A stretch of DNA of 59,543 nucleotides from an uncultured Lachnospiraceae bacterium. GTDB lineage: Bacteria > Bacillota > Clostridia > Lachnospirales > Lachnospiraceae. The stretch is taken from positions 1-59,543 of the forward strand of contig CANRLR010000049.1 of assembly GCA_947631505.1 (NCBI GenBank). The letters are read 5' to 3'. The translations under genes were made by a program, and so were the position numbers. Each line of letters begins with the position of its first letter. Positions within the stretch are counted from its first letter, which is position 1. This document shows, piece by piece, positions 1 through 59,543 of this stretch. The notes beneath the pieces were generated by a model. It made no database searches. It had not been told where the DNA came from and saw nothing but the letters and a program-made list of their open reading frames with translations.

Positions 1-105
1 GGGGACTGCAACACCGGGGACTGGAACACCGGGGACTGCAACACCGGGAACAGGAACACCGGGGACTGGAACACCGGGGACTGGAACACCGGGGACTGGA
101 ACAAA
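1..105 (+). repeat. 15-bp in-frame tandem repeat (7 units)
   Basis: Units of 15 bp follow the pattern GGGGACTGSAACACC. Six are complete, one of them (46-60) diverged to GGGAACAGGAACACC, and the seventh ends in AAA. The array begins at or before the window edge. It is coding sequence and lacks spacers, so it is not CRISPR. Near-identity of the units indicates recent slippage or unequal recombination. Confidence 0.9.
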
Positions 106-456
106 TCTTCTTTCAATACAGGATGCTTTAACACAGAAGAAAGAAATATCTTCCTGTTTGACAAACCTTTTAACTGGTCATATCAGGACTGGTTACATTC
201 AGAAGCACGACATTTATTGAATCAGATACCCAAAAATGTTGTTGAATGGATTTATTCAGAGGATATGACAGATGAAGAAAAGGCTGAATATCCAACACAT
301 GAAACAACAGGCGGTTATTTGAAGGTACTGGATGAATCTGAATGTGGTCAAATTTGGTGGGATGGACTGACAGACAGGCAGAAAGAAGTTATCAGGAGCA
401 TTCCAAACTATAACAAGGAAATCTTTGAACAGATTACAGGTATCAAGACGGAATGA
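1..456 (+). CDS. GDxNT pentapeptide-repeat phage protein, 5' truncated
   Basis: The reading frame is open from base 1, so the start lies upstream of the window. The visible N-terminal part is seven tandem five-residue units of the type GDWNT/GDCNT. They are followed by a unique domain of about 115 residues containing the segment EWIYSEDMTDEEKAEYP and a THETTGGYLK stretch. This architecture resembles repeat proteins of unknown function that I recall from clostridial phages; the repeats suggest an elongated beta structure, but that is inference. The stop overlaps the start of the helicase gene (453), so it belongs to the same operon. Function unknown. Confidence 0.75.
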   Translation, partial: GDCNTGDWNTGDCNTGNRNTGDWNTGDWNTGDWNKSSFNTGCFNTEERNIFLFDKPFNWSYQDWLHSEARHLLNQIPKNVVEWIYSEDMTDEEKAEYPTHETTGGYLKVLDESECGQIWWDGLTDRQKEVIRSIPNYNKEIFEQITGIKTE

Positions 457-1757
457 AGCAGCCTGATTTCATGCCCCACCAAACAGACATATTGAAACAA
501 ACTGAACAGTTCAGCCGGGTTGCATACTACCTTGACATGGGGCTTGGTAAAACTTTTGTCGGTGCTGAAAAGATGTGGCAGCTGAACACCCCGGTCAACT
601 TGGTGGTATGCCAAAAATCCAAAATAGATGACTGGATTGAACACTTTACGGAATACTACGGTGATTATTTTCAGGTGTACAACCTGACGAAAAAAAGCGG
701 GTCCATATCCTTCAGGACACACGCTGAAACAATGAACATTTATGATGACCGGGCAAGTCCTGACATTATAGGAGTGATAAATTATGACCTACTTTTCAGA
801 CGTGATTGGTACAAGACTTTGGAGCATTTCACACTGATGTTGGATGAATCAAGCCTGATTTCAAATGAAACGGCAAAGCGTTCAAAGTTCATTCTGAAAA
901 TGAAACCGGATAACGTGATTCTGTTATCAGGAACACCAACATCCGGGAAGTATGAAAAGTTGTGGTCACAATGTCATCTGCTTGGTTGGGATATAACCAA
1001 GAAAGCGTTTTGGAAGTCCTACATTGAAACGGAATGGATGGAAGAAGGGGATTTCAAACATGAAGTTGTGACAGGGTACAAGCACGTTAGTCACCTGAAA
1101 AGGAAACTTGCTGAACATGGTGCGGTATTCCTGAAAACAGAAGAAGTTTTGACCTTGCCTGAACAGATTGAACAAAAAATCAAGGTGGATGTTATCAAGG
1201 AATACAAGCAGTTCATGAAACACGGTTACTTGCAGTTATCGGATGACGTGGAACTTGTGGGTGATAATTCATTGACCAAGATGCTATATGCAAGGCAGTT
1301 GTGCGGCCAATACCACAAGGAAAAGTTGCAAGCGTTCAGGGATTTGGTTCAGTCAACAGAAGATCGCTTGATTGTATTCTACAACTTTACGGCTGAATAC
1401 CTTGCAATGGTACAGGCTATTGAAGATTTGAAAAGACCACAGAGCATTATCAACGGCAGATTCAAACAGATGCTGAACTATGAACAATGTTCAAACAGTG
1501 TGACATTCATCCAGTATCAAGCCGGGGCAATGGGTGGGAACTTCCAAAAATCAAACAAGGTGATATATTTCACCCTTCCCCTTGGTCAAGGATCATGTGA
1601 CCTTTGGGAACAGTCAAAGAAACGTATTCACAGGATAGGTCAGGACAAGACGTGTTTCTATTACTATCTGATTGTGAAGAACAGTATTGAAGAAAGAAAC
1701 CTTGCAGCATTGAAGGTTGGAAAGGAATTGACAGATGAATTATTCAAAAAGTTTTAA
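453..1757 (+). CDS. Phage SNF2-type DEAD/DEAH helicase
   Basis: 434 aa, a normal length for phage SNF2-like helicases. Walker A is DMGLGKT (residues 28-34). Walker B is the LMLDESS segment near residue 133. Motif III is LSGTPTSGKYEKLW. The C-terminal RecA lobe ends with motif VI QSKKRIHRIGQDK, typical of Swi2/Snf2 enzymes, which translocate on double-stranded DNA using ATP. It probably serves phage replication or recombination, since nucleases, a Sak4-like ATPase and a polymerase follow. The ATG at 453 overlaps the upstream stop by 4 bp, and the 3' end overlaps the next gene by 23 bp, so translation is probably coupled. Confidence 0.88.
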   Translation: MKQPDFMPHQTDILKQTEQFSRVAYYLDMGLGKTFVGAEKMWQLNTPVNLVVCQKSKIDDWIEHFTEYYGDYFQVYNLTKKSGSISFRTHAETMNIYDDRASPDIIGVINYDLLFRRDWYKTLEHFTLMLDESSLISNETAKRSKFILKMKPDNVILLSGTPTSGKYEKLWSQCHLLGWDITKKAFWKSYIETEWMEEGDFKHEVVTGYKHVSHLKRKLAEHGAVFLKTEEVLTLPEQIEQKIKVDVIKEYKQFMKHGYLQLSDDVELVGDNSLTKMLYARQLCGQYHKEKLQAFRDLVQSTEDRLIVFYNFTAEYLAMVQAIEDLKRPQSIINGRFKQMLNYEQCSNSVTFIQYQAGAMGGNFQKSNKVIYFTLPLGQGSCDLWEQSKKRIHRIGQDKTCFYYYLIVKNSIEERNLAALKVGKELTDELFKKF

Positions 1758-2424
1758 CAGAAAGAGCATAACAAAACGCCTTATTATATTGTGTGTTATT
1801 GTTGCGGTTGTGTCTGGGCTTGTCGGTTCGATTGTAGGTTATGCCGTAAGAAGTCATACGACCACCAAAGAGGGCGTGAAACAAAGTCAGAGTATAAATG
1901 GAAGGGTATCAGATGAATTTGCCGTATATGGGGCATATGATGACCGGGTTTTTACAAAGGAAATATCCCTTGACTGGGAAACAGGGGATAGAGATTTCAT
2001 AAAATTTGATGTCAAGATGGTTTTAATAGAACAGGAATATCTATTCTACTTGTGCAAAGGTTATAACCTTGACTATTCCCTGATGATGGCAGTCATCCAA
2101 GTGGAAAGTGATTTTGACAAAGACCTTATCAGCAATACCAATGATTACGGCTATATGCAGATAAACAAGATGAACCACGCTGAACTGACAAAGATTCTTG
2201 GTGTGACAGATTACCTTGACCCAGAACAAAATATGCGGGCGGGATGTTACATATTCAGGAAACTGTTTGAAAAGTATCAGCAGCCCAACCTTGTACTGAT
2301 GGCGTACAACATGGGTGAAACAGGTGCGGGCAGATTGTGGAAACAGGGTGTGTACTCTACGGACTACACTGAAAAAGTCTTGCAGTGTCAGAAACAGTTT
2401 AATGAAAAATTGGAAGGTGATTGA
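1735..2424 (+). CDS. Membrane-anchored lytic transglycosylase (SLT fold)
   Basis: 229 aa. One N-terminal transmembrane helix (about residues 15-37, IILCVIVAVVSGLVGSIVGY) is followed by a linker and a goose-lysozyme/SLT catalytic domain. The catalytic Glu is in VIQVESDFD, followed by the family motif YGYMQINKMNH and the late motif LMAYNMGETGAG. The family cleaves the beta-1,4 MurNAc-GlcNAc bond to give 1,6-anhydroMurNAc. The single N-terminal helix predicts a membrane-tethered enzyme facing the cell wall. Its position inside the replication module, not with the tail or lysis genes, is unusual. It overlaps the helicase gene. Confidence 0.85.
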   Translation: MNYSKSFNRKSITKRLIILCVIVAVVSGLVGSIVGYAVRSHTTTKEGVKQSQSINGRVSDEFAVYGAYDDRVFTKEISLDWETGDRDFIKFDVKMVLIEQEYLFYLCKGYNLDYSLMMAVIQVESDFDKDLISNTNDYGYMQINKMNHAELTKILGVTDYLDPEQNMRAGCYIFRKLFEKYQQPNLVLMAYNMGETGAGRLWKQGVYSTDYTEKVLQCQKQFNEKLEGD

Positions 2425-2425
2425 T

Positions 2426-2761
2426 TTGGGTAAAAGGTGGAAGGTGATTGTGAATCATCCAAACTATGAAGTCAGTGTCATGGGAAAAGTCAGGAATATC
2501 CGGACAGGAAACATTCTGACACCTTATGATGACGGAAGCGGTTATTTGCGTGTAAAACTAGATGGCGAAAATTGCAGACTTCACATACTGGTTGCGGTTG
2601 CACACGTCCCAAATCCTGACCCTGATACAAAGAATATAGTCAACCATAAAAGGGGCAAAAAGCATGATTGCAGAGCATCACAACTTGAATGGGTAACACA
2701 GGCTGAAAATATTCAACACGCTTGGGACACTGGATTGTGTAAGCGTCAAAGAAGAAAGTGA
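2426..2761 (+). CDS. HNH homing-type endonuclease (NUMOD4-like + HNH)
   Basis: About 111 aa. It begins with a NUMOD4-like segment (KRWKVIVNHPNYEVSVMGKV) followed by an HNH core (IVNHKRGKKHDCRASQLEWV and NIQHAW). Such proteins nick or cut DNA and are often free-standing homing endonucleases in phage genomes. I prefer the TTG at 2426 because GGAAGG at 2412-2417 sits 8 bp upstream; an ATG at 2402 inside the transglycosylase gene is the alternative. The start abuts the preceding stop. Confidence 0.78.
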   Translation: MGKRWKVIVNHPNYEVSVMGKVRNIRTGNILTPYDDGSGYLRVKLDGENCRLHILVAVAHVPNPDPDTKNIVNHKRGKKHDCRASQLEWVTQAENIQHAWDTGLCKRQRRK

Positions 2762-2771
2762 GGTTAACTGA

Positions 2772-3062
2772 ATGACAGAACGTAAAGCAATACAAATTTT
2801 GAAAAAATTTAAAAGCCATGAAACATATGGTTCTGCTGTTGCAATGGCAATATCTGCACTAAATAAAGAAATACCCCAAAAACCAATAGACGGTCAAGAT
2901 GACCTCGGGTGTGCTACGGTAAAATGCCCTAATTGTCATAGTTTGCTATATGATTCTGATTGGCTTATAAGTACACAACAAAAATATCATAATGACATTT
3001 GCTTGTGTTGCGGACAAAAACTGACAAAACCTACAAGGTATTTAGGGAAATGGAGCGATTGA
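2772..3062 (+). CDS. Phage zinc-ribbon protein, unknown function
   Basis: 96 aa. The N-terminal half is helical (TERKAIQILKKFKSHETYGSA). The C-terminal half has two CxxC knuckles, CPNCHSLLY and CLCCGQKL, consistent with one zinc ribbon. This type of small protein is common in Firmicute phage early operons. No function can be assigned. It lies 10 bp after the HNH gene and 4 bp before the VRR-NUC gene, in the same operon. Confidence 0.6.
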   Translation: MTERKAIQILKKFKSHETYGSAVAMAISALNKEIPQKPIDGQDDLGCATVKCPNCHSLLYDSDWLISTQQKYHNDICLCCGQKLTKPTRYLGKWSD

Positions 3063-3066
3063 GATA

Positions 3067-3450
3067 ATGGCAGCAGAAAAAAACTTTGAAAACAGGGTGA
3101 AGAAGTTCCTGAAAGAACAGGAATGTTATTTCATCAAATACTGGGGTGGTGCGTCTTATACAAAAAGCGGTGTTCCTGATTTATTGGTTTGCTGCAACGG
3201 TCACTTTATAGGCATAGAGGTAAAGGCTGAAAAAGGGAAACCGTCTGAATTGCAGATTTATAATTTGCGTGAAATTGATAAGGCAGGCGGTTATGGGGTT
3301 TTACTCTATCCTAAAGATTTTGAAAAGTTCAAGGTGTTTATTGAATATCTGAACAAGCCTATGGAGAAGTTTGCCGCTGACAGAGTATACAAAGTAATGA
3401 AATCAGAGTGGAAACACTTTGAAAATAAATTTAATCAAAGAAAGGAATGA
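3067..3450 (+). CDS. VRR-NUC domain nuclease
   Basis: 127 aa. The PD-(D/E)XK core is visible as SGVPDLLVCCNG followed by GIEVKAEKGKPS, the Asp and Glu-x-Lys of the virus-type replication-repair nuclease (VRR-NUC) family. Family members act on branched or flapped DNA, and a Holliday-junction or flap role in phage recombination is likely but inferred. It sits with the helicase and Sak4-like ATPase genes. The ATG is preceded by the stop of the zinc-ribbon gene. Confidence 0.85.
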   Translation: MAAEKNFENRVKKFLKEQECYFIKYWGGASYTKSGVPDLLVCCNGHFIGIEVKAEKGKPSELQIYNLREIDKAGGYGVLLYPKDFEKFKVFIEYLNKPMEKFAADRVYKVMKSEWKHFENKFNQRKE

Positions 3451-3456
3451 ATTGTT

Positions 3457-4161
3457 ATGCCAAAAAAGAAAACAGAGGAAATCAAGACAACAGAGGAAAC
3501 CAAAGTTGAAGCAACCGTTGCAGCGGATGCGGAAACAAAGGAAAGCACCAAGAAGGAAAAGTCAGAAGAAACACCTGACTGCATGGAGATTATAAAGCAG
3601 TCTTTGTTGAAAACCAAAAGGGAAGGAATTGAAGATTTAATTCAGTTCATGGAAGATGTTGGTTTCTTCACAGCCCCTTGTAGCGGTGGCAATCATCTTT
3701 GCAAGGAAGGCGGGCTTGCAGAACACAGTGTAAATGTAATGCAGTCTGCTGAAAAAATGGGTGTTGCTCTGTTAGGTGGTGCGGAATACAACAAGGTACA
3801 GGACAGTGTAATAATAGCCACACTTCTGCATGACCTTGGAAAGTGCGGTGATTATGACAAACAGCTTTATGTTGAAAACATCCTGAAATCAGGAAAGAGG
3901 TCAGAAGCAAAACCGTTCAAACGTAACAAAGACTTGACCAATGTTCCCCATGCAGTACGGTCAATCAAATTAGCAACGCTGTTCATTGATCTGACAGAAG
4001 ATGAAGAATGGGCTATTTTGACCCATGATGGTTTATATGACTTCATGAAGTATGAGATTATGGGACATGAAACACAACTGTCAATGCTGATCCACTGGGC
4101 TGATATGTGGTCAAGTAAAATACTGGAAGGTGATTCCGGGGAAGGAACAGGTGAAGAATAA
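3457..4161 (+). CDS. HD-domain phosphohydrolase
   Basis: 234 aa. After a Lys/Glu-rich N-terminal tail of about 45 residues comes an HD fold: LAEHSVNVMQ (first His), ATLLHDLGKCGDYD (HD pair) and a later LTHDGLYDF. HD proteins bind divalent metal and hydrolyse phosphoester bonds of nucleotides. Placement in the replication cluster suggests nucleotide metabolism, but the substrate is unknown. AAGGAATGAATTGTT precedes the ATG, and the stop overlaps the next start by one base. Confidence 0.75.
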   Translation: MPKKKTEEIKTTEETKVEATVAADAETKESTKKEKSEETPDCMEIIKQSLLKTKREGIEDLIQFMEDVGFFTAPCSGGNHLCKEGGLAEHSVNVMQSAEKMGVALLGGAEYNKVQDSVIIATLLHDLGKCGDYDKQLYVENILKSGKRSEAKPFKRNKDLTNVPHAVRSIKLATLFIDLTEDEEWAILTHDGLYDFMKYEIMGHETQLSMLIHWADMWSSKILEGDSGEGTGEE

Positions 4162-4325
4162 TGCCTGTCATCATTTATGTACTAATAGATACTTCCTATT
4201 TGGCAGAGCTTATCAATAATTTTCTGAAAGTCTACAATACAGTGAGTATTCAGATCACAAAGGATTGCTATGTCATTAGATTGGAACAGCCTTTGACAGA
4301 ACAAAAACAGCAGTTAGGAAAGTGA
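4161..4325 (+). CDS. Small phage protein, unknown
   Basis: 54 aa starting MPVIIYVLIDTSYLAEL. The ATG overlaps the TAA of the HD gene (sequence AATAATG), with GAACAGGTGAAG as ribosome site. The N-terminus is hydrophobic and the tail Gln-rich. No domain recognised. Support is operon position, overlap coupling and a complete frame. Confidence 0.5.
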   Translation: MPVIIYVLIDTSYLAELINNFLKVYNTVSIQITKDCYVIRLEQPLTEQKQQLGK

Positions 4326-4335
4326 GGATAAAACA

Positions 4336-4503
4336 ATGGTAAATGAGAATCAAGGAAAAGTATACAATCCAAGACCTGTATATAATCGTAAGTTATTACG
4401 TTCTGTAATTCGTGCAGGAGTTCAGAAACAATTTGGTCAGCACCGTGTAAGTCAGAACATGGCAGCAAATTTTGAAAAAATCAGGAAAGGACAGGTGAAT
4501 TGA
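4336..4503 (+). CDS. Small basic phage protein, unknown
   Basis: 55 aa, basic and Asn/Gln-rich (starts MVNENQGKVYNPRPVYNRKL). A ribosome site AGTGAGGAT lies 7 bp before the ATG. The stop is 1 bp before the start of the ATPase gene. No domain recognised; a small nucleic-acid-binding role would fit the charge but is speculative. Confidence 0.5.
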   Translation: MVNENQGKVYNPRPVYNRKLLRSVIRAGVQKQFGQHRVSQNMAANFEKIRKGQVN

Positions 4504-4504
4504 T

Positions 4505-5638
4505 ATGGCACAGATGGTTTTGATTATGGGTGAATCCGGCACTGGTAAAAGTACCAGTATGAGGAATTGTGACCCGGTAACAACAGCAGTTGTGAACCCT
4601 GTTGGTAAACCATTACCGTTCAAGGGTTCAGGCAAGTTTGAAATGCTGAACAGTGAAACAGAATCACGCAAGATTTGCAAGTTTATGAAGGAACAGGCAG
4701 CAGCCGGAAAAAAATTGATTGTAGTTGATGATTTCCAGTACATTCTTTCTGTTCCATACATGAATCGCATCAAGGAAAACGGATGGGACAAGTGGAACGA
4801 CTTTGGTGCAAACTATTTTGAAATTATAGAGGTTTGCAAAGAACTTCCACAGGATGTGGTGGTTGTTTATATGACCCACACAGAAACACTTGAAAGCGGT
4901 GTTACCACAATCAAACTGATTGGCAAGCTGTTGCGTGAGAAGATTACCATTGAAGGACTTTTTACAGTAGTACTTAGAACCGGGGTGAATGAGGGTAAAT
5001 ATTACTTCTATACACAGAACAGTGGAAAGGACACCGTAAAATCACCGCTTGGGATGTTCCCGGCATATGCTATTGACAATGATCTGAATTATGTAGTTGA
5101 TAAAATCCGCAATTTCTATGAAGTGGGTGAATATAAGACGGATGCTGAAATGGATCAGGCTGATGCGGCAGTTGCAGCAGACATTGAAAAGCCGGATTCT
5201 AAAGGTAGACGTTCACGCACTGGCAGAAAAGCAAAGGAAACTGCTGAACAGGAAACAGAAACACAGGAAAATACCACGGATGATGACGGTCAGGAAGAAA
5301 AGCCCAAGACAAGACGGACCCGCAAGACCAAGACTGACAAGACCCATGATGAAGTAGTTGCTGAAAATGCTGAAAAGATGGCTGACTATCAGCAGAAAGT
5401 GTTTGAAAAGGTTCAGGAAGTTGCTGGGGATGCAGAAGAAGTTCCTTTTGTCGAATACTGCAAGGTCGCTGATTCAGTTCCAAAACCTGAACTGGAAGAA
5501 CCACCAAGAAGGACACGCCGGGAACGTAAGGCAAGGGAAGCACAGGGGAATACACCTGTCAAGCCGACAGAACCCACACCGGAAGAAGAACCCAAAAAGG
5601 AAACCTGTACACGCAGAACAAGAAGAACAAGATCATAA
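4505..5638 (+). CDS. Sak4-like AAA ATPase with basic repeat tail
   Basis: 377 aa. The N-terminal part (to about residue 220) is a RecA-like AAA_24 ATPase with Walker A GESGTGKST (9-17) and Walker B LIVVDDFQYI. Sak4-type proteins assist single-strand annealing recombination with an SSB partner, and a DUF669-type gene follows directly. The remaining 150 residues are low complexity, with four Arg/Thr/Lys clusters (such as RRSRTGRK, TRRTRKTKT, RRTRRERKA and TRRTRRTRS) separated by Glu-rich linkers, so the tail is probably disordered and nucleic-acid-binding. The recombination role is inferred from family and neighbours. Confidence 0.78.
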   Translation: MAQMVLIMGESGTGKSTSMRNCDPVTTAVVNPVGKPLPFKGSGKFEMLNSETESRKICKFMKEQAAAGKKLIVVDDFQYILSVPYMNRIKENGWDKWNDFGANYFEIIEVCKELPQDVVVVYMTHTETLESGVTTIKLIGKLLREKITIEGLFTVVLRTGVNEGKYYFYTQNSGKDTVKSPLGMFPAYAIDNDLNYVVDKIRNFYEVGEYKTDAEMDQADAAVAADIEKPDSKGRRSRTGRKAKETAEQETETQENTTDDDGQEEKPKTRRTRKTKTDKTHDEVVAENAEKMADYQQKVFEKVQEVAGDAEEVPFVEYCKVADSVPKPELEEPPRRTRRERKAREAQGNTPVKPTEPTPEEEPKKETCTRRTRRTRS

Positions 5639-5665
5639 TTTCAAGAAAGGTAAAGGTGAATAACT

Positions 5666-6130
5666 ATGGCTATTGATTTCAGTAAGTTTGATGCGGCGGT
5701 TGATACTGCTGCATTGCAGAAGGATGTTAATGATGCAAAGGTAAATGAATTTGAAGATGTGCCTGATGGAAAGTACATTGTCAGCATTGAGAAGATGGAA
5801 ATCAAACTGACCAAGACGGGCGACAAGCTGATGTTTGCCGTACAGTTCAAAATTAAGGAAGGTGAGTATGCAAACCGCATGATTTTCTTTAACAGAGTAA
5901 TCAGTGGGAACACGTCACCAAAATGGACAAATGCACAGGCAATCAAGTCTGTCATCACTTGGCTGTCAGAACTGGAAACAGAGGTTGAACCGGAGTTCAT
6001 CAACTATGAAGATTTTGCTGATTGTGTCCTTGACATTTTTCAGGAAGTGCAGAACACGGTTGAACTGGAAGTCCAGTACAAGGGTGATGCGTTCAACCCT
6101 GTCACAATCAATGAGGTTTTTGACCTGTAA
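5666..6130 (+). CDS. DUF669-like ssDNA-binding candidate
   Basis: 154 aa. The pattern VPDGKYIVSIEKMEIKLTKT, then FAVQFKIKEGEYANRMIFFN, resembles the DUF669 family, found next to Sak4-type ATPases in phage recombination cassettes and thought to act as an SSB-like protein. The C-terminus is acidic (NEVFDL), as in SSB proteins. Ribosome site AGAAAGGTAAAGGTG precedes the ATG. The family match is from memory of motifs, so moderate. Confidence 0.7.
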   Translation: MAIDFSKFDAAVDTAALQKDVNDAKVNEFEDVPDGKYIVSIEKMEIKLTKTGDKLMFAVQFKIKEGEYANRMIFFNRVISGNTSPKWTNAQAIKSVITWLSELETEVEPEFINYEDFADCVLDIFQEVQNTVELEVQYKGDAFNPVTINEVFDL

Positions 6131-6153
6131 TTTCAGGCAGCAGAACAGAAAGC

Positions 6154-6179
6154 GGTGATCAGGGTCACACCTGACCATC
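6154..6179 (+). other. Hairpin before the polymerase gene
   Basis: GGTGATCAGG (6154-6163) pairs with CCTGACCATC (6170-6179) around a six-base loop, with one mismatch and one G-T pair. No U-tract follows; an A8G6 run containing the ribosome site comes next. It may affect translation or mRNA processing of the polymerase gene. Confidence 0.4.
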
Positions 6180-6210
6180 GTATTTCTAAAAAAAAGGGGG
6201 GTCCAATCCC

Positions 6211-8088
6211 ATGATTTTTTATGACTTTGAGGTTTTCAAGCATGACTGGCTTGCAGTTTTCGTTGATATGACACGCAAGGAAGAAAAGGTAATAGTCAAT
6301 AACCCGGATGAATTAAAAGCGTTATATGAAGCGAATAGCAGTGATATTTGGGTGGGTTATAACAACAGGCATTATGACCAGTACATTTTCAAGGGGATTC
6401 TGTTGGGAATGAACCCAAAAGAAATCAATGATTATATCATTGTTGAACATAAAGAAGGGTGGGCTTTTTCAAGGGCGTTCAATCAGATACCAATGATCAA
6501 CTATGATGTGATGCCAAATCCACCAATAGGATTGAAAACACTGGAAGGTTTTCTTGGTTCAAACATCAAGGAAACAGAAGTTCCATTTAACATAGACAGG
6601 AAACTGATAGAAAAAGAGATTGAACAGACTATTTTCTATTGTCGGCATGATGTGGAAGAAACAGTCAAGGTATTCTTGCAGAAGATAGATGATTTCAATG
6701 CAATGTACGGCATTGTGAAAGCGTTTGACCTTCCCCTGTCCTGTATAGGTGACAGTGAAGCACGGATCACGGCAAAGGTGCTTGGGTGCAGCAGACGTGA
6801 ATATGAAGATGAATTTGATTATTTCTATATGCCGTGTATCAGGCTGAACAAATACAAATGTGTTCAGGATTGGTTTGAACAGAAACGATTGGAAGCCCTG
6901 TCTTTGGATTTGGGTCATGCAAGTGATTATGAAAAAAAAGCGTGGTATAAAAAACAGTCCTTTGAAATCGAAGTTGCCGGGATTCCACACACGTTCGGTT
7001 TTGGCGGCCTTCACGGTGCAACAGCTGAATCTTGCCATTTTGATGAAAAAGACGGTGCGGGGTATCACGTTGATGTGAACAACTATTATCCGTCATTCTT
7101 GCTTGCTTGGGGAATGGTAACACGTTCAGCAACCAATGACAACTATAACAATGTGTATATTACCCGGAAAGATCTGAAATTTAAGCAGACACACGCAAAG
7201 ACAAAGGAAGAATCAAAGAAGTGGAAAAAGGCACAGTTGCCATATAAGAAGATGCTGAACGCACTATCAGGGGGAATGAAAGACAAGACCAACCCGGCGT
7301 ATGACCCAAGGAACAACAATATCATGTGCATAAACGGTCAGTTGATGCTTTTAGACCTGATTGAGCATTTGGAAGTAATACCGGGGTTCAGGTTGGTTCA
7401 GTCCAATACGGACGGTTTGATTGTGTGGATTCCTGATACAGAAGAAGCGTTCAGTATGCTTGATGATATTTGCTATGACTGGGAAGAAAGATGTTCCACA
7501 GACAAGTGTGAAATCAAACTGGCACTTGATAACATACTGGAGATATACCAAAAGGACGTGAACAACTATCTTTGGGTTGACCTTGACGGCGGCATTGAAC
7601 GCATAGGGGCATATGTGAAAGAACTATCACCGATTGACAATGACCTTCCTATCCTGAACAAAGCATTGGTTGACTACATGGCACACAAGACACCGATTGA
7701 ACAGACAATCAACCAGTGTGATGACCTGATCATGTTCCAAAAGATTGTGAAGTTATCAGATAACTATAAATGGGTGGAACATGAGCATTGTCAGCCTGTT
7801 CAAAGACAGACAGGGGTCAGGGTCATCAAGACTTGGTTTGAATATCCTGAAACGGTCAAATACACATACAAGTCATACAGGGTGTTTGCTTCCAAGGATA
7901 TAAAAGACGGTAGACTATTGAAGAACGGCGGCAAGCGTGGAAAACCTGAAAAGTTTGGAAACACACCTGACCATTGCTTTATTTTCAATGATGATGTGGA
8001 AGGAGTGAAAGTTCCGGCAAAGTTAGATAAACAGTGGTATATAGACTTTGCAAAAAAACGGCTGAAAGGTTTTGGTATAACCACATGA
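6211..8088 (+). CDS. Phage family-B-like DNA polymerase with 3'-5' exonuclease
   Basis: 625 aa. The N-terminal DnaQ-like exonuclease shows Exo I DFE (residues 5-7), Exo II around VGYNNRHYDQ and Exo III YCRHD. The palm has motif A DVNNYYPS (Asp 288), a motif B candidate KKMLNALSGG (around 346) and motif C SNTDG (Asp about 401) where YGDTD is usual. This order matches family B polymerases, but the protein is short and diverged, so the class is likely and not certain. It probably replicates the phage genome with the PrimPol-helicase downstream. A strong ribosome site, AAAGGGGGG, lies upstream of the ATG. Confidence 0.75.
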   Translation: MIFYDFEVFKHDWLAVFVDMTRKEEKVIVNNPDELKALYEANSSDIWVGYNNRHYDQYIFKGILLGMNPKEINDYIIVEHKEGWAFSRAFNQIPMINYDVMPNPPIGLKTLEGFLGSNIKETEVPFNIDRKLIEKEIEQTIFYCRHDVEETVKVFLQKIDDFNAMYGIVKAFDLPLSCIGDSEARITAKVLGCSRREYEDEFDYFYMPCIRLNKYKCVQDWFEQKRLEALSLDLGHASDYEKKAWYKKQSFEIEVAGIPHTFGFGGLHGATAESCHFDEKDGAGYHVDVNNYYPSFLLAWGMVTRSATNDNYNNVYITRKDLKFKQTHAKTKEESKKWKKAQLPYKKMLNALSGGMKDKTNPAYDPRNNNIMCINGQLMLLDLIEHLEVIPGFRLVQSNTDGLIVWIPDTEEAFSMLDDICYDWEERCSTDKCEIKLALDNILEIYQKDVNNYLWVDLDGGIERIGAYVKELSPIDNDLPILNKALVDYMAHKTPIEQTINQCDDLIMFQKIVKLSDNYKWVEHEHCQPVQRQTGVRVIKTWFEYPETVKYTYKSYRVFASKDIKDGRLLKNGGKRGKPEKFGNTPDHCFIFNDDVEGVKVPAKLDKQWYIDFAKKRLKGFGITT

Positions 8089-8110
8089 CCGGGAAAGGAA
8101 GGATGAATAT

Positions 8111-8593
8111 ATGTATCAGGGAATTGTAGAAAATATTGACCTTGAAATCAAGTGGTTAGACAGTTGGAGCAACAGAAAAGGTCATATGTGCGTACATCTG
8201 CATGAATTTATGAGTGTGCACAATATCACCAAGTTCAGGAAACTTCTGAAAATCATCCGGGAAAGCAACACACCGGATGAAGAAAAGAAAATCCGTGAAT
8301 GGTGTGAACAGTTCATTGAACAGACTGAACCGTTCAAGAAAAAGGAAGTCAATTTCATGTTTGACATGAAAGAAAAGATCAGGAAACTTGAAACACAGGT
8401 TGACCTTCTGAAGTATCAGCGTGACAGATACAGACGGAACACCCCGCCATACAAGGAACTTGGGGTAAAACTGAAAGAAGAAAAGGAAAAACTGTCAACT
8501 GCAAAAAAATTATTGAGGGATGCAGAACGGAACATAAAAGGTGTTGAAAGTGATAAAAAATTCATCCTGAAATGTTTGGAAATCATGGGATAA
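8111..8593 (+). CDS. Coiled-coil phage protein, unknown
   Basis: 160 aa. Residues about 75-150 are rich in Lys, Glu and Leu in a heptad-like pattern (MKEKIRKLETQVDLLKYQRD), predicting a long coiled coil. The N-terminal part is mixed. No enzymatic motif seen. It lies between the polymerase and the primase-helicase, with GGAAAGGAAGG before the ATG, so a replication accessory role is possible but unproven. Confidence 0.65.
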   Translation: MYQGIVENIDLEIKWLDSWSNRKGHMCVHLHEFMSVHNITKFRKLLKIIRESNTPDEEKKIREWCEQFIEQTEPFKKKEVNFMFDMKEKIRKLETQVDLLKYQRDRYRRNTPPYKELGVKLKEEKEKLSTAKKLLRDAERNIKGVESDKKFILKCLEIMG

Positions 8594-8607
8594 AGGCGGT
8601 GTGGCGT

Positions 8608-10491
8608 ATGGCATTATACAAAGGTTATGTTGCAACCAAAGGAAAGCAATGTTTGGAAAAATTAAAAGGGCGGGCGGACTGGAAAACCCTTGATGAAGTG
8701 AAGAATCTGAACGGCTATGGCGGCATACTGGCAGATGACACGATTCTGATTGACATTGACGATCCTGAACAGTCTGAAATGATGATGCAGATTGTGGAAG
8801 AATTTCAGTTGAATTGCCGGGTGTACCAAACTACAAGGGGGCGGCATTTCCTGTTCAAAAATCATACAGTGAACCGAAACAGGACACACACACAGTTAGC
8901 GGTGGGGCTGATGGCTGACATAAAACTTGGGTCAAGGTTATCTTATGAGGTCATCAAGATTGACGGTGAAGAACGGTTTTGTGAATGGGATGTTGAACCG
9001 GGTGTTGAATATGATGAACTTCCCAAATACTTCCTTCCTGTCAAGGCGGCCGTTGATTTCATCAATTTGGATGCCGGGGATGGAAGAAATCAGGCATTGT
9101 TCAATTATATCCTGACATTACAAAGCAATGACTTTTCTGTTGATGAATGCCGGGAAACAATCAGGATTATCAACAGGTTCATCCTGAAAGAACCCTTGTC
9201 AGATGACGAACTGGAAACCGTATTGCGTGATGAAGCATTTCAGAAGCCCATCTTTTTCATTGGCAAGGTGTTCCAATTTGATATATTTTCACATTATTTG
9301 AAGAACAACAACCATGTGGTGAAGATAAACGGTCAGTTGCACATATATCATGATGGTATCTATGTGAATGGGTACAAGGAACTGGAAACGGCAATGATTG
9401 AACTGATCCCAAATCTGAAAAAGACACAACGGCGTGAAGTGATCGAGTACATGGAACTGATTGTTGATGAAGTAAAGACGGCTGATGCACGTTACATTGC
9501 ATTCACAAATGGCATATATGACATTGTTCAGGACACCATGCAGCCGTTTTCATCCAATATCGTTGTGACCAATAAAATACCTTGGGATTTCAACCGGGAA
9601 GCATACAACGAACTGGCAGACCAAACCCTGAACAAGTTATCATGTGGGGATTCTGCAATCAGGTCATTACTGGAAGAATGTATTGGTTACTGCTTTTACA
9701 GAAGAAATGAATTAGGCAAGGCGTTCATTCTGACAGGTGACAGACAGAACGGAAAATCAACTTTTCTTGATGTGGTCAAGGCAATCCTTGGGGAAGGGAA
9801 CATATCAGCACTTGACCTGAAAGAACTGGGGGATCGCTTTACTACGTCAATGATGTTTGGAAAACTGGCAAATATTGGTGACGATATAGGGGATGATTTT
9901 CTTCAAGGTTCACAGGTCAGCATTTTCAAAAAGGTTGTTACCGGGAACAGAATCAAGGCAGAAAGAAAAGGTCAAGACCCTTTTGAGTTCAACCCTTTTA
10001 TCAAACTTTTGTTCAGTGCCAATGACATACCCCGGATGAAGGACAAGACAGGGGCAGTCTTGCGGCGATTGGTGATTATTCCGTTCAATGCAAGGTTCAC
10101 AAAAGATGATCCTGATTATAGACCGTTCATCAAATATGACCTGATTGAACAAAGTTCAATAGAATACCTGATCACATTAGGTGTGGATGGATTGAAAAGA
10201 GTGTTGACCAACCAAGACTTCACAACTTCTGACAAGGTTGAAAAGTCCATACAGGAATATGAAGAAGAAAACAATCCTATTACTGCATTTATTAAGGATC
10301 AGGGCGTGAATATGATTAAAAATGAACCAACAGCAGATGTTTACAAACGTTATCAGGTATTTTGTGCTGATAATTCAATGCAGCCTATGTCAAACATTGT
10401 ATTCAGTAAACAGATTGTTAAAAGATTAGGGTATCAGGTAGTGCAAAGAAAAATAAACGGTAAAAATAGAAAAACATTCATTGAAGGATAG
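8608..10491 (+). CDS. Primase-polymerase / SF3 (D5-type) helicase
   Basis: 627 aa with the ATG at 8608, chosen because AAAGGCGGT ends 7 bp upstream. The N-terminal archaeo-eukaryotic primase-like domain shows the hhhDhD metal motif ILIDIDD (Asp 49 and 51) and TTRGRHFLF (His 80). Next comes a D5_N-like region, then an SF3 helicase core with Walker A GDRQNGKST (about 377-385), the acidic GDDIGDDF segment and SANDIPRMKDKTGA. A C-terminal winged-helix-like part ends the protein. It should prime and unwind phage DNA at the origin; the repeat block at 11.8-12.1 kb is a candidate target. Confidence 0.88.
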   Translation: MALYKGYVATKGKQCLEKLKGRADWKTLDEVKNLNGYGGILADDTILIDIDDPEQSEMMMQIVEEFQLNCRVYQTTRGRHFLFKNHTVNRNRTHTQLAVGLMADIKLGSRLSYEVIKIDGEERFCEWDVEPGVEYDELPKYFLPVKAAVDFINLDAGDGRNQALFNYILTLQSNDFSVDECRETIRIINRFILKEPLSDDELETVLRDEAFQKPIFFIGKVFQFDIFSHYLKNNNHVVKINGQLHIYHDGIYVNGYKELETAMIELIPNLKKTQRREVIEYMELIVDEVKTADARYIAFTNGIYDIVQDTMQPFSSNIVVTNKIPWDFNREAYNELADQTLNKLSCGDSAIRSLLEECIGYCFYRRNELGKAFILTGDRQNGKSTFLDVVKAILGEGNISALDLKELGDRFTTSMMFGKLANIGDDIGDDFLQGSQVSIFKKVVTGNRIKAERKGQDPFEFNPFIKLLFSANDIPRMKDKTGAVLRRLVIIPFNARFTKDDPDYRPFIKYDLIEQSSIEYLITLGVDGLKRVLTNQDFTTSDKVEKSIQEYEEENNPITAFIKDQGVNMIKNEPTADVYKRYQVFCADNSMQPMSNIVFSKQIVKRLGYQVVQRKINGKNRKTFIEG

Positions 10492-10507
10492 AAAGGTGTG
10501 TGAACTC

Positions 10508-10810
10508 ATGGATATACGAATAAAAGAAGTGATGTGCAATTTGAAAAATTATAATTTTGATGTACTTGGTGCGTACCGGATGGACGAAAGGGAAGCACTG
10601 AAACTGTTGAATGGACTGGAAGCAAGTCATTTCAGCGGGTCCGAAAGGTGGATTCCCATTGAATATGATGGATATGCAGACGGTCAACCTGTTTGGGATA
10701 AATGGGAATGTTCAGGATGTGGTCACGAACATAACGGTGATGAAGATACATTGACGGCTTTTTGTCCTGATTGTGGGTCAACGATGGAGATAGAAAACAA
10801 GGGAGAATGA
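10508..10810 (+). CDS. Small zinc-ribbon phage protein
   Basis: 100 aa. I chose the ATG at 10508 because GAAAGGTGTG lies just upstream, after the primase stop; an ATG at 10481 is inside the primase gene. The C-terminal half has CSGCGHEHNGDEDTLTAFC followed by PDCGS, a four-Cys zinc ribbon. The WIPIEYDGYADGQPVWDKWE segment before it resembles a widespread phage zinc-ribbon family of unknown function. The stop overlaps the following ATG (ATGA). Confidence 0.65.
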   Translation: MDIRIKEVMCNLKNYNFDVLGAYRMDEREALKLLNGLEASHFSGSERWIPIEYDGYADGQPVWDKWECSGCGHEHNGDEDTLTAFCPDCGSTMEIENKGE

Positions 10811-10917
10811 AAGTGATTAGTTATTTGAGTTTGTTCAACGGTATCGGTTATAAGGTGGTGAAACCATATGAGAGAAAGTACGATTCCACCCAACAGAAGA
10901 TTATCACGCATAAATGA
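10807..10917 (+). pseudogene. Remnant of a C5-cytosine methyltransferase N-terminus
   Basis: A 36-codon frame starts at an ATGA overlap with the preceding stop and reads MKVISYLSLFNGIG before diverging. This closely resembles the N-terminus and SAM-binding motif I (F-x-G-x-G) of m5C DNA methyltransferases. No further methyltransferase motif (PCQ, ENV) follows. After residue 14 the sequence runs into the ribosome site and start of the next small gene. I read this as a deletion that removed the body of the gene. The alternative is a chance short frame. Confidence 0.45.
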
Positions 10918-11164
10918 AGATGGTAGGTTGTCGGTGGATATTTCAACAGACTGGATGCAACAGACCTTCGATTATGAGAATGTGGGCAGCATTGAATACT
11001 GTCAACGTCTGAAAGACCGGGATCAGGCGGCAGAACCGGGCAAGGATGAACAAGGGTTGTTCTGCAAAAGGTGTGATTCAGAAGTTGGAGCAGAAGAAAA
11101 CTTCTGTTGGTATTGTGGTCAGAGATTAAAGGATGGTGGAGAAGATGGAGAAAACAGAAAATAA
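10868..11164 (+). CDS. Small zinc-ribbon phage protein
   Basis: 98 aa. The C-terminus carries CKRCDSEVGAEENFCWYCG, a four-Cys ribbon, and the N-terminus is basic. The ribosome site AAGGTGGTG is 7 bp before the ATG. It overlaps the methyltransferase remnant, so the deletion joined that gene's start to this leader. The stop overlaps the next small gene. No function can be assigned. Confidence 0.6.
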   Translation: MRESTIPPNRRLSRINEDGRLSVDISTDWMQQTFDYENVGSIEYCQRLKDRDQAAEPGKDEQGLFCKRCDSEVGAEENFCWYCGQRLKDGGEDGENRK

Positions 11165-11309
11165 AAGTGCTACTTCTGTAATTTTGGAAGTATGTGAAGA
11201 AATTTTCAACAATTATTGCAAATACAGTGACAAGGCTTGTAGTAATGAAATCAATACTGATGGTACTTGTGGACATTATGAGGATTGTCCTTTGAACAAA
11301 TTACAGTGA
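11145..11309 (+). CDS. Cys-rich small phage protein
   Basis: 54 aa with five Cys: CEEIFNNYCKYSDKAC followed by CGHYEDC. The spacing suggests a metal-binding knuckle of a different type from the two flanking zinc ribbons. The ATG lies inside the end of the previous gene, with GGTGGAGAAG as ribosome site. No known family recognised. Confidence 0.55.
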   Translation: MEKTENKSATSVILEVCEEIFNNYCKYSDKACSNEINTDGTCGHYEDCPLNKLQ

Positions 11310-11324
11310 AGGGGTGAACAAAAG

Positions 11325-11531
11325 TTGAACAGTTTGAAAAGAAATGGTGAAGGATATATTGACCCTACAGCATACGTCGGAATGAAAAGCGTGGTCAAAA
11401 GTGAGAATGAATCGGACAGGAAGGCGGCTGAACTGATAAAGGTGTTAAAGTTCATTATCCGTTCATGCGGGTTTGAACTGATTACACGAATACAAATCAA
11501 AGAAGTTAAAACTGGCAGAACATATAAATAA
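11325..11531 (+). CDS. Small phage protein, unknown
   Basis: 68 aa from a TTG start with GAAGGGGTG 6 bp upstream. It contains GYIDPTAYVGMKSVVKSENE, then a helical stretch AAELIKVLKFIIRSCGFEL. I recall the DPTAY-type small proteins as common in Clostridia prophages, but I know no function. It lies in line with its neighbours. Confidence 0.6.
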   Translation: MNSLKRNGEGYIDPTAYVGMKSVVKSENESDRKAAELIKVLKFIIRSCGFELITRIQIKEVKTGRTYK

Positions 11532-11549
11532 CAGAAAGGTGGAATTTTT

Positions 11550-11813
11550 ATGATAAACAAAGAACTGGTAACGGATTTGACACAGGCTTACACACAGTCA
11601 TACTTATTATCAATGGATGAATTACACAACCCGCAGCTTGCGGTTCAGGTGGCAACAGGTGTAACAATGGTAATTGGTCAGATGATGCAAAACCCGCATA
11701 GGGTTGAACAAAATCCTTTGGGGATGATTTTTTCTGCAATGATGCAGAACTCAAAACAGAAAAAGCAGACAAAAGATGAAAAAGAAACTGACAACAAAGA
11801 AAATACAGAGTAG
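11550..11813 (+). CDS. Small phage protein, unknown
   Basis: 87 aa. Two helical segments are rich in Gln, Met and Ala (VAVQVATGVTMVIGQMM-like), followed by a highly charged Lys/Glu/Asp tail. No domain recognised. AGAAAGGTGGAAT precedes the ATG. It is the last gene before the 290-bp non-coding repeat block, so it probably ends the early operon. Confidence 0.55.
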   Translation: MINKELVTDLTQAYTQSYLLSMDELHNPQLAVQVATGVTMVIGQMMQNPHRVEQNPLGMIFSAMMQNSKQKKQTKDEKETDNKENTE

Positions 11814-12106
11814 TTGTTGTGAGGTAACGGTTGGTAACTGTTCAAGGTAACTGTTTAACCCCTTATAAATAAAAGTAGTAACTGTTGGTAACTGTTAGAT
11901 AGCAATTCTTTATAAAAATTATAATTTTATTTGATATTAAGATTATTAAATTAAAAAAAATATATAGAGAATAGAAAATTTATCCGTTACTACCGTTACT
12001 AAAAAGAAATGATGTTTAAAAAGTATTGAAAAAATAAGGTTTTCAGAGAAGTAACCGTTGAAAAATAGAACCGTTACTTCTCTGAAAAGAAAGGACGGTA
12101 AAAGTT
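11814..12106 (+). repeat. GGTAACTGTT repeat block: candidate phage origin or operator
   Basis: This 293-bp gene-free stretch has five direct copies of RGTAACKGTT at 11823, 11833, 11846, 11877 and 11887. Inverted CCGTTAC copies follow at 11984 and 11993, and two more sit in the 16-bp inverted repeat at 12040-12088. The centre (11900-11980) is strongly AT-rich. Iterons next to an AT-rich segment and just after a primase/SF3 helicase gene resemble a replication origin. An operator for the early/late switch is the alternative. Confidence 0.55.
12040..12088. repeat. Perfect 16-bp inverted repeat
   Basis: TTTTCAGAGAAGTAAC (12040-12055) and GTTACTTCTCTGAAAA (12073-12088) are exact reverse complements around a 17-bp spacer, and both arms include the GTAAC iteron core. 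No T-run follows, which argues against a terminator. It ends 18 bp before the regulator start, so a protein-binding site or an RNA hairpin controlling that gene is likely. Confidence 0.6.
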
Positions 12107-12535
12107 ATGAAAGCAAAGGACTATTTATCACAGGTATCTGTTCTAAATGTAAAAATTGGTCAAAAACAAATGCAGTATGAAGAACTGTTACAAACTGCAA
12201 TTTCTACAGGTGCTATTAGATATGACAAAGAAATGGTACAGACTTCTTTGACAGGTGACAGTACAAGCAATATCATATGCAAATATATTGATTTACAAAG
12301 TAAAATCAACAGGGATATTGACCGATTTGTTGACTTAAAAAATAAGATAATCAATGAGATTCACGAATTGTCTAATGTAGGTTTTATTAGATTACTATAT
12401 ATGCGATACATAGAAGAAAAAAGACTTGAAGAAATAGCAGTTGAACTGAATTACTCATATCAGTATGTGAGAGAATTACACGGCTACGCATTAAAAGCAT
12501 TTACAGATGCACACCCGGAATTATTTCAAAAATAG
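12107..12535 (+). CDS. ArpU/DUF1492-type phage transcriptional regulator
   Basis: 142 aa. The N-terminal two thirds are helical. The C-terminus is a sigma-70 region-4-like helix-turn-helix: LLYMRYIEEKRLEEIAVEL then SYQYVRELHGYALKAF. This matches the DUF1492/ArpU/RinA group, which activates late genes at promoters upstream of the terminase small subunit. It lies directly upstream of such a promoter with phased repeats. Ribosome site GAAAGGACGG is close to the ATG. Confidence 0.8.
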   Translation: MKAKDYLSQVSVLNVKIGQKQMQYEELLQTAISTGAIRYDKEMVQTSLTGDSTSNIICKYIDLQSKINRDIDRFVDLKNKIINEIHELSNVGFIRLLYMRYIEEKRLEEIAVELNYSYQYVRELHGYALKAFTDAHPELFQK

Positions 12536-12597
12536 CCTACAAAATCCTACAAAGTTCCTACAGTAATCCTACATAAAAGTGTGATATTGTATATAGT
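12536..12597 (+). promoter_or_regulatory. Late promoter with four phased CCTACA sites
   Basis: CCTACA occurs at 12536, 12546, 12557 and 12568, spaced 10, 11 and 11 bp, so all face the same side of the helix. TATAGT at 12592-12597 is a good -10, and the last repeat covers the -35 position, where no TTGACA exists. This is the layout of an activator-dependent promoter; the adjacent ArpU-type regulator is the obvious candidate. Confidence 0.55.
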
Positions 12598-12617
12598 GAA
12601 AATTCAAAAATTGATGA

Positions 12618-12659
12618 AAAACACCCTTGAAATTGATATGTTTCAGGGGTTTTTCTTTT
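12618..12659 (+). terminator. Intrinsic terminator in the late leader
   Basis: ACCCTTGAAA (12623-12632) pairs with TTTCAGGGGT (12641-12650), one G-T pair, loop of eight, flanked by further A-T pairs and followed by TTTTTCTTTT. It stops early read-through. It also lies downstream of the proposed late -10, so it may act as an attenuator for the terminase operon. Confidence 0.7.
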
Positions 12660-12686
12660 GAAATCTGTCAGAAAGGGGGCGGTTTT

Positions 12687-13193
12687 GTGAAGAAAGAAGT
12701 GAAACTGACGGCAAAACAACAGGCTTTTGTTGATGAATATCTGATTGACTTAAATGCCACACAGGCTGCCATCCGGGCGGGTTATTCAGCAAAAACGGCA
12801 GATCAGCAAGGGTCAAGGATGTTGGCAAATGTCAAGGTTCAACAGGCAGTCAGTCAGGCAATGGCAGAACGGAGCAAACGAACCGGGATTAATCAGGACA
12901 GGGTTATTCTTGAACTTGCCCGGATAGGTTTTGTGAAGATGACGGACGTGGTTGACGAAGAAGGACAGATTAGGTGTGATGCAACAGATGATGACCTTGC
13001 TTGTATTGAATCAATCAAATACAAAAGTTCAGACACAGATTCCGGGTCAAGTGTTGAAAGGGAAGTCAAGATTGGTTCAAAGTTAAAAGCCCTTGAACTT
13101 CTTGGGAAGCACTTGGGTATGTGGAATGACAAACTGGATGTGAATGTTTCACTGCCTGTTGTCATATCCGGGGAAAAAGATCTTGAAGATTAG
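12687..13193 (+). CDS. Terminase small subunit
   Basis: 168 aa from GTG at 12687, chosen for the GAAAGGGGG site 7 bp upstream. The N-terminus has the terminase_2 signature KLTAKQQAFVDEYLIDLNAT followed by QAAIRAGYSAKTA, a DNA-binding helix-turn-helix. The C-terminus is an oligomerisation and motor-contact region. It recognises the packaging site on concatemeric phage DNA and hands it to the large subunit, whose gene overlaps it by 11 bp. Confidence 0.9.
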   Translation: MKKEVKLTAKQQAFVDEYLIDLNATQAAIRAGYSAKTADQQGSRMLANVKVQQAVSQAMAERSKRTGINQDRVILELARIGFVKMTDVVDEEGQIRCDATDDDLACIESIKYKSSDTDSGSSVEREVKIGSKLKALELLGKHLGMWNDKLDVNVSLPVVISGEKDLED

Positions 13194-14508
13194 TTCACAG
13201 TACGTTTTTGACTATCAGAAACGGATTATCTACCCGGAACGGTACAGGAACAGTTCAGGCAGATTGAATGTACGTCTGCCTGATATTGTCGGCAAGGGTT
13301 ACGGCACGTTTTGGCGTTACCGAGGAAGATACAGGGTTGTAAAGGGAAGCCGTGCTTCCAAGAAATCAAAGACAACGGCTTTATGGTTCATTACAAACAT
13401 GATGAAATACCCTGATGCAAATGCCCTTGTAGTCAGAAAGACATTCCGAACCCTGAAAGATTCCTGTTTTACTGAATTGAAATGGGCTATTCACAGGTTA
13501 GGTGTTGATGCACACTGGGATATAAAAGAATCACCCATTGAAATGACCTACAAGCCAACAGGTCAGAAGATTTATTTCAGGGGATTGGATGACCCTTTGA
13601 AGGTAACATCAATCACGGTTGAACACGGTTATTTGTGTTGGATGTGGATTGAAGAAGCATATGAAATTGGTTCAGAGGATGATTTCAATATGCTTGATGA
13701 ATCAATTCGTGGGGCTATCCCTGAAAGTTCAGGATTGTTCAAACAGATAACCTTGACCCTGAACCCTTGGAATGAACACCACTGGATCAAGAAAAGGTTT
13801 TTTGACAACCCGGATGAAGAAACCCTTGCAATGACCACCAACTACTTGTGCAATGAATGGTTGGATGCGGCAGACCGAAAAGTATTTGAAACAATGAAAC
13901 GGCAGAACCCAAGGCGTTATAAAGTGGCGGGTCTTGGTGACTGGGGTATTGTTGACGGTCTTGTATATGAGAACTGGGAAGAAAAACTTTTCAGCCTTGA
14001 TGATGTGAAAGCAGTCACCGGAGTTCAGTCAAAATTTGGTCTTGACTTTGGTTACACGAATGACCCAAGTGCATTGTATTGTGGAATGATTGACCACGCC
14101 ACAAGAACAATATGGGTATTTGATGAAATGTACAAGCCGGGCATGAGCAATGAAGCGATTGCGGCAGAAGTTACCCGGATGGGCTACGCAAAGGAAAAGA
14201 TCACGGCTGATTCTGCTGAACCGAAAAGCATTGACAGGTTGCGGGTCCTTGGATTGCCACACATACGGAAAGCACGAAAAGGCAAAGACAGCATACTGAA
14301 CGGCATTGACTTCATTCAGGACTATCACATTATCATTCACCCAAGGTGCGTGAACTTCCTGACAGAGATTGGCAACTATCAATGGGATGTTGACCCAAAG
14401 ACAGGAAGAAAGATAAATAAACCTGTTGATGACTTCAATCACCTTATGGATGCAATGCGGTATGCTTTGGAAGATGATAGCCGTGGTGATACATACAGTT
14501 TTGAATAA
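13183..14508 (+). CDS. Terminase large subunit (PBSX type)
   Basis: 441 aa from the TTG at 13183, with CCGGGGAAAA as a weak ribosome site; translation is probably coupled to terS. The ATPase half has the diverged Walker A VVKGSRASKKSKTT and Walker B CWMWIEEA. The RNase H-like nuclease half has FGLDFGYTNDPSA, ITADSAEPKSIDRLR and DDFNHLMDAMRYAL, with its acidic residues intact. It translocates DNA into the prohead and makes the cut. Length and motifs are complete. Confidence 0.93.
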   Translation: MKISSQYVFDYQKRIIYPERYRNSSGRLNVRLPDIVGKGYGTFWRYRGRYRVVKGSRASKKSKTTALWFITNMMKYPDANALVVRKTFRTLKDSCFTELKWAIHRLGVDAHWDIKESPIEMTYKPTGQKIYFRGLDDPLKVTSITVEHGYLCWMWIEEAYEIGSEDDFNMLDESIRGAIPESSGLFKQITLTLNPWNEHHWIKKRFFDNPDEETLAMTTNYLCNEWLDAADRKVFETMKRQNPRRYKVAGLGDWGIVDGLVYENWEEKLFSLDDVKAVTGVQSKFGLDFGYTNDPSALYCGMIDHATRTIWVFDEMYKPGMSNEAIAAEVTRMGYAKEKITADSAEPKSIDRLRVLGLPHIRKARKGKDSILNGIDFIQDYHIIIHPRCVNFLTEIGNYQWDVDPKTGRKINKPVDDFNHLMDAMRYALEDDSRGDTYSFE

Positions 14509-14528
14509 AAGCAACAAATTAGTAACAC

Positions 14529-14561
14529 ATAGCCCCGGAAACGGTTGTTTCATAGGGCTAT
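14529..14561 (+). other. Two-step hairpin between terL and portal
   Basis: ATAGCCC (14529-14535) pairs with GGGCTAT (14555-14561). Inside, GAAAC (14538-14542) pairs with GTTTC (14547-14551) around GGTT. An asymmetric internal loop (CG / ATA) separates the stems. No U-tract follows, so it is probably an mRNA structure, not a terminator. Confidence 0.5.
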
Positions 14562-14598
14562 TGAAATATTAAGAAATGAAAAGGGGTGAAACAGACCA

Positions 14599-16137
14599 AT
14601 GTTCACAAACTTGTTAGATAATCTGACCATGAGGGTCAGCAACTTTATATTGCAAGGCGTTCATTCAAGGATGACTGACAGAGAATTTCTTGAAAAGGAA
14701 ATCCAAAAGTGGGAAGGTTCACCCAAACGGATAATGCAGATCAAGGGATTCCTGTATTATGGTGGCGATCACGATATTCTGACCCGCAAGCGTACAATGA
14801 TCGGCAATGATGGAAAACTGGAAGTGGTGGATAATCTGCCGAACAACCATATCATTGATAACCAGTACGGTAAACTTGTAAACCAAAAAACAAACTATCT
14901 GTTGGGGCAGCCTGTTGCGGTTCATGGTGACAATGAACAGTATGTTAAACTGTTGCAGAAAGTGTTCAACAGGCGTTTTCAGCGTACTTTGAAAAATTGT
15001 GGCAAAGCATCATACAACGGCGGGATTGCTTGGTTATATCCGTACTACACAGAAGAAGGGGAATTTGCTTTTCGTATGTTCCCGGCGTATGAGGTGCTAC
15101 CTTTTTGGAAAGATTCAGAACACACCATGCTTGACTTCTTTGTCAGGATGTACATTGTGATTGGTTATCAGGGAACTATGCCGGAACTGATCAAGAAAGT
15201 GGAAGTGTACGATCTTGACGGTGTTCACAAGTTCATCTATGACCACGGTTCACTGATTCCTGATATTGTGAACGGTGAACAGGCAGATGTTCCACACGTT
15301 ACTATGGTTGACAGTCAGGGGAACGTGACCGGGTTTAATTGGTCAAGGATTCCTCTGATTCCGGTCAAGTGCAATAGTGATGAAATACCTTTGCTGAAAA
15401 GGGTCAAGTCATTACAGGACGGTATCAATGTGATGCTGTCCGATTTTGAAAATAATATGCAAGAGGACGCACGAAATACAATCCTTGTATTGAAGAACTA
15501 TGACGGTACGAACTTGGGTGAGTTCAGAAATAACCTTGCAACCTATGGTGCAGTAAAGGTCAGGAATGATGATTCTGCAAAAGGCGGGGTTGAAACGCTT
15601 GAAATCACGGTCAATGCAGACAACTACAAGGCTATTGTGGAGATATTCAAGAAAGCCCTGATTGAAAATGGCATGGGTTATGATGCAAAGGATGACAGAC
15701 TTTCCGGCAACCCAAACCAAATGAACATTCAATCAATGTATTCCGACATTGACAATGATGCAGACGATACGGAAACAGAATTTCAAGCCGCATTTGATGA
15801 TATTCTTTGGTTCGTCAATGCACATTTGGCAAATACCGGGAAGGGTGACTTTGAAGGTGAGGAAGTGGAAATCATCTTCAACCGGGATGTGCTTGTCAAT
15901 GAATCTGAAACCATTGATAACTGTCAGAAGTCAATGGATATATTGTCACTTGAAACGATTCTGTCAATACACCCTTGGGTGAATGACGTACAGGAAGAAC
16001 TTGACAGACTGGAAGAACAGAAACAGAAAGAACAGGAAGAATTTGAAAAGCAATACAACCCATTCAATCAGCTGGGTCAGGCAGTTGCCCCGGATAATGA
16101 CAAAGGCGGTGGTCTGAATGGCAAAGAAGAAACGTGA
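14599..16137 (+). CDS. Portal protein (SPP1 Gp6-like)
   Basis: 512 aa. It shows the SPP1-type portal pattern: LVNQKTNYLLGQPVAVHGDN early, the crown/wing region with FRMFPAYEVLPFW, then LSDFENNMQEDARNTILVLK. A charged C-terminal tail (LDRLEEQKQKEQEEFEKQYN) ends the protein. The portal dodecamer forms the DNA entry vertex and docks the terminase. AAAAGGGGTG lies upstream of the ATG. The 3' end overlaps the MuF gene by 20 bp. Confidence 0.92.
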   Translation: MFTNLLDNLTMRVSNFILQGVHSRMTDREFLEKEIQKWEGSPKRIMQIKGFLYYGGDHDILTRKRTMIGNDGKLEVVDNLPNNHIIDNQYGKLVNQKTNYLLGQPVAVHGDNEQYVKLLQKVFNRRFQRTLKNCGKASYNGGIAWLYPYYTEEGEFAFRMFPAYEVLPFWKDSEHTMLDFFVRMYIVIGYQGTMPELIKKVEVYDLDGVHKFIYDHGSLIPDIVNGEQADVPHVTMVDSQGNVTGFNWSRIPLIPVKCNSDEIPLLKRVKSLQDGINVMLSDFENNMQEDARNTILVLKNYDGTNLGEFRNNLATYGAVKVRNDDSAKGGVETLEITVNADNYKAIVEIFKKALIENGMGYDAKDDRLSGNPNQMNIQSMYSDIDNDADDTETEFQAAFDDILWFVNAHLANTGKGDFEGEEVEIIFNRDVLVNESETIDNCQKSMDILSLETILSIHPWVNDVQEELDRLEEQKQKEQEEFEKQYNPFNQLGQAVAPDNDKGGGLNGKEET

Positions 16138-17887
16138 TTACTGGCAGAAAAGGTTCAGTCAGATTGAACAGATTGAACACGATCAGGGTGTTCAGTGCTA
16201 TGCAGATATTGAAAGACTATACCGTAACGCACAAAGGCAGATTGAAAGTCAGATTGAAGCGTGGTATGGTCGGTTTGCTGACAATAACAATATTTCCCTT
16301 GCAAAAGCCAAACGCCTGTTGACCACAAAGGAACTTGCTGAACTGAAATGGGATGTTCAGGAATATATCCGGTATGGTCAGGAAAACGCTGTCAATGGTC
16401 AGTGGATCAAGCAACTGGAAAATGCGTCATCCCGGTATCATATCAACAGACTGGAAGCAATCAGGTTACAAATGCAGCAGTCCATTGAAGTATTGTTTGG
16501 AAACCAACTTGACGATATTGACCAGACCATGAGGGCAATTTATAAAGACGGTTTTTACAGGACGGCTTTTGAAGTTCAGAAAGGTTTTGGGGTCGGTTGG
16601 GATTTTGGCACACTGGATGAAAAACAGATAAACAAAATTATCAACAGACCTTGGGCAGCTGATGGGAAGAATTTTTCTGCAAGGATTTGGCAGAATAAAC
16701 AGAAGTTAGTGAACGAATTGAACACTACATTGACACAGGGTATTGTGTTAGGGCAAGACCCGCAGAAAACCATAGACACAATTGCCCGAAAAATGAACAC
16801 GTCAAAGAAGAATGCCGGGCGGCTTGTAATGACGGAACAGGCATTTTTCAGCGAAACGGCACAACATGATTCATTCAAGGAACTTGGGATTGAAATGTAT
16901 GAGATTGTGGCAACCCTTGATTCACATACATCTGATATATGTCAGGAAATGGACGGCAAGGTTTTCCCTATGTCACAGTGGGAAGTTGGGGTCACAGCCC
17001 CACCATTTCATGTTTATTGCCGTTCAACTACTGTTCCGGCGTTTGATGATGAATTTGACCTGATTGGTAAACGTGCCGCAAGGAGTGAGGATGGCAAGAC
17101 CTATTATGTGCCGTCAACAATGACATACAAGCAATGGGAAAAGTCCTTTGCAACCGGGAACGGTGACAAGTCAGGGTTGAAGCAAGTCTCACCTGATGAT
17201 ACAATGAAAGTTAAAGCAGACATAACAAAGTATAAAAAGAAAGATGCTATTGACCGTTTGAAAACGGAACACGGCATTGAATTCAAGGATAGCAGAAAAT
17301 ACGTTATGGATGAAAGACTTCTTTCATCATGCGTCAGTTGGTTGGATGGATTCAGTTCAAAGTATGGTTCATTCATGCAGAATATCAAACACAGACTGCC
17401 TTTGCTACAAAATCAGCCCGCTTCCAAGATGAAGGGCAAGGTTGGGTGCTTTTCGTGGTACACTGTAACAGGCAAGGTTGATTCCATAGAACTGAACGGC
17501 GTATATTTTTCAGATTATGACTATATGCAGAAATATGTTCAGGGTGCTATCAGTTCAAAGTGGACTGTTGCAAACGCTGAACCACACAAGACCTTTGTTC
17601 ATGAATTTGGTCATTATGTGTCACATTCCATGAAAGAGATCATAGGCAATAAGAACTGGCAGCATGATTTCATTCAGGAATGTATCACAGAGTTCAAAAA
17701 ACATGAACCAAATTACCAGTATGATTCATATGTTGGCATGGGTGACTATGTTTCAAGGTATGGGGCAACCAAGGAAGCAGAACTTTTTGCAGAAGCATTT
17801 GCAGAAGCGTTTGGGGGTGACAATCCAAGAACCTTTGCAAAGATTTTTGGTGAAAAACTGGATAAACTTTTGAAAGAGGTGAAATAA
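16118..17887 (+). CDS. MuF head protein with C-terminal zinc metallopeptidase domain
   Basis: 589 aa. Residues to about 340 form a phage Mu gpF-type minor head domain, ending with SDICQEMDGKVFPMSQW and PPFHVYCRSTTVP. Residues about 370-589 are an added domain with the zincin motif HEFGH (His 495, Glu 496, His 499) and, about 55 residues on, EAELFAEAFAEAF, whose Glu could be the third zinc ligand (gluzincin pattern). Known MuF polymorphic toxins carry effector domains in the same place and may be delivered with the DNA, so an ejected peptidase effector is inferred. It overlaps the portal gene. Confidence 0.83.
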   Translation: MAKKKRDYWQKRFSQIEQIEHDQGVQCYADIERLYRNAQRQIESQIEAWYGRFADNNNISLAKAKRLLTTKELAELKWDVQEYIRYGQENAVNGQWIKQLENASSRYHINRLEAIRLQMQQSIEVLFGNQLDDIDQTMRAIYKDGFYRTAFEVQKGFGVGWDFGTLDEKQINKIINRPWAADGKNFSARIWQNKQKLVNELNTTLTQGIVLGQDPQKTIDTIARKMNTSKKNAGRLVMTEQAFFSETAQHDSFKELGIEMYEIVATLDSHTSDICQEMDGKVFPMSQWEVGVTAPPFHVYCRSTTVPAFDDEFDLIGKRAARSEDGKTYYVPSTMTYKQWEKSFATGNGDKSGLKQVSPDDTMKVKADITKYKKKDAIDRLKTEHGIEFKDSRKYVMDERLLSSCVSWLDGFSSKYGSFMQNIKHRLPLLQNQPASKMKGKVGCFSWYTVTGKVDSIELNGVYFSDYDYMQKYVQGAISSKWTVANAEPHKTFVHEFGHYVSHSMKEIIGNKNWQHDFIQECITEFKKHEPNYQYDSYVGMGDYVSRYGATKEAELFAEAFAEAFGGDNPRTFAKIFGEKLDKLLKEVK

Positions 17888-17888
17888 C

Positions 17889-18035
17889 ATGGAAGAACCC
17901 AAAGGAATTGATTATTGGTATATCGGTGAAAATGAAAAGTGGTGCATCAAGGATGATGCCCCGGAATGGGCGAAAGAAGAATTTGAAGAATACTTCAATG
18001 ATGAACCGGACGAAAACGGAATTGCGAGGATATGA
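17889..18035 (+). CDS. Small acidic protein after MuF
   Basis: 48 aa, strongly acidic and Trp-rich: starts MEEPKGIDYWYIGENEKWC, later EWAKEEFEEYF. It starts 1 bp after the MuF stop, with GAAAGAGGTGAAATAAC as ribosome site, and is followed at once by a terminator. Its place next to an effector-type MuF tail raises the possibility of an immunity or chaperone role, but nothing in the sequence proves it. Confidence 0.6.
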   Translation: MEEPKGIDYWYIGENEKWCIKDDAPEWAKEEFEEYFNDEPDENGIARI

Positions 18036-18041
18036 GAAAAG

Positions 18042-18067
18042 GCACTGTCAAATGACGGTGCTTTTTT
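18042..18067 (+). terminator. Intrinsic terminator after the MuF pair
   Basis: GCACTGTC (18042-18049) and GACGGTGC (18054-18061) form an 8-bp stem with one G-T pair, loop AAAT, followed by TTTTTT. It separates the portal/MuF genes from the scaffold/capsid genes, which should change their transcript ratio. Confidence 0.85.
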
Positions 18068-18144
18068 GGTGGGTATAAATGGTCAAAAGATTTATTTTAA
18101 TGCTTATATGACCGCTATATGAGTTTATCTGAAAGGATGATTTG

Positions 18145-18222
18145 ATGGAACGCATAAAAGAAGTATTAGTTAGCACCAAATCCAACATTTACTATTACAC
18201 AGAAAGGGGTGAAAAAGGATGA
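18145..18222 (+). CDS. Possible 25-aa leader peptide
   Basis: A short frame starting MERIKEVLVSTKSNIYYY follows a good ribosome site, GAAAGGATG, with 6 bp spacing. Its end overlaps a second ATG of only seven codons (18219-18242). Either may be a translated leader of the scaffold/capsid message. Coding status is uncertain. Confidence 0.3.
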   Translation: MERIKEVLVSTKSNIYYYTERGEKG

Positions 18223-18383
18223 AACCGGACAACAGCACATAAGAAAGGAACGGTGATCCAAAAATATCTGCCAACTATGGGTAAAATAGTCTGTCGGGTG
18301 TGGCAAGACGTAAAACCGACACAACCAAACTATCATATGGGAGTTACCCCGTAAAAAACGTATTTGAAAGGATGGATAAAACT
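18223..18383 (+). ncRNA. Putative structured leader of scaffold/capsid genes
   Basis: No convincing gene fills this stretch. It contains a chain of short stems: ACTAT/ATAGT (18274-18290), TGTCGG/CCGACA (18292-18321), GGG/CCC (18339-18349) and CGT/ACG (18350-18360). GGGT near 18296 could also pair with ACCC at 18346, a possible pseudoknot. It ends at the scaffold ribosome site GAAAGGATGG. I cannot assign it to a named RNA family. Confidence 0.4.
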
Positions 18384-19007
18384 ATGAAAAGATCAGAACT
18401 TGAAGCATTAGGATTGAACAAGGAACAGGTGGATGCGGTCATCAAGATTAACGGTGATGACATTGAAAATGCCAAAAAAACGGCAGAATCAGAAACGCAG
18501 AATGTTCAGAAGGAAGTTAATTCATTGAAAAGTCAGGTCAAGGAACGTGACAAGCAGCTTGAAACGCTGAAAGACACGGCGGGTGATAACGAAGCCCTGA
18601 CAAAGCAGATTGCAGATTTACAGGCAGAAAATGCCACGGCAAAAGAAACCCATGAAACGGAAATGACACGCCTGAAAGTGGATTTTGCAGTTGAAAAGGC
18701 ACTTGCCGGAGCAAATGCAAAGAACGTCAAGGCGGTCAAGGCACTGCTTGACCTTGAAGATGCAAAACTTGACAAGGAAGGGAACGTCAAGGGATTACAG
18801 GAACAGATTGACAAGTTAACGTCGGCAGATGATACCAAGTTCCTGTTTGAAGTTCCTGAACAGGATCAGGGACAGCAGACATTCAAGGGATTTCAGCCGG
18901 GAACACCAGCAGATCAGAAGCCGGGTGCGGGGGTTGACACAAGCAAGATGAACTATGATGAACTTTGTGCCTACCTTGAAGCAAATCCTGATGCAAAGTT
19001 AGAGTAA
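18384..19007 (+). CDS. GP20-like phage scaffold/minor structural protein
   Basis: 207 aa from ATG 18384, after GAAAGGATGG; an in-frame GTG at 18300 has no ribosome site and crosses the leader structure. The N-terminus MKRSELEALGLNKEQVDAVI is typical of Phage_GP20 proteins. A long coiled coil (QKEVNSLKSQVKERDKQLET) covers residues about 30-100. GP20-type proteins sit before the capsid gene and act as scaffolds in relatives. The tail GTPADQKPG...YDELCAYLEANP matches the usual C-terminus. Confidence 0.88.
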   Translation: MKRSELEALGLNKEQVDAVIKINGDDIENAKKTAESETQNVQKEVNSLKSQVKERDKQLETLKDTAGDNEALTKQIADLQAENATAKETHETEMTRLKVDFAVEKALAGANAKNVKAVKALLDLEDAKLDKEGNVKGLQEQIDKLTSADDTKFLFEVPEQDQGQQTFKGFQPGTPADQKPGAGVDTSKMNYDELCAYLEANPDAKLE

Positions 19008-19034
19008 TTCAACAGAAAGGAAAGGTAAAAAATC

Positions 19035-20243
19035 ATGGCAAAATTTGATGCGAAAAGTTTTAACCCACAGGCATTCAAGTATATGGTTGGGCGTGTCTGA
19101 AATCTTCATATGTATGAAATTAAAAAATCTAAGGCACTGGCAGGAAACCCTGATATTAAGGATGTGTTTACTACACAGAATGGAACAGCTTATGCAAAAA
19201 TTGCAATGCGTGGGTTACTTGACGGTGATGCTGTCAATTATGACGGCGAAACGGACATTACTGCTACGTCCACCAAAACCTTTGAACAGGGTGTTGTGGT
19301 CGTAGGTCGTGCTAAAGCATGGGAAGAAAAAGATTTTTCCTATGACATTACAGGCGGCGTTGACTTTATGCAGAATATCGCTAATCAGGTAGGGGAATAC
19401 TGGGATGGTATTGATCAGGACACTATTCTTGCAACCCTTGATGGTGTGTTCAACATGACAGGAAAAGCAAATGAAATGTTTGTTGATAAGCATACTTATG
19501 ATGTGACTGAAAAGAATGAAGGCAAGATGACAGCAACCACGCTGAACAGTGCTGCAAATAAGGCTTGCGGTGCGAACAAGAAAAAGTTCTCACTGGTGTT
19601 CATGCACAGTGACGTGGCTACGAACCTTGAAAACCTGAATCTTGTTGCACATTTGAAGTATACCGACAAAGACGGTATTCAGCGTGACCTTGACCTGTAT
19701 ACATGGAATGGAAAACTGGTCGTTACTGATGACGATATGCCGACAGTAGAACAGGAAGGATTCTATATCAAGGCAACTGCTGTCACAGAAGGTGCAAAGA
19801 AAGTGGTTGCTGATACAGTCGAATCCCCGGCAGCGAATGAAATTAAGGTTTCAGACGTGACCCCGGTTGCTGAATCCTATGAATCCCCGGCAGAAGGTGA
19901 TTATGTGACGTTTGTTGAACCGTTCACAGAGTACACAACCTATATACTGGGTAATGGTTCAATTTCTTATGAGGATATTGGTGCAAAAGTACCGTATGAA
20001 ATGCAGCGTGACGCAAAGACAAAGGGCGGTGTTGACCGTCTTTATACTCGTCAGCGTAAAGTGTTCGCACCGTTTGGCATTTCATATGAAAAGGCAGTGC
20101 AGAAAACGCTTTCACCAACAGATGACGAATTAAAGAATGGAAAAAACTGGTCACTGGTACATTCCGGTGAAGATGTGGCGGCAAATCGCAGTTACATTAA
20201 CCACAAGGCAATCCCTATTGCAAGAATCAAGTCAAGGGGATAA
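19035..20243 (+). CDS. Major capsid protein, in-frame UGA at codon 22
   Basis: The strong ribosome site GAAAGGAAAGG and ATG at 19035 open a frame MAKFDAKSFNPQAFKYMVGR that meets TGA at 19098-19100, then continues in the same frame through NLHMYEIKKSKALAGNPDI to 20243. Both sides look like one HK97-fold capsid protein (GLLDGDAVNYDGETDI is a hallmark), so the stop is internal. Without the stop it would be 402 aa; from ATG 19110 it is 377 aa, but that ATG has no ribosome site. Options are a disabling mutation, reinitiation 10 bp after the stop, readthrough or a base error. An insert-like region of about 70 residues (AVTEGAKKVVADTVESPAAN) may be a surface domain. Confidence 0.85.
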
Positions 20244-20264
20244 TGGAAAAGGTCAGGTGATTAT

Positions 20265-20660
20265 ATGTATCGTGTGGATGAAGTAAAGAAACGATTACAG
20301 TCCTTTGGGTATGAGGTCAGGGAAGATGATATGTTCTCCTTGACCTTTTGCGTGGAGAAAGTCAGAAGTTCCATAAAGAATGACATAAACTGGCAGGACG
20401 TTCCTGAAGGACTAGAACACATTGCTGTTGATATGGCGGTGGGTAAGTTCCTGAACGCTAAACGGACATTTGCCCCTGATGACCTTAGTAACTTTGATTT
20501 GGATTTTGCAGTAAAGCAGATTCAGACAGGAGATACCAACACAGTGTTTGCGGTCGGTGATGGCAGCAGTACACCGGAACAGCGTTTGACAGCGTTCATT
20601 AGTTATCTTCTGACTTATGGAAAATCAGAGTTCAACTCATTCAGAAGAATCAGGTGGTGA
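20265..20660 (+). CDS. Head-tail connector (DNA packaging) protein
   Basis: 131 aa, all-helical with a C-terminal TPEQRLTAFISYLLTYGKSE segment. Position directly after the capsid gene and size match the gp6/YqbG-type adaptor ring that binds the portal. The AAAGGTCAGGTG site precedes the ATG. Family assignment rests on position and composition more than on motif. Confidence 0.7.
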   Translation: MYRVDEVKKRLQSFGYEVREDDMFSLTFCVEKVRSSIKNDINWQDVPEGLEHIAVDMAVGKFLNAKRTFAPDDLSNFDLDFAVKQIQTGDTNTVFAVGDGSSTPEQRLTAFISYLLTYGKSEFNSFRRIRW

Positions 20661-20664
20661 TGGC

Positions 20665-21048
20665 ATGACTGCAATAGAAAAAGCAAGACAGGCGGCAAGG
20701 AAAGCCATTGAACAGTGCCACTATGACGGTGTATGCACTGTTACGGAACACAACAAGGTGAAAAACGATAAAACCAAGCTGACAACATTTGAAGATGCTG
20801 TTGTCTTGGAAAACCAACCCTGTCACCTTATCTTTAAGACAATAACCAGTACAGAGCAGAGCGAATCAGCAGCGGCAATCAGACAGACCACAAAATTGTT
20901 ACTGTCACCTGACGTAACCATAAAACCGGGGTCAAAAATCACTGTAACACAGGAAGGTGTCACTATTGACTATACTTGCAGCGGTGTCCCGGCTGCTTAT
21001 GGAACACACCAAGAAATAATTTTAGAATTGTTTAGGGGGTGGGCGTAA
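20665..21048 (+). CDS. Head closure protein
   Basis: 127 aa from ATG 20665, preceded by AGGTGGTGATGG. N-terminal helix TAIEKARQAARKAIEQCHYD, then a beta-rich body (ITVTQEGVTIDYTCSGVPAAYGTHQEIILE). This order and the final GTHQEIIL pattern match the head-closure (Hc1-type) proteins seen between adaptor and gp10-like genes. It ends one base before the next start. Confidence 0.7.
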   Translation: MTAIEKARQAARKAIEQCHYDGVCTVTEHNKVKNDKTKLTTFEDAVVLENQPCHLIFKTITSTEQSESAAAIRQTTKLLLSPDVTIKPGSKITVTQEGVTIDYTCSGVPAAYGTHQEIILELFRGWA

Positions 21049-21480
21049 GTGGCAAAAATGGGAAGGTTTGACCCTAGCGGTTTGAAAGAGTTTCAGAAGA
21101 AGTTGGAAAAGATTGACCAGTCGCAGATTGATGGTTTTCTTGAAGATTGTGCAAAGGAACTTGCTGCCCGGCTGTTCCGGTTAGTGGTTAAAAAAACACC
21201 AACCGGACAATACCCAAAGAGTAGCGGAAAAAAAGGCGGCACATTAAAAAGGGGTTGGTCAATCGGAAATATCCGGAAAGAAGGAAGCAACTACATCATT
21301 GAAATTGTAAACCCGGTAGAATACGCAAGCTATGTTGAATACGGACACAGGACAGCCAACCATAAAGGATGGATTTCCGGCAAGTTTATGATGACAATAT
21401 CAGAAAATGAGTTGCGGGACATAGCCCCCAAAGTGCTTGAAAACAAGTTAAAAAATTTTTTAGGGGGTGTCTTATCGTGA
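21049..21480 (+). CDS. HK97 gp10-like tail-joining protein
   Basis: 143 aa from a GTG directly after the previous TAA, with TAGGGGGTGGGCG as ribosome site. Motifs LAARLFRLVVKKTPTGQYP, GGTLKRGW and VNPVEYASYVEYGHRT are the gp10/XkdJ signature. It joins the head connector to the tail. The stop overlaps the next start by 4 bp. Confidence 0.85.
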   Translation: MAKMGRFDPSGLKEFQKKLEKIDQSQIDGFLEDCAKELAARLFRLVVKKTPTGQYPKSSGKKGGTLKRGWSIGNIRKEGSNYIIEIVNPVEYASYVEYGHRTANHKGWISGKFMMTISENELRDIAPKVLENKLKNFLGGVLS

Positions 21481-21896
21481 TTGATTTGATTATTTCCGGT
21501 ATCAGTAACGCACTGTTTGAAGTGTTTGGGTATGAAAATTATGCTACAAAAATACCACAAGACCTTGAAGCACCATGTTTCTTCATTCAGTGCATTGAAC
21601 CAAAGATAAAAAAATACATTAGCACACGTTATTTGAGGACAAACCATTTTGTGATTCAGTATTTCCCAAAATCAGAAGATGATGGGGACATGGAATGTAA
21701 CAATACAGGTGAGCGAATGTTTGAGTGTTTGGAAGTCATCAATGCTGATGGCTTCCTTTTGCGTGGTACAGAAATGAGATTTGAAGTAAAAGATGGTGTT
21801 CTGCATTTCTTTGTGGACTATAACAGTTTTATCAGGAAGGTAAAACAAAAGGAAACAATGGGAAGTTTGCAGACTGGCGTTCATGTGAAAGGTTAG
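21477..21896 (+). CDS. Tail terminator protein (XkdI/DUF6838-like)
   Basis: 139 aa from GTG 21477 overlapping the previous stop, ribosome site TAGGGGGTG. Beta-alpha fold with FGYENYATKIPQDLEAPCFF and LRGTEMRFEVKDGVLHFFVD. Size and place fit the tail-terminator that caps sheath and tube in contractile phages. The family name is from recall; position is strong support. Confidence 0.75.
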   Translation: MIDLIISGISNALFEVFGYENYATKIPQDLEAPCFFIQCIEPKIKKYISTRYLRTNHFVIQYFPKSEDDGDMECNNTGERMFECLEVINADGFLLRGTEMRFEVKDGVLHFFVDYNSFIRKVKQKETMGSLQTGVHVKG

Positions 21897-21904
21897 GTGA
21901 TTAA

Positions 21905-22117
21905 ATGGCAGTAAAAGGACAGAAAGAAGTAACTAAAACCGCAGAAACACAGGCGGTTAAGACGGAAACCAAGTATTCCAAAGAACAGATTCTTGATTCT
22001 GCAAAATTTGCCAACCGCCATGACATTTTGAATGCACTTCTGACTGATGAGAAAGAATACAGCATTGCAGAAGTGAACAGTGTCATGGATAGTTGGTTCA
22101 AGAAAGGAGTGAAATAA
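21905..22117 (+). CDS. Small phage protein before the sheath gene
   Basis: 70 aa. Basic Thr/Lys-rich N-terminus, then KYSKEQILDSAKFANRHDIL and YSIAEVNSVMDSWFKKGVK. Small proteins with this C-terminal pattern precede sheath genes in PBSX-like tails; function unknown. The end carries the ribosome site (GAAAGGAGTG) for the sheath gene. Confidence 0.65.
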   Translation: MAVKGQKEVTKTAETQAVKTETKYSKEQILDSAKFANRHDILNALLTDEKEYSIAEVNSVMDSWFKKGVK

Positions 22118-22119
22118 AA

Positions 22120-23460
22120 ATGGCTTTAGGTGGCGGTACTTTTACAGTACAGAATAAGGTTTTGCCGGGTTCATACATCAATTTCTTTTCAGCAACAGCG
22201 GCATCTGCTTCCATTTCTGACAGAGGAATTGCCACAATTCCACTGATGTTGGACTGGGGCAAGGATGATGAAGTAATTACAGTCACAAATGAAGATTTTC
22301 AGAAACGGTCACAAAAGATTTTCGGTTATGCGTATACGGATGACCAAATGAAAGGATTACGTGACTTGTTTATTGGTACACAAACCCTGTATACATACAG
22401 GCTGAACAGTGGTGGTGTCAAGGCATCAAATGATTATGCAAGGGCAGTATGCAGCGGCATCCGGGGGAATGATTTGAAAATCGTCATTCAGGGTAATTTG
22501 GATGAAACGGATGCATGGGATGTTATTACCTATCTTGGAGTAGACAAGGTTGACGTACAGACCGTAAAATCCGTAAAAGAATTAAATGCAAATGATTTTG
22601 TATCGTTTAAGGATGATTTTGAACTGGCAGTAGTTGCCGGGGCTTCTCTTTCAGGTGGTACAAATGGAACAGCAACAAATTCTGCATATCAGACATACCT
22701 TGATAAGATTGAATCTTACCGTTACAACGCAATGGGTGTTGTTACTACGGATGATACAGTCAAGGCATTGTTTGCTACATTTAATAAGCGCTTGCGTGAT
22801 GAAATTGGTATCAAGTTCCAGTTGGTGCTTTATAACTACACAAAACCTGATTACATGGGTGTGATCAGTGTGAAAAACAAGTGTCTTGATGGTGCTGCCA
22901 AAGGTGAAGATGGTGCAATGGTTTATCCTGATGAAGCGGCTGCTGTTTATTGGACAGTTGGAACACAAGCTGGATGTGCAGTCAATGCTTCTGTTCAGAA
23001 CAAGGTATATAATGGTGAGTTTGAACTTGATGTGAACTACACACAGGCAGAATTGATTGCAGCAATTAAAGCCGGGGAATTTGTTTTCCACAGGGTTGAT
23101 TCTGATATCAGGGTACTGGAAGATATTAACACTATGGTAACAACCACTGACACAATGGGTAACGTATTCAAAGATAATCAGACCATTCGTGTCATTGACG
23201 AACTGGCAAATTCAGATGCACAGCTTTTCAATAAAAAGTATTTGGGTGTTGTCCCAAATGATGATGCAGGGCGTTCTGCATTGTGGGTAGATTTGTGCAA
23301 AATCAGGAAACAGCTTCAAAAAATCCGTGCAATCGAAAATTTCAGTGAAACAGATGTTCAGATTGCACAGGGAGATACAAAAAAAGCAGTTGTGGTAATG
23401 TGTGCAATTACTGTTGTCAATGCAATGTCAAAAATGTATATGACAACCACGATTGCCTAA
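22120..23460 (+). CDS. Contractile tail sheath protein (XkdK-like)
   Basis: 446 aa from ATG 22120 after AGAAAGGAGTG. The N-terminus MALGGGTFTVQNKVLPGSYI, the internal TYRLNSGGVKASNDYARAVCSGIRG region (in two parts) and the C-terminal KIRKQLQKIRAIENFSETDV match PBSX-type sheaths. The C-terminal pair of domains forms the sheath mesh. Its presence shows the prophage is a myovirus. The length is normal. Confidence 0.92.
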   Translation: MALGGGTFTVQNKVLPGSYINFFSATAASASISDRGIATIPLMLDWGKDDEVITVTNEDFQKRSQKIFGYAYTDDQMKGLRDLFIGTQTLYTYRLNSGGVKASNDYARAVCSGIRGNDLKIVIQGNLDETDAWDVITYLGVDKVDVQTVKSVKELNANDFVSFKDDFELAVVAGASLSGGTNGTATNSAYQTYLDKIESYRYNAMGVVTTDDTVKALFATFNKRLRDEIGIKFQLVLYNYTKPDYMGVISVKNKCLDGAAKGEDGAMVYPDEAAAVYWTVGTQAGCAVNASVQNKVYNGEFELDVNYTQAELIAAIKAGEFVFHRVDSDIRVLEDINTMVTTTDTMGNVFKDNQTIRVIDELANSDAQLFNKKYLGVVPNDDAGRSALWVDLCKIRKQLQKIRAIENFSETDVQIAQGDTKKAVVVMCAITVVNAMSKMYMTTTIA

Positions 23461-23481
23461 AAGAAAGGAAGGTGAACAAAA

Positions 23482-23967
23482 ATGAACAATGCAGCAGTAA
23501 TGTTTGCCGGGGATAGTGTTTCAGCCGCACTTGCAGAATGTTATATGACGATTGGTGACAACAGGTATAATTTCATGCAGGCTATCAACCTTGAAGCAAA
23601 GTTTACCAAGAAAAAGACGAAAGTTCCCATTCTTGGCAAGACAGGTCAGGGTAACAAGTCAACTGGATGGGAAGGTAGCGGAAAAGCTACATTCCATTAC
23701 AATCAGTCTGTTTTCCGTCAGATGATGTGCGACTATAAGGACACCGGGAAAGATGCGTATTTTGAAGTTCAGATCATCAACGAAGATCCAACATCTACGG
23801 TTGGTAAACAGGAAATGATTCTTCTTGACTGCAATATTGACGGTGGTATCTTGGCAAAGTTTGACGCAGACGGTGAATACTTGGATGAAGATATGGATTT
23901 CACGTTTGATGACTTCTCTATGCCGACAGGGTTTAATAACCTTGACGGTTTTCTTGTAACTGAATAA
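23482..23967 (+). CDS. Tail tube protein (XkdM-like)
   Basis: 161 aa. Features ECYMTIGDNRYNFMQAINLE, KKTKVPILGKTGQGNKSTG and FTFDDFSMPTGFNNLDGF identify the PBSX/XkdM tail-tube family. Hexameric rings of this protein form the inner tube. AGAAAGGAAGGTG lies upstream. A terminator follows, as expected for highly expressed sheath and tube genes. Confidence 0.92.
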   Translation: MNNAAVMFAGDSVSAALAECYMTIGDNRYNFMQAINLEAKFTKKKTKVPILGKTGQGNKSTGWEGSGKATFHYNQSVFRQMMCDYKDTGKDAYFEVQIINEDPTSTVGKQEMILLDCNIDGGILAKFDADGEYLDEDMDFTFDDFSMPTGFNNLDGFLVTE

Positions 23968-23984
23968 TGCAACTAGTATTTTTA

Positions 23985-24023
23985 TACCCCATATAGCTTT
24001 ATATAAAGCCATATGGGGTTTTT
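23985..24023 (+). terminator. Intrinsic terminator after tail tube gene
   Basis: CCCCATAT (23987-23994) pairs with ATATGGGG (24011-24018), then an A/C mismatch and GCTTTAT/ATAAAGC continue the stem; TTTTT follows. Being nearly symmetric, it may be bidirectional. It limits transcription of the chaperone and tape-measure genes. Confidence 0.85.
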
Positions 24024-24061
24024 AAGTACACACAGGTATATTAGAAAGGACGGTAATAATT

Positions 24062-24493
24062 ATGTCAAATTTAAGCAGATTTATGAAAAGCAACAAAAAG
24101 AAAAGGGAAAACGGATTTTACGCACCCACCACATCATTGACGGATGAAAACGGAAAGCCGCTGAACTGGGAGTTTAAGCCGCTGTCATCCAAAGACAATG
24201 AACGTATCAGGGACGAATGTACTGTTGACGTGCAGATTACAGGAAAGCCTAATATGTACCGTCAGCGGTTGAATACGTCGCAGTACCTTGTCAAATTGAT
24301 TGCAGCGTGCGTTGTTACGCCAAACCTATATGACAAGCAATTACAGGATTCATACGGTGTTAAGAAACCGGAAGATTTAATTTATGAAATGGTGGATGAA
24401 TCCGGTGAGTATCAGGAACTTTGTGTGTGGGTTCAGCAGTATCAGGGTTTCACAAAAACACTTGATGAAAGAGTGGACGAAGCAAAAAACTAA
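24062..24493 (+). CDS. Tail assembly chaperone (XkdN-like), short form
   Basis: 143 aa. GKPLNWEFKPLSSKDNERIR, then YRQRLNTSQYLVKLIAACVV match the PBSX XkdN family, the functional equivalent of lambda G. It binds the tape-measure protein during tube assembly. AGAAAGGACGG precedes the ATG. The frame ends at TAA immediately after a slippery heptamer, so a second longer product is predicted. Confidence 0.88.
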   Translation: MSNLSRFMKSNKKKRENGFYAPTTSLTDENGKPLNWEFKPLSSKDNERIRDECTVDVQITGKPNMYRQRLNTSQYLVKLIAACVVTPNLYDKQLQDSYGVKKPEDLIYEMVDESGEYQELCVWVQQYQGFTKTLDERVDEAKN

Positions 24494-24681
24494 TTCAGGG
24501 CGGTGATGGTGAAGCGATTTATGCGTATTACGCACTTCATAAACTTCACATAAGACCGTCCGAATGGGTGGATATGGATGAAAGTGAAAGAGCGTTCATC
24601 ATTGCGGCTATTGATGAAAAAGCCAAAGAAGATGAAAAGCAGAGAAAAGAAGCAGAACGACAGGTAAACAAAATGAAATAA
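24062..24681 (+). CDS. Tail assembly chaperone, -1 frameshift fusion
   Basis: A -1 shift at 24484-24490 joins the chaperone to a 63-codon frame reading LIQGGDGEAIYAYYALHKLH, ending with a Lys/Glu-rich helix (KAKEDEKQRKEAERQVNKMK) at TAA 24679-24681. The total is about 206 aa. The downstream frame has no start codon of its own in a sensible position, yet reads as protein, which supports the shift. Analogous to lambda G-T and conserved in tailed phages. Confidence 0.85.
24484..24490 (+). promoter_or_regulatory. Programmed -1 frameshift site AAAAAAC
   Basis: A AAA AAC lies in the correct phase (gcA AAA AAC) and is followed directly by the zero-frame TAA. Slipping back one base continues in the downstream frame. 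The motif is the canonical X XXY YYZ heptamer. Confidence 0.85.
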
Positions 24682-24698
24682 AAAAGGTAGGTGATTAC

Positions 24699-27674
24699 AT
24701 GGGGTCAGTTCAGACAGGGATTGAAATGCAAGACCAGTTCAGCAACGTCTTAATGAGTTTTATCAATAATATGACTGCTGCTGTTACTGCCGCAAACAGT
24801 TTTTCAGATGTGATGAACCAAAATATAAACACTGGTGGTTTATCAGATGTTCGTAGTGAAATACAGTCAGTTACGGAAGAATTAAACGCATTGAACCAGT
24901 CAGCACAACAACCTATATCACCAACCGTTTCAGCAGGGGGTCAGAGTGTTCAGCAGTTCAATGAACAGATTGAACAGACACAGGGATTGTTGCAGCGTGT
25001 TTCAAACATTCAGCAACAGCTTAATACAGAAAGTCAGCAGTTTGATGTTCTTCCTGATGATACACAGGTAAAAATTCAGGGATTGAACCGCAGCCTTTTG
25101 GAAATGCAGGCGGCAATGGAACAGGTTTTACAAAATCCCTTTAATATGCCGACAGAAGCAGTTGAAGCAGAACTTGCTTCTTTGCAGAACAGAATCAGGC
25201 AAACCATACAGGAACAGTCCGCATTGAATGAAACACTGTCACACATGGATGTGGAGATTGAGCAACCACCCCCGGTACAGATTCCAGTGGAATGGCAGAC
25301 TGACAATTTGGAAGTGTTTACAAGTACGGGCATTGACCGATTCCGTCAGGAAATACAGTCTGCAAACACCATGTTGGAACAGTTGAGTGATACACAGAAT
25401 GAGATAGCAAGACAGGCGTTCAATACAAATGTTCTACCACCTTCTGCATTTCAGGATATGAACAGACTGGCAACAAGGATTAATGCTATTCGTCAACGTA
25501 TTGGACAGATTGAGAACAACTCGCTGAACTTAGGGACTGACCGGGTAAACGGTGAACTGGAACGGTTACGAACACAGTTAAGTCAAGCAGTTCAGCAGCA
25601 GAATGAATTGAACAGTGCTATTGACAGAATGGATGTCAGGGGTGCTAATTCAGCATATTTGCAGTTGTCACAGACGATTGGAAACACAGAAGCCTATATT
25701 CGTGACAATATAAATGAACAGGGCGTGTTCAATGACACAATCAATGAAGGCACTGAAAAGGCAAACAGTCTGATAGGGACAATCAAAGGTGCTATTGCGG
25801 CATATGCCACAGTGAATACGGTCAAGTCTGCACTTAATGCATCAGATGAACTAATGCAAACAAGATCAAGATTAAACCTGATGAATGATGGTTTGCAGTC
25901 AACAGATGATTTGGTCAATATGGCGTACATTGCGGCACAGGATGCAAGGGGTGAATTTGGTGCAATGGCAAGCGTCATTGCCCGGTTTGGCAACAATGCA
26001 AAGGATGCGTTTAGCAGTTCAGCAGAAGTTGTTCAGTTTGCAGGGCTTGTCCAAAAGCAGATGACGATTGCTGGGGCATCCACAGACGAAGCATCAAATG
26101 CAATGCTCCAGTTGTCACAGGCACTTGGTTCAGGTGTTCTACGTGGTGATGAATTAAACAGTATTTTTGAAAATGCACCGAATCTGATTCAGAACATAGC
26201 TGATTATTTAAATGTCCCAATAGGGGAAATCCGCGAAATGGCGGCAGATGGAGAAATATCAGCAGGTATTGTAAAAAAAGCCATTTTTGCGGCTACGGAT
26301 GACATAAATGCAAAATTCAATTCCATGCCTATGACATGGGGGCAAGTGTGGACTTCATTGCAGAACACCGCAACAATGGCATTTAAACCAATACTGCAAA
26401 GGATGAATGAGATTGCAAACAGTGAACAGTTTCAAGTGTTCACCACTAACGCAATTAACGCTATGGCAACCGTTGCCGGAATACTGTTACAAGTGTTTGA
26501 TCTGATTGGTACAATAGGTCAATTTGCAGCGGATCACTGGGATGTATTAAGTCCTATTATTTACGGTGTTGTTGGTGCATTAGCGGCATATCTTGCCATA
26601 CTAGCAGTTTATAACACTGTTCAGGCTATATCTAATGGTTTGAAAGCATTGGCGGCATTTCAAGAAAGTGTTCATGCAGCTGCAACAATGATGTCAACAG
26701 GTGCAACTTTTGCGGCAACAGCGGCACAATATGGCTTGAACGCTGCAATGTATGCTTGTCCTATCGTGTGGATTATCATGCTGATTATTGCTTTGATTGC
26801 AATTATTTATGCTGTATGTGCGGCTATTGCGAAATTGACAGGTATTGCAAATTCAGGGTTAGGTGTTATTACCGGCCGTGTGAATGTTGTAATTCAGTTC
26901 TTCAAAAATTTAGGCTTACAGGTGGCGAATATTGCTCTTGGCATAGGGAAAGCAATAGAGGCAGTCGCATTCAACATCATGACTGCATTTGGTAATGCAA
27001 TCAAGTCAGTTCAGTCATGGTGGTATGGTCTGCTGTCTACGGTGTTAACCGTGGTAGCCAAAGTCTGCGAAGCCTTGAATAAACTGCCGTTTGTGGAGTT
27101 TGACTATTCAGGAATAACTAATGCAGCGGATGATTATGCAGCCAAATCAGCAGCAGTGGCAAATAGTAAACAGGATTACAGATCAGTTGCGGATGCATTC
27201 AATGCTGGTATGTCAACTTATGATACCTTTCAGAGTGGATGGAAGAGTGATGCATTTAAAGCCGGGGCAGCTTGGGGTGATGGAGTATCAAACAAAGTTT
27301 CCAATGCTTTCAAAAACAAATCAACCTATGTACCACAGGCAAGCGATTATTCAAACGCTATTGCTAATTCAGGCAATGGAGCCGCTGACCTTGCGAATGC
27401 AAAAAACGGTGCTACAACGGCAAAGAATACAGGTGATACGGCAAAGGCAGCACAAAAGGCGGCACAATCACTTGACATTACCGGGGAAAACCTGAAATAC
27501 ATCAAAGATATGGCTGAACGTGAGTATGTCAATCGCTTTACAACTGCAAAAATCAAGGTAAAGCAGACAAATCACAACAATGTAAACAGTAACATGGATT
27601 TGGATGGTATCAATGAGTATTTGAGGTCAGACCTTGAACAACGCATGGCGGCAACAGCGGAAGGAGTGCATTAA
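24699..27674 (+). CDS. Tail tape measure protein
   Basis: 991 aa. The N-terminal 330 residues are Gln-rich coiled coil (QFNEQIEQTQGLLQRVSNIQ). A tape-measure core domain follows with SSAEVVQFAGLVQKQMTIAG and QALGSGVLRGDELNSIFENA. Several hydrophobic segments occur around residues 625-720 (PIVWIIMLIIALIAIIYAVC), thought to insert into the host membrane during DNA entry. Its length sets tail length. The start follows AAAAAGGTAGGTG, next to the chaperone fusion end. Confidence 0.93.
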   Translation: MGSVQTGIEMQDQFSNVLMSFINNMTAAVTAANSFSDVMNQNINTGGLSDVRSEIQSVTEELNALNQSAQQPISPTVSAGGQSVQQFNEQIEQTQGLLQRVSNIQQQLNTESQQFDVLPDDTQVKIQGLNRSLLEMQAAMEQVLQNPFNMPTEAVEAELASLQNRIRQTIQEQSALNETLSHMDVEIEQPPPVQIPVEWQTDNLEVFTSTGIDRFRQEIQSANTMLEQLSDTQNEIARQAFNTNVLPPSAFQDMNRLATRINAIRQRIGQIENNSLNLGTDRVNGELERLRTQLSQAVQQQNELNSAIDRMDVRGANSAYLQLSQTIGNTEAYIRDNINEQGVFNDTINEGTEKANSLIGTIKGAIAAYATVNTVKSALNASDELMQTRSRLNLMNDGLQSTDDLVNMAYIAAQDARGEFGAMASVIARFGNNAKDAFSSSAEVVQFAGLVQKQMTIAGASTDEASNAMLQLSQALGSGVLRGDELNSIFENAPNLIQNIADYLNVPIGEIREMAADGEISAGIVKKAIFAATDDINAKFNSMPMTWGQVWTSLQNTATMAFKPILQRMNEIANSEQFQVFTTNAINAMATVAGILLQVFDLIGTIGQFAADHWDVLSPIIYGVVGALAAYLAILAVYNTVQAISNGLKALAAFQESVHAAATMMSTGATFAATAAQYGLNAAMYACPIVWIIMLIIALIAIIYAVCAAIAKLTGIANSGLGVITGRVNVVIQFFKNLGLQVANIALGIGKAIEAVAFNIMTAFGNAIKSVQSWWYGLLSTVLTVVAKVCEALNKLPFVEFDYSGITNAADDYAAKSAAVANSKQDYRSVADAFNAGMSTYDTFQSGWKSDAFKAGAAWGDGVSNKVSNAFKNKSTYVPQASDYSNAIANSGNGAADLANAKNGATTAKNTGDTAKAAQKAAQSLDITGENLKYIKDMAEREYVNRFTTAKIKVKQTNHNNVNSNMDLDGINEYLRSDLEQRMAATAEGVH

Positions 27675-27676
27675 CA

Positions 27677-28399
27677 ATGTATCAGATGTATATTGACAAG
27701 ATTCTTTTTCCAGTCACACCGGGAAAACTGCAAATGAATATCAACGGAACAAATAAGACTCTCACCCTCATAAATGAGGGTGAAGTCAATTTGATCAAGT
27801 CACCGGGGTTGACGGATATTTCCACAGAAGTGCTGCTTCCCACGTTGATGGAATATCCATTTGCGGTATATACAGACGGTTTTCAGAAACCTGATTACTA
27901 CTTGGAAAAATTGGAAAAGTGGAAACAGAGCAAAAAACCAGTTTCTTTCAAAATGTTACGAACGTCACCTGACGGAAAAGAATTGTTATGGGACACAAAT
28001 ATGTCTGTCACAATCGAAGATTACAAGATTGAAGAAGATGCTGACAGTCAGGGGTTTGATGTAATGGTGAACATTTCCATGAAACAGTACCGGGACTGGG
28101 GTGCAAAGAAACTTGTCATAAAAAAATCAAAGAAGAAAAAAAGCAAATCAAAAAAGAAAAAGGCGGTAAAGAAGAAAAAGACACGCAAGACAAAAACCCC
28201 GGCAAAGTCCTATACCGTAAAAAAGGGTGATATCCTTATGGGGATAGCAAGGAAACAACTAGGGAACGCAACAAAATGGAAAAGCATTTATAATCTGAAT
28301 AAGAAAACGATTGAAGCAGCGGCAAAAAAACACGGAAGAAAATCTTCAAGCAACGGTCACTGGATATATCCGGGGACTGAACTGAAACTTCCAAGTTAG
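27677..28399 (+). CDS. LysM tail protein (XkdP-like)
   Basis: 240 aa. The N-terminal domain (ILFPVTPGKLQMNINGTNKT) is the usual baseplate/tube-end fold. A poly-Lys/Ser linker of about 40 residues comes next. A LysM domain ends the protein (SYTVKKGDILMGIARKQLGN, YPGTELKLP), which binds peptidoglycan. It sits at the tail tip between tape measure and hub. The start lies 2 bp after the previous stop. Confidence 0.9.
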   Translation: MYQMYIDKILFPVTPGKLQMNINGTNKTLTLINEGEVNLIKSPGLTDISTEVLLPTLMEYPFAVYTDGFQKPDYYLEKLEKWKQSKKPVSFKMLRTSPDGKELLWDTNMSVTIEDYKIEEDADSQGFDVMVNISMKQYRDWGAKKLVIKKSKKKKSKSKKKKAVKKKKTRKTKTPAKSYTVKKGDILMGIARKQLGNATKWKSIYNLNKKTIEAAAKKHGRKSSSNGHWIYPGTELKLPS

Positions 28400-28413
28400 G
28401 TGGTGTATTTACT

Positions 28414-29961
28414 ATGGCAAAAGATATTGTTGATATTGCTATTGGTGAAATTGGATATAAAGAACAGGGGTCAAACCGTACAAAGTATGGTGCATGGTTT
28501 GGAATGAATGGTGCAGCTTGGTGTCATATGTTCGTTTCATGGTGTGCAAGTCAGGCAGGGGAAAGTTCCGCAGTACCAAAGACTGCATCATGCTCAACCG
28601 GGCTTGGTTGGTTCAGGAAGAAAGGACGGTTTAAGAGCAAAGGGAAGTACACCCCCAAAAGGGGTGATATTGTTTATTTTTGCACGAACCGTTCCCATGT
28701 CGGCATTGTTGAGTATGTGAAAGGGAATACACTACATACAGTAGAAGGCAATTCTTCTGACAAGGTAACAAGAAGGGAATACCCCCTTTCAGAATCAACC
28801 ATAACCGGGTACGGTGTGCCAAATTACAAGAATGTGAACGCAAGTTCAAAAAGCTCAGGGGGCAGTTCATCCAATGCGGCACAAAAGAAGCAGAACGCAA
28901 AAGAAGAACTTGCCTACCTGAAAAGGGTGTTGAACAAAAAACAACCAAAATCAAAGAATGTTAGCGGAGAAATAGAGGAAACCGGGAAACTGCCAAATGG
29001 GGTTGTGGATGTACTGGTTACTAATGGAAAAACCCAGTTCTTTGTTCCGGTGGAAGATGGGATGAAAATAGTATGGGAACGTCAGGGAACACCGGGAACG
29101 CTGACTTTTACTGCTAAGTATGATAAAAAGTTCAAAATCAAGGAAGGGAATAGTGTATTGGTCAGTGTGGATGGCACAAAGTTTTTCTATGGTTTCATCT
29201 TCAAATACAATATGTCAAAAGATGGAATGGTATCATACACCGCATATGACCAGTTACGATATTTGAAAAATAAAGACAATGTTATTTATACAAAAAAACG
29301 TGCAGATCAGGTCATCCGGCAGATTGCAAAAAAATTCAAGCTAAATGTAGGGACACTTGCAAACACCAAGTATGTTATTCCTAAAAGGGTAGATGACAAT
29401 ACTGCATTGTTTGATGCAATACAAAATGCCCTTGACATAACAACCATGATGAAAGGGAAAGTGTATGTCTTATATGACAATGTTGGAAAGTTGACACTTT
29501 CAGATGTTTCAAAAATGACAGTAAATGCTTGCTTGGTGGATGAAGAAACTGGGCGTGATTTCACATACGAAGTCAGCATTGATAATGAAACATACAACCA
29601 AGTAAAACTGATGTATGAGAACAAGGAAACAGGCAAATATGATGTGTATATTGCCAAAAATTCAAAGAAAATCAACCAGTGGGGTGTCTTGCAGTTCACG
29701 GATAAAATTGATGATCCTGACCTTGGGAAACTGAAATCAAAGGCACTTCTGAAACTATACGGAAAGAAAAAACAGACCCTTTCCATTTCAGGGGTCATTG
29801 GAAATAAAAAAGTCCGTGCCGGGTCATTAGTTCCGGTCATGCTGAAAGTCCATGAACTGAACCTTGCAAACTATATGTTGGTTGAAAAGGTAACACACAT
29901 ATTCAAAAACCATGAATGGACTATGGATTTGATTGTTTCAGGGGGTGATTTTAGTGAGTGA
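28414..29961 (+). CDS. CHAP-domain fused to tail hub protein (XkdQ-like)
   Basis: 515 aa. The N-terminal about 140 residues form a CHAP cysteine amidase/endopeptidase: Cys in AAWCHMFVSWC and His in RSHVGIVEYV. A Ser-rich linker follows, then an XkdQ/gpD hub (PNGVVDVLVTNGKTQFFVPV, FYGFIFKYNMSKDGM, RADQVIRQIAKKF). The hub centres the baseplate and the CHAP part likely cuts peptidoglycan during infection. The fusion of the two functions is less common than separate genes. Confidence 0.87.
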   Translation: MAKDIVDIAIGEIGYKEQGSNRTKYGAWFGMNGAAWCHMFVSWCASQAGESSAVPKTASCSTGLGWFRKKGRFKSKGKYTPKRGDIVYFCTNRSHVGIVEYVKGNTLHTVEGNSSDKVTRREYPLSESTITGYGVPNYKNVNASSKSSGGSSSNAAQKKQNAKEELAYLKRVLNKKQPKSKNVSGEIEETGKLPNGVVDVLVTNGKTQFFVPVEDGMKIVWERQGTPGTLTFTAKYDKKFKIKEGNSVLVSVDGTKFFYGFIFKYNMSKDGMVSYTAYDQLRYLKNKDNVIYTKKRADQVIRQIAKKFKLNVGTLANTKYVIPKRVDDNTALFDAIQNALDITTMMKGKVYVLYDNVGKLTLSDVSKMTVNACLVDEETGRDFTYEVSIDNETYNQVKLMYENKETGKYDVYIAKNSKKINQWGVLQFTDKIDDPDLGKLKSKALLKLYGKKKQTLSISGVIGNKKVRAGSLVPVMLKVHELNLANYMLVEKVTHIFKNHEWTMDLIVSGGDFSE

Positions 29962-30277
29962 TGTTCATTGGTTAGACCTTGTAAAAAAAGCGGCAGTTCA
30001 GGCTATTAAGTCTGAAAAGCCTTGTGATTATGTCATAGGAACGGTAACATCAACAAAACCGCTGAAAATAAAGCTGTCAGATGGTGACGGTTTGGAACTG
30101 GGTGCAGAATTTTTTCACCTTGCAAGGAATGTTACAGATTACACCATTACTTTATCTTTTGCCGGAAATGAACAGAAGATGAAAGTACACAATGCATTAA
30201 AAAAAGGCAACAAAGTCATAATGATACGTAAGTGGGGCGGTCAGGACTTTATTGTGATAGACAGGGTGGTGAGTTGA
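29954..30277 (+). CDS. DUF2577 baseplate protein (XkdR-like)
   Basis: 107 aa from GTG 29954, after the ribosome site GGGGGTGATT inside the hub gene end. DVHWLDLVKKAAVQAIKSEK, a central VIGTVTSTKPLKIKLSDGDG and KVIMIRKWGGQDFIVIDRVV match DUF2577, an OB-fold baseplate protein. It overlaps genes on both sides, so translation is coupled. Confidence 0.85.
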   Translation: MSDVHWLDLVKKAAVQAIKSEKPCDYVIGTVTSTKPLKIKLSDGDGLELGAEFFHLARNVTDYTITLSFAGNEQKMKVHNALKKGNKVIMIRKWGGQDFIVIDRVVS

Positions 30278-30753
30278 TGATACCTAACATGGAAAACTAT
30301 GAATCATATGAAGATGGCGAAGAAGATGAAGAACAGGACTTTGACTTTGAACTGGAAACTGAACCATCATTCACATACGCTATGAAGGTACCGGATGATG
30401 AAATTTCTGAAAGTCGCTTTATCGGCAAGGTGGATGACATAAAAGCAAAAGAACAGGCTATCAGAAAAATATTAAGCACTGAACGGTATGAACATGAGAT
30501 TTACTCATGGGACTATGGGATTGAACTGCAAGACTTGTATGGTATGGACATTCCTTTTGTCATGAGTGAAATTAAGGTCAGAATAACAGATGCAATCACA
30601 GCAGATGACCGTTTTGAATCCGTAGATAATTTTGTTGTCAGGCAGATTGACAAGCATACAATTCATTGTACGTTTATTGTCACATCCGCAGACAAAGAAG
30701 AAATAGAATCAGAATACGATTTTGACACAACAGGGGGTGAAACAGATGTTTGA
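30277..30753 (+). CDS. DUF2634 baseplate wedge protein (XkdS-like)
   Basis: 158 aa from ATG 30277 (ATGA overlap with the previous stop; AGGGTGGTGAG upstream). Acidic N-terminus, then the gp25-like core: KAKEQAIRKILSTERYEHEI and YSWDYGIELQDLYGMDIP. This family links hub and wedge in contractile baseplates and triggers sheath attachment. An internal ATG at 30289 is a less likely start. Confidence 0.88.
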   Translation: MIPNMENYESYEDGEEDEEQDFDFELETEPSFTYAMKVPDDEISESRFIGKVDDIKAKEQAIRKILSTERYEHEIYSWDYGIELQDLYGMDIPFVMSEIKVRITDAITADDRFESVDNFVVRQIDKHTIHCTFIVTSADKEEIESEYDFDTTGGETDV

Positions 30754-31963
30754 GGAACAGGACTTTGAAGAAATAGCCACAAGGATGCTTTCTAACGTGG
30801 ATGACAAATTTGATAAAAGGGAAGGTTCTATCATTTATGATGCGGTTGCACCAATAGCATTGGAACTTGCTTTCTTTTTTAACTGTTTGGATATGGTAAT
30901 GAATGAAGTATTTGCCGACACAGCATCATACTATTACCTGATTAAGAGGGCGGCAGAACGCGGACTGTTACCCAAAGAAGAAACACAGGCTATTTTGAGA
31001 ATGGAAGTCACCCCGGCAGATGCGGCAATCACACCGGGGGACAGGTTCAATCTGAATGAACTGAATTACACAGTGATTCAAGCAGTTGACGGTGTAACAG
31101 GGGCGTATCAGGTAGAATGTGAAACAGCTGGGACAGTAGGGAATCAGCAGCTTGGTTTCTTACTGCCATTGGAAACTGCCAATGAATTGAACAATTTGGA
31201 AACCGCTGAACTGAAAGAAGTTCTTGTTCCGGGAGAAGATGAAGAAGATGTTGAGGATTTCAGGGAACGATATTTTTCATCATGCAACAATGAAGGATTT
31301 GGCGGCAATCAGACAGACTACAAAAACAAAGTCAACGATATTGACGGTGTCGGCGGCTGCAAAGTAATCAGAGCATGGAGAAATGGCTATAATCCATCAC
31401 TGTTCATTCCAACACAGTTGGTCACAGACTGGTATGAATCAGTGCAAAGCACGTTACCAAGTGAAGTAAAAACATGGCTTAGTGCTGTTTATGTTGCTGC
31501 AACAAAAAAACTTCTGACGGTGGGTGGCACAGTAAAAGTCATCATTATTAGTTCAGAATATAAGAAACCGTCTGATACTCTCATGAACATGGTACAGACG
31601 ACACTTGACCCTGAAATAAATGCGGGGGAAGGACTTGGACTTGCCCCTATTGGTCATGTAGTAAATGTGACAGGCGTATCAAACAAAACCATAAACTTTT
31701 CTGCAACCATTACATATAGTCGTGATTATTCCTTTGCTATTCTAAAGGACACTATATGTCAAACTATTGATGACTATTTCACAGAACTTTCAGAGCAATG
31801 GGACAGTGTTGATAATATCATTGTCAGAACCAGTGAATTTGATAACAGGCTGATGAAAATAACAGGTATCAGCGACATATCCAATATCAGGCTGAACAAT
31901 TCCGATTCAAATCTGATACTGGAAGCGGATGAAATACCAGTAAGGGGGAGTGTAAATGGCTGA
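30746..31963 (+). CDS. Baseplate J-like protein (XkdT)
   Basis: 405 aa from ATG 30746 with CAGGGGGTGAAAC upstream. DKREGSIIYDAVAPIALELA near the start and DFRERYFSSCNNEGFGGNQT, followed by VGGCKVIRAW, are signatures of the gpJ/XkdT family. It forms the baseplate wedge. Overlaps both neighbours by a few bases. Confidence 0.92.
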   Translation: MFEEQDFEEIATRMLSNVDDKFDKREGSIIYDAVAPIALELAFFFNCLDMVMNEVFADTASYYYLIKRAAERGLLPKEETQAILRMEVTPADAAITPGDRFNLNELNYTVIQAVDGVTGAYQVECETAGTVGNQQLGFLLPLETANELNNLETAELKEVLVPGEDEEDVEDFRERYFSSCNNEGFGGNQTDYKNKVNDIDGVGGCKVIRAWRNGYNPSLFIPTQLVTDWYESVQSTLPSEVKTWLSAVYVAATKKLLTVGGTVKVIIISSEYKKPSDTLMNMVQTTLDPEINAGEGLGLAPIGHVVNVTGVSNKTINFSATITYSRDYSFAILKDTICQTIDDYFTELSEQWDSVDNIIVRTSEFDNRLMKITGISDISNIRLNNSDSNLILEADEIPVRGSVNG

Positions 31964-32498
31964 AATGCTGGACAGGAAAAAGCTGATTGAATATCTTCCT
32001 GACTTTATGCAAAAAATTTCTGAAATAAAAGAACTGATGCGGGTCACGAATATGGAAAGTGACAAAATATATCCGCTGATTGGCAAAAGTCTTGATGAAG
32101 CGTTCATTGAAGATTGTTCTGAATATGGTATACGGAAATATGAAAGCTGTCTACATATCATATCGGATGAATCTGAATCATTGGAAACACGGAAATTGCG
32201 AGTATTAATGCGGTGGAATAATTTTATGCCCTACACCTACAAAATATTGATAAATAAACTAAATATGTTGTGCGGTGTAAATAATTACGATATAACAGCA
32301 GATTTAGAAAACTACAACATAGACCTAACTGTTTATTATGTGGTGGATGAATCCGAATTAACAGCATTATTAGAAAATATACCTCCCTTAAATATTTTTT
32401 ATAATATTCATCCGGCGAAGAAAAGTGTAGGAGTAAATAGGGTTGGAATGATATGGCAAGATGATGAAATATTTAATTTAAGGCAGGTGATTATATGA
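31956..32498 (+). CDS. Baseplate protein DUF2313 (XkdU/YmfQ-like)
   Basis: 180 aa. LIEYLPDFMQKISEIKELMR, an AFIEDCSEYGIRKYESCL stretch and RKLRVLMRWNNFMPYTYKIL match the YmfQ/DUF2313 family, the gpI-like baseplate protein that connects the fibre. AAGGGGGAGTG lies before the ATG. It ends by overlapping the fibre start by 4 bp. Confidence 0.88.
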   Translation: MAEMLDRKKLIEYLPDFMQKISEIKELMRVTNMESDKIYPLIGKSLDEAFIEDCSEYGIRKYESCLHIISDESESLETRKLRVLMRWNNFMPYTYKILINKLNMLCGVNNYDITADLENYNIDLTVYYVVDESELTALLENIPPLNIFYNIHPAKKSVGVNRVGMIWQDDEIFNLRQVII

Positions 32499-34672
32499 GT
32501 TTTGGAGGTTTGATTTTAACAAATTCTGGCAGGAATAAAATAGCGGGTGCTCTTAGTGAAAATAACGCTTTGAATTTTACACATGTGAAGTTAGGAGATG
32601 GTACATATAATGGTTCTTTTTCCAGTATAACAAAACTTACAAGTGAGGTTATGGAGCTTCCCATAACAAATGTTACACAAAAAGATAATGAGGTTATAAT
32701 AGACTGTGATTGGAACAGCAATGACGCTCCAAAGGGATTCTATCTAAGAGAAATTGGTATAATTGGGAACGGTGTGTTGTGTTATTATGACAACACTGGT
32801 TCAGCGGATGCAGAGTATATTGATCCTGAATCAAAAGTTGTTGCAAAGCAAAAACGATTAAGATTTACTTTAATTATAAGTAGCGAAGTGAATGTTACCA
32901 CTAAAATAAGTAGTGGGTTGTATGCTTTATCCGAAACTGTTACACAGGAAATGAAAGAACTGGATGATAAAAAATTAAATAAAAATGACATATCCGATTG
33001 GGCAAAGAAGCCGGAGAAGCCATCTTATACAAAAGAGGAAATCGGACTAGGTAATGTTCCTAATGTTGCAACAAATGATCAAACTCCTTCGTATACAGAA
33101 GCAACTACTCTTACTAAATTAACAAGTGGCGAAAAACTGTGTGTTGCCTTTGGAAAAATATCTAAGGCTATTACTGATTTGATTGTGCATATTGAAGACT
33201 CGGTAAAACATATTACAAGTGCAGAAAGAACACTGTGGAACACAGTTAGCAACAAAGTTGATAAAGTTTCAGGAAAAGGTCTGTCAACTAATGATTATAC
33301 AACAACAGAAAAGAATAAATTAGCTAGAATTGCATCCGGTGCAGAAGTAAACGTACAATCAGATTGGAATGTTACTGATACATCCAGTGACACATATATT
33401 AAAAACAAGCCGTCTATTTATACCAAAAATGAGGTAGATAATAAATTGTCTACATTAGAAACAAACATTGATTGGAAAGAGGCTGTTGCTACATATAATG
33501 ATATTGCAACAACATATCCAAGTCCTCAGGACGGATGGACTGTAAATGTTAAGGATACCGATTATACATATCGTTATAATGGTACAAGCTGGGTTGCTAT
33601 TTCTGCAAATGCCATTCCAAAAGCAACTAATTCTGTGGATGGTTTACTAAGTAAAGAAGACCATGCGAAGTATGAAGATGCAAATTCTAAGAAACATACG
33701 CATAGTAATAAGTCTATTATTGATAAAATTACACAAGCATTATTGGATAACTGGAATTCTGCCAAAACCCATGCCGATTCTGCACATGCCCCTAGTAACG
33801 CACAAGCTAACGTAATCGAAAGTGTAAAAGTTAACGGTGCAGCACTTATACCAAATGCAAAAGCAGTAGATATTGCTGTACCTACGAAAACATCTCAACT
33901 TACAAATGATTCTGGTTTCAAGACAACTGATACAACCTATGGTGCAGCTACACAATCAGCATCCGGCTTAATGTCGGCTGGTGATAAGAAAAAACTTGAT
34001 GGTATTGACTCAGGTGCAAACGCATACTCTCTTCCACTTATGACATCTTCTGTTCGTGGCGGTGCTAAAATTGGCTATTCGACAAATGGAAAAAACTATC
34101 CTGTGCAACTTAACGGCAGTGGACAAATGTTTGTAAATGTGCCATGGTTGGACACTAATACATGGCGTGGAATACAAGATAATTTAACCTCTACTTCTAC
34201 AACAGATTCATTAAGTGCGCGTCAAGGAAAGCTATTAGCCGAGCAAGTGGAGTCTGCTGCAACAGATGGAAGCGATGCAATGAGAATTTTAGGGGAGATA
34301 GAACCATGGTATATGGCTAAGAAATCTTGGAAATTAGCGTATTCAAGCGTAATGGCAAGTCAAGGCAGTGGATTTAATGTCGGTCAATATATGTCTAATA
34401 ATTCATATGTTACAGAATTTAACATAATATGTGAGGCAATAGCTTCGAGCGGCACTCGGTATGTTTATACTTACATACTATCCATTACGGCATACAACGA
34501 TTTTGTCGGCAGTGGTGGAACTACTACTATAATACAAGGATATTCCGCTAGTGGTTTTACTGGCCGATGTGAGATTGCTATTACTAAACCATATATAAAG
34601 CTTAATACGTTATATGTTGGAAACACTTCGTACACAGGAAGTCAAGCAATAATGAAAATTTATGCGAAATAA
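32495..34672 (+). CDS. Tail fibre / collar-type receptor-binding protein
   Basis: 725 aa. The N-terminal about 150 residues are a tail-collar fibre attachment domain (SFGGLILTNSGRNKIAGALS). The central shaft has low-complexity Thr/Ser-rich segments and repeated motifs such as KPSYTKEEIGLGNVPNVATN and LTSTSTTDSLSARQGKLLAE. The last about 130 residues form a beta-rich tip, likely the receptor-binding part. Base composition is more AT-rich than the genes before it, as often in exchangeable fibres. No chaperone gene follows. Confidence 0.85.
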   Translation: MSFGGLILTNSGRNKIAGALSENNALNFTHVKLGDGTYNGSFSSITKLTSEVMELPITNVTQKDNEVIIDCDWNSNDAPKGFYLREIGIIGNGVLCYYDNTGSADAEYIDPESKVVAKQKRLRFTLIISSEVNVTTKISSGLYALSETVTQEMKELDDKKLNKNDISDWAKKPEKPSYTKEEIGLGNVPNVATNDQTPSYTEATTLTKLTSGEKLCVAFGKISKAITDLIVHIEDSVKHITSAERTLWNTVSNKVDKVSGKGLSTNDYTTTEKNKLARIASGAEVNVQSDWNVTDTSSDTYIKNKPSIYTKNEVDNKLSTLETNIDWKEAVATYNDIATTYPSPQDGWTVNVKDTDYTYRYNGTSWVAISANAIPKATNSVDGLLSKEDHAKYEDANSKKHTHSNKSIIDKITQALLDNWNSAKTHADSAHAPSNAQANVIESVKVNGAALIPNAKAVDIAVPTKTSQLTNDSGFKTTDTTYGAATQSASGLMSAGDKKKLDGIDSGANAYSLPLMTSSVRGGAKIGYSTNGKNYPVQLNGSGQMFVNVPWLDTNTWRGIQDNLTSTSTTDSLSARQGKLLAEQVESAATDGSDAMRILGEIEPWYMAKKSWKLAYSSVMASQGSGFNVGQYMSNNSYVTEFNIICEAIASSGTRYVYTYILSITAYNDFVGSGGTTTIIQGYSASGFTGRCEIAITKPYIKLNTLYVGNTSYTGSQAIMKIYAK

Positions 34673-34896
34673 CAACCTGATGAACTATTCAGACAAAAAT
34701 ATCTGTCACCTAAGAAAGGGGGTGGAAAGCTCATGGTTAAACTGATACAGGACGGCTAGCTGAACTTGATGACAGCTAATTTTAGGTGGTGTTGTCTTGT
34801 AGACAAATATTCATTCACATATCAAAATAAAAGCGTTATATGAGCCTATATAAAGCCCATGTGACGCTTTTATTTATGACAGAAAGGAGAATTTAC
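34673..34896 (+). other. Gene-free stretch between fibre and holin
   Basis: A strong ribosome site AAGAAAGGGGGTGG precedes ATG at 34733, but the frame stops at TAG after eight codons (MVKLIQDG). Reading past the stop gives LNLMTANFRWCCL. TAGCTG/CAGCTA (34757-34778) could form a small hairpin. The terminator at 34825-34875 ends the region. I see no other gene. Confidence 0.5.
34825..34875. terminator. Strong bidirectional terminator before holin
   Basis: AAATAAAAGCGT (34825-34836) and ACGCTTTTATTT (34864-34875) are perfect 12-bp reverse complements. The loop contains further weak pairing (ATATGAGC / GCCCATGT). A-run on the left and T-run on the right allow termination in both directions. It separates structural from lysis genes. 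Confidence 0.8.
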
Positions 34897-35319
34897 ATGA
34901 AAACAGGAATTTGTTCTATTATCGGTGCGATTGGTGCGACAGTCGCATCATTTTTTGGTGGTTGGAGTTCGGGCTTGACCACATTAGTCTTTTTTATGGC
35001 TGTTGATTACTTTTCAGGATTGATGGTTGCAGGGGTTTTTCATAATTCCAAAAAGACTAATTCAGGTGCGTTGGAAAGTCGAGCCGGATGGAAAGGGTTG
35101 TGCAGAAAGTGCATGACATTCATTTTTGTGCTTATTGCATACAGATTGGATTTGATTTTTAACACAAATTATATCCGTGATGCAGTCATCATTGCATTTG
35201 TTGCAAATGAACTAATATCTATTGTTGAAAATGCTGGGCTGATGGGACTGCCACTACCAGAAGTAATCAAAAAGGCTATTGATATTTTACAGGACAAAGC
35301 GAAGGAAGGTGAAGAATAA
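34897..35319 (+). CDS. Phage holin (Cph1/TcdE-type)
   Basis: 140 aa from ATG 34897 with AGAAAGGAGAA 5 bp upstream; earlier in-frame codons lie inside the terminator. Hydrophobic helices at about residues 4-22 and 26-45 (TTLVFFMAVDYFSGLMVAGV), then a conserved ESRAGWKGLCRKCMTFIFVL and a fourth helix. Members of this class form membrane holes that release endolysin. The endolysin gene follows after 1 bp. Confidence 0.88.
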   Translation: MKTGICSIIGAIGATVASFFGGWSSGLTTLVFFMAVDYFSGLMVAGVFHNSKKTNSGALESRAGWKGLCRKCMTFIFVLIAYRLDLIFNTNYIRDAVIIAFVANELISIVENAGLMGLPLPEVIKKAIDILQDKAKEGEE

Positions 35320-35320
35320 T

Positions 35321-35971
35321 ATGAAGAAAAAACAGCATGATGTAAGGATCGACAGAAGCAAGCTGCATCCGTGGTTAGATTATAAGTTTAGCTTATTGCT
35401 GAAAGAATGTGCGAAGAAAGGAATTTATCTGATTATCACAGAAGGGTTCAGGACAAAGGAGTACCAAGATCAGCTCTATGCAAAGGGCAGGACGGCACCG
35501 GGAAAGGTAGTGACCAACGCAAGAGGCAGTTCATACTCCAGCCAGCACCAGTGGGGGATTGCATTTGACATAGCAATTAATGACTCAAAGCATCTATATG
35601 ATTCGGCAATAATCAAAAAGGTGGCAAAAATTGCAAAGTCTTCCAAAGTAGGTCTTGCTTGGGGCGGTGACTGGAAAGGCTTGGTTGATACACCTCATTT
35701 CTATCTTGGCAAATGGGGGAGTACAACAAAGAAATTGAAGCAGAAGTACGGAACGCCGGACAAATTCAAGAAGTTTTGGAAACGGACCCTTAAAAAGAAA
35801 CGCTATTTGTATGCCACAAAGACATTACGAGTTGGTGGAAAAAAGAAATGCCTGATTAAGGCTGGAGCAAAGGTTGAGGTTCTTTGGTATTCTAATCTTG
35901 GTTATGCGAAGGTAAAATATAATGATAAGGTTGGGTATGTATACCGTAGTGGTTTTTCAGCGGTGAAATGA
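35321..35971 (+). CDS. Endolysin, M15 peptidase (CwlK-like) with SH3-like tail
   Basis: 216 aa from ATG 35321, ribosome site GAAGGAAGGTG. The M15 zinc site is complete: SSQHQWGIAFDIA (His and Asp) and DTPHFYLGKWG (Glu/Asp-His). The upstream IITEGFRTKEYQDQLYAKGR is typical of L-alanyl-D-glutamate endopeptidases. The last about 55 residues (TLRVGGKKKCLIKAGAKVEV, VGYVYRSGFS) resemble a bacterial SH3 wall-binding domain. It cuts the stem peptide at lysis. Confidence 0.9.
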   Translation: MKKKQHDVRIDRSKLHPWLDYKFSLLLKECAKKGIYLIITEGFRTKEYQDQLYAKGRTAPGKVVTNARGSSYSSQHQWGIAFDIAINDSKHLYDSAIIKKVAKIAKSSKVGLAWGGDWKGLVDTPHFYLGKWGSTTKKLKQKYGTPDKFKKFWKRTLKKKRYLYATKTLRVGGKKKCLIKAGAKVEVLWYSNLGYAKVKYNDKVGYVYRSGFSAVK

Positions 35972-35990
35972 CAGGATAAATGCTGAGTGG

Positions 35991-36023
35991 GAACTCTGGT
36001 TGTAGTGACTGGGGTTCTTTTTA
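35991..36023 (+). terminator. Weak terminator after endolysin
   Basis: GAACTC (35991-35996) pairs with GGGTTC (36012-36017), one G-T pair, 15-base loop, then CTTTTTAT. The stem is short, so the call is tentative; its place after the last lysis gene supports it. Confidence 0.4.
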
Positions 36024-36050
36024 TGGTAATAATATAAAAGTAGGGAGTAA

Positions 36051-36293
36051 ATATACCCTACAGAATACAGACATCCGAAGTATGACACAAAGAAAAAAGC
36101 AAGTAAGCCAAAAAAAACTGAACCGCCTAAATTGGCAAGTGCTACACCAAACCTGAAAAAAGGTAGCTCTGGAACACAGGTCAAATACTTGCAGAAGAAT
36201 TTGAAGTATTTGGGATTCAAAGACAGGGACGGAAAGACGCTGACTGCTGATGGTAATTTTGGTACAAATCTGCTGTTACTAATTTGTTACTAA
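36051..36293 (+). pseudogene. Orphan fragment of a second wall hydrolase (PG-binding domain)
   Basis: An open frame without a start reads IYPTEYRHPKYDTKKKASKP, a Lys/Pro linker, then a PG_binding_1 domain GSSGTQVKYLQKNLKYLGFK ending at TADGNFGTN, where the sequence changes to LLLLICY and stops. Catalytic domain and second half of the binding domain are missing. It looks like the 3' part of a replaced endolysin, cut at the prophage end. The upstream boundary is a TAA at 36048. Confidence 0.7.
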
Positions 36294-36310
36294 ATGACAG
36301 AGATTTACAA
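36262..36310. other. Probable right prophage/host junction
   Basis: The PG-binding domain breaks here and sequence character changes. A direct repeat GTTACTAATTTGTTACTAAAT (in part, TTACTAA twice) lies at the break. It may be attR or a deletion scar. The other attachment site would be upstream of the window, so it cannot be confirmed. Confidence 0.35.
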
Positions 36311-36355
36311 AGATATACAAGGCATGAAATGCTGAACTTTCGGTTGTTTCTGCAC

Positions 36356-36384
36356 TGAAAATGTGATAAAATTTATGATATAAT
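36356..36384 (+). promoter_or_regulatory. Promoter of cardiolipin synthase gene
   Basis: A perfect -10 TATAAT at 36379-36384 lies 32 bp before the start codon. The -35 at 17 bp spacing is a poor TGAAAA. It lies on the host side of the junction, so the insertion left this promoter intact. Confidence 0.45.
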
Positions 36385-36415
36385 GATTTGTCATAGAGAT
36401 TTAGGGGGAAAAATC

Positions 36416-37999
36416 ATGGAAGTTCATGAAAAGAAAAGAACGCGAAAGTATTTAAAGGGATTAAAAGGGCGTGTTCAAAATAGTATGAGCGGTTTTCTGC
36501 GTGCCTGTATTGTGGCATTGCTGGTGGCATTCCAGTTTGCCATTGTTCTTTTGCTGCCTTATTTTCTGCGGCAGTATTCTTCCTATTTATATCTGACAAT
36601 TGAAGTGTTTGGAGTTATGACGATTCTGGCACTGACCAATGACAGCCGGAGTATGGCATATAAGTGTGCCTGGTTATGTATTATTGTTGTCCTGCCAATA
36701 TCCGGTAATATTATGTTTGCCCTGTGGGGAAAGGTAGGAAAGAGAAATAAATTGAACCAACGGTTCAAGGAACAGATCCGGGAGGTGGATTGTCATTTGG
36801 AGCAAAATGAGGAGTTAGTAGAGTGTTTTGCCAAAGAGCATCCGGTCAGCTCCCGTATGTCGAGATATATGCAGGCAGAAGGTTCTCCTATTTATGCCAA
36901 CAATAAAGTGACTTATTATGATTTTGGTGAGGCTGCCTTTGAGGATATGTTTGAGGATTTGGAACGGGCAGAGCGGTTTATTCTCATTGAGTTTTTTATT
37001 GTGGCAGAAGGAGCTCTGTGGGACAAGCTGCATGAAATTCTGAAGCGGAAAATTGAGGAGGGTGTAGAGGTTAAATTTCTTTATGATGATTTTGGTGCCC
37101 TGCTTCGGACGGGAAAAGATTTTGCTTCCAATCTGAGGCAGGAAGGTTTTGAAGTGAAGATTTTTAATCCGATTCACAAGTATGTCAGCAAATTGTTCAT
37201 GAATTTCCGCGACCACCAGAAAATTGTTGTAATTGATGGTAATATTGCCTACACAGGTGGGTTTAATATTGCCGATGAATATGCAAATCTGGTAGAGCGT
37301 TTCGGCGTGTGGAAAGATGCGGGAGTTCGCCTGACAGGTGATGCCGTATGGGGGATGACAATTACATTTATGGAATTGTGGACAGCCTGTGCTGGCAAAG
37401 ATGAAATTGAATATGAAAAATACCGTCCTACCGAAAAAGCAGAGGAGAATAAATTGTATTGCCATGTGCTCCGGGATGGTCCGGCACTGGATACCCGTTC
37501 TTTTGTGGGAAATATGTATCGGCAGATGATTCAGTATGCAGGGAAGACGGTTTATATTATGACACCATATCTGATTTTGGAAGAAGCAATGGTAGAAACG
37601 CTGGTGGAAGCAGGGCGGAGAGGTTTGGACGTGCGGATTATCACTCCTTATATTCCGGATAAGAAGCACGTGAAATTAATGACAGAGTACAACTATGGTA
37701 TTTTGCTCGAGCACGGCATTCGGATTTTTGAATATCTGCCGGGGTTTATTCATTCCAAGGTGGTAATGAATGAGCACTGTGCCATTGTGGGAACGATCAA
37801 TCTTGATTATCGAAGTTTTTATCTTCATTATGAAAATGGAGTCTGGTTATATGATGATGAAGTAAATGCGGCAATTGCAAAAGATTTTGAAGAGACTTTT
37901 GCAAAGAGCCGGGAGATTACGTATGAAGAGTGGAAGAACCGTCCGAAACGGCGCAAAATTATTCAGCATATTCTACATGTGTTCGATACATTGGTCTAA
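36416..37999 (+). CDS. cls: Cardiolipin synthase
   Basis: 527 aa from ATG 36416 with TAGGGGG upstream. Two N-terminal transmembrane helices (LRACIVALLVAFQFAIVLLL and a second near residue 60-100) are followed by two phospholipase D motifs: HQKIVVIDGNIAYTGGFN and HSKVVMNEHCAIVGTINLD. These His/Lys/Asp sites join two phosphatidylglycerols into cardiolipin and glycerol at the membrane. The length is normal. Its gene is the first intact host gene after the prophage, and ruvA follows by 15 bp, so it may share a transcript. Confidence 0.92.
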   Translation: MEVHEKKRTRKYLKGLKGRVQNSMSGFLRACIVALLVAFQFAIVLLLPYFLRQYSSYLYLTIEVFGVMTILALTNDSRSMAYKCAWLCIIVVLPISGNIMFALWGKVGKRNKLNQRFKEQIREVDCHLEQNEELVECFAKEHPVSSRMSRYMQAEGSPIYANNKVTYYDFGEAAFEDMFEDLERAERFILIEFFIVAEGALWDKLHEILKRKIEEGVEVKFLYDDFGALLRTGKDFASNLRQEGFEVKIFNPIHKYVSKLFMNFRDHQKIVVIDGNIAYTGGFNIADEYANLVERFGVWKDAGVRLTGDAVWGMTITFMELWTACAGKDEIEYEKYRPTEKAEENKLYCHVLRDGPALDTRSFVGNMYRQMIQYAGKTVYIMTPYLILEEAMVETLVEAGRRGLDVRIITPYIPDKKHVKLMTEYNYGILLEHGIRIFEYLPGFIHSKVVMNEHCAIVGTINLDYRSFYLHYENGVWLYDDEVNAAIAKDFEETFAKSREITYEEWKNRPKRRKIIQHILHVFDTLV

Positions 38000-38014
38000 A
38001 GGAGGAGAATACTT

Positions 38015-38629
38015 ATGATTGCATTTGTGAAAGGGTTACTGGAGAGTGTAAAAGAGGATTGTATTGTTGTGGAAAATCAGGGGATTGGTTTTGAAATTTT
38101 TGTTCCGGGTTCCGTGGTTTCCTCTCTTCCGCCGGTGGGGACGGAGGTAACGATCTATACTTATACTTATGTGAGAGAAGATATATTGCAGCTGTATGGT
38201 TTTGTGACACGGGATGAGATGAAAATGTTTAAACTTCTTATTACCGTGAATGGAATCGGACCAAAGGGAGCGTTAGGAATATTGTCGGTTCTGGATGCTG
38301 ATACGCTTCGTTTCGCTATTTTGGCAGGGGATTCCAAGGCAATTGCGAAAGCACCGGGGATTGGTGCTAAGACCGCAGGTAAATTGATTTTAGAATTAAA
38401 GGACAAATGCGGGATTGAGGATATGCTGGACAGCAGCGAAAAAGATTTTGCTCAAAGCAGGTCACAGGGAGAACGCAGTGGTGTGAGTGTGGCACAGGGG
38501 GAAGCGGTAGAAGCCTTAGTGGCACTGGGATATTCTGCTTCCGAATCGACAGCTGCGGTCCGAAAGACAAAGATAACAGAAGATATGACGGTAGAAGATA
38601 TTTTGAAACAAAGCCTTAAAAATCTGTAG
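38015..38629 (+). CDS. ruvA: Holliday junction DNA helicase subunit RuvA
   Basis: 204 aa. N-terminal OB fold (MIAFVKGLLESVKEDCIVVE, GIGFEIFVPGSV), helix-hairpin-helix motifs LLITVNGIGPKGALGIL and APGIGAKTAGKLILELKDK, and the C-terminal RuvB-contact domain (AVEALVALGYSASE). The tetramer binds four-way junctions and loads RuvB. Ribosome site AAAGGAGGAG. ruvB follows 21 bp later. Confidence 0.96.
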   Translation: MIAFVKGLLESVKEDCIVVENQGIGFEIFVPGSVVSSLPPVGTEVTIYTYTYVREDILQLYGFVTRDEMKMFKLLITVNGIGPKGALGILSVLDADTLRFAILAGDSKAIAKAPGIGAKTAGKLILELKDKCGIEDMLDSSEKDFAQSRSQGERSGVSVAQGEAVEALVALGYSASESTAAVRKTKITEDMTVEDILKQSLKNL

Positions 38630-38650
38630 GAAATGGAAGATGAATGAAAG

Positions 38651-39652
38651 ATGGAAAAACGTGTAATTTCAACCGATATTATGGAAGAAGACTATAAAAT
38701 TGAGAATAGTCTCAGACCGAAATTTTTGTCTGATTACATTGGACAAGAGAAGGCGAAGGAAAATTTAAAAATTTATATTGAGGCGGCAAAGGCAAGAGGG
38801 GAAGCTCTTGACCATGTATTGCTCTATGGCCCTCCGGGGCTCGGTAAAACTACATTGGCAGGAATTATTGCCAACGAGATGGATGTGAATCTGAAAATCA
38901 CATCTGGACCTGCGATAGAGAAACCGGGGGAAATGGCTTCTATTTTGAATAATTTACAGGACGGGGACTTGCTTTTTGTAGACGAAATTCACCGTTTGAA
39001 CCGTCAGGTGGAAGAAGTGCTGTATCCGGCCATGGAGGACTATGTTATTGATATAGTTATCGGTAAGGGAGCGGCGGCAAAAAGCATCCGTTTGGATCTG
39101 CCACGGTTCACACTGGTAGGGGCAACGACACGCGCCGGTATGCTGACGGCACCTCTCCGTGACCGTTTTGGGGTCGTACATCGTTTGGAATTTTATACAG
39201 TAGAGGAACTGGCGGAAATTGTTACCCGTTCGGCAAAAGTGTTTGATGTGGCGATTGATTCGCAGGGAGCAGTTGAAATTGCCAGACGGTCCCGGGGAAC
39301 GCCCCGGCTGGCAAATCGCCTGTTGAAGCGGGTGAGAGATTTTGCACAGGTCAAATATGACGGAGACATTACTTTAGAGGTGGCAAATTTTGCTCTGGAC
39401 CTGCTGGAGGTGGATAAGCTCGGACTGGATTCCACAGACCGGGAAATTCTGATGTATATGATCGAGAAATTCGGCGGTGGTCCAGTGGGACTGGATACGC
39501 TGGCCGCTGCGACTGGGGAAGACCGGGGAACGATTGAAGATGTATATGAGCCTTATCTGATTCAGAACGGATTAATTGCGAGAACGCCCAGAGGACGTGT
39601 GGCAACGAAACGTGCCTACGGACATTTTGGATTATCGTTTGACGAAACGTAA
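38651..39652 (+). CDS. ruvB: Holliday junction helicase RuvB
   Basis: 333 aa, the normal length. Walker [10 protein letters not shown], Walker B FVDEIHR, sensor 1 GATTRAG and the arginine finger in LRDRFG are all visible; the winged-helix C-terminus ends with [17 protein letters not shown]. The hexameric ring drives branch migration with RuvA. It forms an operon with ruvA; the 3' end contains the promoter for zapA. Confidence 0.97.
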
Positions 39653-39667
39653 CTTTTCTTGTATACT
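39639..39667 (+). promoter_or_regulatory. Sigma-A promoter for zapA
   Basis: TTGACG (39639-39644), 17 bp, TATACT (39662-39667). The -35 lies inside the last codons of ruvB and the start codon of zapA follows 35 bp after the -10. Confidence 0.6.
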
Positions 39668-39701
39668 GTTGTCATATTGAGGAATGAAGGGGTAACAAAT
39701 C

Positions 39702-40106
39702 ATGAAGAATATGAATGATACCGATGTACTGATTGATGGCCGTAAGTATACGATCTGCGGCTTTGAGAGTGATGAATACTTGCACAAAGTAGCCTCTTAT
39801 ATTAACCGCAAGTTTGCAGAATTTAAGAAAAAGGATTATTACAGCAGACTGGACTTGGATTTGCGTAATGTTCTGCTGGCAATCAATATTGCGGATGATT
39901 ATTTTAAGACAAAGAAGAAATTCAACCAGTATCAAAGTGAATGTGAATTGAAGGATAAAATGGTACTGGATATGAAACATGAAATCATTGATTTGAAAGA
40001 AAAGTTAAAAAAGGCAGAGGATAAGGTCGATCAGTTAGAATCTGACCTAGAGGCTGCTGAGAAAAAGATGATAGAATTGGAGACCCGATTAAAACATAAG
40101 AGATAG
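39702..40106 (+). CDS. zapA: Cell division protein ZapA-like
   Basis: 134 aa. The N-terminal globular part (DVLIDGRKYTICGFESDEYL, HKVASYINRKFAEF) fits ZapA, and the C-terminal half is a long coiled coil (LKEKLKKAEDKVDQLESDLE). ZapA bundles FtsZ filaments. AAGGGGT precedes the ATG. A terminator overlaps the stop codon region. Confidence 0.85.
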   Translation: MKNMNDTDVLIDGRKYTICGFESDEYLHKVASYINRKFAEFKKKDYYSRLDLDLRNVLLAINIADDYFKTKKKFNQYQSECELKDKMVLDMKHEIIDLKEKLKKAEDKVDQLESDLEAAEKKMIELETRLKHKR

Positions 40107-40130
40107 GACTGCGCAAGCGGTCCTTATTTT
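40105..40130 (+). terminator. Terminator after zapA
   Basis: AGGACTGC and GCGGTCCT (40105-40124) form an 8-bp stem with one G-T pair and a GCAA tetraloop, followed by TATTTTCT. The T-run is imperfect, so partial read-through to the next gene is possible. Confidence 0.65.
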
Positions 40131-40175
40131 CTAACGGGAAATGACGTGATAAATCGCTTAGAAATGAGGATTCGT

Positions 40176-42431
40176 GTGAAAGAGATAGAAATTTTGGCAC
40201 CTGCAGGGTCATTAGAAAGTTTATATCGTGCTTTTCAATTAGGAGCAGATGCTGTTTATGTGGGAACCAGCCGTTTTGGGGCACGTGCTTTTGCAAAAAA
40301 TCCCAGTGTGGAGGAGTTGAAAGAAGCACTTACCTACGCACATTTGCGTAACAAGAAGATTTATCTTACAACCAATACATTATTAGAGGATACGGAGTTG
40401 GAGGAAGAGTTATTTCCACTTATTGCCCCTCTTTATGAAGCGGGACTGGATGCTTGTATTGTGCAGGATTTGGGAGTGCTTTCTTTTTTGCATGAGAATT
40501 TTCCCGGTATGGATCTGCATGCCAGTACACAAATGACTTTATTTTCGGGAAAAGAAGCCGAATTGTACAGACCTTACGGAGTAACGAGATTTGTACCGGC
40601 ACGGGAACTGACTCTGGATGAAATAAAACAGGCAAGGAAAGAAACGGATTTAGAAATTGAAGTATTCGTTCATGGTGCCCTGTGTTATTGCTATTCCGGC
40701 CAATGTCTGATGAGTGAGGCCATTGGCGGACGAAGTGGAAACCGGGGGATGTGTGCCCAGCCATGCAGACTGCCGTTTCGGACATCGGGAGGCACCGCTC
40801 ACTATCTTAGTACAAAGGACATCTGTACGCTTATGTACATTCCGCAGTTAGTAGATGCCGGTATTGACTCTTTTAAAATAGAGGGACGGATGAAACGGGC
40901 AGAATACAGTGCGTATATGGCATATTTGTATCGTCATTATGTAAATGTTTATCGGGAAATGGGATTCGATTATTACAGAGAACTGGTGGATAACCCGGAA
41001 AGTGTGCTTTGGAAGGATTACCGAAGCAGTATGGATCTATATAACCGGGGCGGCTTTTCGGACAGTTATCTCTTTGAAAAGAAGAAGGAGAATATGCTCT
41101 ATGAAAAGCGAAACGGTCATTATGGCCTAAGAGTGGGGGAAGTAACAGCACTCGTCCAAAAAAAGGGGAAAATAGCTGCTGCAGCCTTTGTGGCATCCGA
41201 AGCGATACACAGTCAGGATGTGTTGGAGTTTCGGAATGAAAAGGATGAAACCATTTATGAATATACAGTGAAAAACCCGGTAGAACGAGGGGATAAGGTC
41301 ACGGCAAATGTATTGCCGGGAAGCAGTATTGAGGTAGGACAGAGTGTGTATCGTACCAAAAATGCCCAGTTGTTGAAAAAGATTCAGACTATGATAGAAT
41401 CGGTTTCAGATAAGATCGGATTATACGGCAGTGTAACCGGACGAATTGGCGAACCGTTACAGCTGCAGGTCGAGGCATTGGGAACGAAGATTGTAGTGTC
41501 AGGAGATGAAGTGCAGAAAGCCTCAAAGCGTCCGGTAGGAAGAGAAGATATTGTAAAAAGACTGGATTCCCTTGGCAATACCAAATATAAATGGGAGGAA
41601 CTGAACGTATCCATTGAGGAAAATGCCTTTCTTCCCTTGGGAGGATTAAAGGAACTGCGGAGAAGGGCAATTGATGCTTATGAAAGCCGTGCTGTAATAC
41701 GGCGGCATTTGGAGAAAAGAACATCTCATTCTTCCAGTGGTCAGAAGAATGGAGCACGAGAAGAAGAGTGGATGATCCACAAAAATATTATCAGTCTTGC
41801 CGACACGGAACAGATAAGAGCGGCGGTGCAGGAAGCAAAGGAAAATACAATGTTTCATTTGAAACTAGAGGATCTGCCGCCGGAGGACTGGCAGACCGCA
41901 GTAGATTTTATAGCGGATAAGGAATATGCGGTTTCTTTTCCAAGAGTAATTCGGGGAAATGGAAAAAAAGTGTGGGAAAAGATGTGGAAAACTTACGGTT
42001 CCGTGTTTCAGAACAAGAAGCCGTCACTGTTCATTATAAACAGTCATGCCATGTATCTGCAAGTACGGGAATGGTTTCCGGAAATTCCGATGGCGGCAGA
42101 AGAAAATTTATACCGGAAAAATGAACGGGCAAAGGAAGTGTACCGGAAAATGGGAATAGCCGGACTTCCGAAATGCTGTTACGGAAGGACAGCGGTTATG
42201 GTAACAGAGGGCTGTGTACCGGGAAAATGTGAGCCGGAACAACAGCGGATCTTGCTGCAAACACCAAAAAAGGACAAGTTTATAGTGGTAAAACATTGCC
42301 ATTATTGTTACAATACAATATATACAGAACAGCCGGGAAAGCAGAAGATAAAAGATGGTTACAAGCGATTGGATTTTACACTTGAATCTGCCAAAGAGGT
42401 TAGGGAGGAAATTAGGGAATGGAATTTTTAA
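40176..42431 (+). CDS. U32 family peptidase-like protein (RlhA-type)
   Basis: 751 aa from the GTG at 40176, preceded by ATGAGG; upstream in-frame starts (40146, 40164) lack clear sites. EIEILAPAGSLESLYRAFQL and GADAVYVGTSRFGARAFAKN start a TIM-barrel. The Cys cluster CYCYSGQC followed by GNRGMCAQPCR is the U32 signature (Fe-S binding in relatives). The C-terminal third carries a second Cys group (CCYGRTAVMV, CVPGKC, HCHYCYN). Relatives such as RlhA hydroxylate 23S rRNA cytidine; protease activity is doubtful. It overlaps the next gene by 13 bp. Confidence 0.85.
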   Translation: MKEIEILAPAGSLESLYRAFQLGADAVYVGTSRFGARAFAKNPSVEELKEALTYAHLRNKKIYLTTNTLLEDTELEEELFPLIAPLYEAGLDACIVQDLGVLSFLHENFPGMDLHASTQMTLFSGKEAELYRPYGVTRFVPARELTLDEIKQARKETDLEIEVFVHGALCYCYSGQCLMSEAIGGRSGNRGMCAQPCRLPFRTSGGTAHYLSTKDICTLMYIPQLVDAGIDSFKIEGRMKRAEYSAYMAYLYRHYVNVYREMGFDYYRELVDNPESVLWKDYRSSMDLYNRGGFSDSYLFEKKKENMLYEKRNGHYGLRVGEVTALVQKKGKIAAAAFVASEAIHSQDVLEFRNEKDETIYEYTVKNPVERGDKVTANVLPGSSIEVGQSVYRTKNAQLLKKIQTMIESVSDKIGLYGSVTGRIGEPLQLQVEALGTKIVVSGDEVQKASKRPVGREDIVKRLDSLGNTKYKWEELNVSIEENAFLPLGGLKELRRRAIDAYESRAVIRRHLEKRTSHSSSGQKNGAREEEWMIHKNIISLADTEQIRAAVQEAKENTMFHLKLEDLPPEDWQTAVDFIADKEYAVSFPRVIRGNGKKVWEKMWKTYGSVFQNKKPSLFIINSHAMYLQVREWFPEIPMAAEENLYRKNERAKEVYRKMGIAGLPKCCYGRTAVMVTEGCVPGKCEPEQQRILLQTPKKDKFIVVKHCHYCYNTIYTEQPGKQKIKDGYKRLDFTLESAKEVREEIREWNF

Positions 42432-43777
42432 TTGCGCAATTATCCAGATATGTCATTATTATATTATTTGCGTTGTATACTTTTTACTGCTTTCGGGCAT
42501 TTTCCCGGAAAACAAGAGAGGGAAAGGACCGGGTCTTTAAAGTACAGCGTTCTCTCACTGTGTTGATTCTGCTCTTATGTGGTACGATTCTGATCATGGA
42601 AAACAAAGAGGTGAAATATCTTATCTTACTTGTGCTGGAGCTGGCGTTCTATTTGATATTTGGGAAAATATATCAGATCTTTTATAAAGGATTGTCAAAG
42701 CTCGTTCTGAACAACATGATGTTGTGCATCACAATCGGATTTATTATGCTGGGGCGGTTGAAATATGATTATGCGGTACGGCAGTTAATTATGGCGACAA
42801 TCGCTATGGGAATCTGTCTTTTAGTGCCGCTGTTTATTGAACGGATTACGATTTGGGAGCGGCTTGGATGGCAGTATGCGTTAGTAGGTATTTTATGCCT
42901 TCTGCTCGTCTTTGTTATCGGAGTGGAGCGTAAAGGTGCCATAAACTGGATTTCTGTCGGTGGTGTTTCGCTGCAGCCATCGGAATTTGTCAAAATTATT
43001 TACGTGTTCTTTATTGCCGGTCTGCTATCAAAATTCCGGGATTTTAAACACGTTGTCATAATCAGCGGTGTGGCGGCTGTTCATGTCGTTATATTGGTAT
43101 TAGAGAAAGATTTAGGTGCAGCTCTCATCTATTTTATTACCTATCTGGTCGTTCTCTATGTTGCAACCATGCAGGTGGGATATCTGGGGGCCGGTCTGGG
43201 GGCCGGTGTCGCAGCTTCCGTCATCGCTTACAAATTATTTTCCCATGTACGGACTCGTGTCATTGCATGGCGGGAGCCATGGGAGCATATAAATAATGAG
43301 GGGTATCAGATATGTCGGAGTCTCTTTGCGATAGGAACGGGTGGATTATTTGGCATGGGGCTCGGACAGGGACTGCCGGAGAGTGTTCCGGTGGTAGAGA
43401 GTGATTTCATTTTTTCTGCCATTTCAGAAGAATTGGGAGTGATTTTTTCCGTATGTCTGATTCTTGTCTATATCAGCAGTTATATTATGTTTGTCAATAT
43501 TGCGATGAAAATGAAAAAGCTGTTTTACAAACTCACGGCATTTGGACTCAGTGTTGTATTTATTTTTCAAGTGTTTTTATGCATTGGCGGAGCCACAAAA
43601 TTTATTCCGTCTACAGGAGTTACCCTGCCTCTGATCAGCTACGGAGGAAGTTCTATTATTACGACGATTGTGATTTTTAGTATTATTCAGGGAATGTATG
43701 TGTTAAATGGCAGAGAGGAGGCGTTAAAGGGTGAAAGAGAAACGGCAGAAGAAAAAGGCGAAAAAATTAAATCGTGA
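42419..43777 (+). CDS. SEDS peptidoglycan polymerase (FtsW/RodA/SpoVE)
   Basis: 452 aa with about ten transmembrane helices. The signature elements GAINWISVGGVSLQPSEFVK, LEKDLGAALIYFITYLVVLY and the C-terminal PLISYGGSSIITTIVIFSII are present, including the catalytic Asp in EKDLG. It polymerises glycan strands from lipid II. The gene overlaps its U32 neighbour upstream and a class B PBP downstream by 47 bp, the usual SEDS-PBP partner layout. FtsW versus RodA cannot be decided from sequence alone. Confidence 0.93.
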   Translation: MEFLIAQLSRYVIIILFALYTFYCFRAFSRKTREGKDRVFKVQRSLTVLILLLCGTILIMENKEVKYLILLVLELAFYLIFGKIYQIFYKGLSKLVLNNMMLCITIGFIMLGRLKYDYAVRQLIMATIAMGICLLVPLFIERITIWERLGWQYALVGILCLLLVFVIGVERKGAINWISVGGVSLQPSEFVKIIYVFFIAGLLSKFRDFKHVVIISGVAAVHVVILVLEKDLGAALIYFITYLVVLYVATMQVGYLGAGLGAGVAASVIAYKLFSHVRTRVIAWREPWEHINNEGYQICRSLFAIGTGGLFGMGLGQGLPESVPVVESDFIFSAISEELGVIFSVCLILVYISSYIMFVNIAMKMKKLFYKLTAFGLSVVFIFQVFLCIGGATKFIPSTGVTLPLISYGGSSIITTIVIFSIIQGMYVLNGREEALKGERETAEEKGEKIKS

Positions 43778-45167
43778 GATGGCACTGGTAACTTATCTTT
43801 TTATGATATTGTTTCTGGTGATGGCAGGATATATGGTATATTTTGTTGTCCACGATTCCGATCAGGTTTTAAATAATCCGCAAAATAAGAGACAGGAGTT
43901 AATGGCAAAGCGGGTAACAAAGGGAAGTATTCTATCGGATACCGGGAAAAAGCTGGCTTACACAAAGACCGACAAATCCGGAAAGGAAACGAGAGTGTAT
44001 CCCTATGACGGTCTTTTTGCCCATGTGGTGGGAAGAACATCCCATGGCATGACGGGAATAGAATCAATGGAAGGATATACGATGCTGACTTCCAGCATAC
44101 ATCCTATTGCGGGCATGGTAAATGAGATAAAGGGAGATAAAAATCCGGGAAATAATGTAGTGACAACATTAAATCTCAATTTGTCTCAAATAGCAAGCAG
44201 TGCCCTCGGTGATAAAAAAGGGGCGGTTGTTGTCATGGAGCCGGATACGGGAAAAATTCTTGCTATGGTCAGTAAACCGACCTATAATCCCAATTTGTTG
44301 TCCACAAAGGAATGGGAGCGTCTGACGGCAAATGATGAGGATAATTCTCCCTTGTACAATCGGGCAACACAGGGGTTATATCCACCGGGGTCTACATTTA
44401 AATTGTATACCGCATTGGAGTATATGAGAGAACAGGAGGCCTATTCTAAATTCCGGTATACCTGTAGAGGAAGTATCGGAACAGGAAGTGGACAAATAAA
44501 GTGCTATGGTGGCGAAATTCATGGGAAGGTGAATCTGACAACAGCATTTGCAGAATCCTGTAATGCCGCATTCTGTCAAATAGGAAGTGAGCTGGATGTG
44601 GCAAAATGGGCAGGCCTGTGTGAGTCTTTGTACTATAATAAAAGTATGCCGTTCGATAAATTGGAGCAGAAAAGTTCTCGTTTTTCCATTACAAAAGATT
44701 CGGCAAAGGGAGATATTATGCAGGCATCTATCGGGCAGGGAAATACCCTTGTATCGCCATTGCAAAATGCCTTTTTAGTATGTGCATCCGTGAATCAGGG
44801 AACTCTTATGAAACCTTATGTGATAGACCGGATTGAGGATTCGGAGGGGAATGTTATCGAACAGAGTGAGCCGGTAAAAGTTTCCCAGCCGATTACAGAA
44901 GATGAGGCGAAGGCACTGAAAAAATTAATGCGTGCCACTGTGACAGAAGGTACGGCAACGGCATTAAATACAAGCCGGTATAAGGCAGGGGGAAAGACCG
45001 GCTCGGCAGAATTTCAAAATGGCTCTACCGATTCCCATGCGTGGTTTATCGGTTACGGAGAAAAGGATGGAAAAAAATTGGTTGTCAGTATTGTAGTAGA
45101 AGCAGCAGGAACAGGGAGTGCATATGCGGTTCCGATTGCGAAGAGGATATTTGACGTGTACTGGTAA
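43731..45167 (+). CDS. Class B penicillin-binding protein (transpeptidase)
   Basis: 478 aa. One N-terminal membrane anchor (about residues 18-40), a short dimerisation domain, and the transpeptidase with SxxK in PPGSTFKLYTA, SxN in ESCNAAFCQIG and KTG in GGKTGSAEFQNG. It resembles the small PbpA-type class B enzymes without PASTA domains. It cross-links glycan made by the overlapping SEDS protein. Start is a GTG at 43731 with AGAGGAGGCG upstream. Confidence 0.92.
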   Translation: MKEKRQKKKAKKLNREMALVTYLFMILFLVMAGYMVYFVVHDSDQVLNNPQNKRQELMAKRVTKGSILSDTGKKLAYTKTDKSGKETRVYPYDGLFAHVVGRTSHGMTGIESMEGYTMLTSSIHPIAGMVNEIKGDKNPGNNVVTTLNLNLSQIASSALGDKKGAVVVMEPDTGKILAMVSKPTYNPNLLSTKEWERLTANDEDNSPLYNRATQGLYPPGSTFKLYTALEYMREQEAYSKFRYTCRGSIGTGSGQIKCYGGEIHGKVNLTTAFAESCNAAFCQIGSELDVAKWAGLCESLYYNKSMPFDKLEQKSSRFSITKDSAKGDIMQASIGQGNTLVSPLQNAFLVCASVNQGTLMKPYVIDRIEDSEGNVIEQSEPVKVSQPITEDEAKALKKLMRATVTEGTATALNTSRYKAGGKTGSAEFQNGSTDSHAWFIGYGEKDGKKLVVSIVVEAAGTGSAYAVPIAKRIFDVYW

Positions 45168-45215
45168 CTGATATGGGGTAATATAAACAATAGAATGGAT
45201 TGGAGGTTGAGATTT

Positions 45216-46664
45216 ATGTTGGACAAAATCGAAATGAAAAAGAAAGCGGATTGGCAGGAGTATGATGCCAAAATGGCCCATTTGGAAATTCAAATGGGAG
45301 AGCTGCAGCGAAAGTGTAAGAACAAGGGGATTCCGATTATGATTCTCTTTGAGGGATTTGAAGCATCCGGTAAGGGAACGATGATCAATAAAATGATTCA
45401 ACCATTGGATCCTCGTGGATTTAAAGTTTTTACGATGGAGAAGGAAACGAAGGAGGAGCGGATGCATCCTTATCTATGGCGTTATGCAACAAAGACTCCG
45501 GCGAAAGGACGGATGTATATCTTCGACCGGAGCTGGTATCAGGGACTCTTTACCGGAGAATTGACGGCAGAGGAAATCCGGCAGTACGAGAGGCAATATA
45601 CAGAAGATGGTATGCTGATCGTGAAGATTTTTCTTGCCATTACAAAAAAGGAGCAAAAAAAGAGACTGGCACGTTTGGAAGAAAATAAGAGTACGAAATG
45701 GCGGGTCACAAAATCAGATTGGAAGAAGAATGAAAATTACGAAAAAGTGCTGGCAGATTATGATGATATGCTGATTCAGACCGATATTCCCGAAGCACCA
45801 TGGACAGTTGTGGAAGCGATGGATAAAAAATATGCTATTTACAAAATTTTTTCTACCGTTGTTGCTGCTATGGAGCGGGCAGTAAATCAATGTGAGACGG
45901 AGTGTTCATATAATTCAAAGGAAGAATATCCGGGAGACGAAATCCGAAATGGCGTGTTGAACAGAATTGATTTATCACTGGATCTGACACCGGAAGAATA
46001 CAAAAGAAAACGAAAAGATCTACAAAAACGGATGGAAATTCTGCACAATAAAATGTATCTGCAGCGGGTTCCTGTTATTCTTGCTTTTGAGGGCTGGGAT
46101 GCAGGAGGAAAAGGGGGAGCGATTAAACGGATTACCCAGTGTATGGATCCAAGAGGATATGAGGTAGTACCAGTGGCGGCACCCAATGATACAGAGAGAG
46201 CACATCACTATCTTTGGAGGTTCTGGAATAAGTTTCCGAAGGATGGTCATATGGCAATTTTTGACCGTACCTGGTATGGCAGGGTATTGGTGGAGAGGAT
46301 TGAAGGATTTGCTACGAAAAGGGAGTGGCAGCGTGCCTACAGTGAAATCAATCACATGGAGTCCCATTTGACAAAATCCGGAGCCATTGTGCTGAAGTTC
46401 TGGATGCATATTGATAAAGAAGAGCAGGAGAAACGCTTCCGTGCAAGACAGGAAACACCAGAAAAACAATGGAAAATTACAGATGAGGACTGGCGGAACA
46501 GAGAAAAATGGGAAGAATACGAAAGAGCTGTGGATGAAATGATCGTCCGTACTTCGACAGTGTCTGCTCCGTGGCATATTATAGAGGCAAATTCCAAATT
46601 ATATGCCCGGATCAAGGTGCTTGAGATTGTTGTAGAGGCACTGGAACAGCGTCTCCTGCTATAA
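45216..46664 (+). CDS. pap: Polyphosphate:AMP phosphotransferase (tandem PPK2)
   Basis: 482 aa from ATG 45216 with GGAGGTTGAG upstream. Two PPK2 domains in tandem: the first with Walker A GFEASGKGTMI and DRSWYQG, the second with GWDAGGKGGAI and DRTWYGR. Fused PPK2 enzymes of this type make ADP from AMP and polyphosphate. One of the two domains (the second, by motif integrity) is probably catalytic. It has its own short leader and no obvious link to the cell-wall genes. Confidence 0.93.
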   Translation: MLDKIEMKKKADWQEYDAKMAHLEIQMGELQRKCKNKGIPIMILFEGFEASGKGTMINKMIQPLDPRGFKVFTMEKETKEERMHPYLWRYATKTPAKGRMYIFDRSWYQGLFTGELTAEEIRQYERQYTEDGMLIVKIFLAITKKEQKKRLARLEENKSTKWRVTKSDWKKNENYEKVLADYDDMLIQTDIPEAPWTVVEAMDKKYAIYKIFSTVVAAMERAVNQCETECSYNSKEEYPGDEIRNGVLNRIDLSLDLTPEEYKRKRKDLQKRMEILHNKMYLQRVPVILAFEGWDAGGKGGAIKRITQCMDPRGYEVVPVAAPNDTERAHHYLWRFWNKFPKDGHMAIFDRTWYGRVLVERIEGFATKREWQRAYSEINHMESHLTKSGAIVLKFWMHIDKEEQEKRFRARQETPEKQWKITDEDWRNREKWEEYERAVDEMIVRTSTVSAPWHIIEANSKLYARIKVLEIVVEALEQRLLL

Positions 46665-46723
46665 ACATCATCGATTCCGTATTTTTCGCAGACAAAAAAC
46701 TGGTAAAAAATGATATAAAAAGG

Positions 46724-46752
46724 TTGACAGAACCGGAAAAACAAGATATAAT
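46724..46752 (+). promoter_or_regulatory. Consensus sigma-A promoter of tRNA-Leu
   Basis: Perfect TTGACA (46724-46729), 17-bp spacer and perfect TATAAT (46747-46752), placed 15 bp before the mature 5' end of the tRNA. Perfect boxes fit a highly expressed stable RNA. Confidence 0.9.
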
Positions 46753-46767
46753 TACATTCGTTGTCAA

Positions 46768-46851
46768 GCGGATGTGGCGGAATTGGCAGACGCACAAGAC
46801 TCAAAATCTTGCGGTGGTGACATCGTGCGGGTTCAAGTCCCGCCATCCGCA
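46768..46851 (+). tRNA. tRNA-Leu (CAA)
   Basis: 84 nt. Acceptor GCGGATG pairs with CATCCGC plus discriminator A. The anticodon stem CAAGA/TCTTG holds loop CTCAAAA, giving anticodon CAA at 46802-46804. A long variable arm (GCGGTGGTGACATCGTGC region) and the T-loop GTTCAAG fit a class II tRNA-Leu. CCA is not encoded. Confidence 0.97.
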
Positions 46852-46893
46852 TAAAAGAAGAGGTTGTTACGTTAAGAGAAGTGTAATAAAATA

Positions 46894-46973
46894 AGAAAAC
46901 TATATAAATCAATTCGAAACAGATATTTTTGCTTGGCAGAATGGAAGTTTTTCACGGATTTATATAGTTTTCT
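46894..46973. repeat. Perfect 17-bp inverted repeat with 46-bp loop
   Basis: AGAAAACTATATAAATC (46894-46910) and GATTTATATAGTTTTCT (46957-46973) are exact reverse complements; TTTTTATT follows. It lies between the tRNA and polA and may terminate the tRNA transcript. The long loop is unusual for a simple terminator and might be a small mobile or regulatory element. Confidence 0.6.
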
Positions 46974-47053
46974 TTTTATTTGTTTGTAGAATTGTCTGCA
47001 TGACGGTAACCCGTTATTTGGAGAAAGAAGAAAAAAGAAAGGAGGCTTGAAAC

Positions 47054-49753
47054 GTGGACAATAAATTTGTATTGATTGACGGAAACAGTATTATGAATCG
47101 GGCATTTTACGGAGTGCCGGATCTGACAAATAAAGACGGTCTTCATACGAATGCTATTTATGGATTTCTTAATATTATGTTTAAAGTGATGGAGGAAGAG
47201 GAGCCGAGCCATATGCTTGTGGCATTTGATTTGAAGGCCCCTACCTTCCGTCATAAAATGTATGAAGAATATAAGGGGACGAGAAAACCTATGCCGGAAG
47301 AACTCCGGGAGCAGGTCCCGGTACTGAAAAAAGTGTTAGAGGCGATGAAGGTAAAAATTTTCGCAAAGGAAGGACTTGAAGCAGATGATATATTAGGAAC
47401 TATGGCACGAAAAGGAGAAAAAGACGGTTATGATGTATCGGTTGTTTCCGGTGACAGAGATTTACTGCAGCTGGCCACGGATAAAGTAAAAGTACGGATT
47501 CCAAAGACAAAAGCGGGAAAGACGGTCGTTGAAGATTATAATACTGCTCAGGTGATTGAAAAATATGGTGTTACACCGATTCAGATTATTGATTTGAAGG
47601 GATTAATGGGAGATAGCTCAGATAATATTCCGGGAGTGCCGGGAGTGGGGGAAAAGACGGCTGTGAAACTCATTACTCTGTACGGAACGGTAGAAAATAC
47701 GATTGCCCATGCAGATGAGATTACGCCAAAACGTGCCAGAGAAGCGGTAAAGAATTATAGCGAATCAGCCAGATTGAGCAAGACGCTTGCAACGATTAAG
47801 ACAGATTGTAAATTGGGAATACCAATGGAAGAGTGCCTTATTGGAAATATGTATAATGAGAAAGCGTTTGAATTGCTGCAATCTCTGGATATTAAGTCCA
47901 TTCTGAACCGTTTTGGAAAGGAGACAGGTGGCAGCAAGGGAATTGAAAAGTATTTCAAAGTGGTGCAGAATCAGAAGGAATGGGACAATTTTATTGCTGG
48001 TATTGGGGAAAAAGATGTATTGGGGATCCGCACTGTTTTTCGTGAGAAGGATGAGGTTACACAAGATGCCAATGGACAAATGACTTTATTTATGTCGGAA
48101 TCGAAAGGACGGTTCATTGGCGTGGCAGTTTCCTATGGGGCAGAGAATACCTGTTTTGTAAAAACCGGAAAGGACTTTACGGAAAATGACGTGACAGGGA
48201 TCTTGAGTTCATGTTTGAAAGACCATATGCTGGTGGCAAATGATTTGAAAGCCCAGCTTGCCTTTTATCCTGAGGTGGAGCCGGCGAATTGTTTTGATAC
48301 CAATGTGGCTGCCTATGTGATCAATCCGGTGCAGAAAGGTTTTTTAGAAGAGGATATAGCGGATTGCTATGCGGGAATTTCCATGTATCCCTATAGTCAG
48401 GTTTTTGGAAAAATGAATATAGAAACAGCATATGGAGAAAAAGAAGAAGAATTGATTCGATATGCCTGTTATTGTGCCGTGATTAATGCACTTTCGTATG
48501 AGAACTTAAAAAAAGAACTAAAGAAAATAAAATCCCTTTCTCTTTTTGAACAGATCGAGATGCCATTGCTATTTACGTTATATGATATGGAAAAAAGCGG
48601 AATTCTGGTTGAGAGAAATGCATTAAAGGAGTATGGCAAACAGTTAGGAAGCCGCATTGTTGAGCTGGAGCAGGAAATCTATGACCGTGCCGGAGAAGAA
48701 TTTAATATTAACTCGCCAAAGCAGTTAGGGGGAATTCTTTTTGAAAAAATGCGGATGCCTTATGGCAAAAAAACAAAGACCGGATATTCTACTTCCGCAG
48801 AAGTTCTGGAGAAACTTCGTTTTGAAGATCCTATTATTGAGATGATTTTGGAATATCGGCAGCTTACAAAATTAAAGTCTACCTATGCGGATGGTTTGGA
48901 TTCTTATATTGAAGAAAAGGATGGAAGAATTCATACAACCTTTAACCAGACGATAACGGCAACGGGACGATTGAGCAGCACTGAGCCGAATCTGCAGAAT
49001 ATTCCGATTCGTATGGAACTTGGCAGACAGATTCGGAAAGTATTTGTACCGGAAAAGGATTATGTATTTCTGGATGCAGATTATTCCCAGATCGAGCTGA
49101 GGGTACTTGCCCATATGTCAGGGGATGAACGGCTGATTGAGGCCTACCGGGAAAATGCAGACATTCATCGAACGACCGCCTCTCTTGTTTTTCATACTCC
49201 ATATGAGGAGGTAACGGAATTGCAAAGACGAAATGCCAAGGCAGTAAATTTTGGCATTGTATACGGAATCAGCGGTTTTGGCTTGTCACGTGACCTGAAT
49301 ATTTCCAAAAAGGAAGCAGAGCAATATATTGAAAACTATTTTGATACGTATCCCGATGTAAAAAAATATATGGATGAATTGGTAGAGACAGGTAAGAAGA
49401 AAGGCTATGTATGCTCTCTTTATGGAAGACGCAGACCGATTCCGGAATTGTCATCAAAAAATTTTATGCAGCGGCAGTTCGGAGAGAGAATTGCTATGAA
49501 TTCACCGATTCAGGGAACGGCAGCGGATATTATCAAAATTGCCATGATTCGGGTACATGACCGGTTAAAGAGCGGAAACTACCGCTCCCGGCTCATTTTG
49601 CAGATTCATGATGAATTATTAGTGGAAACACACAAGGAGGAAATCCAAGAAGTGACAGAGATTCTTCATGAAGAAATGATAAAGGCATGTGAACTGGCTG
49701 TTCCGCTGATTGCAGAGGTACAGCAGGGAAACTCATGGTTCGAAGCTCATTGA
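47054..49753 (+). CDS. polA: DNA polymerase I
   Basis: 899 aa from GTG 47054 with the full AAAGGAGGC site. Order: 5' nuclease (LIDGNSIMNRAFYG, EADDILGTMARKG, SGDRDLLQLA, LMGDSSDNIPGVPGVGEKTA), a 3'-5' exonuclease fold that lacks the usual DxE residues, and the polymerase (DADYSQIELRVLAHMSGD, RRNAKAVNFGIVYGISGFGL, LQIHDELLVE). It processes Okazaki fragments and fills repair gaps. Loss of proofreading residues is common in Firmicutes. coaE follows. Confidence 0.97.
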   Translation: MDNKFVLIDGNSIMNRAFYGVPDLTNKDGLHTNAIYGFLNIMFKVMEEEEPSHMLVAFDLKAPTFRHKMYEEYKGTRKPMPEELREQVPVLKKVLEAMKVKIFAKEGLEADDILGTMARKGEKDGYDVSVVSGDRDLLQLATDKVKVRIPKTKAGKTVVEDYNTAQVIEKYGVTPIQIIDLKGLMGDSSDNIPGVPGVGEKTAVKLITLYGTVENTIAHADEITPKRAREAVKNYSESARLSKTLATIKTDCKLGIPMEECLIGNMYNEKAFELLQSLDIKSILNRFGKETGGSKGIEKYFKVVQNQKEWDNFIAGIGEKDVLGIRTVFREKDEVTQDANGQMTLFMSESKGRFIGVAVSYGAENTCFVKTGKDFTENDVTGILSSCLKDHMLVANDLKAQLAFYPEVEPANCFDTNVAAYVINPVQKGFLEEDIADCYAGISMYPYSQVFGKMNIETAYGEKEEELIRYACYCAVINALSYENLKKELKKIKSLSLFEQIEMPLLFTLYDMEKSGILVERNALKEYGKQLGSRIVELEQEIYDRAGEEFNINSPKQLGGILFEKMRMPYGKKTKTGYSTSAEVLEKLRFEDPIIEMILEYRQLTKLKSTYADGLDSYIEEKDGRIHTTFNQTITATGRLSSTEPNLQNIPIRMELGRQIRKVFVPEKDYVFLDADYSQIELRVLAHMSGDERLIEAYRENADIHRTTASLVFHTPYEEVTELQRRNAKAVNFGIVYGISGFGLSRDLNISKKEAEQYIENYFDTYPDVKKYMDELVETGKKKGYVCSLYGRRRPIPELSSKNFMQRQFGERIAMNSPIQGTAADIIKIAMIRVHDRLKSGNYRSRLILQIHDELLVETHKEEIQEVTEILHEEMIKACELAVPLIAEVQQGNSWFEAH

Positions 49754-49799
49754 TGCAGACCGCTGGAGATGAGTATACAGAGAGAGGAAATAGTAGAAT

Positions 49800-50393
49800 A
49801 TGATAATTGGAGTAACGGGTGGCGTTGGATGCGGGAAGTCTGCTGTCATGGATATTCTGAAAAGGGAGTATGGAGCCAGAGTGCTGATTGCTGATGAGAT
49901 AGGACATGAAGTAATGAAAAAGGGAACGGCCGCTTTTGACGAGATTCTTTCCAGATTCGGGAAAAATCTGCTGGGAGTAAATGGTGAATTGAACCGTCCG
50001 GCACTGGCACAGTTAATCTATAGCGATGATGAAAAGAGAGAGGAACTAAATGGAATCATTCATCCATATGTAAAGAGCGAGATTGCAAATAGGCTGAAAG
50101 AATGGGACAAAGAGCCGCTGGTCGTACTGGAAACGGCTTTGTTGTTCGAGACCGGATGTGATACGTTCTGTGATTGTGTGTGGGGAATCCATACCGAAAA
50201 GGAAGTGCGTATCGAACGGTTAAGGAGAACGCGGGGCTACACGAGAGAAAAGGCAGAAACTATTATGGCAAAACAATTATCGGAAAGAGAGTTTCAACAA
50301 CGTTGTGATGCCATGATTGATAATAGTGGAACGCCGGAGGAATTGCGGATGAGATTGTCACAATTAATACTAGGCATAAAAGAAAAAATGTGA
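49800..50393 (+). CDS. coaE: Dephospho-CoA kinase
   Basis: 197 aa. P-loop GVTGGVGCGKSAV at the N-terminus, LIADEIGHEVMKKG and the lid-type RRTRGYTREKAETIMAKQL show the CoaE family. It phosphorylates the ribose 3'-OH of dephospho-CoA in the last step of CoA synthesis. GAGAGAGGAAAT precedes the ATG. The polA-coaE order is common in Firmicutes. Confidence 0.95.
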   Translation: MIIGVTGGVGCGKSAVMDILKREYGARVLIADEIGHEVMKKGTAAFDEILSRFGKNLLGVNGELNRPALAQLIYSDDEKREELNGIIHPYVKSEIANRLKEWDKEPLVVLETALLFETGCDTFCDCVWGIHTEKEVRIERLRRTRGYTREKAETIMAKQLSEREFQQRCDAMIDNSGTPEELRMRLSQLILGIKEKM

Positions 50394-50399
50394 TATAAT
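50371..50399 (+). promoter_or_regulatory. Possible promoter of the FtsA-like gene
   Basis: A perfect TATAAT at 50394-50399, just after the coaE stop, with TAGGCA (4 of 6 matches) at 17 bp spacing. It is 72 bp before the start codon. Confidence 0.45.
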
Positions 50400-50470
50400 T
50401 AAGTATCATGTTTAAGAGCCGGAATACCAAGGAGTAAAAAATATCTGCCGGTTCATCGGGAGGCAGAAAA

Positions 50471-52648
50471 ATGTCGGAGAAGAATGAAGGATATGTTTTT
50501 GGTCTGGATATTGGTACGAGAAGTATTGTTGGAACCGTTGGGTACCGGATAGGCACAGAACGGTTTGTTGTAGTTGCTCAGGAGTCTGTAGAACATACAA
50601 CAAGAGCTGTCATAGATGGACAGATTCATGATATTTTTACCGTATCAAATACAATTCAGGAAATAAAAACAAAACTTGAGAACCGGATTCACCAGCCGCT
50701 GACAGATGTCAGCATTGCGGCGGCAGGACGTGTGCTGAAGACGAAGCAGGTACATGCCGTTTTTGAATTCCCGGTTGAAACAAAAGTGACAACAGAACAT
50801 ATACATTCGCTGGATATGTTAGGAGTAGAACAAGCATACGAGAAGATTCGGGAAGAAGAGGAAGAGGGAGATAAGCATTTTTACTGTGTCGGATATTCGA
50901 CGGTGAAATATTATTTGAATGAATATGCCATGGAGATGATTGAACTTCATTCAGCAAACAGTATTGGTGTAGATCTAATTGCTACTTTCCTGCCGGAAGA
51001 GGTGGTGGATGGTTTATATTCCGCTGTGGAGGAGGCCGGACTTCATGTAGCTAATCTCACATTAGAGCCGATTGCAGCAATACAGGTGGCAATTCCGGAA
51101 AAATTCCGCCTGTTGAATATTGCACTGGTTGACGTAGGGGCAGGGACTTCGGATATTTCCATCGTGAAAGAGGGAAGTATTACTGCCTTTGGCATGATTC
51201 CGCTGGCCGGAGACGAGGTGACAGAGGCAATTGCGAAAAATTATCTGATTGATTTTGAGACAGCAGAACGTATAAAGCGCCAGTGCGAGACCCATAAGGT
51301 TGTTACATTTAAAAATATATTTGGAGAGAATATGCGTGTCACAAAGGAAGATGTAGCAATGATTACAGAAGAGGCTATATCGGATATTACAAAGAGTGTG
51401 GCGGAACGCATTATTGAGTTAAATGGCAATAAAACGGTAAGTGCAGTATTTGTCGTTGGCGGCGGCGGAAAACATACCGGATTTACGGAGCGTCTGGCAG
51501 AGTATTTACATCTGCCGGAGAACCGTGTTGCCATTCGTGGTGCCGAGGTTCTTACTAACGTACACTTTGAGCAGGAGGGAATTCGGAAGGATTCGACTCT
51601 TGTAACACCAATAGGCATTTGTATGAACTATTATGACCAAACGAATAATTTTATTCATGTTATGGTAAATGACCAGAGAGTAAAGCTGTATGATAATGGA
51701 AAGTCGACGGTGTTAGATGCCTGCATTAGTTCCGGTTTTTCCAAAGACCATTTATTTCCGTTGCGGGGAGATTCTCTTGTCTATTATGTAAATGGTGACA
51801 GACGGGAAAAGAAAGGAAAGCCCGGTGAAATTGCAGTGATCAGACAGAATGGGAAAGAAGTAAGTCTGAATGCTTCGGTAAAGGAAAATGATACGATTTC
51901 TATTAAGCCGTCTACGAAAGGTAAAAGTGGTCACATTTGTATAGGGGATATTCCAGAATGTAAAAAGGAATTCACAGTTACAGTATTTGGAAAAACAGTC
52001 GTGTGTCCGTGCATGGTAGAAGTAAAAGGAAAACAGGTCAGTCCGCTTTATGAGGTACAGAATGATGACCGGATTGAGGTGTTTCCTTATTATTCGGTAT
52101 CCGGTATTTTGGATTTTGCCGGCTTTGAGAAAGAAGATCTTGTTCTGCTCAATGGCAGAGAGGCAGGAATGAGTGCCAAGATAAAGGATGGTGATGTGAT
52201 AACCCGTAAACCAAAACCAGTAGAGGAGGAGAAGACAGCAGAGGAAATTCAGGAACAAAAGGAGGATGATTTCCAAAAACAGGTTGAGGAGGATCCGTTG
52301 CTGCAGCCGCTGAAACCATTGCCGGACTGGGCAAAAGACATCCCTTTTGATACGGCAAAATTAGGAAGCAGTGGTGAAGTTATCCCGGGAACATCCGAAA
52401 AGAGAACGGTCATTGAACCAGTATCGGTTCCAGTTATGGCGGAGCCGATTCACATTACAGTAAACGGGCAGGCCGTTACGATGCCGTCAAAGGCAAATCC
52501 GATTTTTGTAGATGTCTTTGATGTATATCCGTTTGATTTGACAAAGGCAGGAGGAACCCGTTTGATTACACGAATCAATGGAGAGGATAAGGATTTTACA
52601 GAACCAATGAATGAAGGGGATGTCGTTGACTTGTATTGGGAAAAGTAA
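50471..52648 (+). CDS. FtsA-like actin-fold protein with long C-terminal extension
   Basis: 725 aa from ATG 50471 with GGGAGGCAG upstream. The actin/HSP70 fold covers residues 1 to about 385: phosphate 1 GLDIGTRSIVG, a 1C-like subdomain, phosphate 2 LVDVGAGTSDISIV and adenosine motif VVGGGGKHTGF. The remaining 340 residues are several short beta-rich segments (HVMVNDQRVKLYDNG, FTVTVFGKTVVCP, HITVNGQAVTMPS), with an acidic linker. FtsA normally has about 420 aa and ends in a membrane helix; no such helix is seen here. I see a paralogue in division or envelope assembly, exact role unknown. Confidence 0.82.
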   Translation: MSEKNEGYVFGLDIGTRSIVGTVGYRIGTERFVVVAQESVEHTTRAVIDGQIHDIFTVSNTIQEIKTKLENRIHQPLTDVSIAAAGRVLKTKQVHAVFEFPVETKVTTEHIHSLDMLGVEQAYEKIREEEEEGDKHFYCVGYSTVKYYLNEYAMEMIELHSANSIGVDLIATFLPEEVVDGLYSAVEEAGLHVANLTLEPIAAIQVAIPEKFRLLNIALVDVGAGTSDISIVKEGSITAFGMIPLAGDEVTEAIAKNYLIDFETAERIKRQCETHKVVTFKNIFGENMRVTKEDVAMITEEAISDITKSVAERIIELNGNKTVSAVFVVGGGGKHTGFTERLAEYLHLPENRVAIRGAEVLTNVHFEQEGIRKDSTLVTPIGICMNYYDQTNNFIHVMVNDQRVKLYDNGKSTVLDACISSGFSKDHLFPLRGDSLVYYVNGDRREKKGKPGEIAVIRQNGKEVSLNASVKENDTISIKPSTKGKSGHICIGDIPECKKEFTVTVFGKTVVCPCMVEVKGKQVSPLYEVQNDDRIEVFPYYSVSGILDFAGFEKEDLVLLNGREAGMSAKIKDGDVITRKPKPVEEEKTAEEIQEQKEDDFQKQVEEDPLLQPLKPLPDWAKDIPFDTAKLGSSGEVIPGTSEKRTVIEPVSVPVMAEPIHITVNGQAVTMPSKANPIFVDVFDVYPFDLTKAGGTRLITRINGEDKDFTEPMNEGDVVDLYWEK

Positions 52649-52663
52649 GGAGGTATCTAGGTT

Positions 52664-54430
52664 ATGGAGGAAATGATTACAAGAATTAGGAAAAGTCAGG
52701 CTTTAACAGTATTACACATTTTGATTTATGCTTCAGCAATACTGTTCTCAGCATCATATTTCTTTCTCATTCATCTGATGAGTTTTGAAATTGTGAAATA
52801 CATTTTTATTGTATTGATGCTCGTTATACTGATTGGAATGGCACGGATTTTTCATCAAAAAGAGATGTCTTTGGGGAAGGCATATAAGTTTGGCACGGTA
52901 TATTATGTTTTGCGCCTGCTTGTTGCGATTACGATGTTTTATTGGAAGCCGACAGATGTAGAGAAGATTATATGGCTTGTACTGATGATTCTCTTTGCAG
53001 TCGAATGTGTAGCGTTTACCGCTATGACGAATTTTGACAATATGGAGAAGCGCTTCTATTGTTATATTGCATTTACAGTAGGCTATGGTCTGATTTCCAT
53101 TATTCAGAAAATCAGCATGAAATATGCCGCAGAAATCACTACCGGTGAACTCATGAGAGGGCTGACTTTGACCTTGGTCAGTATTTTCGTCGTGGTTGCA
53201 CTTTGCGAATTTCTTATAACAGTCATTGAACATTTTGAGAGAAAGATGTATGCTCAGGATCGTGCTATGTCGGATTTGAATGACGCCAATGATGCTCTTC
53301 AGGCTCAGCAGAAAGAAATTGAAAAGGTAAATGAAAAACTGGGAACTCAGAAAATTGAGTTACAGGCAGCAAATAAGAAAATTAACCGTTCTCATGATGA
53401 GATGTCGGTACAGAATGAGATTTCTTCTCATATTGCAGCATCTTTGGATAAAGATGATTTATCGGCACAGGTTACGAAAGTGCTGCAGGTTCGTTTGGAT
53501 TTAGATATGGTCGTGATTATTTTAGAAGAGGATAACAGCCTTTTAGCACCGGGTGAAGAACCAAAAGGACGTTATGTGGCAATGAGCACATGTCTTGGAG
53601 AGTCCTTTGAGCAGGCAATCCGAAAATCGGTGGAAGAAACAGATCTTAAAGAGATTCTGGCATTAGACAGGACCTACATACAGAATTCTGAAACGGAAGC
53701 GGTCAAGTTCTTTAAATATCTGGCTGACGAACAGGAATTACCATCTTTGATCTGTCTGCCGATTGTGAAACAGGAAGAACGGCTCGGTACTTTGTTTGTG
53801 GGTAAGAAAAAAGAGAATGCGTTTATGGATGGCCGTGCCTTTTATGAAAATATTGCCAGCCAGTTAAGTATTGGATTTTCCAATGCCCGGTTGTATGCAC
53901 AGATGAATGATATGGCAATCCGGGATGGCTTGACAAGAATTTACAACCGCCGTTATCTTAGTGACAGGCTGAATGTATATTTAGGTGAGGCAATGGTGAA
54001 AAAGGTCCCTGTTTCGCTGGCACTGTTTGACATTGATAAGTTTAAGATGGTGAATGATACATACGGACATCAGTGTGGTGATGAAGTAATCCGGTATGTG
54101 GCAACACTTTTGAACAAAGGAGCAATCAGCCACGGCGGTATGGCAGGACGGTATGGCGGAGAAGAGTTTGTCATTGCGTTTTTGGATAAAACACTGGAAG
54201 AAACGTATGAAATTGTAAAAGAGATTCATGAGCAGATTAAGAGCGAGCCGGTTGTTTATGGTGACAACAGGGTTGAGGTTCGTGCCAGTGCTGGAATAGC
54301 AAGCTATCCAAAGACCTGTTCTAATCCATCTGATCTTTTGACAAGAGCTGACTGGGCAATGTATCATTCAAAGAAAAATGGCCGCGACCAGATTACGATT
54401 GACAGTGACCAAATTACGGATAAAATGTAA
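52664..54430 (+). CDS. Membrane diguanylate cyclase (GAF-GGDEF)
   Basis: 588 aa. About six N-terminal transmembrane helices (to residue about 185), a coiled coil (DANDALQAQQKEIEKVNEKL), a GAF-like domain, and a GGDEF domain with DGLTRIYNRRYLSDR and the active-site loop RYGGEEFVIAF. It should make cyclic di-GMP from two GTP. The place of the inhibitory RxxD site holds ISHG, so product inhibition is probably lost. TAAGGAGGTAT lies upstream; it follows the FtsA-like gene by 15 bp. Confidence 0.9.
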   Translation: MEEMITRIRKSQALTVLHILIYASAILFSASYFFLIHLMSFEIVKYIFIVLMLVILIGMARIFHQKEMSLGKAYKFGTVYYVLRLLVAITMFYWKPTDVEKIIWLVLMILFAVECVAFTAMTNFDNMEKRFYCYIAFTVGYGLISIIQKISMKYAAEITTGELMRGLTLTLVSIFVVVALCEFLITVIEHFERKMYAQDRAMSDLNDANDALQAQQKEIEKVNEKLGTQKIELQAANKKINRSHDEMSVQNEISSHIAASLDKDDLSAQVTKVLQVRLDLDMVVIILEEDNSLLAPGEEPKGRYVAMSTCLGESFEQAIRKSVEETDLKEILALDRTYIQNSETEAVKFFKYLADEQELPSLICLPIVKQEERLGTLFVGKKKENAFMDGRAFYENIASQLSIGFSNARLYAQMNDMAIRDGLTRIYNRRYLSDRLNVYLGEAMVKKVPVSLALFDIDKFKMVNDTYGHQCGDEVIRYVATLLNKGAISHGGMAGRYGGEEFVIAFLDKTLEETYEIVKEIHEQIKSEPVVYGDNRVEVRASAGIASYPKTCSNPSDLLTRADWAMYHSKKNGRDQITIDSDQITDKM

Positions 54431-54481
54431 ATGCAGAGGTGGCAATGACATCTGGTAAGAGTGTTGTCATCGGAGGTGATT

Positions 54482-55276
54482 ATGCAATTATATAGTATCG
54501 CCAGTGGAAGCAGCGGAAACTGTAACTATATCGGCGAAGAAAATAAAGGCATTTTAATTGATGTGGGGATTAGCATGAAAAAAGTAAAGGCCGCTCTGGA
54601 AGAACAGAACCTTTCCCTCAATCAGATTGATGCGATATTTATAACCCACGAGCATACAGATCATATTAGTGGATTGGGACCTGTCTTACGGAAGTTCCCA
54701 ATCCCTGTTTATGCAACAGCGGATACGATACAGGCAATTTGGGAGAAGACAAATATGAATAATATTTCTCCTGATTTGTTTCACAGTATTTCTTCGGATG
54801 AGGAATTAGAAATAGAAGATATGATAGTCCGCCCATTTTCCATTTCTCATGATGCGGTCGACCCTGTCTGTTATACAGTAGAAAAAGCAGGAAAACGGAT
54901 TGGGGTAGCAACGGATATGGGAACCTATAATGATGTTATCATTGAGCATCTGGCTCAGTGTGATTCCCTTTTAATTGAGGCAAATCATGATATCAATATG
55001 CTTCAGGTCGGGCCTTATCCATATTCATTGAAAATGCGGATACTGGGTGATAAGGGTCATTTATCCAATGATGCTTCAGCAAGACTGATTAAAGAAATTC
55101 TTCATTCCGATCTGCAGCATATCTCTCTCGGACATCTGAGCAAGGAAAATAATTTTCCGGATCTGGCTTACCAGACCGTCCGCTATGAGCTGGAACAGAG
55201 TGAAACATGGAATAAGCTGGATACAGATTTGATGGTGGCAAATCGTGATATGCCATCCCGTCTGTTAAAAATATAA
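54482..55276 (+). CDS. MBL-fold hydrolase (YycJ/WalJ-like)
   Basis: 264 aa from ATG 54482 with CGGAGGTGATT 0-4 bp upstream. SIASGSSGNCNYIG at the start and the metal motif FITHEHTDHISGLG, later SISHDAVDPVCY, GVATDMG and GHLSNDAS, are those of the YycJ family of nuclease-like metallo-beta-lactamases. YycJ is linked to DNA repair and cell-wall signalling in Bacilli; the link here is inferred. Confidence 0.88.
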   Translation: MQLYSIASGSSGNCNYIGEENKGILIDVGISMKKVKAALEEQNLSLNQIDAIFITHEHTDHISGLGPVLRKFPIPVYATADTIQAIWEKTNMNNISPDLFHSISSDEELEIEDMIVRPFSISHDAVDPVCYTVEKAGKRIGVATDMGTYNDVIIEHLAQCDSLLIEANHDINMLQVGPYPYSLKMRILGDKGHLSNDASARLIKEILHSDLQHISLGHLSKENNFPDLAYQTVRYELEQSETWNKLDTDLMVANRDMPSRLLKI

Positions 55277-55292
55277 TCATTTAGGAGGCACT

Positions 55293-55565
55293 ATGAAGAA
55301 GACAATTATTACAGTAGTAGGAAAAGACAGTGTAGGAATTATTGCAAAAGTATGTACTTATTTGGCAGATAAGGGGATTAATATTCTTGATATATCCCAG
55401 ACGATAGTTGATGGATTTTTTAATATGATGATGATTGTAGATTTTGAATCTGTTGACCAGAAGTTCGTAGTAATTGCTGGAGAGTTGGAGAAAATGGGAG
55501 AGGAAATCGGTTGTGTTATCCGCGTGCAGCGGGAAGAAATTTTCGACAAAATGCATCGTCTTTAA
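55293..55565 (+). CDS. ACT-domain protein (UPF0237)
   Basis: 90 aa, a single ACT domain: TVVGKDSVGIIAKVCTYLAD, NILDISQTIVDGFFNMMMIV. UPF0237 proteins are found next to PFL/UPF0210 proteins, as here (gap 22 bp). ACT domains bind small ligands such as amino acids, so a regulatory partner role is likely. TTTAGGAGGC precedes the ATG. Confidence 0.9.
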   Translation: MKKTIITVVGKDSVGIIAKVCTYLADKGINILDISQTIVDGFFNMMMIVDFESVDQKFVVIAGELEKMGEEIGCVIRVQREEIFDKMHRL

Positions 55566-55587
55566 ACGCTAGGAGGAATACAATACT

Positions 55588-56952
55588 ATGATTAACATCA
55601 ATGAAGTCATTGAAACAAATAAAATGATTGAGAAAGAAAATCTGGATGTCCGCACTATTACGCTTGGTATCAGTCTTTTGGACTGCATTGATTCCGATCT
55701 GGATAAGCTCTGTGATAATGTTTATAAGAAAATTACATCAATGGCAAAAGATCTTGTTAGAACCGGTGAGGAAATCAGCATGGAATACGGTGTTCCGATT
55801 GTAAATAAGCGTATTTCCGTTACGCCAATTTCTTTAATTGGTGGTTCCGCCTGTCACTGTCCGGAAGATTTTGTTAAAATTGCGAAAGCGTTGGATCAGG
55901 CTGCCAAAGAGGTCGGGGTAAATTTCATTGGCGGTTATACGGCGTTAGTATCGAAGAAAATGACAGAGGCAGATAGAAATCTGATTCTGTCCATTCCTCA
56001 GGCATTGGCAGAGACAGAGTTTATATGCAGTTCCGTCAATGTCGGCTCTACAAAGACCGGACTTGATATGGATGCGATCCTCCTGATGGGCAATATGATA
56101 AAGATGACAGCAGAATTGACAGCAGACCGGGATTCCATCGGCTGTGCTAAACTGGTCGTATTTTGCAATGCACCGGATGATAATCCCTTTATGGCGGGAG
56201 CGTTCCATGGTGTTACAGAAGGAGATGCCGTCATCAATGTAGGTGTCAGTGGTCCGGGTGTTGTTAAAACGGCATTGGATGAGGTAAAAGGCAAAGATTT
56301 CAGTACCGTATGCGAGACAATTAAAAAGACAGCATTTAAGATTACCCGTGTTGGACAGTTAGTGGCTTATGAGGCTTCTAAGCGTTTGGGAGTTCCTTTT
56401 GGAATTATTGATTTGTCTTTGGCACCGACTCCGGCAGTAGGAGACAGTATTGCGGAAATTTTTGAAACTCTTGGGTTGGAGCGTGCTGGTGCACCGGGAA
56501 CTACAGCAGCACTGGCCATGTTAAATGATCAGGTGAAAAAGGGTGGTGTGATGGCATCTTCCTATGTAGGCGGATTGAGCGGTGCTTTTATTCCGGTCAG
56601 TGAAGATCAGGGAATGATTGATGCGGTAAATGAAGGGGCATTGACTTTGGAAAAACTGGAAGCTATGACCTGTGTATGCTCGGTAGGCTTGGATATGATT
56701 GCTGTTCCGGGGGATACAAAGGCAACTACCCTTGCTGGTATTATTGCAGATGAAATGGCAATCGGAATGGTCAATCAGAAAACAACGGCAGTCCGCCTGA
56801 TTCCGGCACAGGGCAAAAAAGAGGGGGATACGGTAGAGTTTGGCGGCCTTCTCGGTTATGCACCGATTATGCCGGTCAATCGTTTTTCCTGTGATGATTT
56901 TATTACCAGAACAGGAAGAATTCCAGCACCGATACACAGTTTTAAAAATTAA
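55588..56952 (+). CDS. PFL family protein (UPF0210/DUF711)
   Basis: 454 aa. [40 protein letters not shown] and [19 protein letters not shown] match UPF0210. Structure relatives resemble pyruvate formate-lyase, but the family has no proven reaction. It pairs with the ACT protein upstream. GCTAGGAGGAAT lies before the ATG. Length normal. Confidence 0.92.
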
Positions 56953-56988
56953 TATCTTGTCGGCTGGGACGAGGAAAAGAGGTTTACT

Positions 56989-57534
56989 ATGTTAGAAAAA
57001 TTTAAGATTCTTGGGAAGAAAAAAGAATATGAAGGACATATCGTAGACTTTTATTCCTATGATATGGAGGTGCCGAATGGAAACCGTGTGACTTGGGACA
57101 TTATTGAACACAAGGGAGCAGCGGCAATTCTTCCTGTGGACAGAGAGGGGAAAATTATACTGGTGCGGCAGTACCGTGGTGCCATTGATGATTTTCTCTT
57201 AGAAATTCCGGCAGGCGGCAGAGATAGTGTCGAGGAAGATTTTAAAGTTTGTGCGGCACGGGAACTGGAAGAGGAAATTGGTTACCGCTCTGAGCAGATT
57301 CATCATTTGCTGGATTATCATTCAGCGGCCGCATATACCAGTGAAAAAATAGGAATTTATTATACGGAAGAGTTGATTCCGTCCAGTCAGCATTTGGATG
57401 AAAATGAGTTTGTTCAAATTGAGCGGTATACACTGGATGAACTTACAGAAATGATTTTTGAGGGGAAGATAACGGATGGTAAAACGATTGCCGCTGTTAT
57501 GACCTATAAAGCACTAAAAAACAAAGAAAAGTAG
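56989..57534 (+). CDS. nudF: ADP-ribose pyrophosphatase (NUDIX)
   Basis: 181 aa. The Nudix box AGGRDSVEEDFKVCAAREL then EEEIGY follows a beta-rich N-terminus (VTWDIIEHKGAAAILPVDRE). ADP-ribose-type Nudix proteins cleave ADP-ribose to AMP and ribose 5-phosphate. A spoIIM gene follows, as in Bacillus (nudF near spoIIM), supporting the name. AAAAGAGGTTT precedes the ATG. Confidence 0.9.
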   Translation: MLEKFKILGKKKEYEGHIVDFYSYDMEVPNGNRVTWDIIEHKGAAAILPVDREGKIILVRQYRGAIDDFLLEIPAGGRDSVEEDFKVCAARELEEEIGYRSEQIHHLLDYHSAAAYTSEKIGIYYTEELIPSSQHLDENEFVQIERYTLDELTEMIFEGKITDGKTIAAVMTYKALKNKEK

Positions 57535-57610
57535 TATGAATGTTTTGAAGCATTCTCTCATAGTATGGAATATACTGGCTGACAAGCCAATCTTATGAGG
57601 GAGGGATAAC

Positions 57611-58165
57611 ATGTCATATCGCGAAGCAAACCGACGGGGAATGAAAGGATTTATACAAAAGATAATTCTTTTTTTCCTCGTCGGTTTTTTTGTAGGAGCT
57701 CTTTTTTATTATTTTTTTCAAAATTCCTTTTTGGGACTTAGTGAGCAGATGGAGCAGAATTCCAGACTGTGGGTATTGGAAAGTCACAAAAAATCGTATC
57801 AGTTTTTCTATGTCCTTTGGAATCATGGCAAATATTTTTTGCTGCTCTGGATTTTGTCGGTGAATCGGAAGGTCTGCCAATGGTATCAGAATATAATTAC
57901 TGTATATGCAGGAATCCGCCATGGATTTTTGGTATTATTTTTTGTCCTATCGAAAGGGGCGAAAGGGATTTTATTCTATTTTGCCAGTCTTTTCCCACAG
58001 GCATTCTTGTTTGTACCTGTTTATCTTTTCAGTTTTTTATGGATAAACGAAAGCAGACAGCGGGAACATGGAAAAGCGGTGGTTGGAATTCTTTTCCTGC
58101 TGTTCACGGCTGCCTGCCTGTTAGAGTCCAATGTAAATCTGGTAATTATGAGCAGATTATTGTAA
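57611..58165 (+). CDS. spoIIM: Stage II sporulation protein M-like
   Basis: 184 aa with about five transmembrane helices (IILFFLVGFFVGALFYYFF first). The order of helices, a short loop and RHGFLVLFFVLSKGAKGILF match SpoIIM, part of the DMP complex that dissolves septal wall during engulfment. GAGGGAGGGAT precedes the ATG. Its stop overlaps the - strand DAHP synthase gene by 9 bp. Confidence 0.8.
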   Translation: MSYREANRRGMKGFIQKIILFFLVGFFVGALFYYFFQNSFLGLSEQMEQNSRLWVLESHKKSYQFFYVLWNHGKYFLLLWILSVNRKVCQWYQNIITVYAGIRHGFLVLFFVLSKGAKGILFYFASLFPQAFLFVPVYLFSFLWINESRQREHGKAVVGILFLLFTAACLLESNVNLVIMSRLL

Positions 58166-59188
58166 ATGATTTGCGATTTTGTCGATTAACCGTTCCGTCT
58201 CTTCCCATCCGAGGCATGGATCGGTAATGGATTTACCAAATTCATGTTCATTTACTTTTTGGCATCCCGGAAGAAGATAACTTTCGACCATTACCCCCTT
58301 TACCAAGTCAGCAATCGCCGGATTTACCATACGGCTGTGCATTACTTCATCGACAATTCGAGGCTGTTCATAATATTTTTTGCCGGAATTGGAATGGTTT
58401 GCGTCTACGATACAAGCTGGATTTTTCAAGTCTAAGAGAGAATATTTCTCATGTAGACGTTCCAGATCTTCATAATGATAGTTCGGAATTGCCTGCCCAT
58501 GTTTATTTACAGCACCACGTAAAATGGTATGTGCCAGCGGGTTGCCATCGGTTGTTACTTCGTATCCGCGATATAAAAATGTGTGAGAGGCCTGAGCGGC
58601 AATACAGGAATTTAACATAACAGAAAAATCTCCGCTGGTAGGATTTTTCATACCGACCGGAACATCCATTCCACTGACTGTCATACGGTGCTGCTGGTCC
58701 TCAACAGAGCGGGCTCCCACTGCGACATAGGAGAGAATATCACTGATATAAGGATAATTCTCAGGATAGAGCATTTCGTCTGCGGCAAAAAGCCCCGTTT
58801 CAGCGATTGCACGCAAATGCATTTTACGCATAGCAATGAGACCTTCCATAAGGTCCGGTTCCTTCTCTGGGTCCGGCTGATGGACAATCCCCTTATATCC
58901 CTCACCGGTTGTTCGCGGTTTGTTCGTATAAATACGGGGAATAATTAAAATTTTGTCATCGACCTGTTCCTGTAATTTGGCAAGACGGTTAATATATTCA
59001 CAGACCGAGTCCTCGTGATCAGCGGAGCATGGTCCGATAATAACAAGAAACTTTTCGGATTCTCCGGTAATAATTGCTTTAATCTCTGCGTCCTTCTTTT
59101 CTTTTAATGCTTTCTGCTCCGCAGTAAGAGGATATAGCTCCTGTAATACTTCTGGAGATATAATTTCTTTTTCATAATGCATACTCAT
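58157..59188 (-). CDS. aroF: 3-deoxy-7-phosphoheptulonate synthase (class I)
   Basis: 343 aa from the ATG at 59188, where AAGGAGAATC is 8 bp upstream; a TTG further upstream has no site. IGPCSADHEDSVCEYINRLA, PRIYTNKPRTTGEGYKG, GARSVEDQQHRM and CIVDANHSNSGKKY are those of AroF/G/H-type enzymes. It joins PEP and erythrose 4-phosphate in the first step of aromatic amino-acid synthesis. A consensus promoter lies upstream. No attenuator was found. Confidence 0.94.
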   Translation of the reverse strand: MSMHYEKEIISPEVLQELYPLTAEQKALKEKKDAEIKAIITGESEKFLVIIGPCSADHEDSVCEYINRLAKLQEQVDDKILIIPRIYTNKPRTTGEGYKGIVHQPDPEKEPDLMEGLIAMRKMHLRAIAETGLFAADEMLYPENYPYISDILSYVAVGARSVEDQQHRMTVSGMDVPVGMKNPTSGDFSVMLNSCIAAQASHTFLYRGYEVTTDGNPLAHTILRGAVNKHGQAIPNYHYEDLERLHEKYSLLDLKNPACIVDANHSNSGKKYYEQPRIVDEVMHSRMVNPAIADLVKGVMVESYLLPGCQKVNEHEFGKSITDPCLGWEETERLIDKIANHLQ

Positions 59189-59223
59189 AATTCGATTCTC
59201 CTTTTCCTTCAACGTACCACGCT

Positions 59224-59252
59224 ATTTTACTCCTAATTGAGGAATCTGTCAA
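59224..59252 (-). promoter_or_regulatory. Sigma-A promoter of DAHP synthase
   Basis: On the - strand: TTGACA (59252-59247), 17 bp, TAAAAT (59229-59224). It lies 36 bp before the start codon. Confidence 0.8.
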
Positions 59253-59364
59253 ATTCACAATATGTACACAAATAAAACACATCTTTATCATAATTCAATC
59301 AAAAAATGAAAACATTTTTCCTATATTCTAAAAAGGAATATTATGTGAAAGTGAGGTTTCTATC

Positions 59365-59481
59365 TTGATTGAAGTAGAACATTTAGTAAAGCGCTATGGT
59401 GACCAGTATGCGGTAGACGATTTGAGCTTTACTGTTAATAAGGGACAGATTGTTGGATTTCTGGGGCCGAATGGTGCATAG
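59365..59481 (+). pseudogene. ABC transporter ATPase, truncated in Walker A
   Basis: From TTG 59365 (GTGAGG upstream) the frame reads IEVEHLVKRYGDQYAVDDLS and KGQIVGFLGPNGA, the start of an ABC-2-type drug/ion ATPase, then TAG. The break falls right after the Gly-Ala of GPNGAGKST; the Lys-Ser/Thr, Q-loop and signature are gone. The gene is disrupted by the sequence that follows. Confidence 0.85.
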
Positions 59482-59543
59482 ATTTATAGACAACTTTGCC
59501 TAAAGATTTGATACCAACACGCCGCTAATCGTTATACGGCGTT
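59482..59543. other. Start of an unrelated inserted element
   Basis: The sequence after the ABC break has no ABC-like reading. It contains an inverted pair ACGCCG/CGGCGT (59519-59542) with a 12-bp loop. It is probably the end of a mobile element or a rearranged segment; too short to name. Confidence 0.45.

What the first reader, a model, noticed from the sequence alone, without database searches (positions are those of the whole stretch)
19035..19110. In-frame UGA at codon 22 of the major capsid gene
The strong ribosome site and ATG at 19035 start a capsid-like N-terminus, then TGA (19098-19100), then the same frame continues as a clean capsid protein. All other structural genes look intact. 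This is either the mutation that locks the prophage, a termination-reinitiation switch (next ATG 10 bp after the stop), readthrough/recoding, or a base error. A stop in the most-expressed structural gene is notable.
Basis: seen in the sequence. Interest (0 to 1): 0.75.

Follow-up and report, generated by a model that had tools for sequence, protein, structure and literature searches.

The report
Prophage capsid gene cut by stop
A dormant virus in a bacterial genome carries a stop signal near the start of its main shell-protein gene, which probably leaves it unable to build virus particles; this looks like an ordinary broken gene rather than a new way of reading the genetic code.

Summary
An ATG at 19035 opens a frame that meets TGA at 19098-19100 (codon 22) and then stays open to 20243. 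The protein is an SPP1 gp13-like major capsid protein. The codons before the stop encode its N-terminal arm. All 67 distinct relatives readable at that column have the arm and a sense codon there, always proline. In SPP1 the corresponding arm binds the scaffold and ties capsomeres together; the UGA plus the next in-frame ATG (19110) would remove nearly all of it. UGA is in ordinary use as a stop in this phage. I found no UGA-decoding tRNA, no unusual RNA fold and no Shine-Dalgarno site before 19110. The arm codons still show strong purifying selection and the neighbouring head and tail genes, as far as compared, are intact, so the stop looks young. Best explanation: a recent natural nonsense allele that leaves the prophage unable to assemble capsids by itself. 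A plain one-base error or mutation does not explain it fully, because UGA lies at least two base changes from any proline codon. Sequencing or assembly error, functional reinitiation and read-through remain possible but less likely. New member of a known kind; low to moderate interest.

The parts
19035..19097 (+). 21 sense codons of the N-terminal arm of the major capsid protein, from ATG 19035
   Evidence: arm present in 67 of 67 distinct relatives; dN much lower than dS
19098..19100 (+). in-frame TGA at codon 22, at a column that is proline in 67 of 67 distinct relatives
19101..19109 (+). 9-nt spacer between the TGA and the next in-frame ATG; no Shine-Dalgarno site seen
   Evidence: folding no better than shuffles
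19110..20243 (+). open body of the major capsid protein, 377 codons from ATG 19110 plus stop (SPP1 gp13-like, phrog_247)
18300..19007 (+). capsid scaffolding protein (PF06810), the expected partner of the missing arm, intact
20265..20660 (+). head-tail adaptor (phrog_132), intact
14599..16137 (+). portal protein (SPP1 gp6-like, PF05133), intact; ends in TGA
22093..23967 (+). contractile tail sheath (22093-23460) and tail tube (23482-23967), intact

Best explanation
This is a recent, natural nonsense allele of the only SPP1-gp13-type major capsid gene found in this genome. Ribosomes that start at 19035 make 21 residues of the N-terminal arm and stop at the UGA. At most a small fraction restart at ATG 19110, giving a 377-residue protein without its arm. 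The missing arm is the part that, in SPP1, binds the scaffolding protein and later links neighbouring capsomeres, so procapsid assembly should fail and the prophage should be unable to make particles without outside help. Shown here: the stop, the conservation of the arm, the intact neighbouring genes as far as compared, UGA in ordinary use as a stop. Inferred: the loss of assembly, the low level of restart, and the presence of the stop in the living strain.
For: Stop and open frame. 67 of 67 distinct relatives keep the arm, with proline at this column; so do the 3 looked at of 26 matching phage records, two of which are annotated with the start at the arm. An IMG/VR scan for the motif with TGA gave 0 contigs, and with any codon 8 contigs, all proline. 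The arm is under purifying selection, so the stop looks young. Head and tail genes show no break against relatives where compared, and the body shows 0 changes at 36 columns invariant in all others. UGA ends 9 of 25 selected plus-strand ORFs from 12107 to 35971 and 17 of 53 selected window ORFs of 100 aa or more; release factor 2 is present. One copy only of the capsid gene was found in the genome. SPP1 arm = Ala2-Ala28; the arm change Tyr18Ala impairs procapsid formation; SPP1sus31, mutated in gene 13, is conditional lethal (PMC6813328, passages). Profile position 24 pairs with gp13 residue 24, so restart at residue 26 loses nearly the whole arm.
Against: No single base change joins UGA to a proline codon, so either two steps or one multi-base event is needed, in a gene that otherwise shows no decay. 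Two arm substitutions in SPP1 gp13 (Pro12Ala, Tyr18Phe) did not affect assembly (PMC6813328, passages), so not every arm contact is essential. No reads and no second strain were available. The particle defect was not tested.
Confidence: 0.7

Rival explanations
1. Sequencing, assembly or strain-mixing error: the living strain has a sense codon and a working capsid gene.
For: The contig is one of 49 of a draft, no reads could be seen, and what surrounds the codon looks functional.
Against: The codon differs by 2 bases from 13 and by 3 bases from 54 of the 67 relatives, and the surrounding codons are in frame, so one wrong base would not give the conserved residue.
Confidence: 0.15
2. Termination-reinitiation: ribosomes restart at ATG 19110 and the armless 377-residue protein is the capsid protein in use.
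For: The ATG lies 9 nt after the stop. In E. coli gene pairs a distance of +14 nt cut reinitiation by 40-80% but did not abolish it (PMC10666635, passages).
Against: No Shine-Dalgarno site seen. The Met is not conserved: 10 of 67 relatives have it. None of the 67 relatives lacks the arm. The arm codons show no drift. The scaffold gene, whose product should need the arm, is intact.
Confidence: 0.08
3. Read-through or recoding of the UGA (suppressor tRNA, selenocysteine, or leaky stop) gives full-length protein, perhaps as an expression switch.
For: The arm codons stay constrained, as they would if still translated into the capsid.
Against: Release factor 2 present; UGA in usual use as a stop; no tRNA-Sec over the cut-off; no UCA-anticodon tRNA at any of 35 pattern hits; RNA around the stop folds no better than shuffles; the relatives' residue, proline, is not one that I recall being put in at UGA.
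Confidence: 0.04

Closest known systems
Bacillus phage SPP1 gp13 (PDB 4an5, 6r3a, 6r3b, 6rtl)
   Same: Same protein family by profile (E 9.3e-42); a separate scaffolding protein; N-terminal arm of about the same length
   Different: The window gene has a stop inside the arm; its phage has a contractile tail sheath, SPP1 is a siphovirus
[quoted passage not shown]
   Same: A capsid-gene mutation that blocks phage growth under non-permissive conditions (PMC6813328, passages; that 'sus' stands for suppressor-sensitive is recalled)
   Different: Laboratory mutant of another phage; its place in the gene was not looked up
prfB (release factor 2) in-frame stop
   Same: An early in-frame stop in an important gene
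   Different: There a slippery site, an internal Shine-Dalgarno-like site and a frame change make it programmed (PMC12421855, passages); here the frame does not change and I saw no such elements

Membership tests
SPP1 gp13-like major capsid proteins (phrog_247) | profile match over most of the protein | tested here: met
   E 4.7e-75; E 9.3e-42
SPP1 gp13-like major capsid proteins (phrog_247) | N-terminal arm in one open frame with the body | tested here: not met
   arm encoded, but cut off by the TGA under the standard code
SPP1 gp13-like major capsid proteins (phrog_247) | gene order scaffold - capsid - head-tail adaptor | tested here: met
   same order in Fusobacterium phage phiPaco
SPP1 gp13-like major capsid proteins (phrog_247) | HK97-type fold | not tested
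UGA recoding (code 4, suppressor tRNA or selenocysteine) | UGA not used as a stop, or a tRNA or tRNA-Sec that reads UGA | tested here: not met
   the tRNA test covers only genes that fit the pattern
programmed termination-reinitiation | overlapping or very close stop and start, conserved in relatives | tested here: not met
   +9 nt, none of 67 relatives has such a stop
programmed termination-reinitiation | measured initiation at the second start | not testable with these tools
   needs an experiment
natural nonsense allele (pseudogene) | stop absent from relatives, in a conserved coding segment | tested here: met
   67 of 67 distinct relatives
natural nonsense allele (pseudogene) | loss of function | not testable with these tools
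   inferred from SPP1 (PMC6813328, passages)

The most novel reading that the evidence does not exclude
The UGA splits the capsid gene into a 21-residue arm peptide and, by reinitiation, an armless capsid protein. The armless protein no longer assembles by itself but joins the capsids of superinfecting relatives and spoils them, so that the stop is kept because it protects the host.
Probability: 0.03. Interest if true: 0.75.

Novelty: new member of a known kind. Interest (0 to 1): 0.25.

Why it matters
If real, it shows how a single codon can disarm an otherwise well-kept prophage by removing just the capsid arm that meets the scaffold, and it gives a natural test of whether an armless HK97-type capsid protein can assemble or poison assembly. 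It also warns that a gene caller would start this gene at 19110 (as the ORF list does) and could call it an intact capsid gene.

Tried and rejected
Genome-wide or phage-wide UGA recoding: rejected (release factor 2 present, UGA a usual stop).

Selenocysteine: 10 matches to tRNA-Sec, none over the gathering score (the loose search also rings in all 14 control genomes, 5 of them over the cut-off). The 8 of 10 that became loci (L080-L087) are ordinary tRNAs.

Suppressor tRNA: 35 pattern hits (13 for the control pattern) were scanned, 20 as loci and 15 as short stretches; none is a tRNA with a UCA anticodon (one is a tRNA-Leu CAG). tRNAs that do not fit the pattern could be missed.

RNA structure around the stop: four stretches folded, z-scores -0.10 to 0.33.

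Closer relatives: none above 84% protein identity was found in the collections and genomes searched; megablast of 13144-28399 against phages gave no match. No second strain of the host species was available.

Full report
What is there. In the window an ATG at 19035, preceded by AGGAAAGG, opens a frame that is interrupted by TGA at 19098-19100 (codon 22) and then runs open to the TAA that ends at 20243. These are the only two stops in 403 codons. A mechanical ORF list starts the gene at ATG 19110 and gives 377 residues. The body matches phrog_247 and phrog_15288, both 'major head protein', and no Pfam family at 0.001. A profile made from 65 relatives and the window body matches SPP1 gp13, the coat protein of PDB 4an5 and 6r3a, at E 9.3e-42. 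Around it lie small and large terminase subunits, portal, Mu-F-like head protein, scaffold, the capsid gene, head-tail adaptor, sheath, tube, tape measure, baseplate proteins, a fibre-like gene and a holin, with replication genes before them. From about 36.4 kb the genes look chromosomal (ruvA, ruvB, a DNA polymerase I and others).

Relatives. Searches brought in 76 loci with a match to the body (read). The nearest is 84% identical in protein (L035). After dropping 7 loci and 2 duplicates, 67 distinct proteins cover the arm. All 67 have the arm in frame, and all 67 have proline where the window has the stop. Other columns invariant in these 67 within the first 32 are Met1, Phe4, Asn10 and Phe14. 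Of 26 matching phage records I looked at three outside that set (Roseburia phage Jekyll, Fusobacterium phage phiPaco and an unannotated faecal phage): all three have the arm with proline, and the two annotated ones start there. In IMG/VR the motif with TGA occurs in 0 contigs, the motif with any codon in 8, all proline.

An awkward point. The codon differs at 2 positions from 13 and at 3 positions from 54 of the 67 relatives. By the genetic code no single change joins UGA to a proline codon. A lone miscalled base is therefore a poor explanation, and a lone point mutation is too unless an intermediate residue came first. Two successive changes or one multi-base event would do. I could not tell which.

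Age and decay. Codons 4-21 have dN 0.02-0.13 and dS above 1 against nine relatives, with dS saturated for six of them. The body has dN 0.11-0.26 and dS 0.9-2.9. The window has no change at 36 columns that are invariant in all other sequences, and 3 at 147 columns invariant in the 11 nearest, within the range of those relatives (0-20). With roughly 40 nonsynonymous sites in the 18 arm codons and no clear window-specific replacement there, a long neutral period after the stop is unlikely (arithmetic; inference). In the comparison with 11 relative loci no other frame break was seen from 12107 to 24493; the small ORF 17908-18078 had no match, the C-terminal part of the Mu-F-like protein differs between phages, and the tape measure gene was only partly covered.

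Decoding. Release factor 2 is present. TGA ends 9 of 25 selected plus-strand ORFs from 12107 to 35971 and 17 of 53 selected window ORFs of at least 100 residues. No tRNA-Sec passes the cut-off. None of 35 hits to a UCA-anticodon pattern is a tRNA that reads UGA. Four folds around the stop are no better than shuffles. For reinitiation the spacer is 9 nt, with no Shine-Dalgarno site seen. Measured native pairs in E. coli lost 40-80% of reinitiation at +14 nt (PMC10666635, passages), so a weak restart is plausible.

Consequence. In SPP1 the arm is Ala2-Ala28. Its helix (Phe15-Leu26) is bound to the scaffold in the first procapsid, and the arm later unfolds and ties neighbouring capsomeres together. 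Tyr18Ala in it impairs procapsid formation, Ile10Val lowers the yield of virions, Pro12Ala and Tyr18Phe have no effect on assembly, and SPP1sus31 in gene 13 is conditional lethal (PMC6813328, passages). In the profile alignment position 24 pairs with gp13 residue 24, so a product starting at the window's residue 26 lacks nearly the whole arm. Loss of assembly is the natural inference; it was not tested. The capsid search found one copy only in this genome, so no second gene of this type was found that could stand in.

Verdict. It is most likely a recent natural nonsense allele that leaves the prophage unable to build capsids (0.70). Error (0.15), reinitiation in use (0.08), read-through or recoding (0.04) and, counted apart, the novel case of an armless spoiler protein (0.03) remain. 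In one search of the held library for 'premature stop codon', 'major capsid' and 'prophage' (listing only) 18 papers held all terms; I read none of them, so I make no claim about what is in print on such alleles.

Noticed in passing
L078 (G000:C27), about 2508-2530 of the locus, minus strand: The host's prfB seems to have its frameshift site with a TAA (CTT TAA C) in place of the usual TGA; a survey gives TAA in 1.4% of genomes with the motif (PMC12421855, passages). Read by eye; one search reports one TAA inside the match.
   Followed up: partly
window 1-120: The contig starts inside a run of 15-base repeats (GGGGACTGGAACACC-like), probably where the assembly broke; the start of the prophage seems to lie outside the window.
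   Followed up: no
window 23976-24029: A 54-base imperfect palindrome between the tail tube gene and the XkdN-like gene, possibly a terminator or regulatory site.
   Followed up: no
The genome search: Capsid relatives at E up to 1e-60 are rare in the host's own family (2 other genomes of 397 searched), but in the order-wide sample 41 other genomes of 392 had one, 37 of them in one other family (f11). The number of f11 genomes sampled was not counted. It hints that the phage came from another family.
   Followed up: no
L024 and L025 (CAMRSM010000009.1): One metagenome-assembled contig carries two capsid genes of this kind about 38 kb apart, suggesting two related prophages or an assembly artefact.
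   Followed up: no
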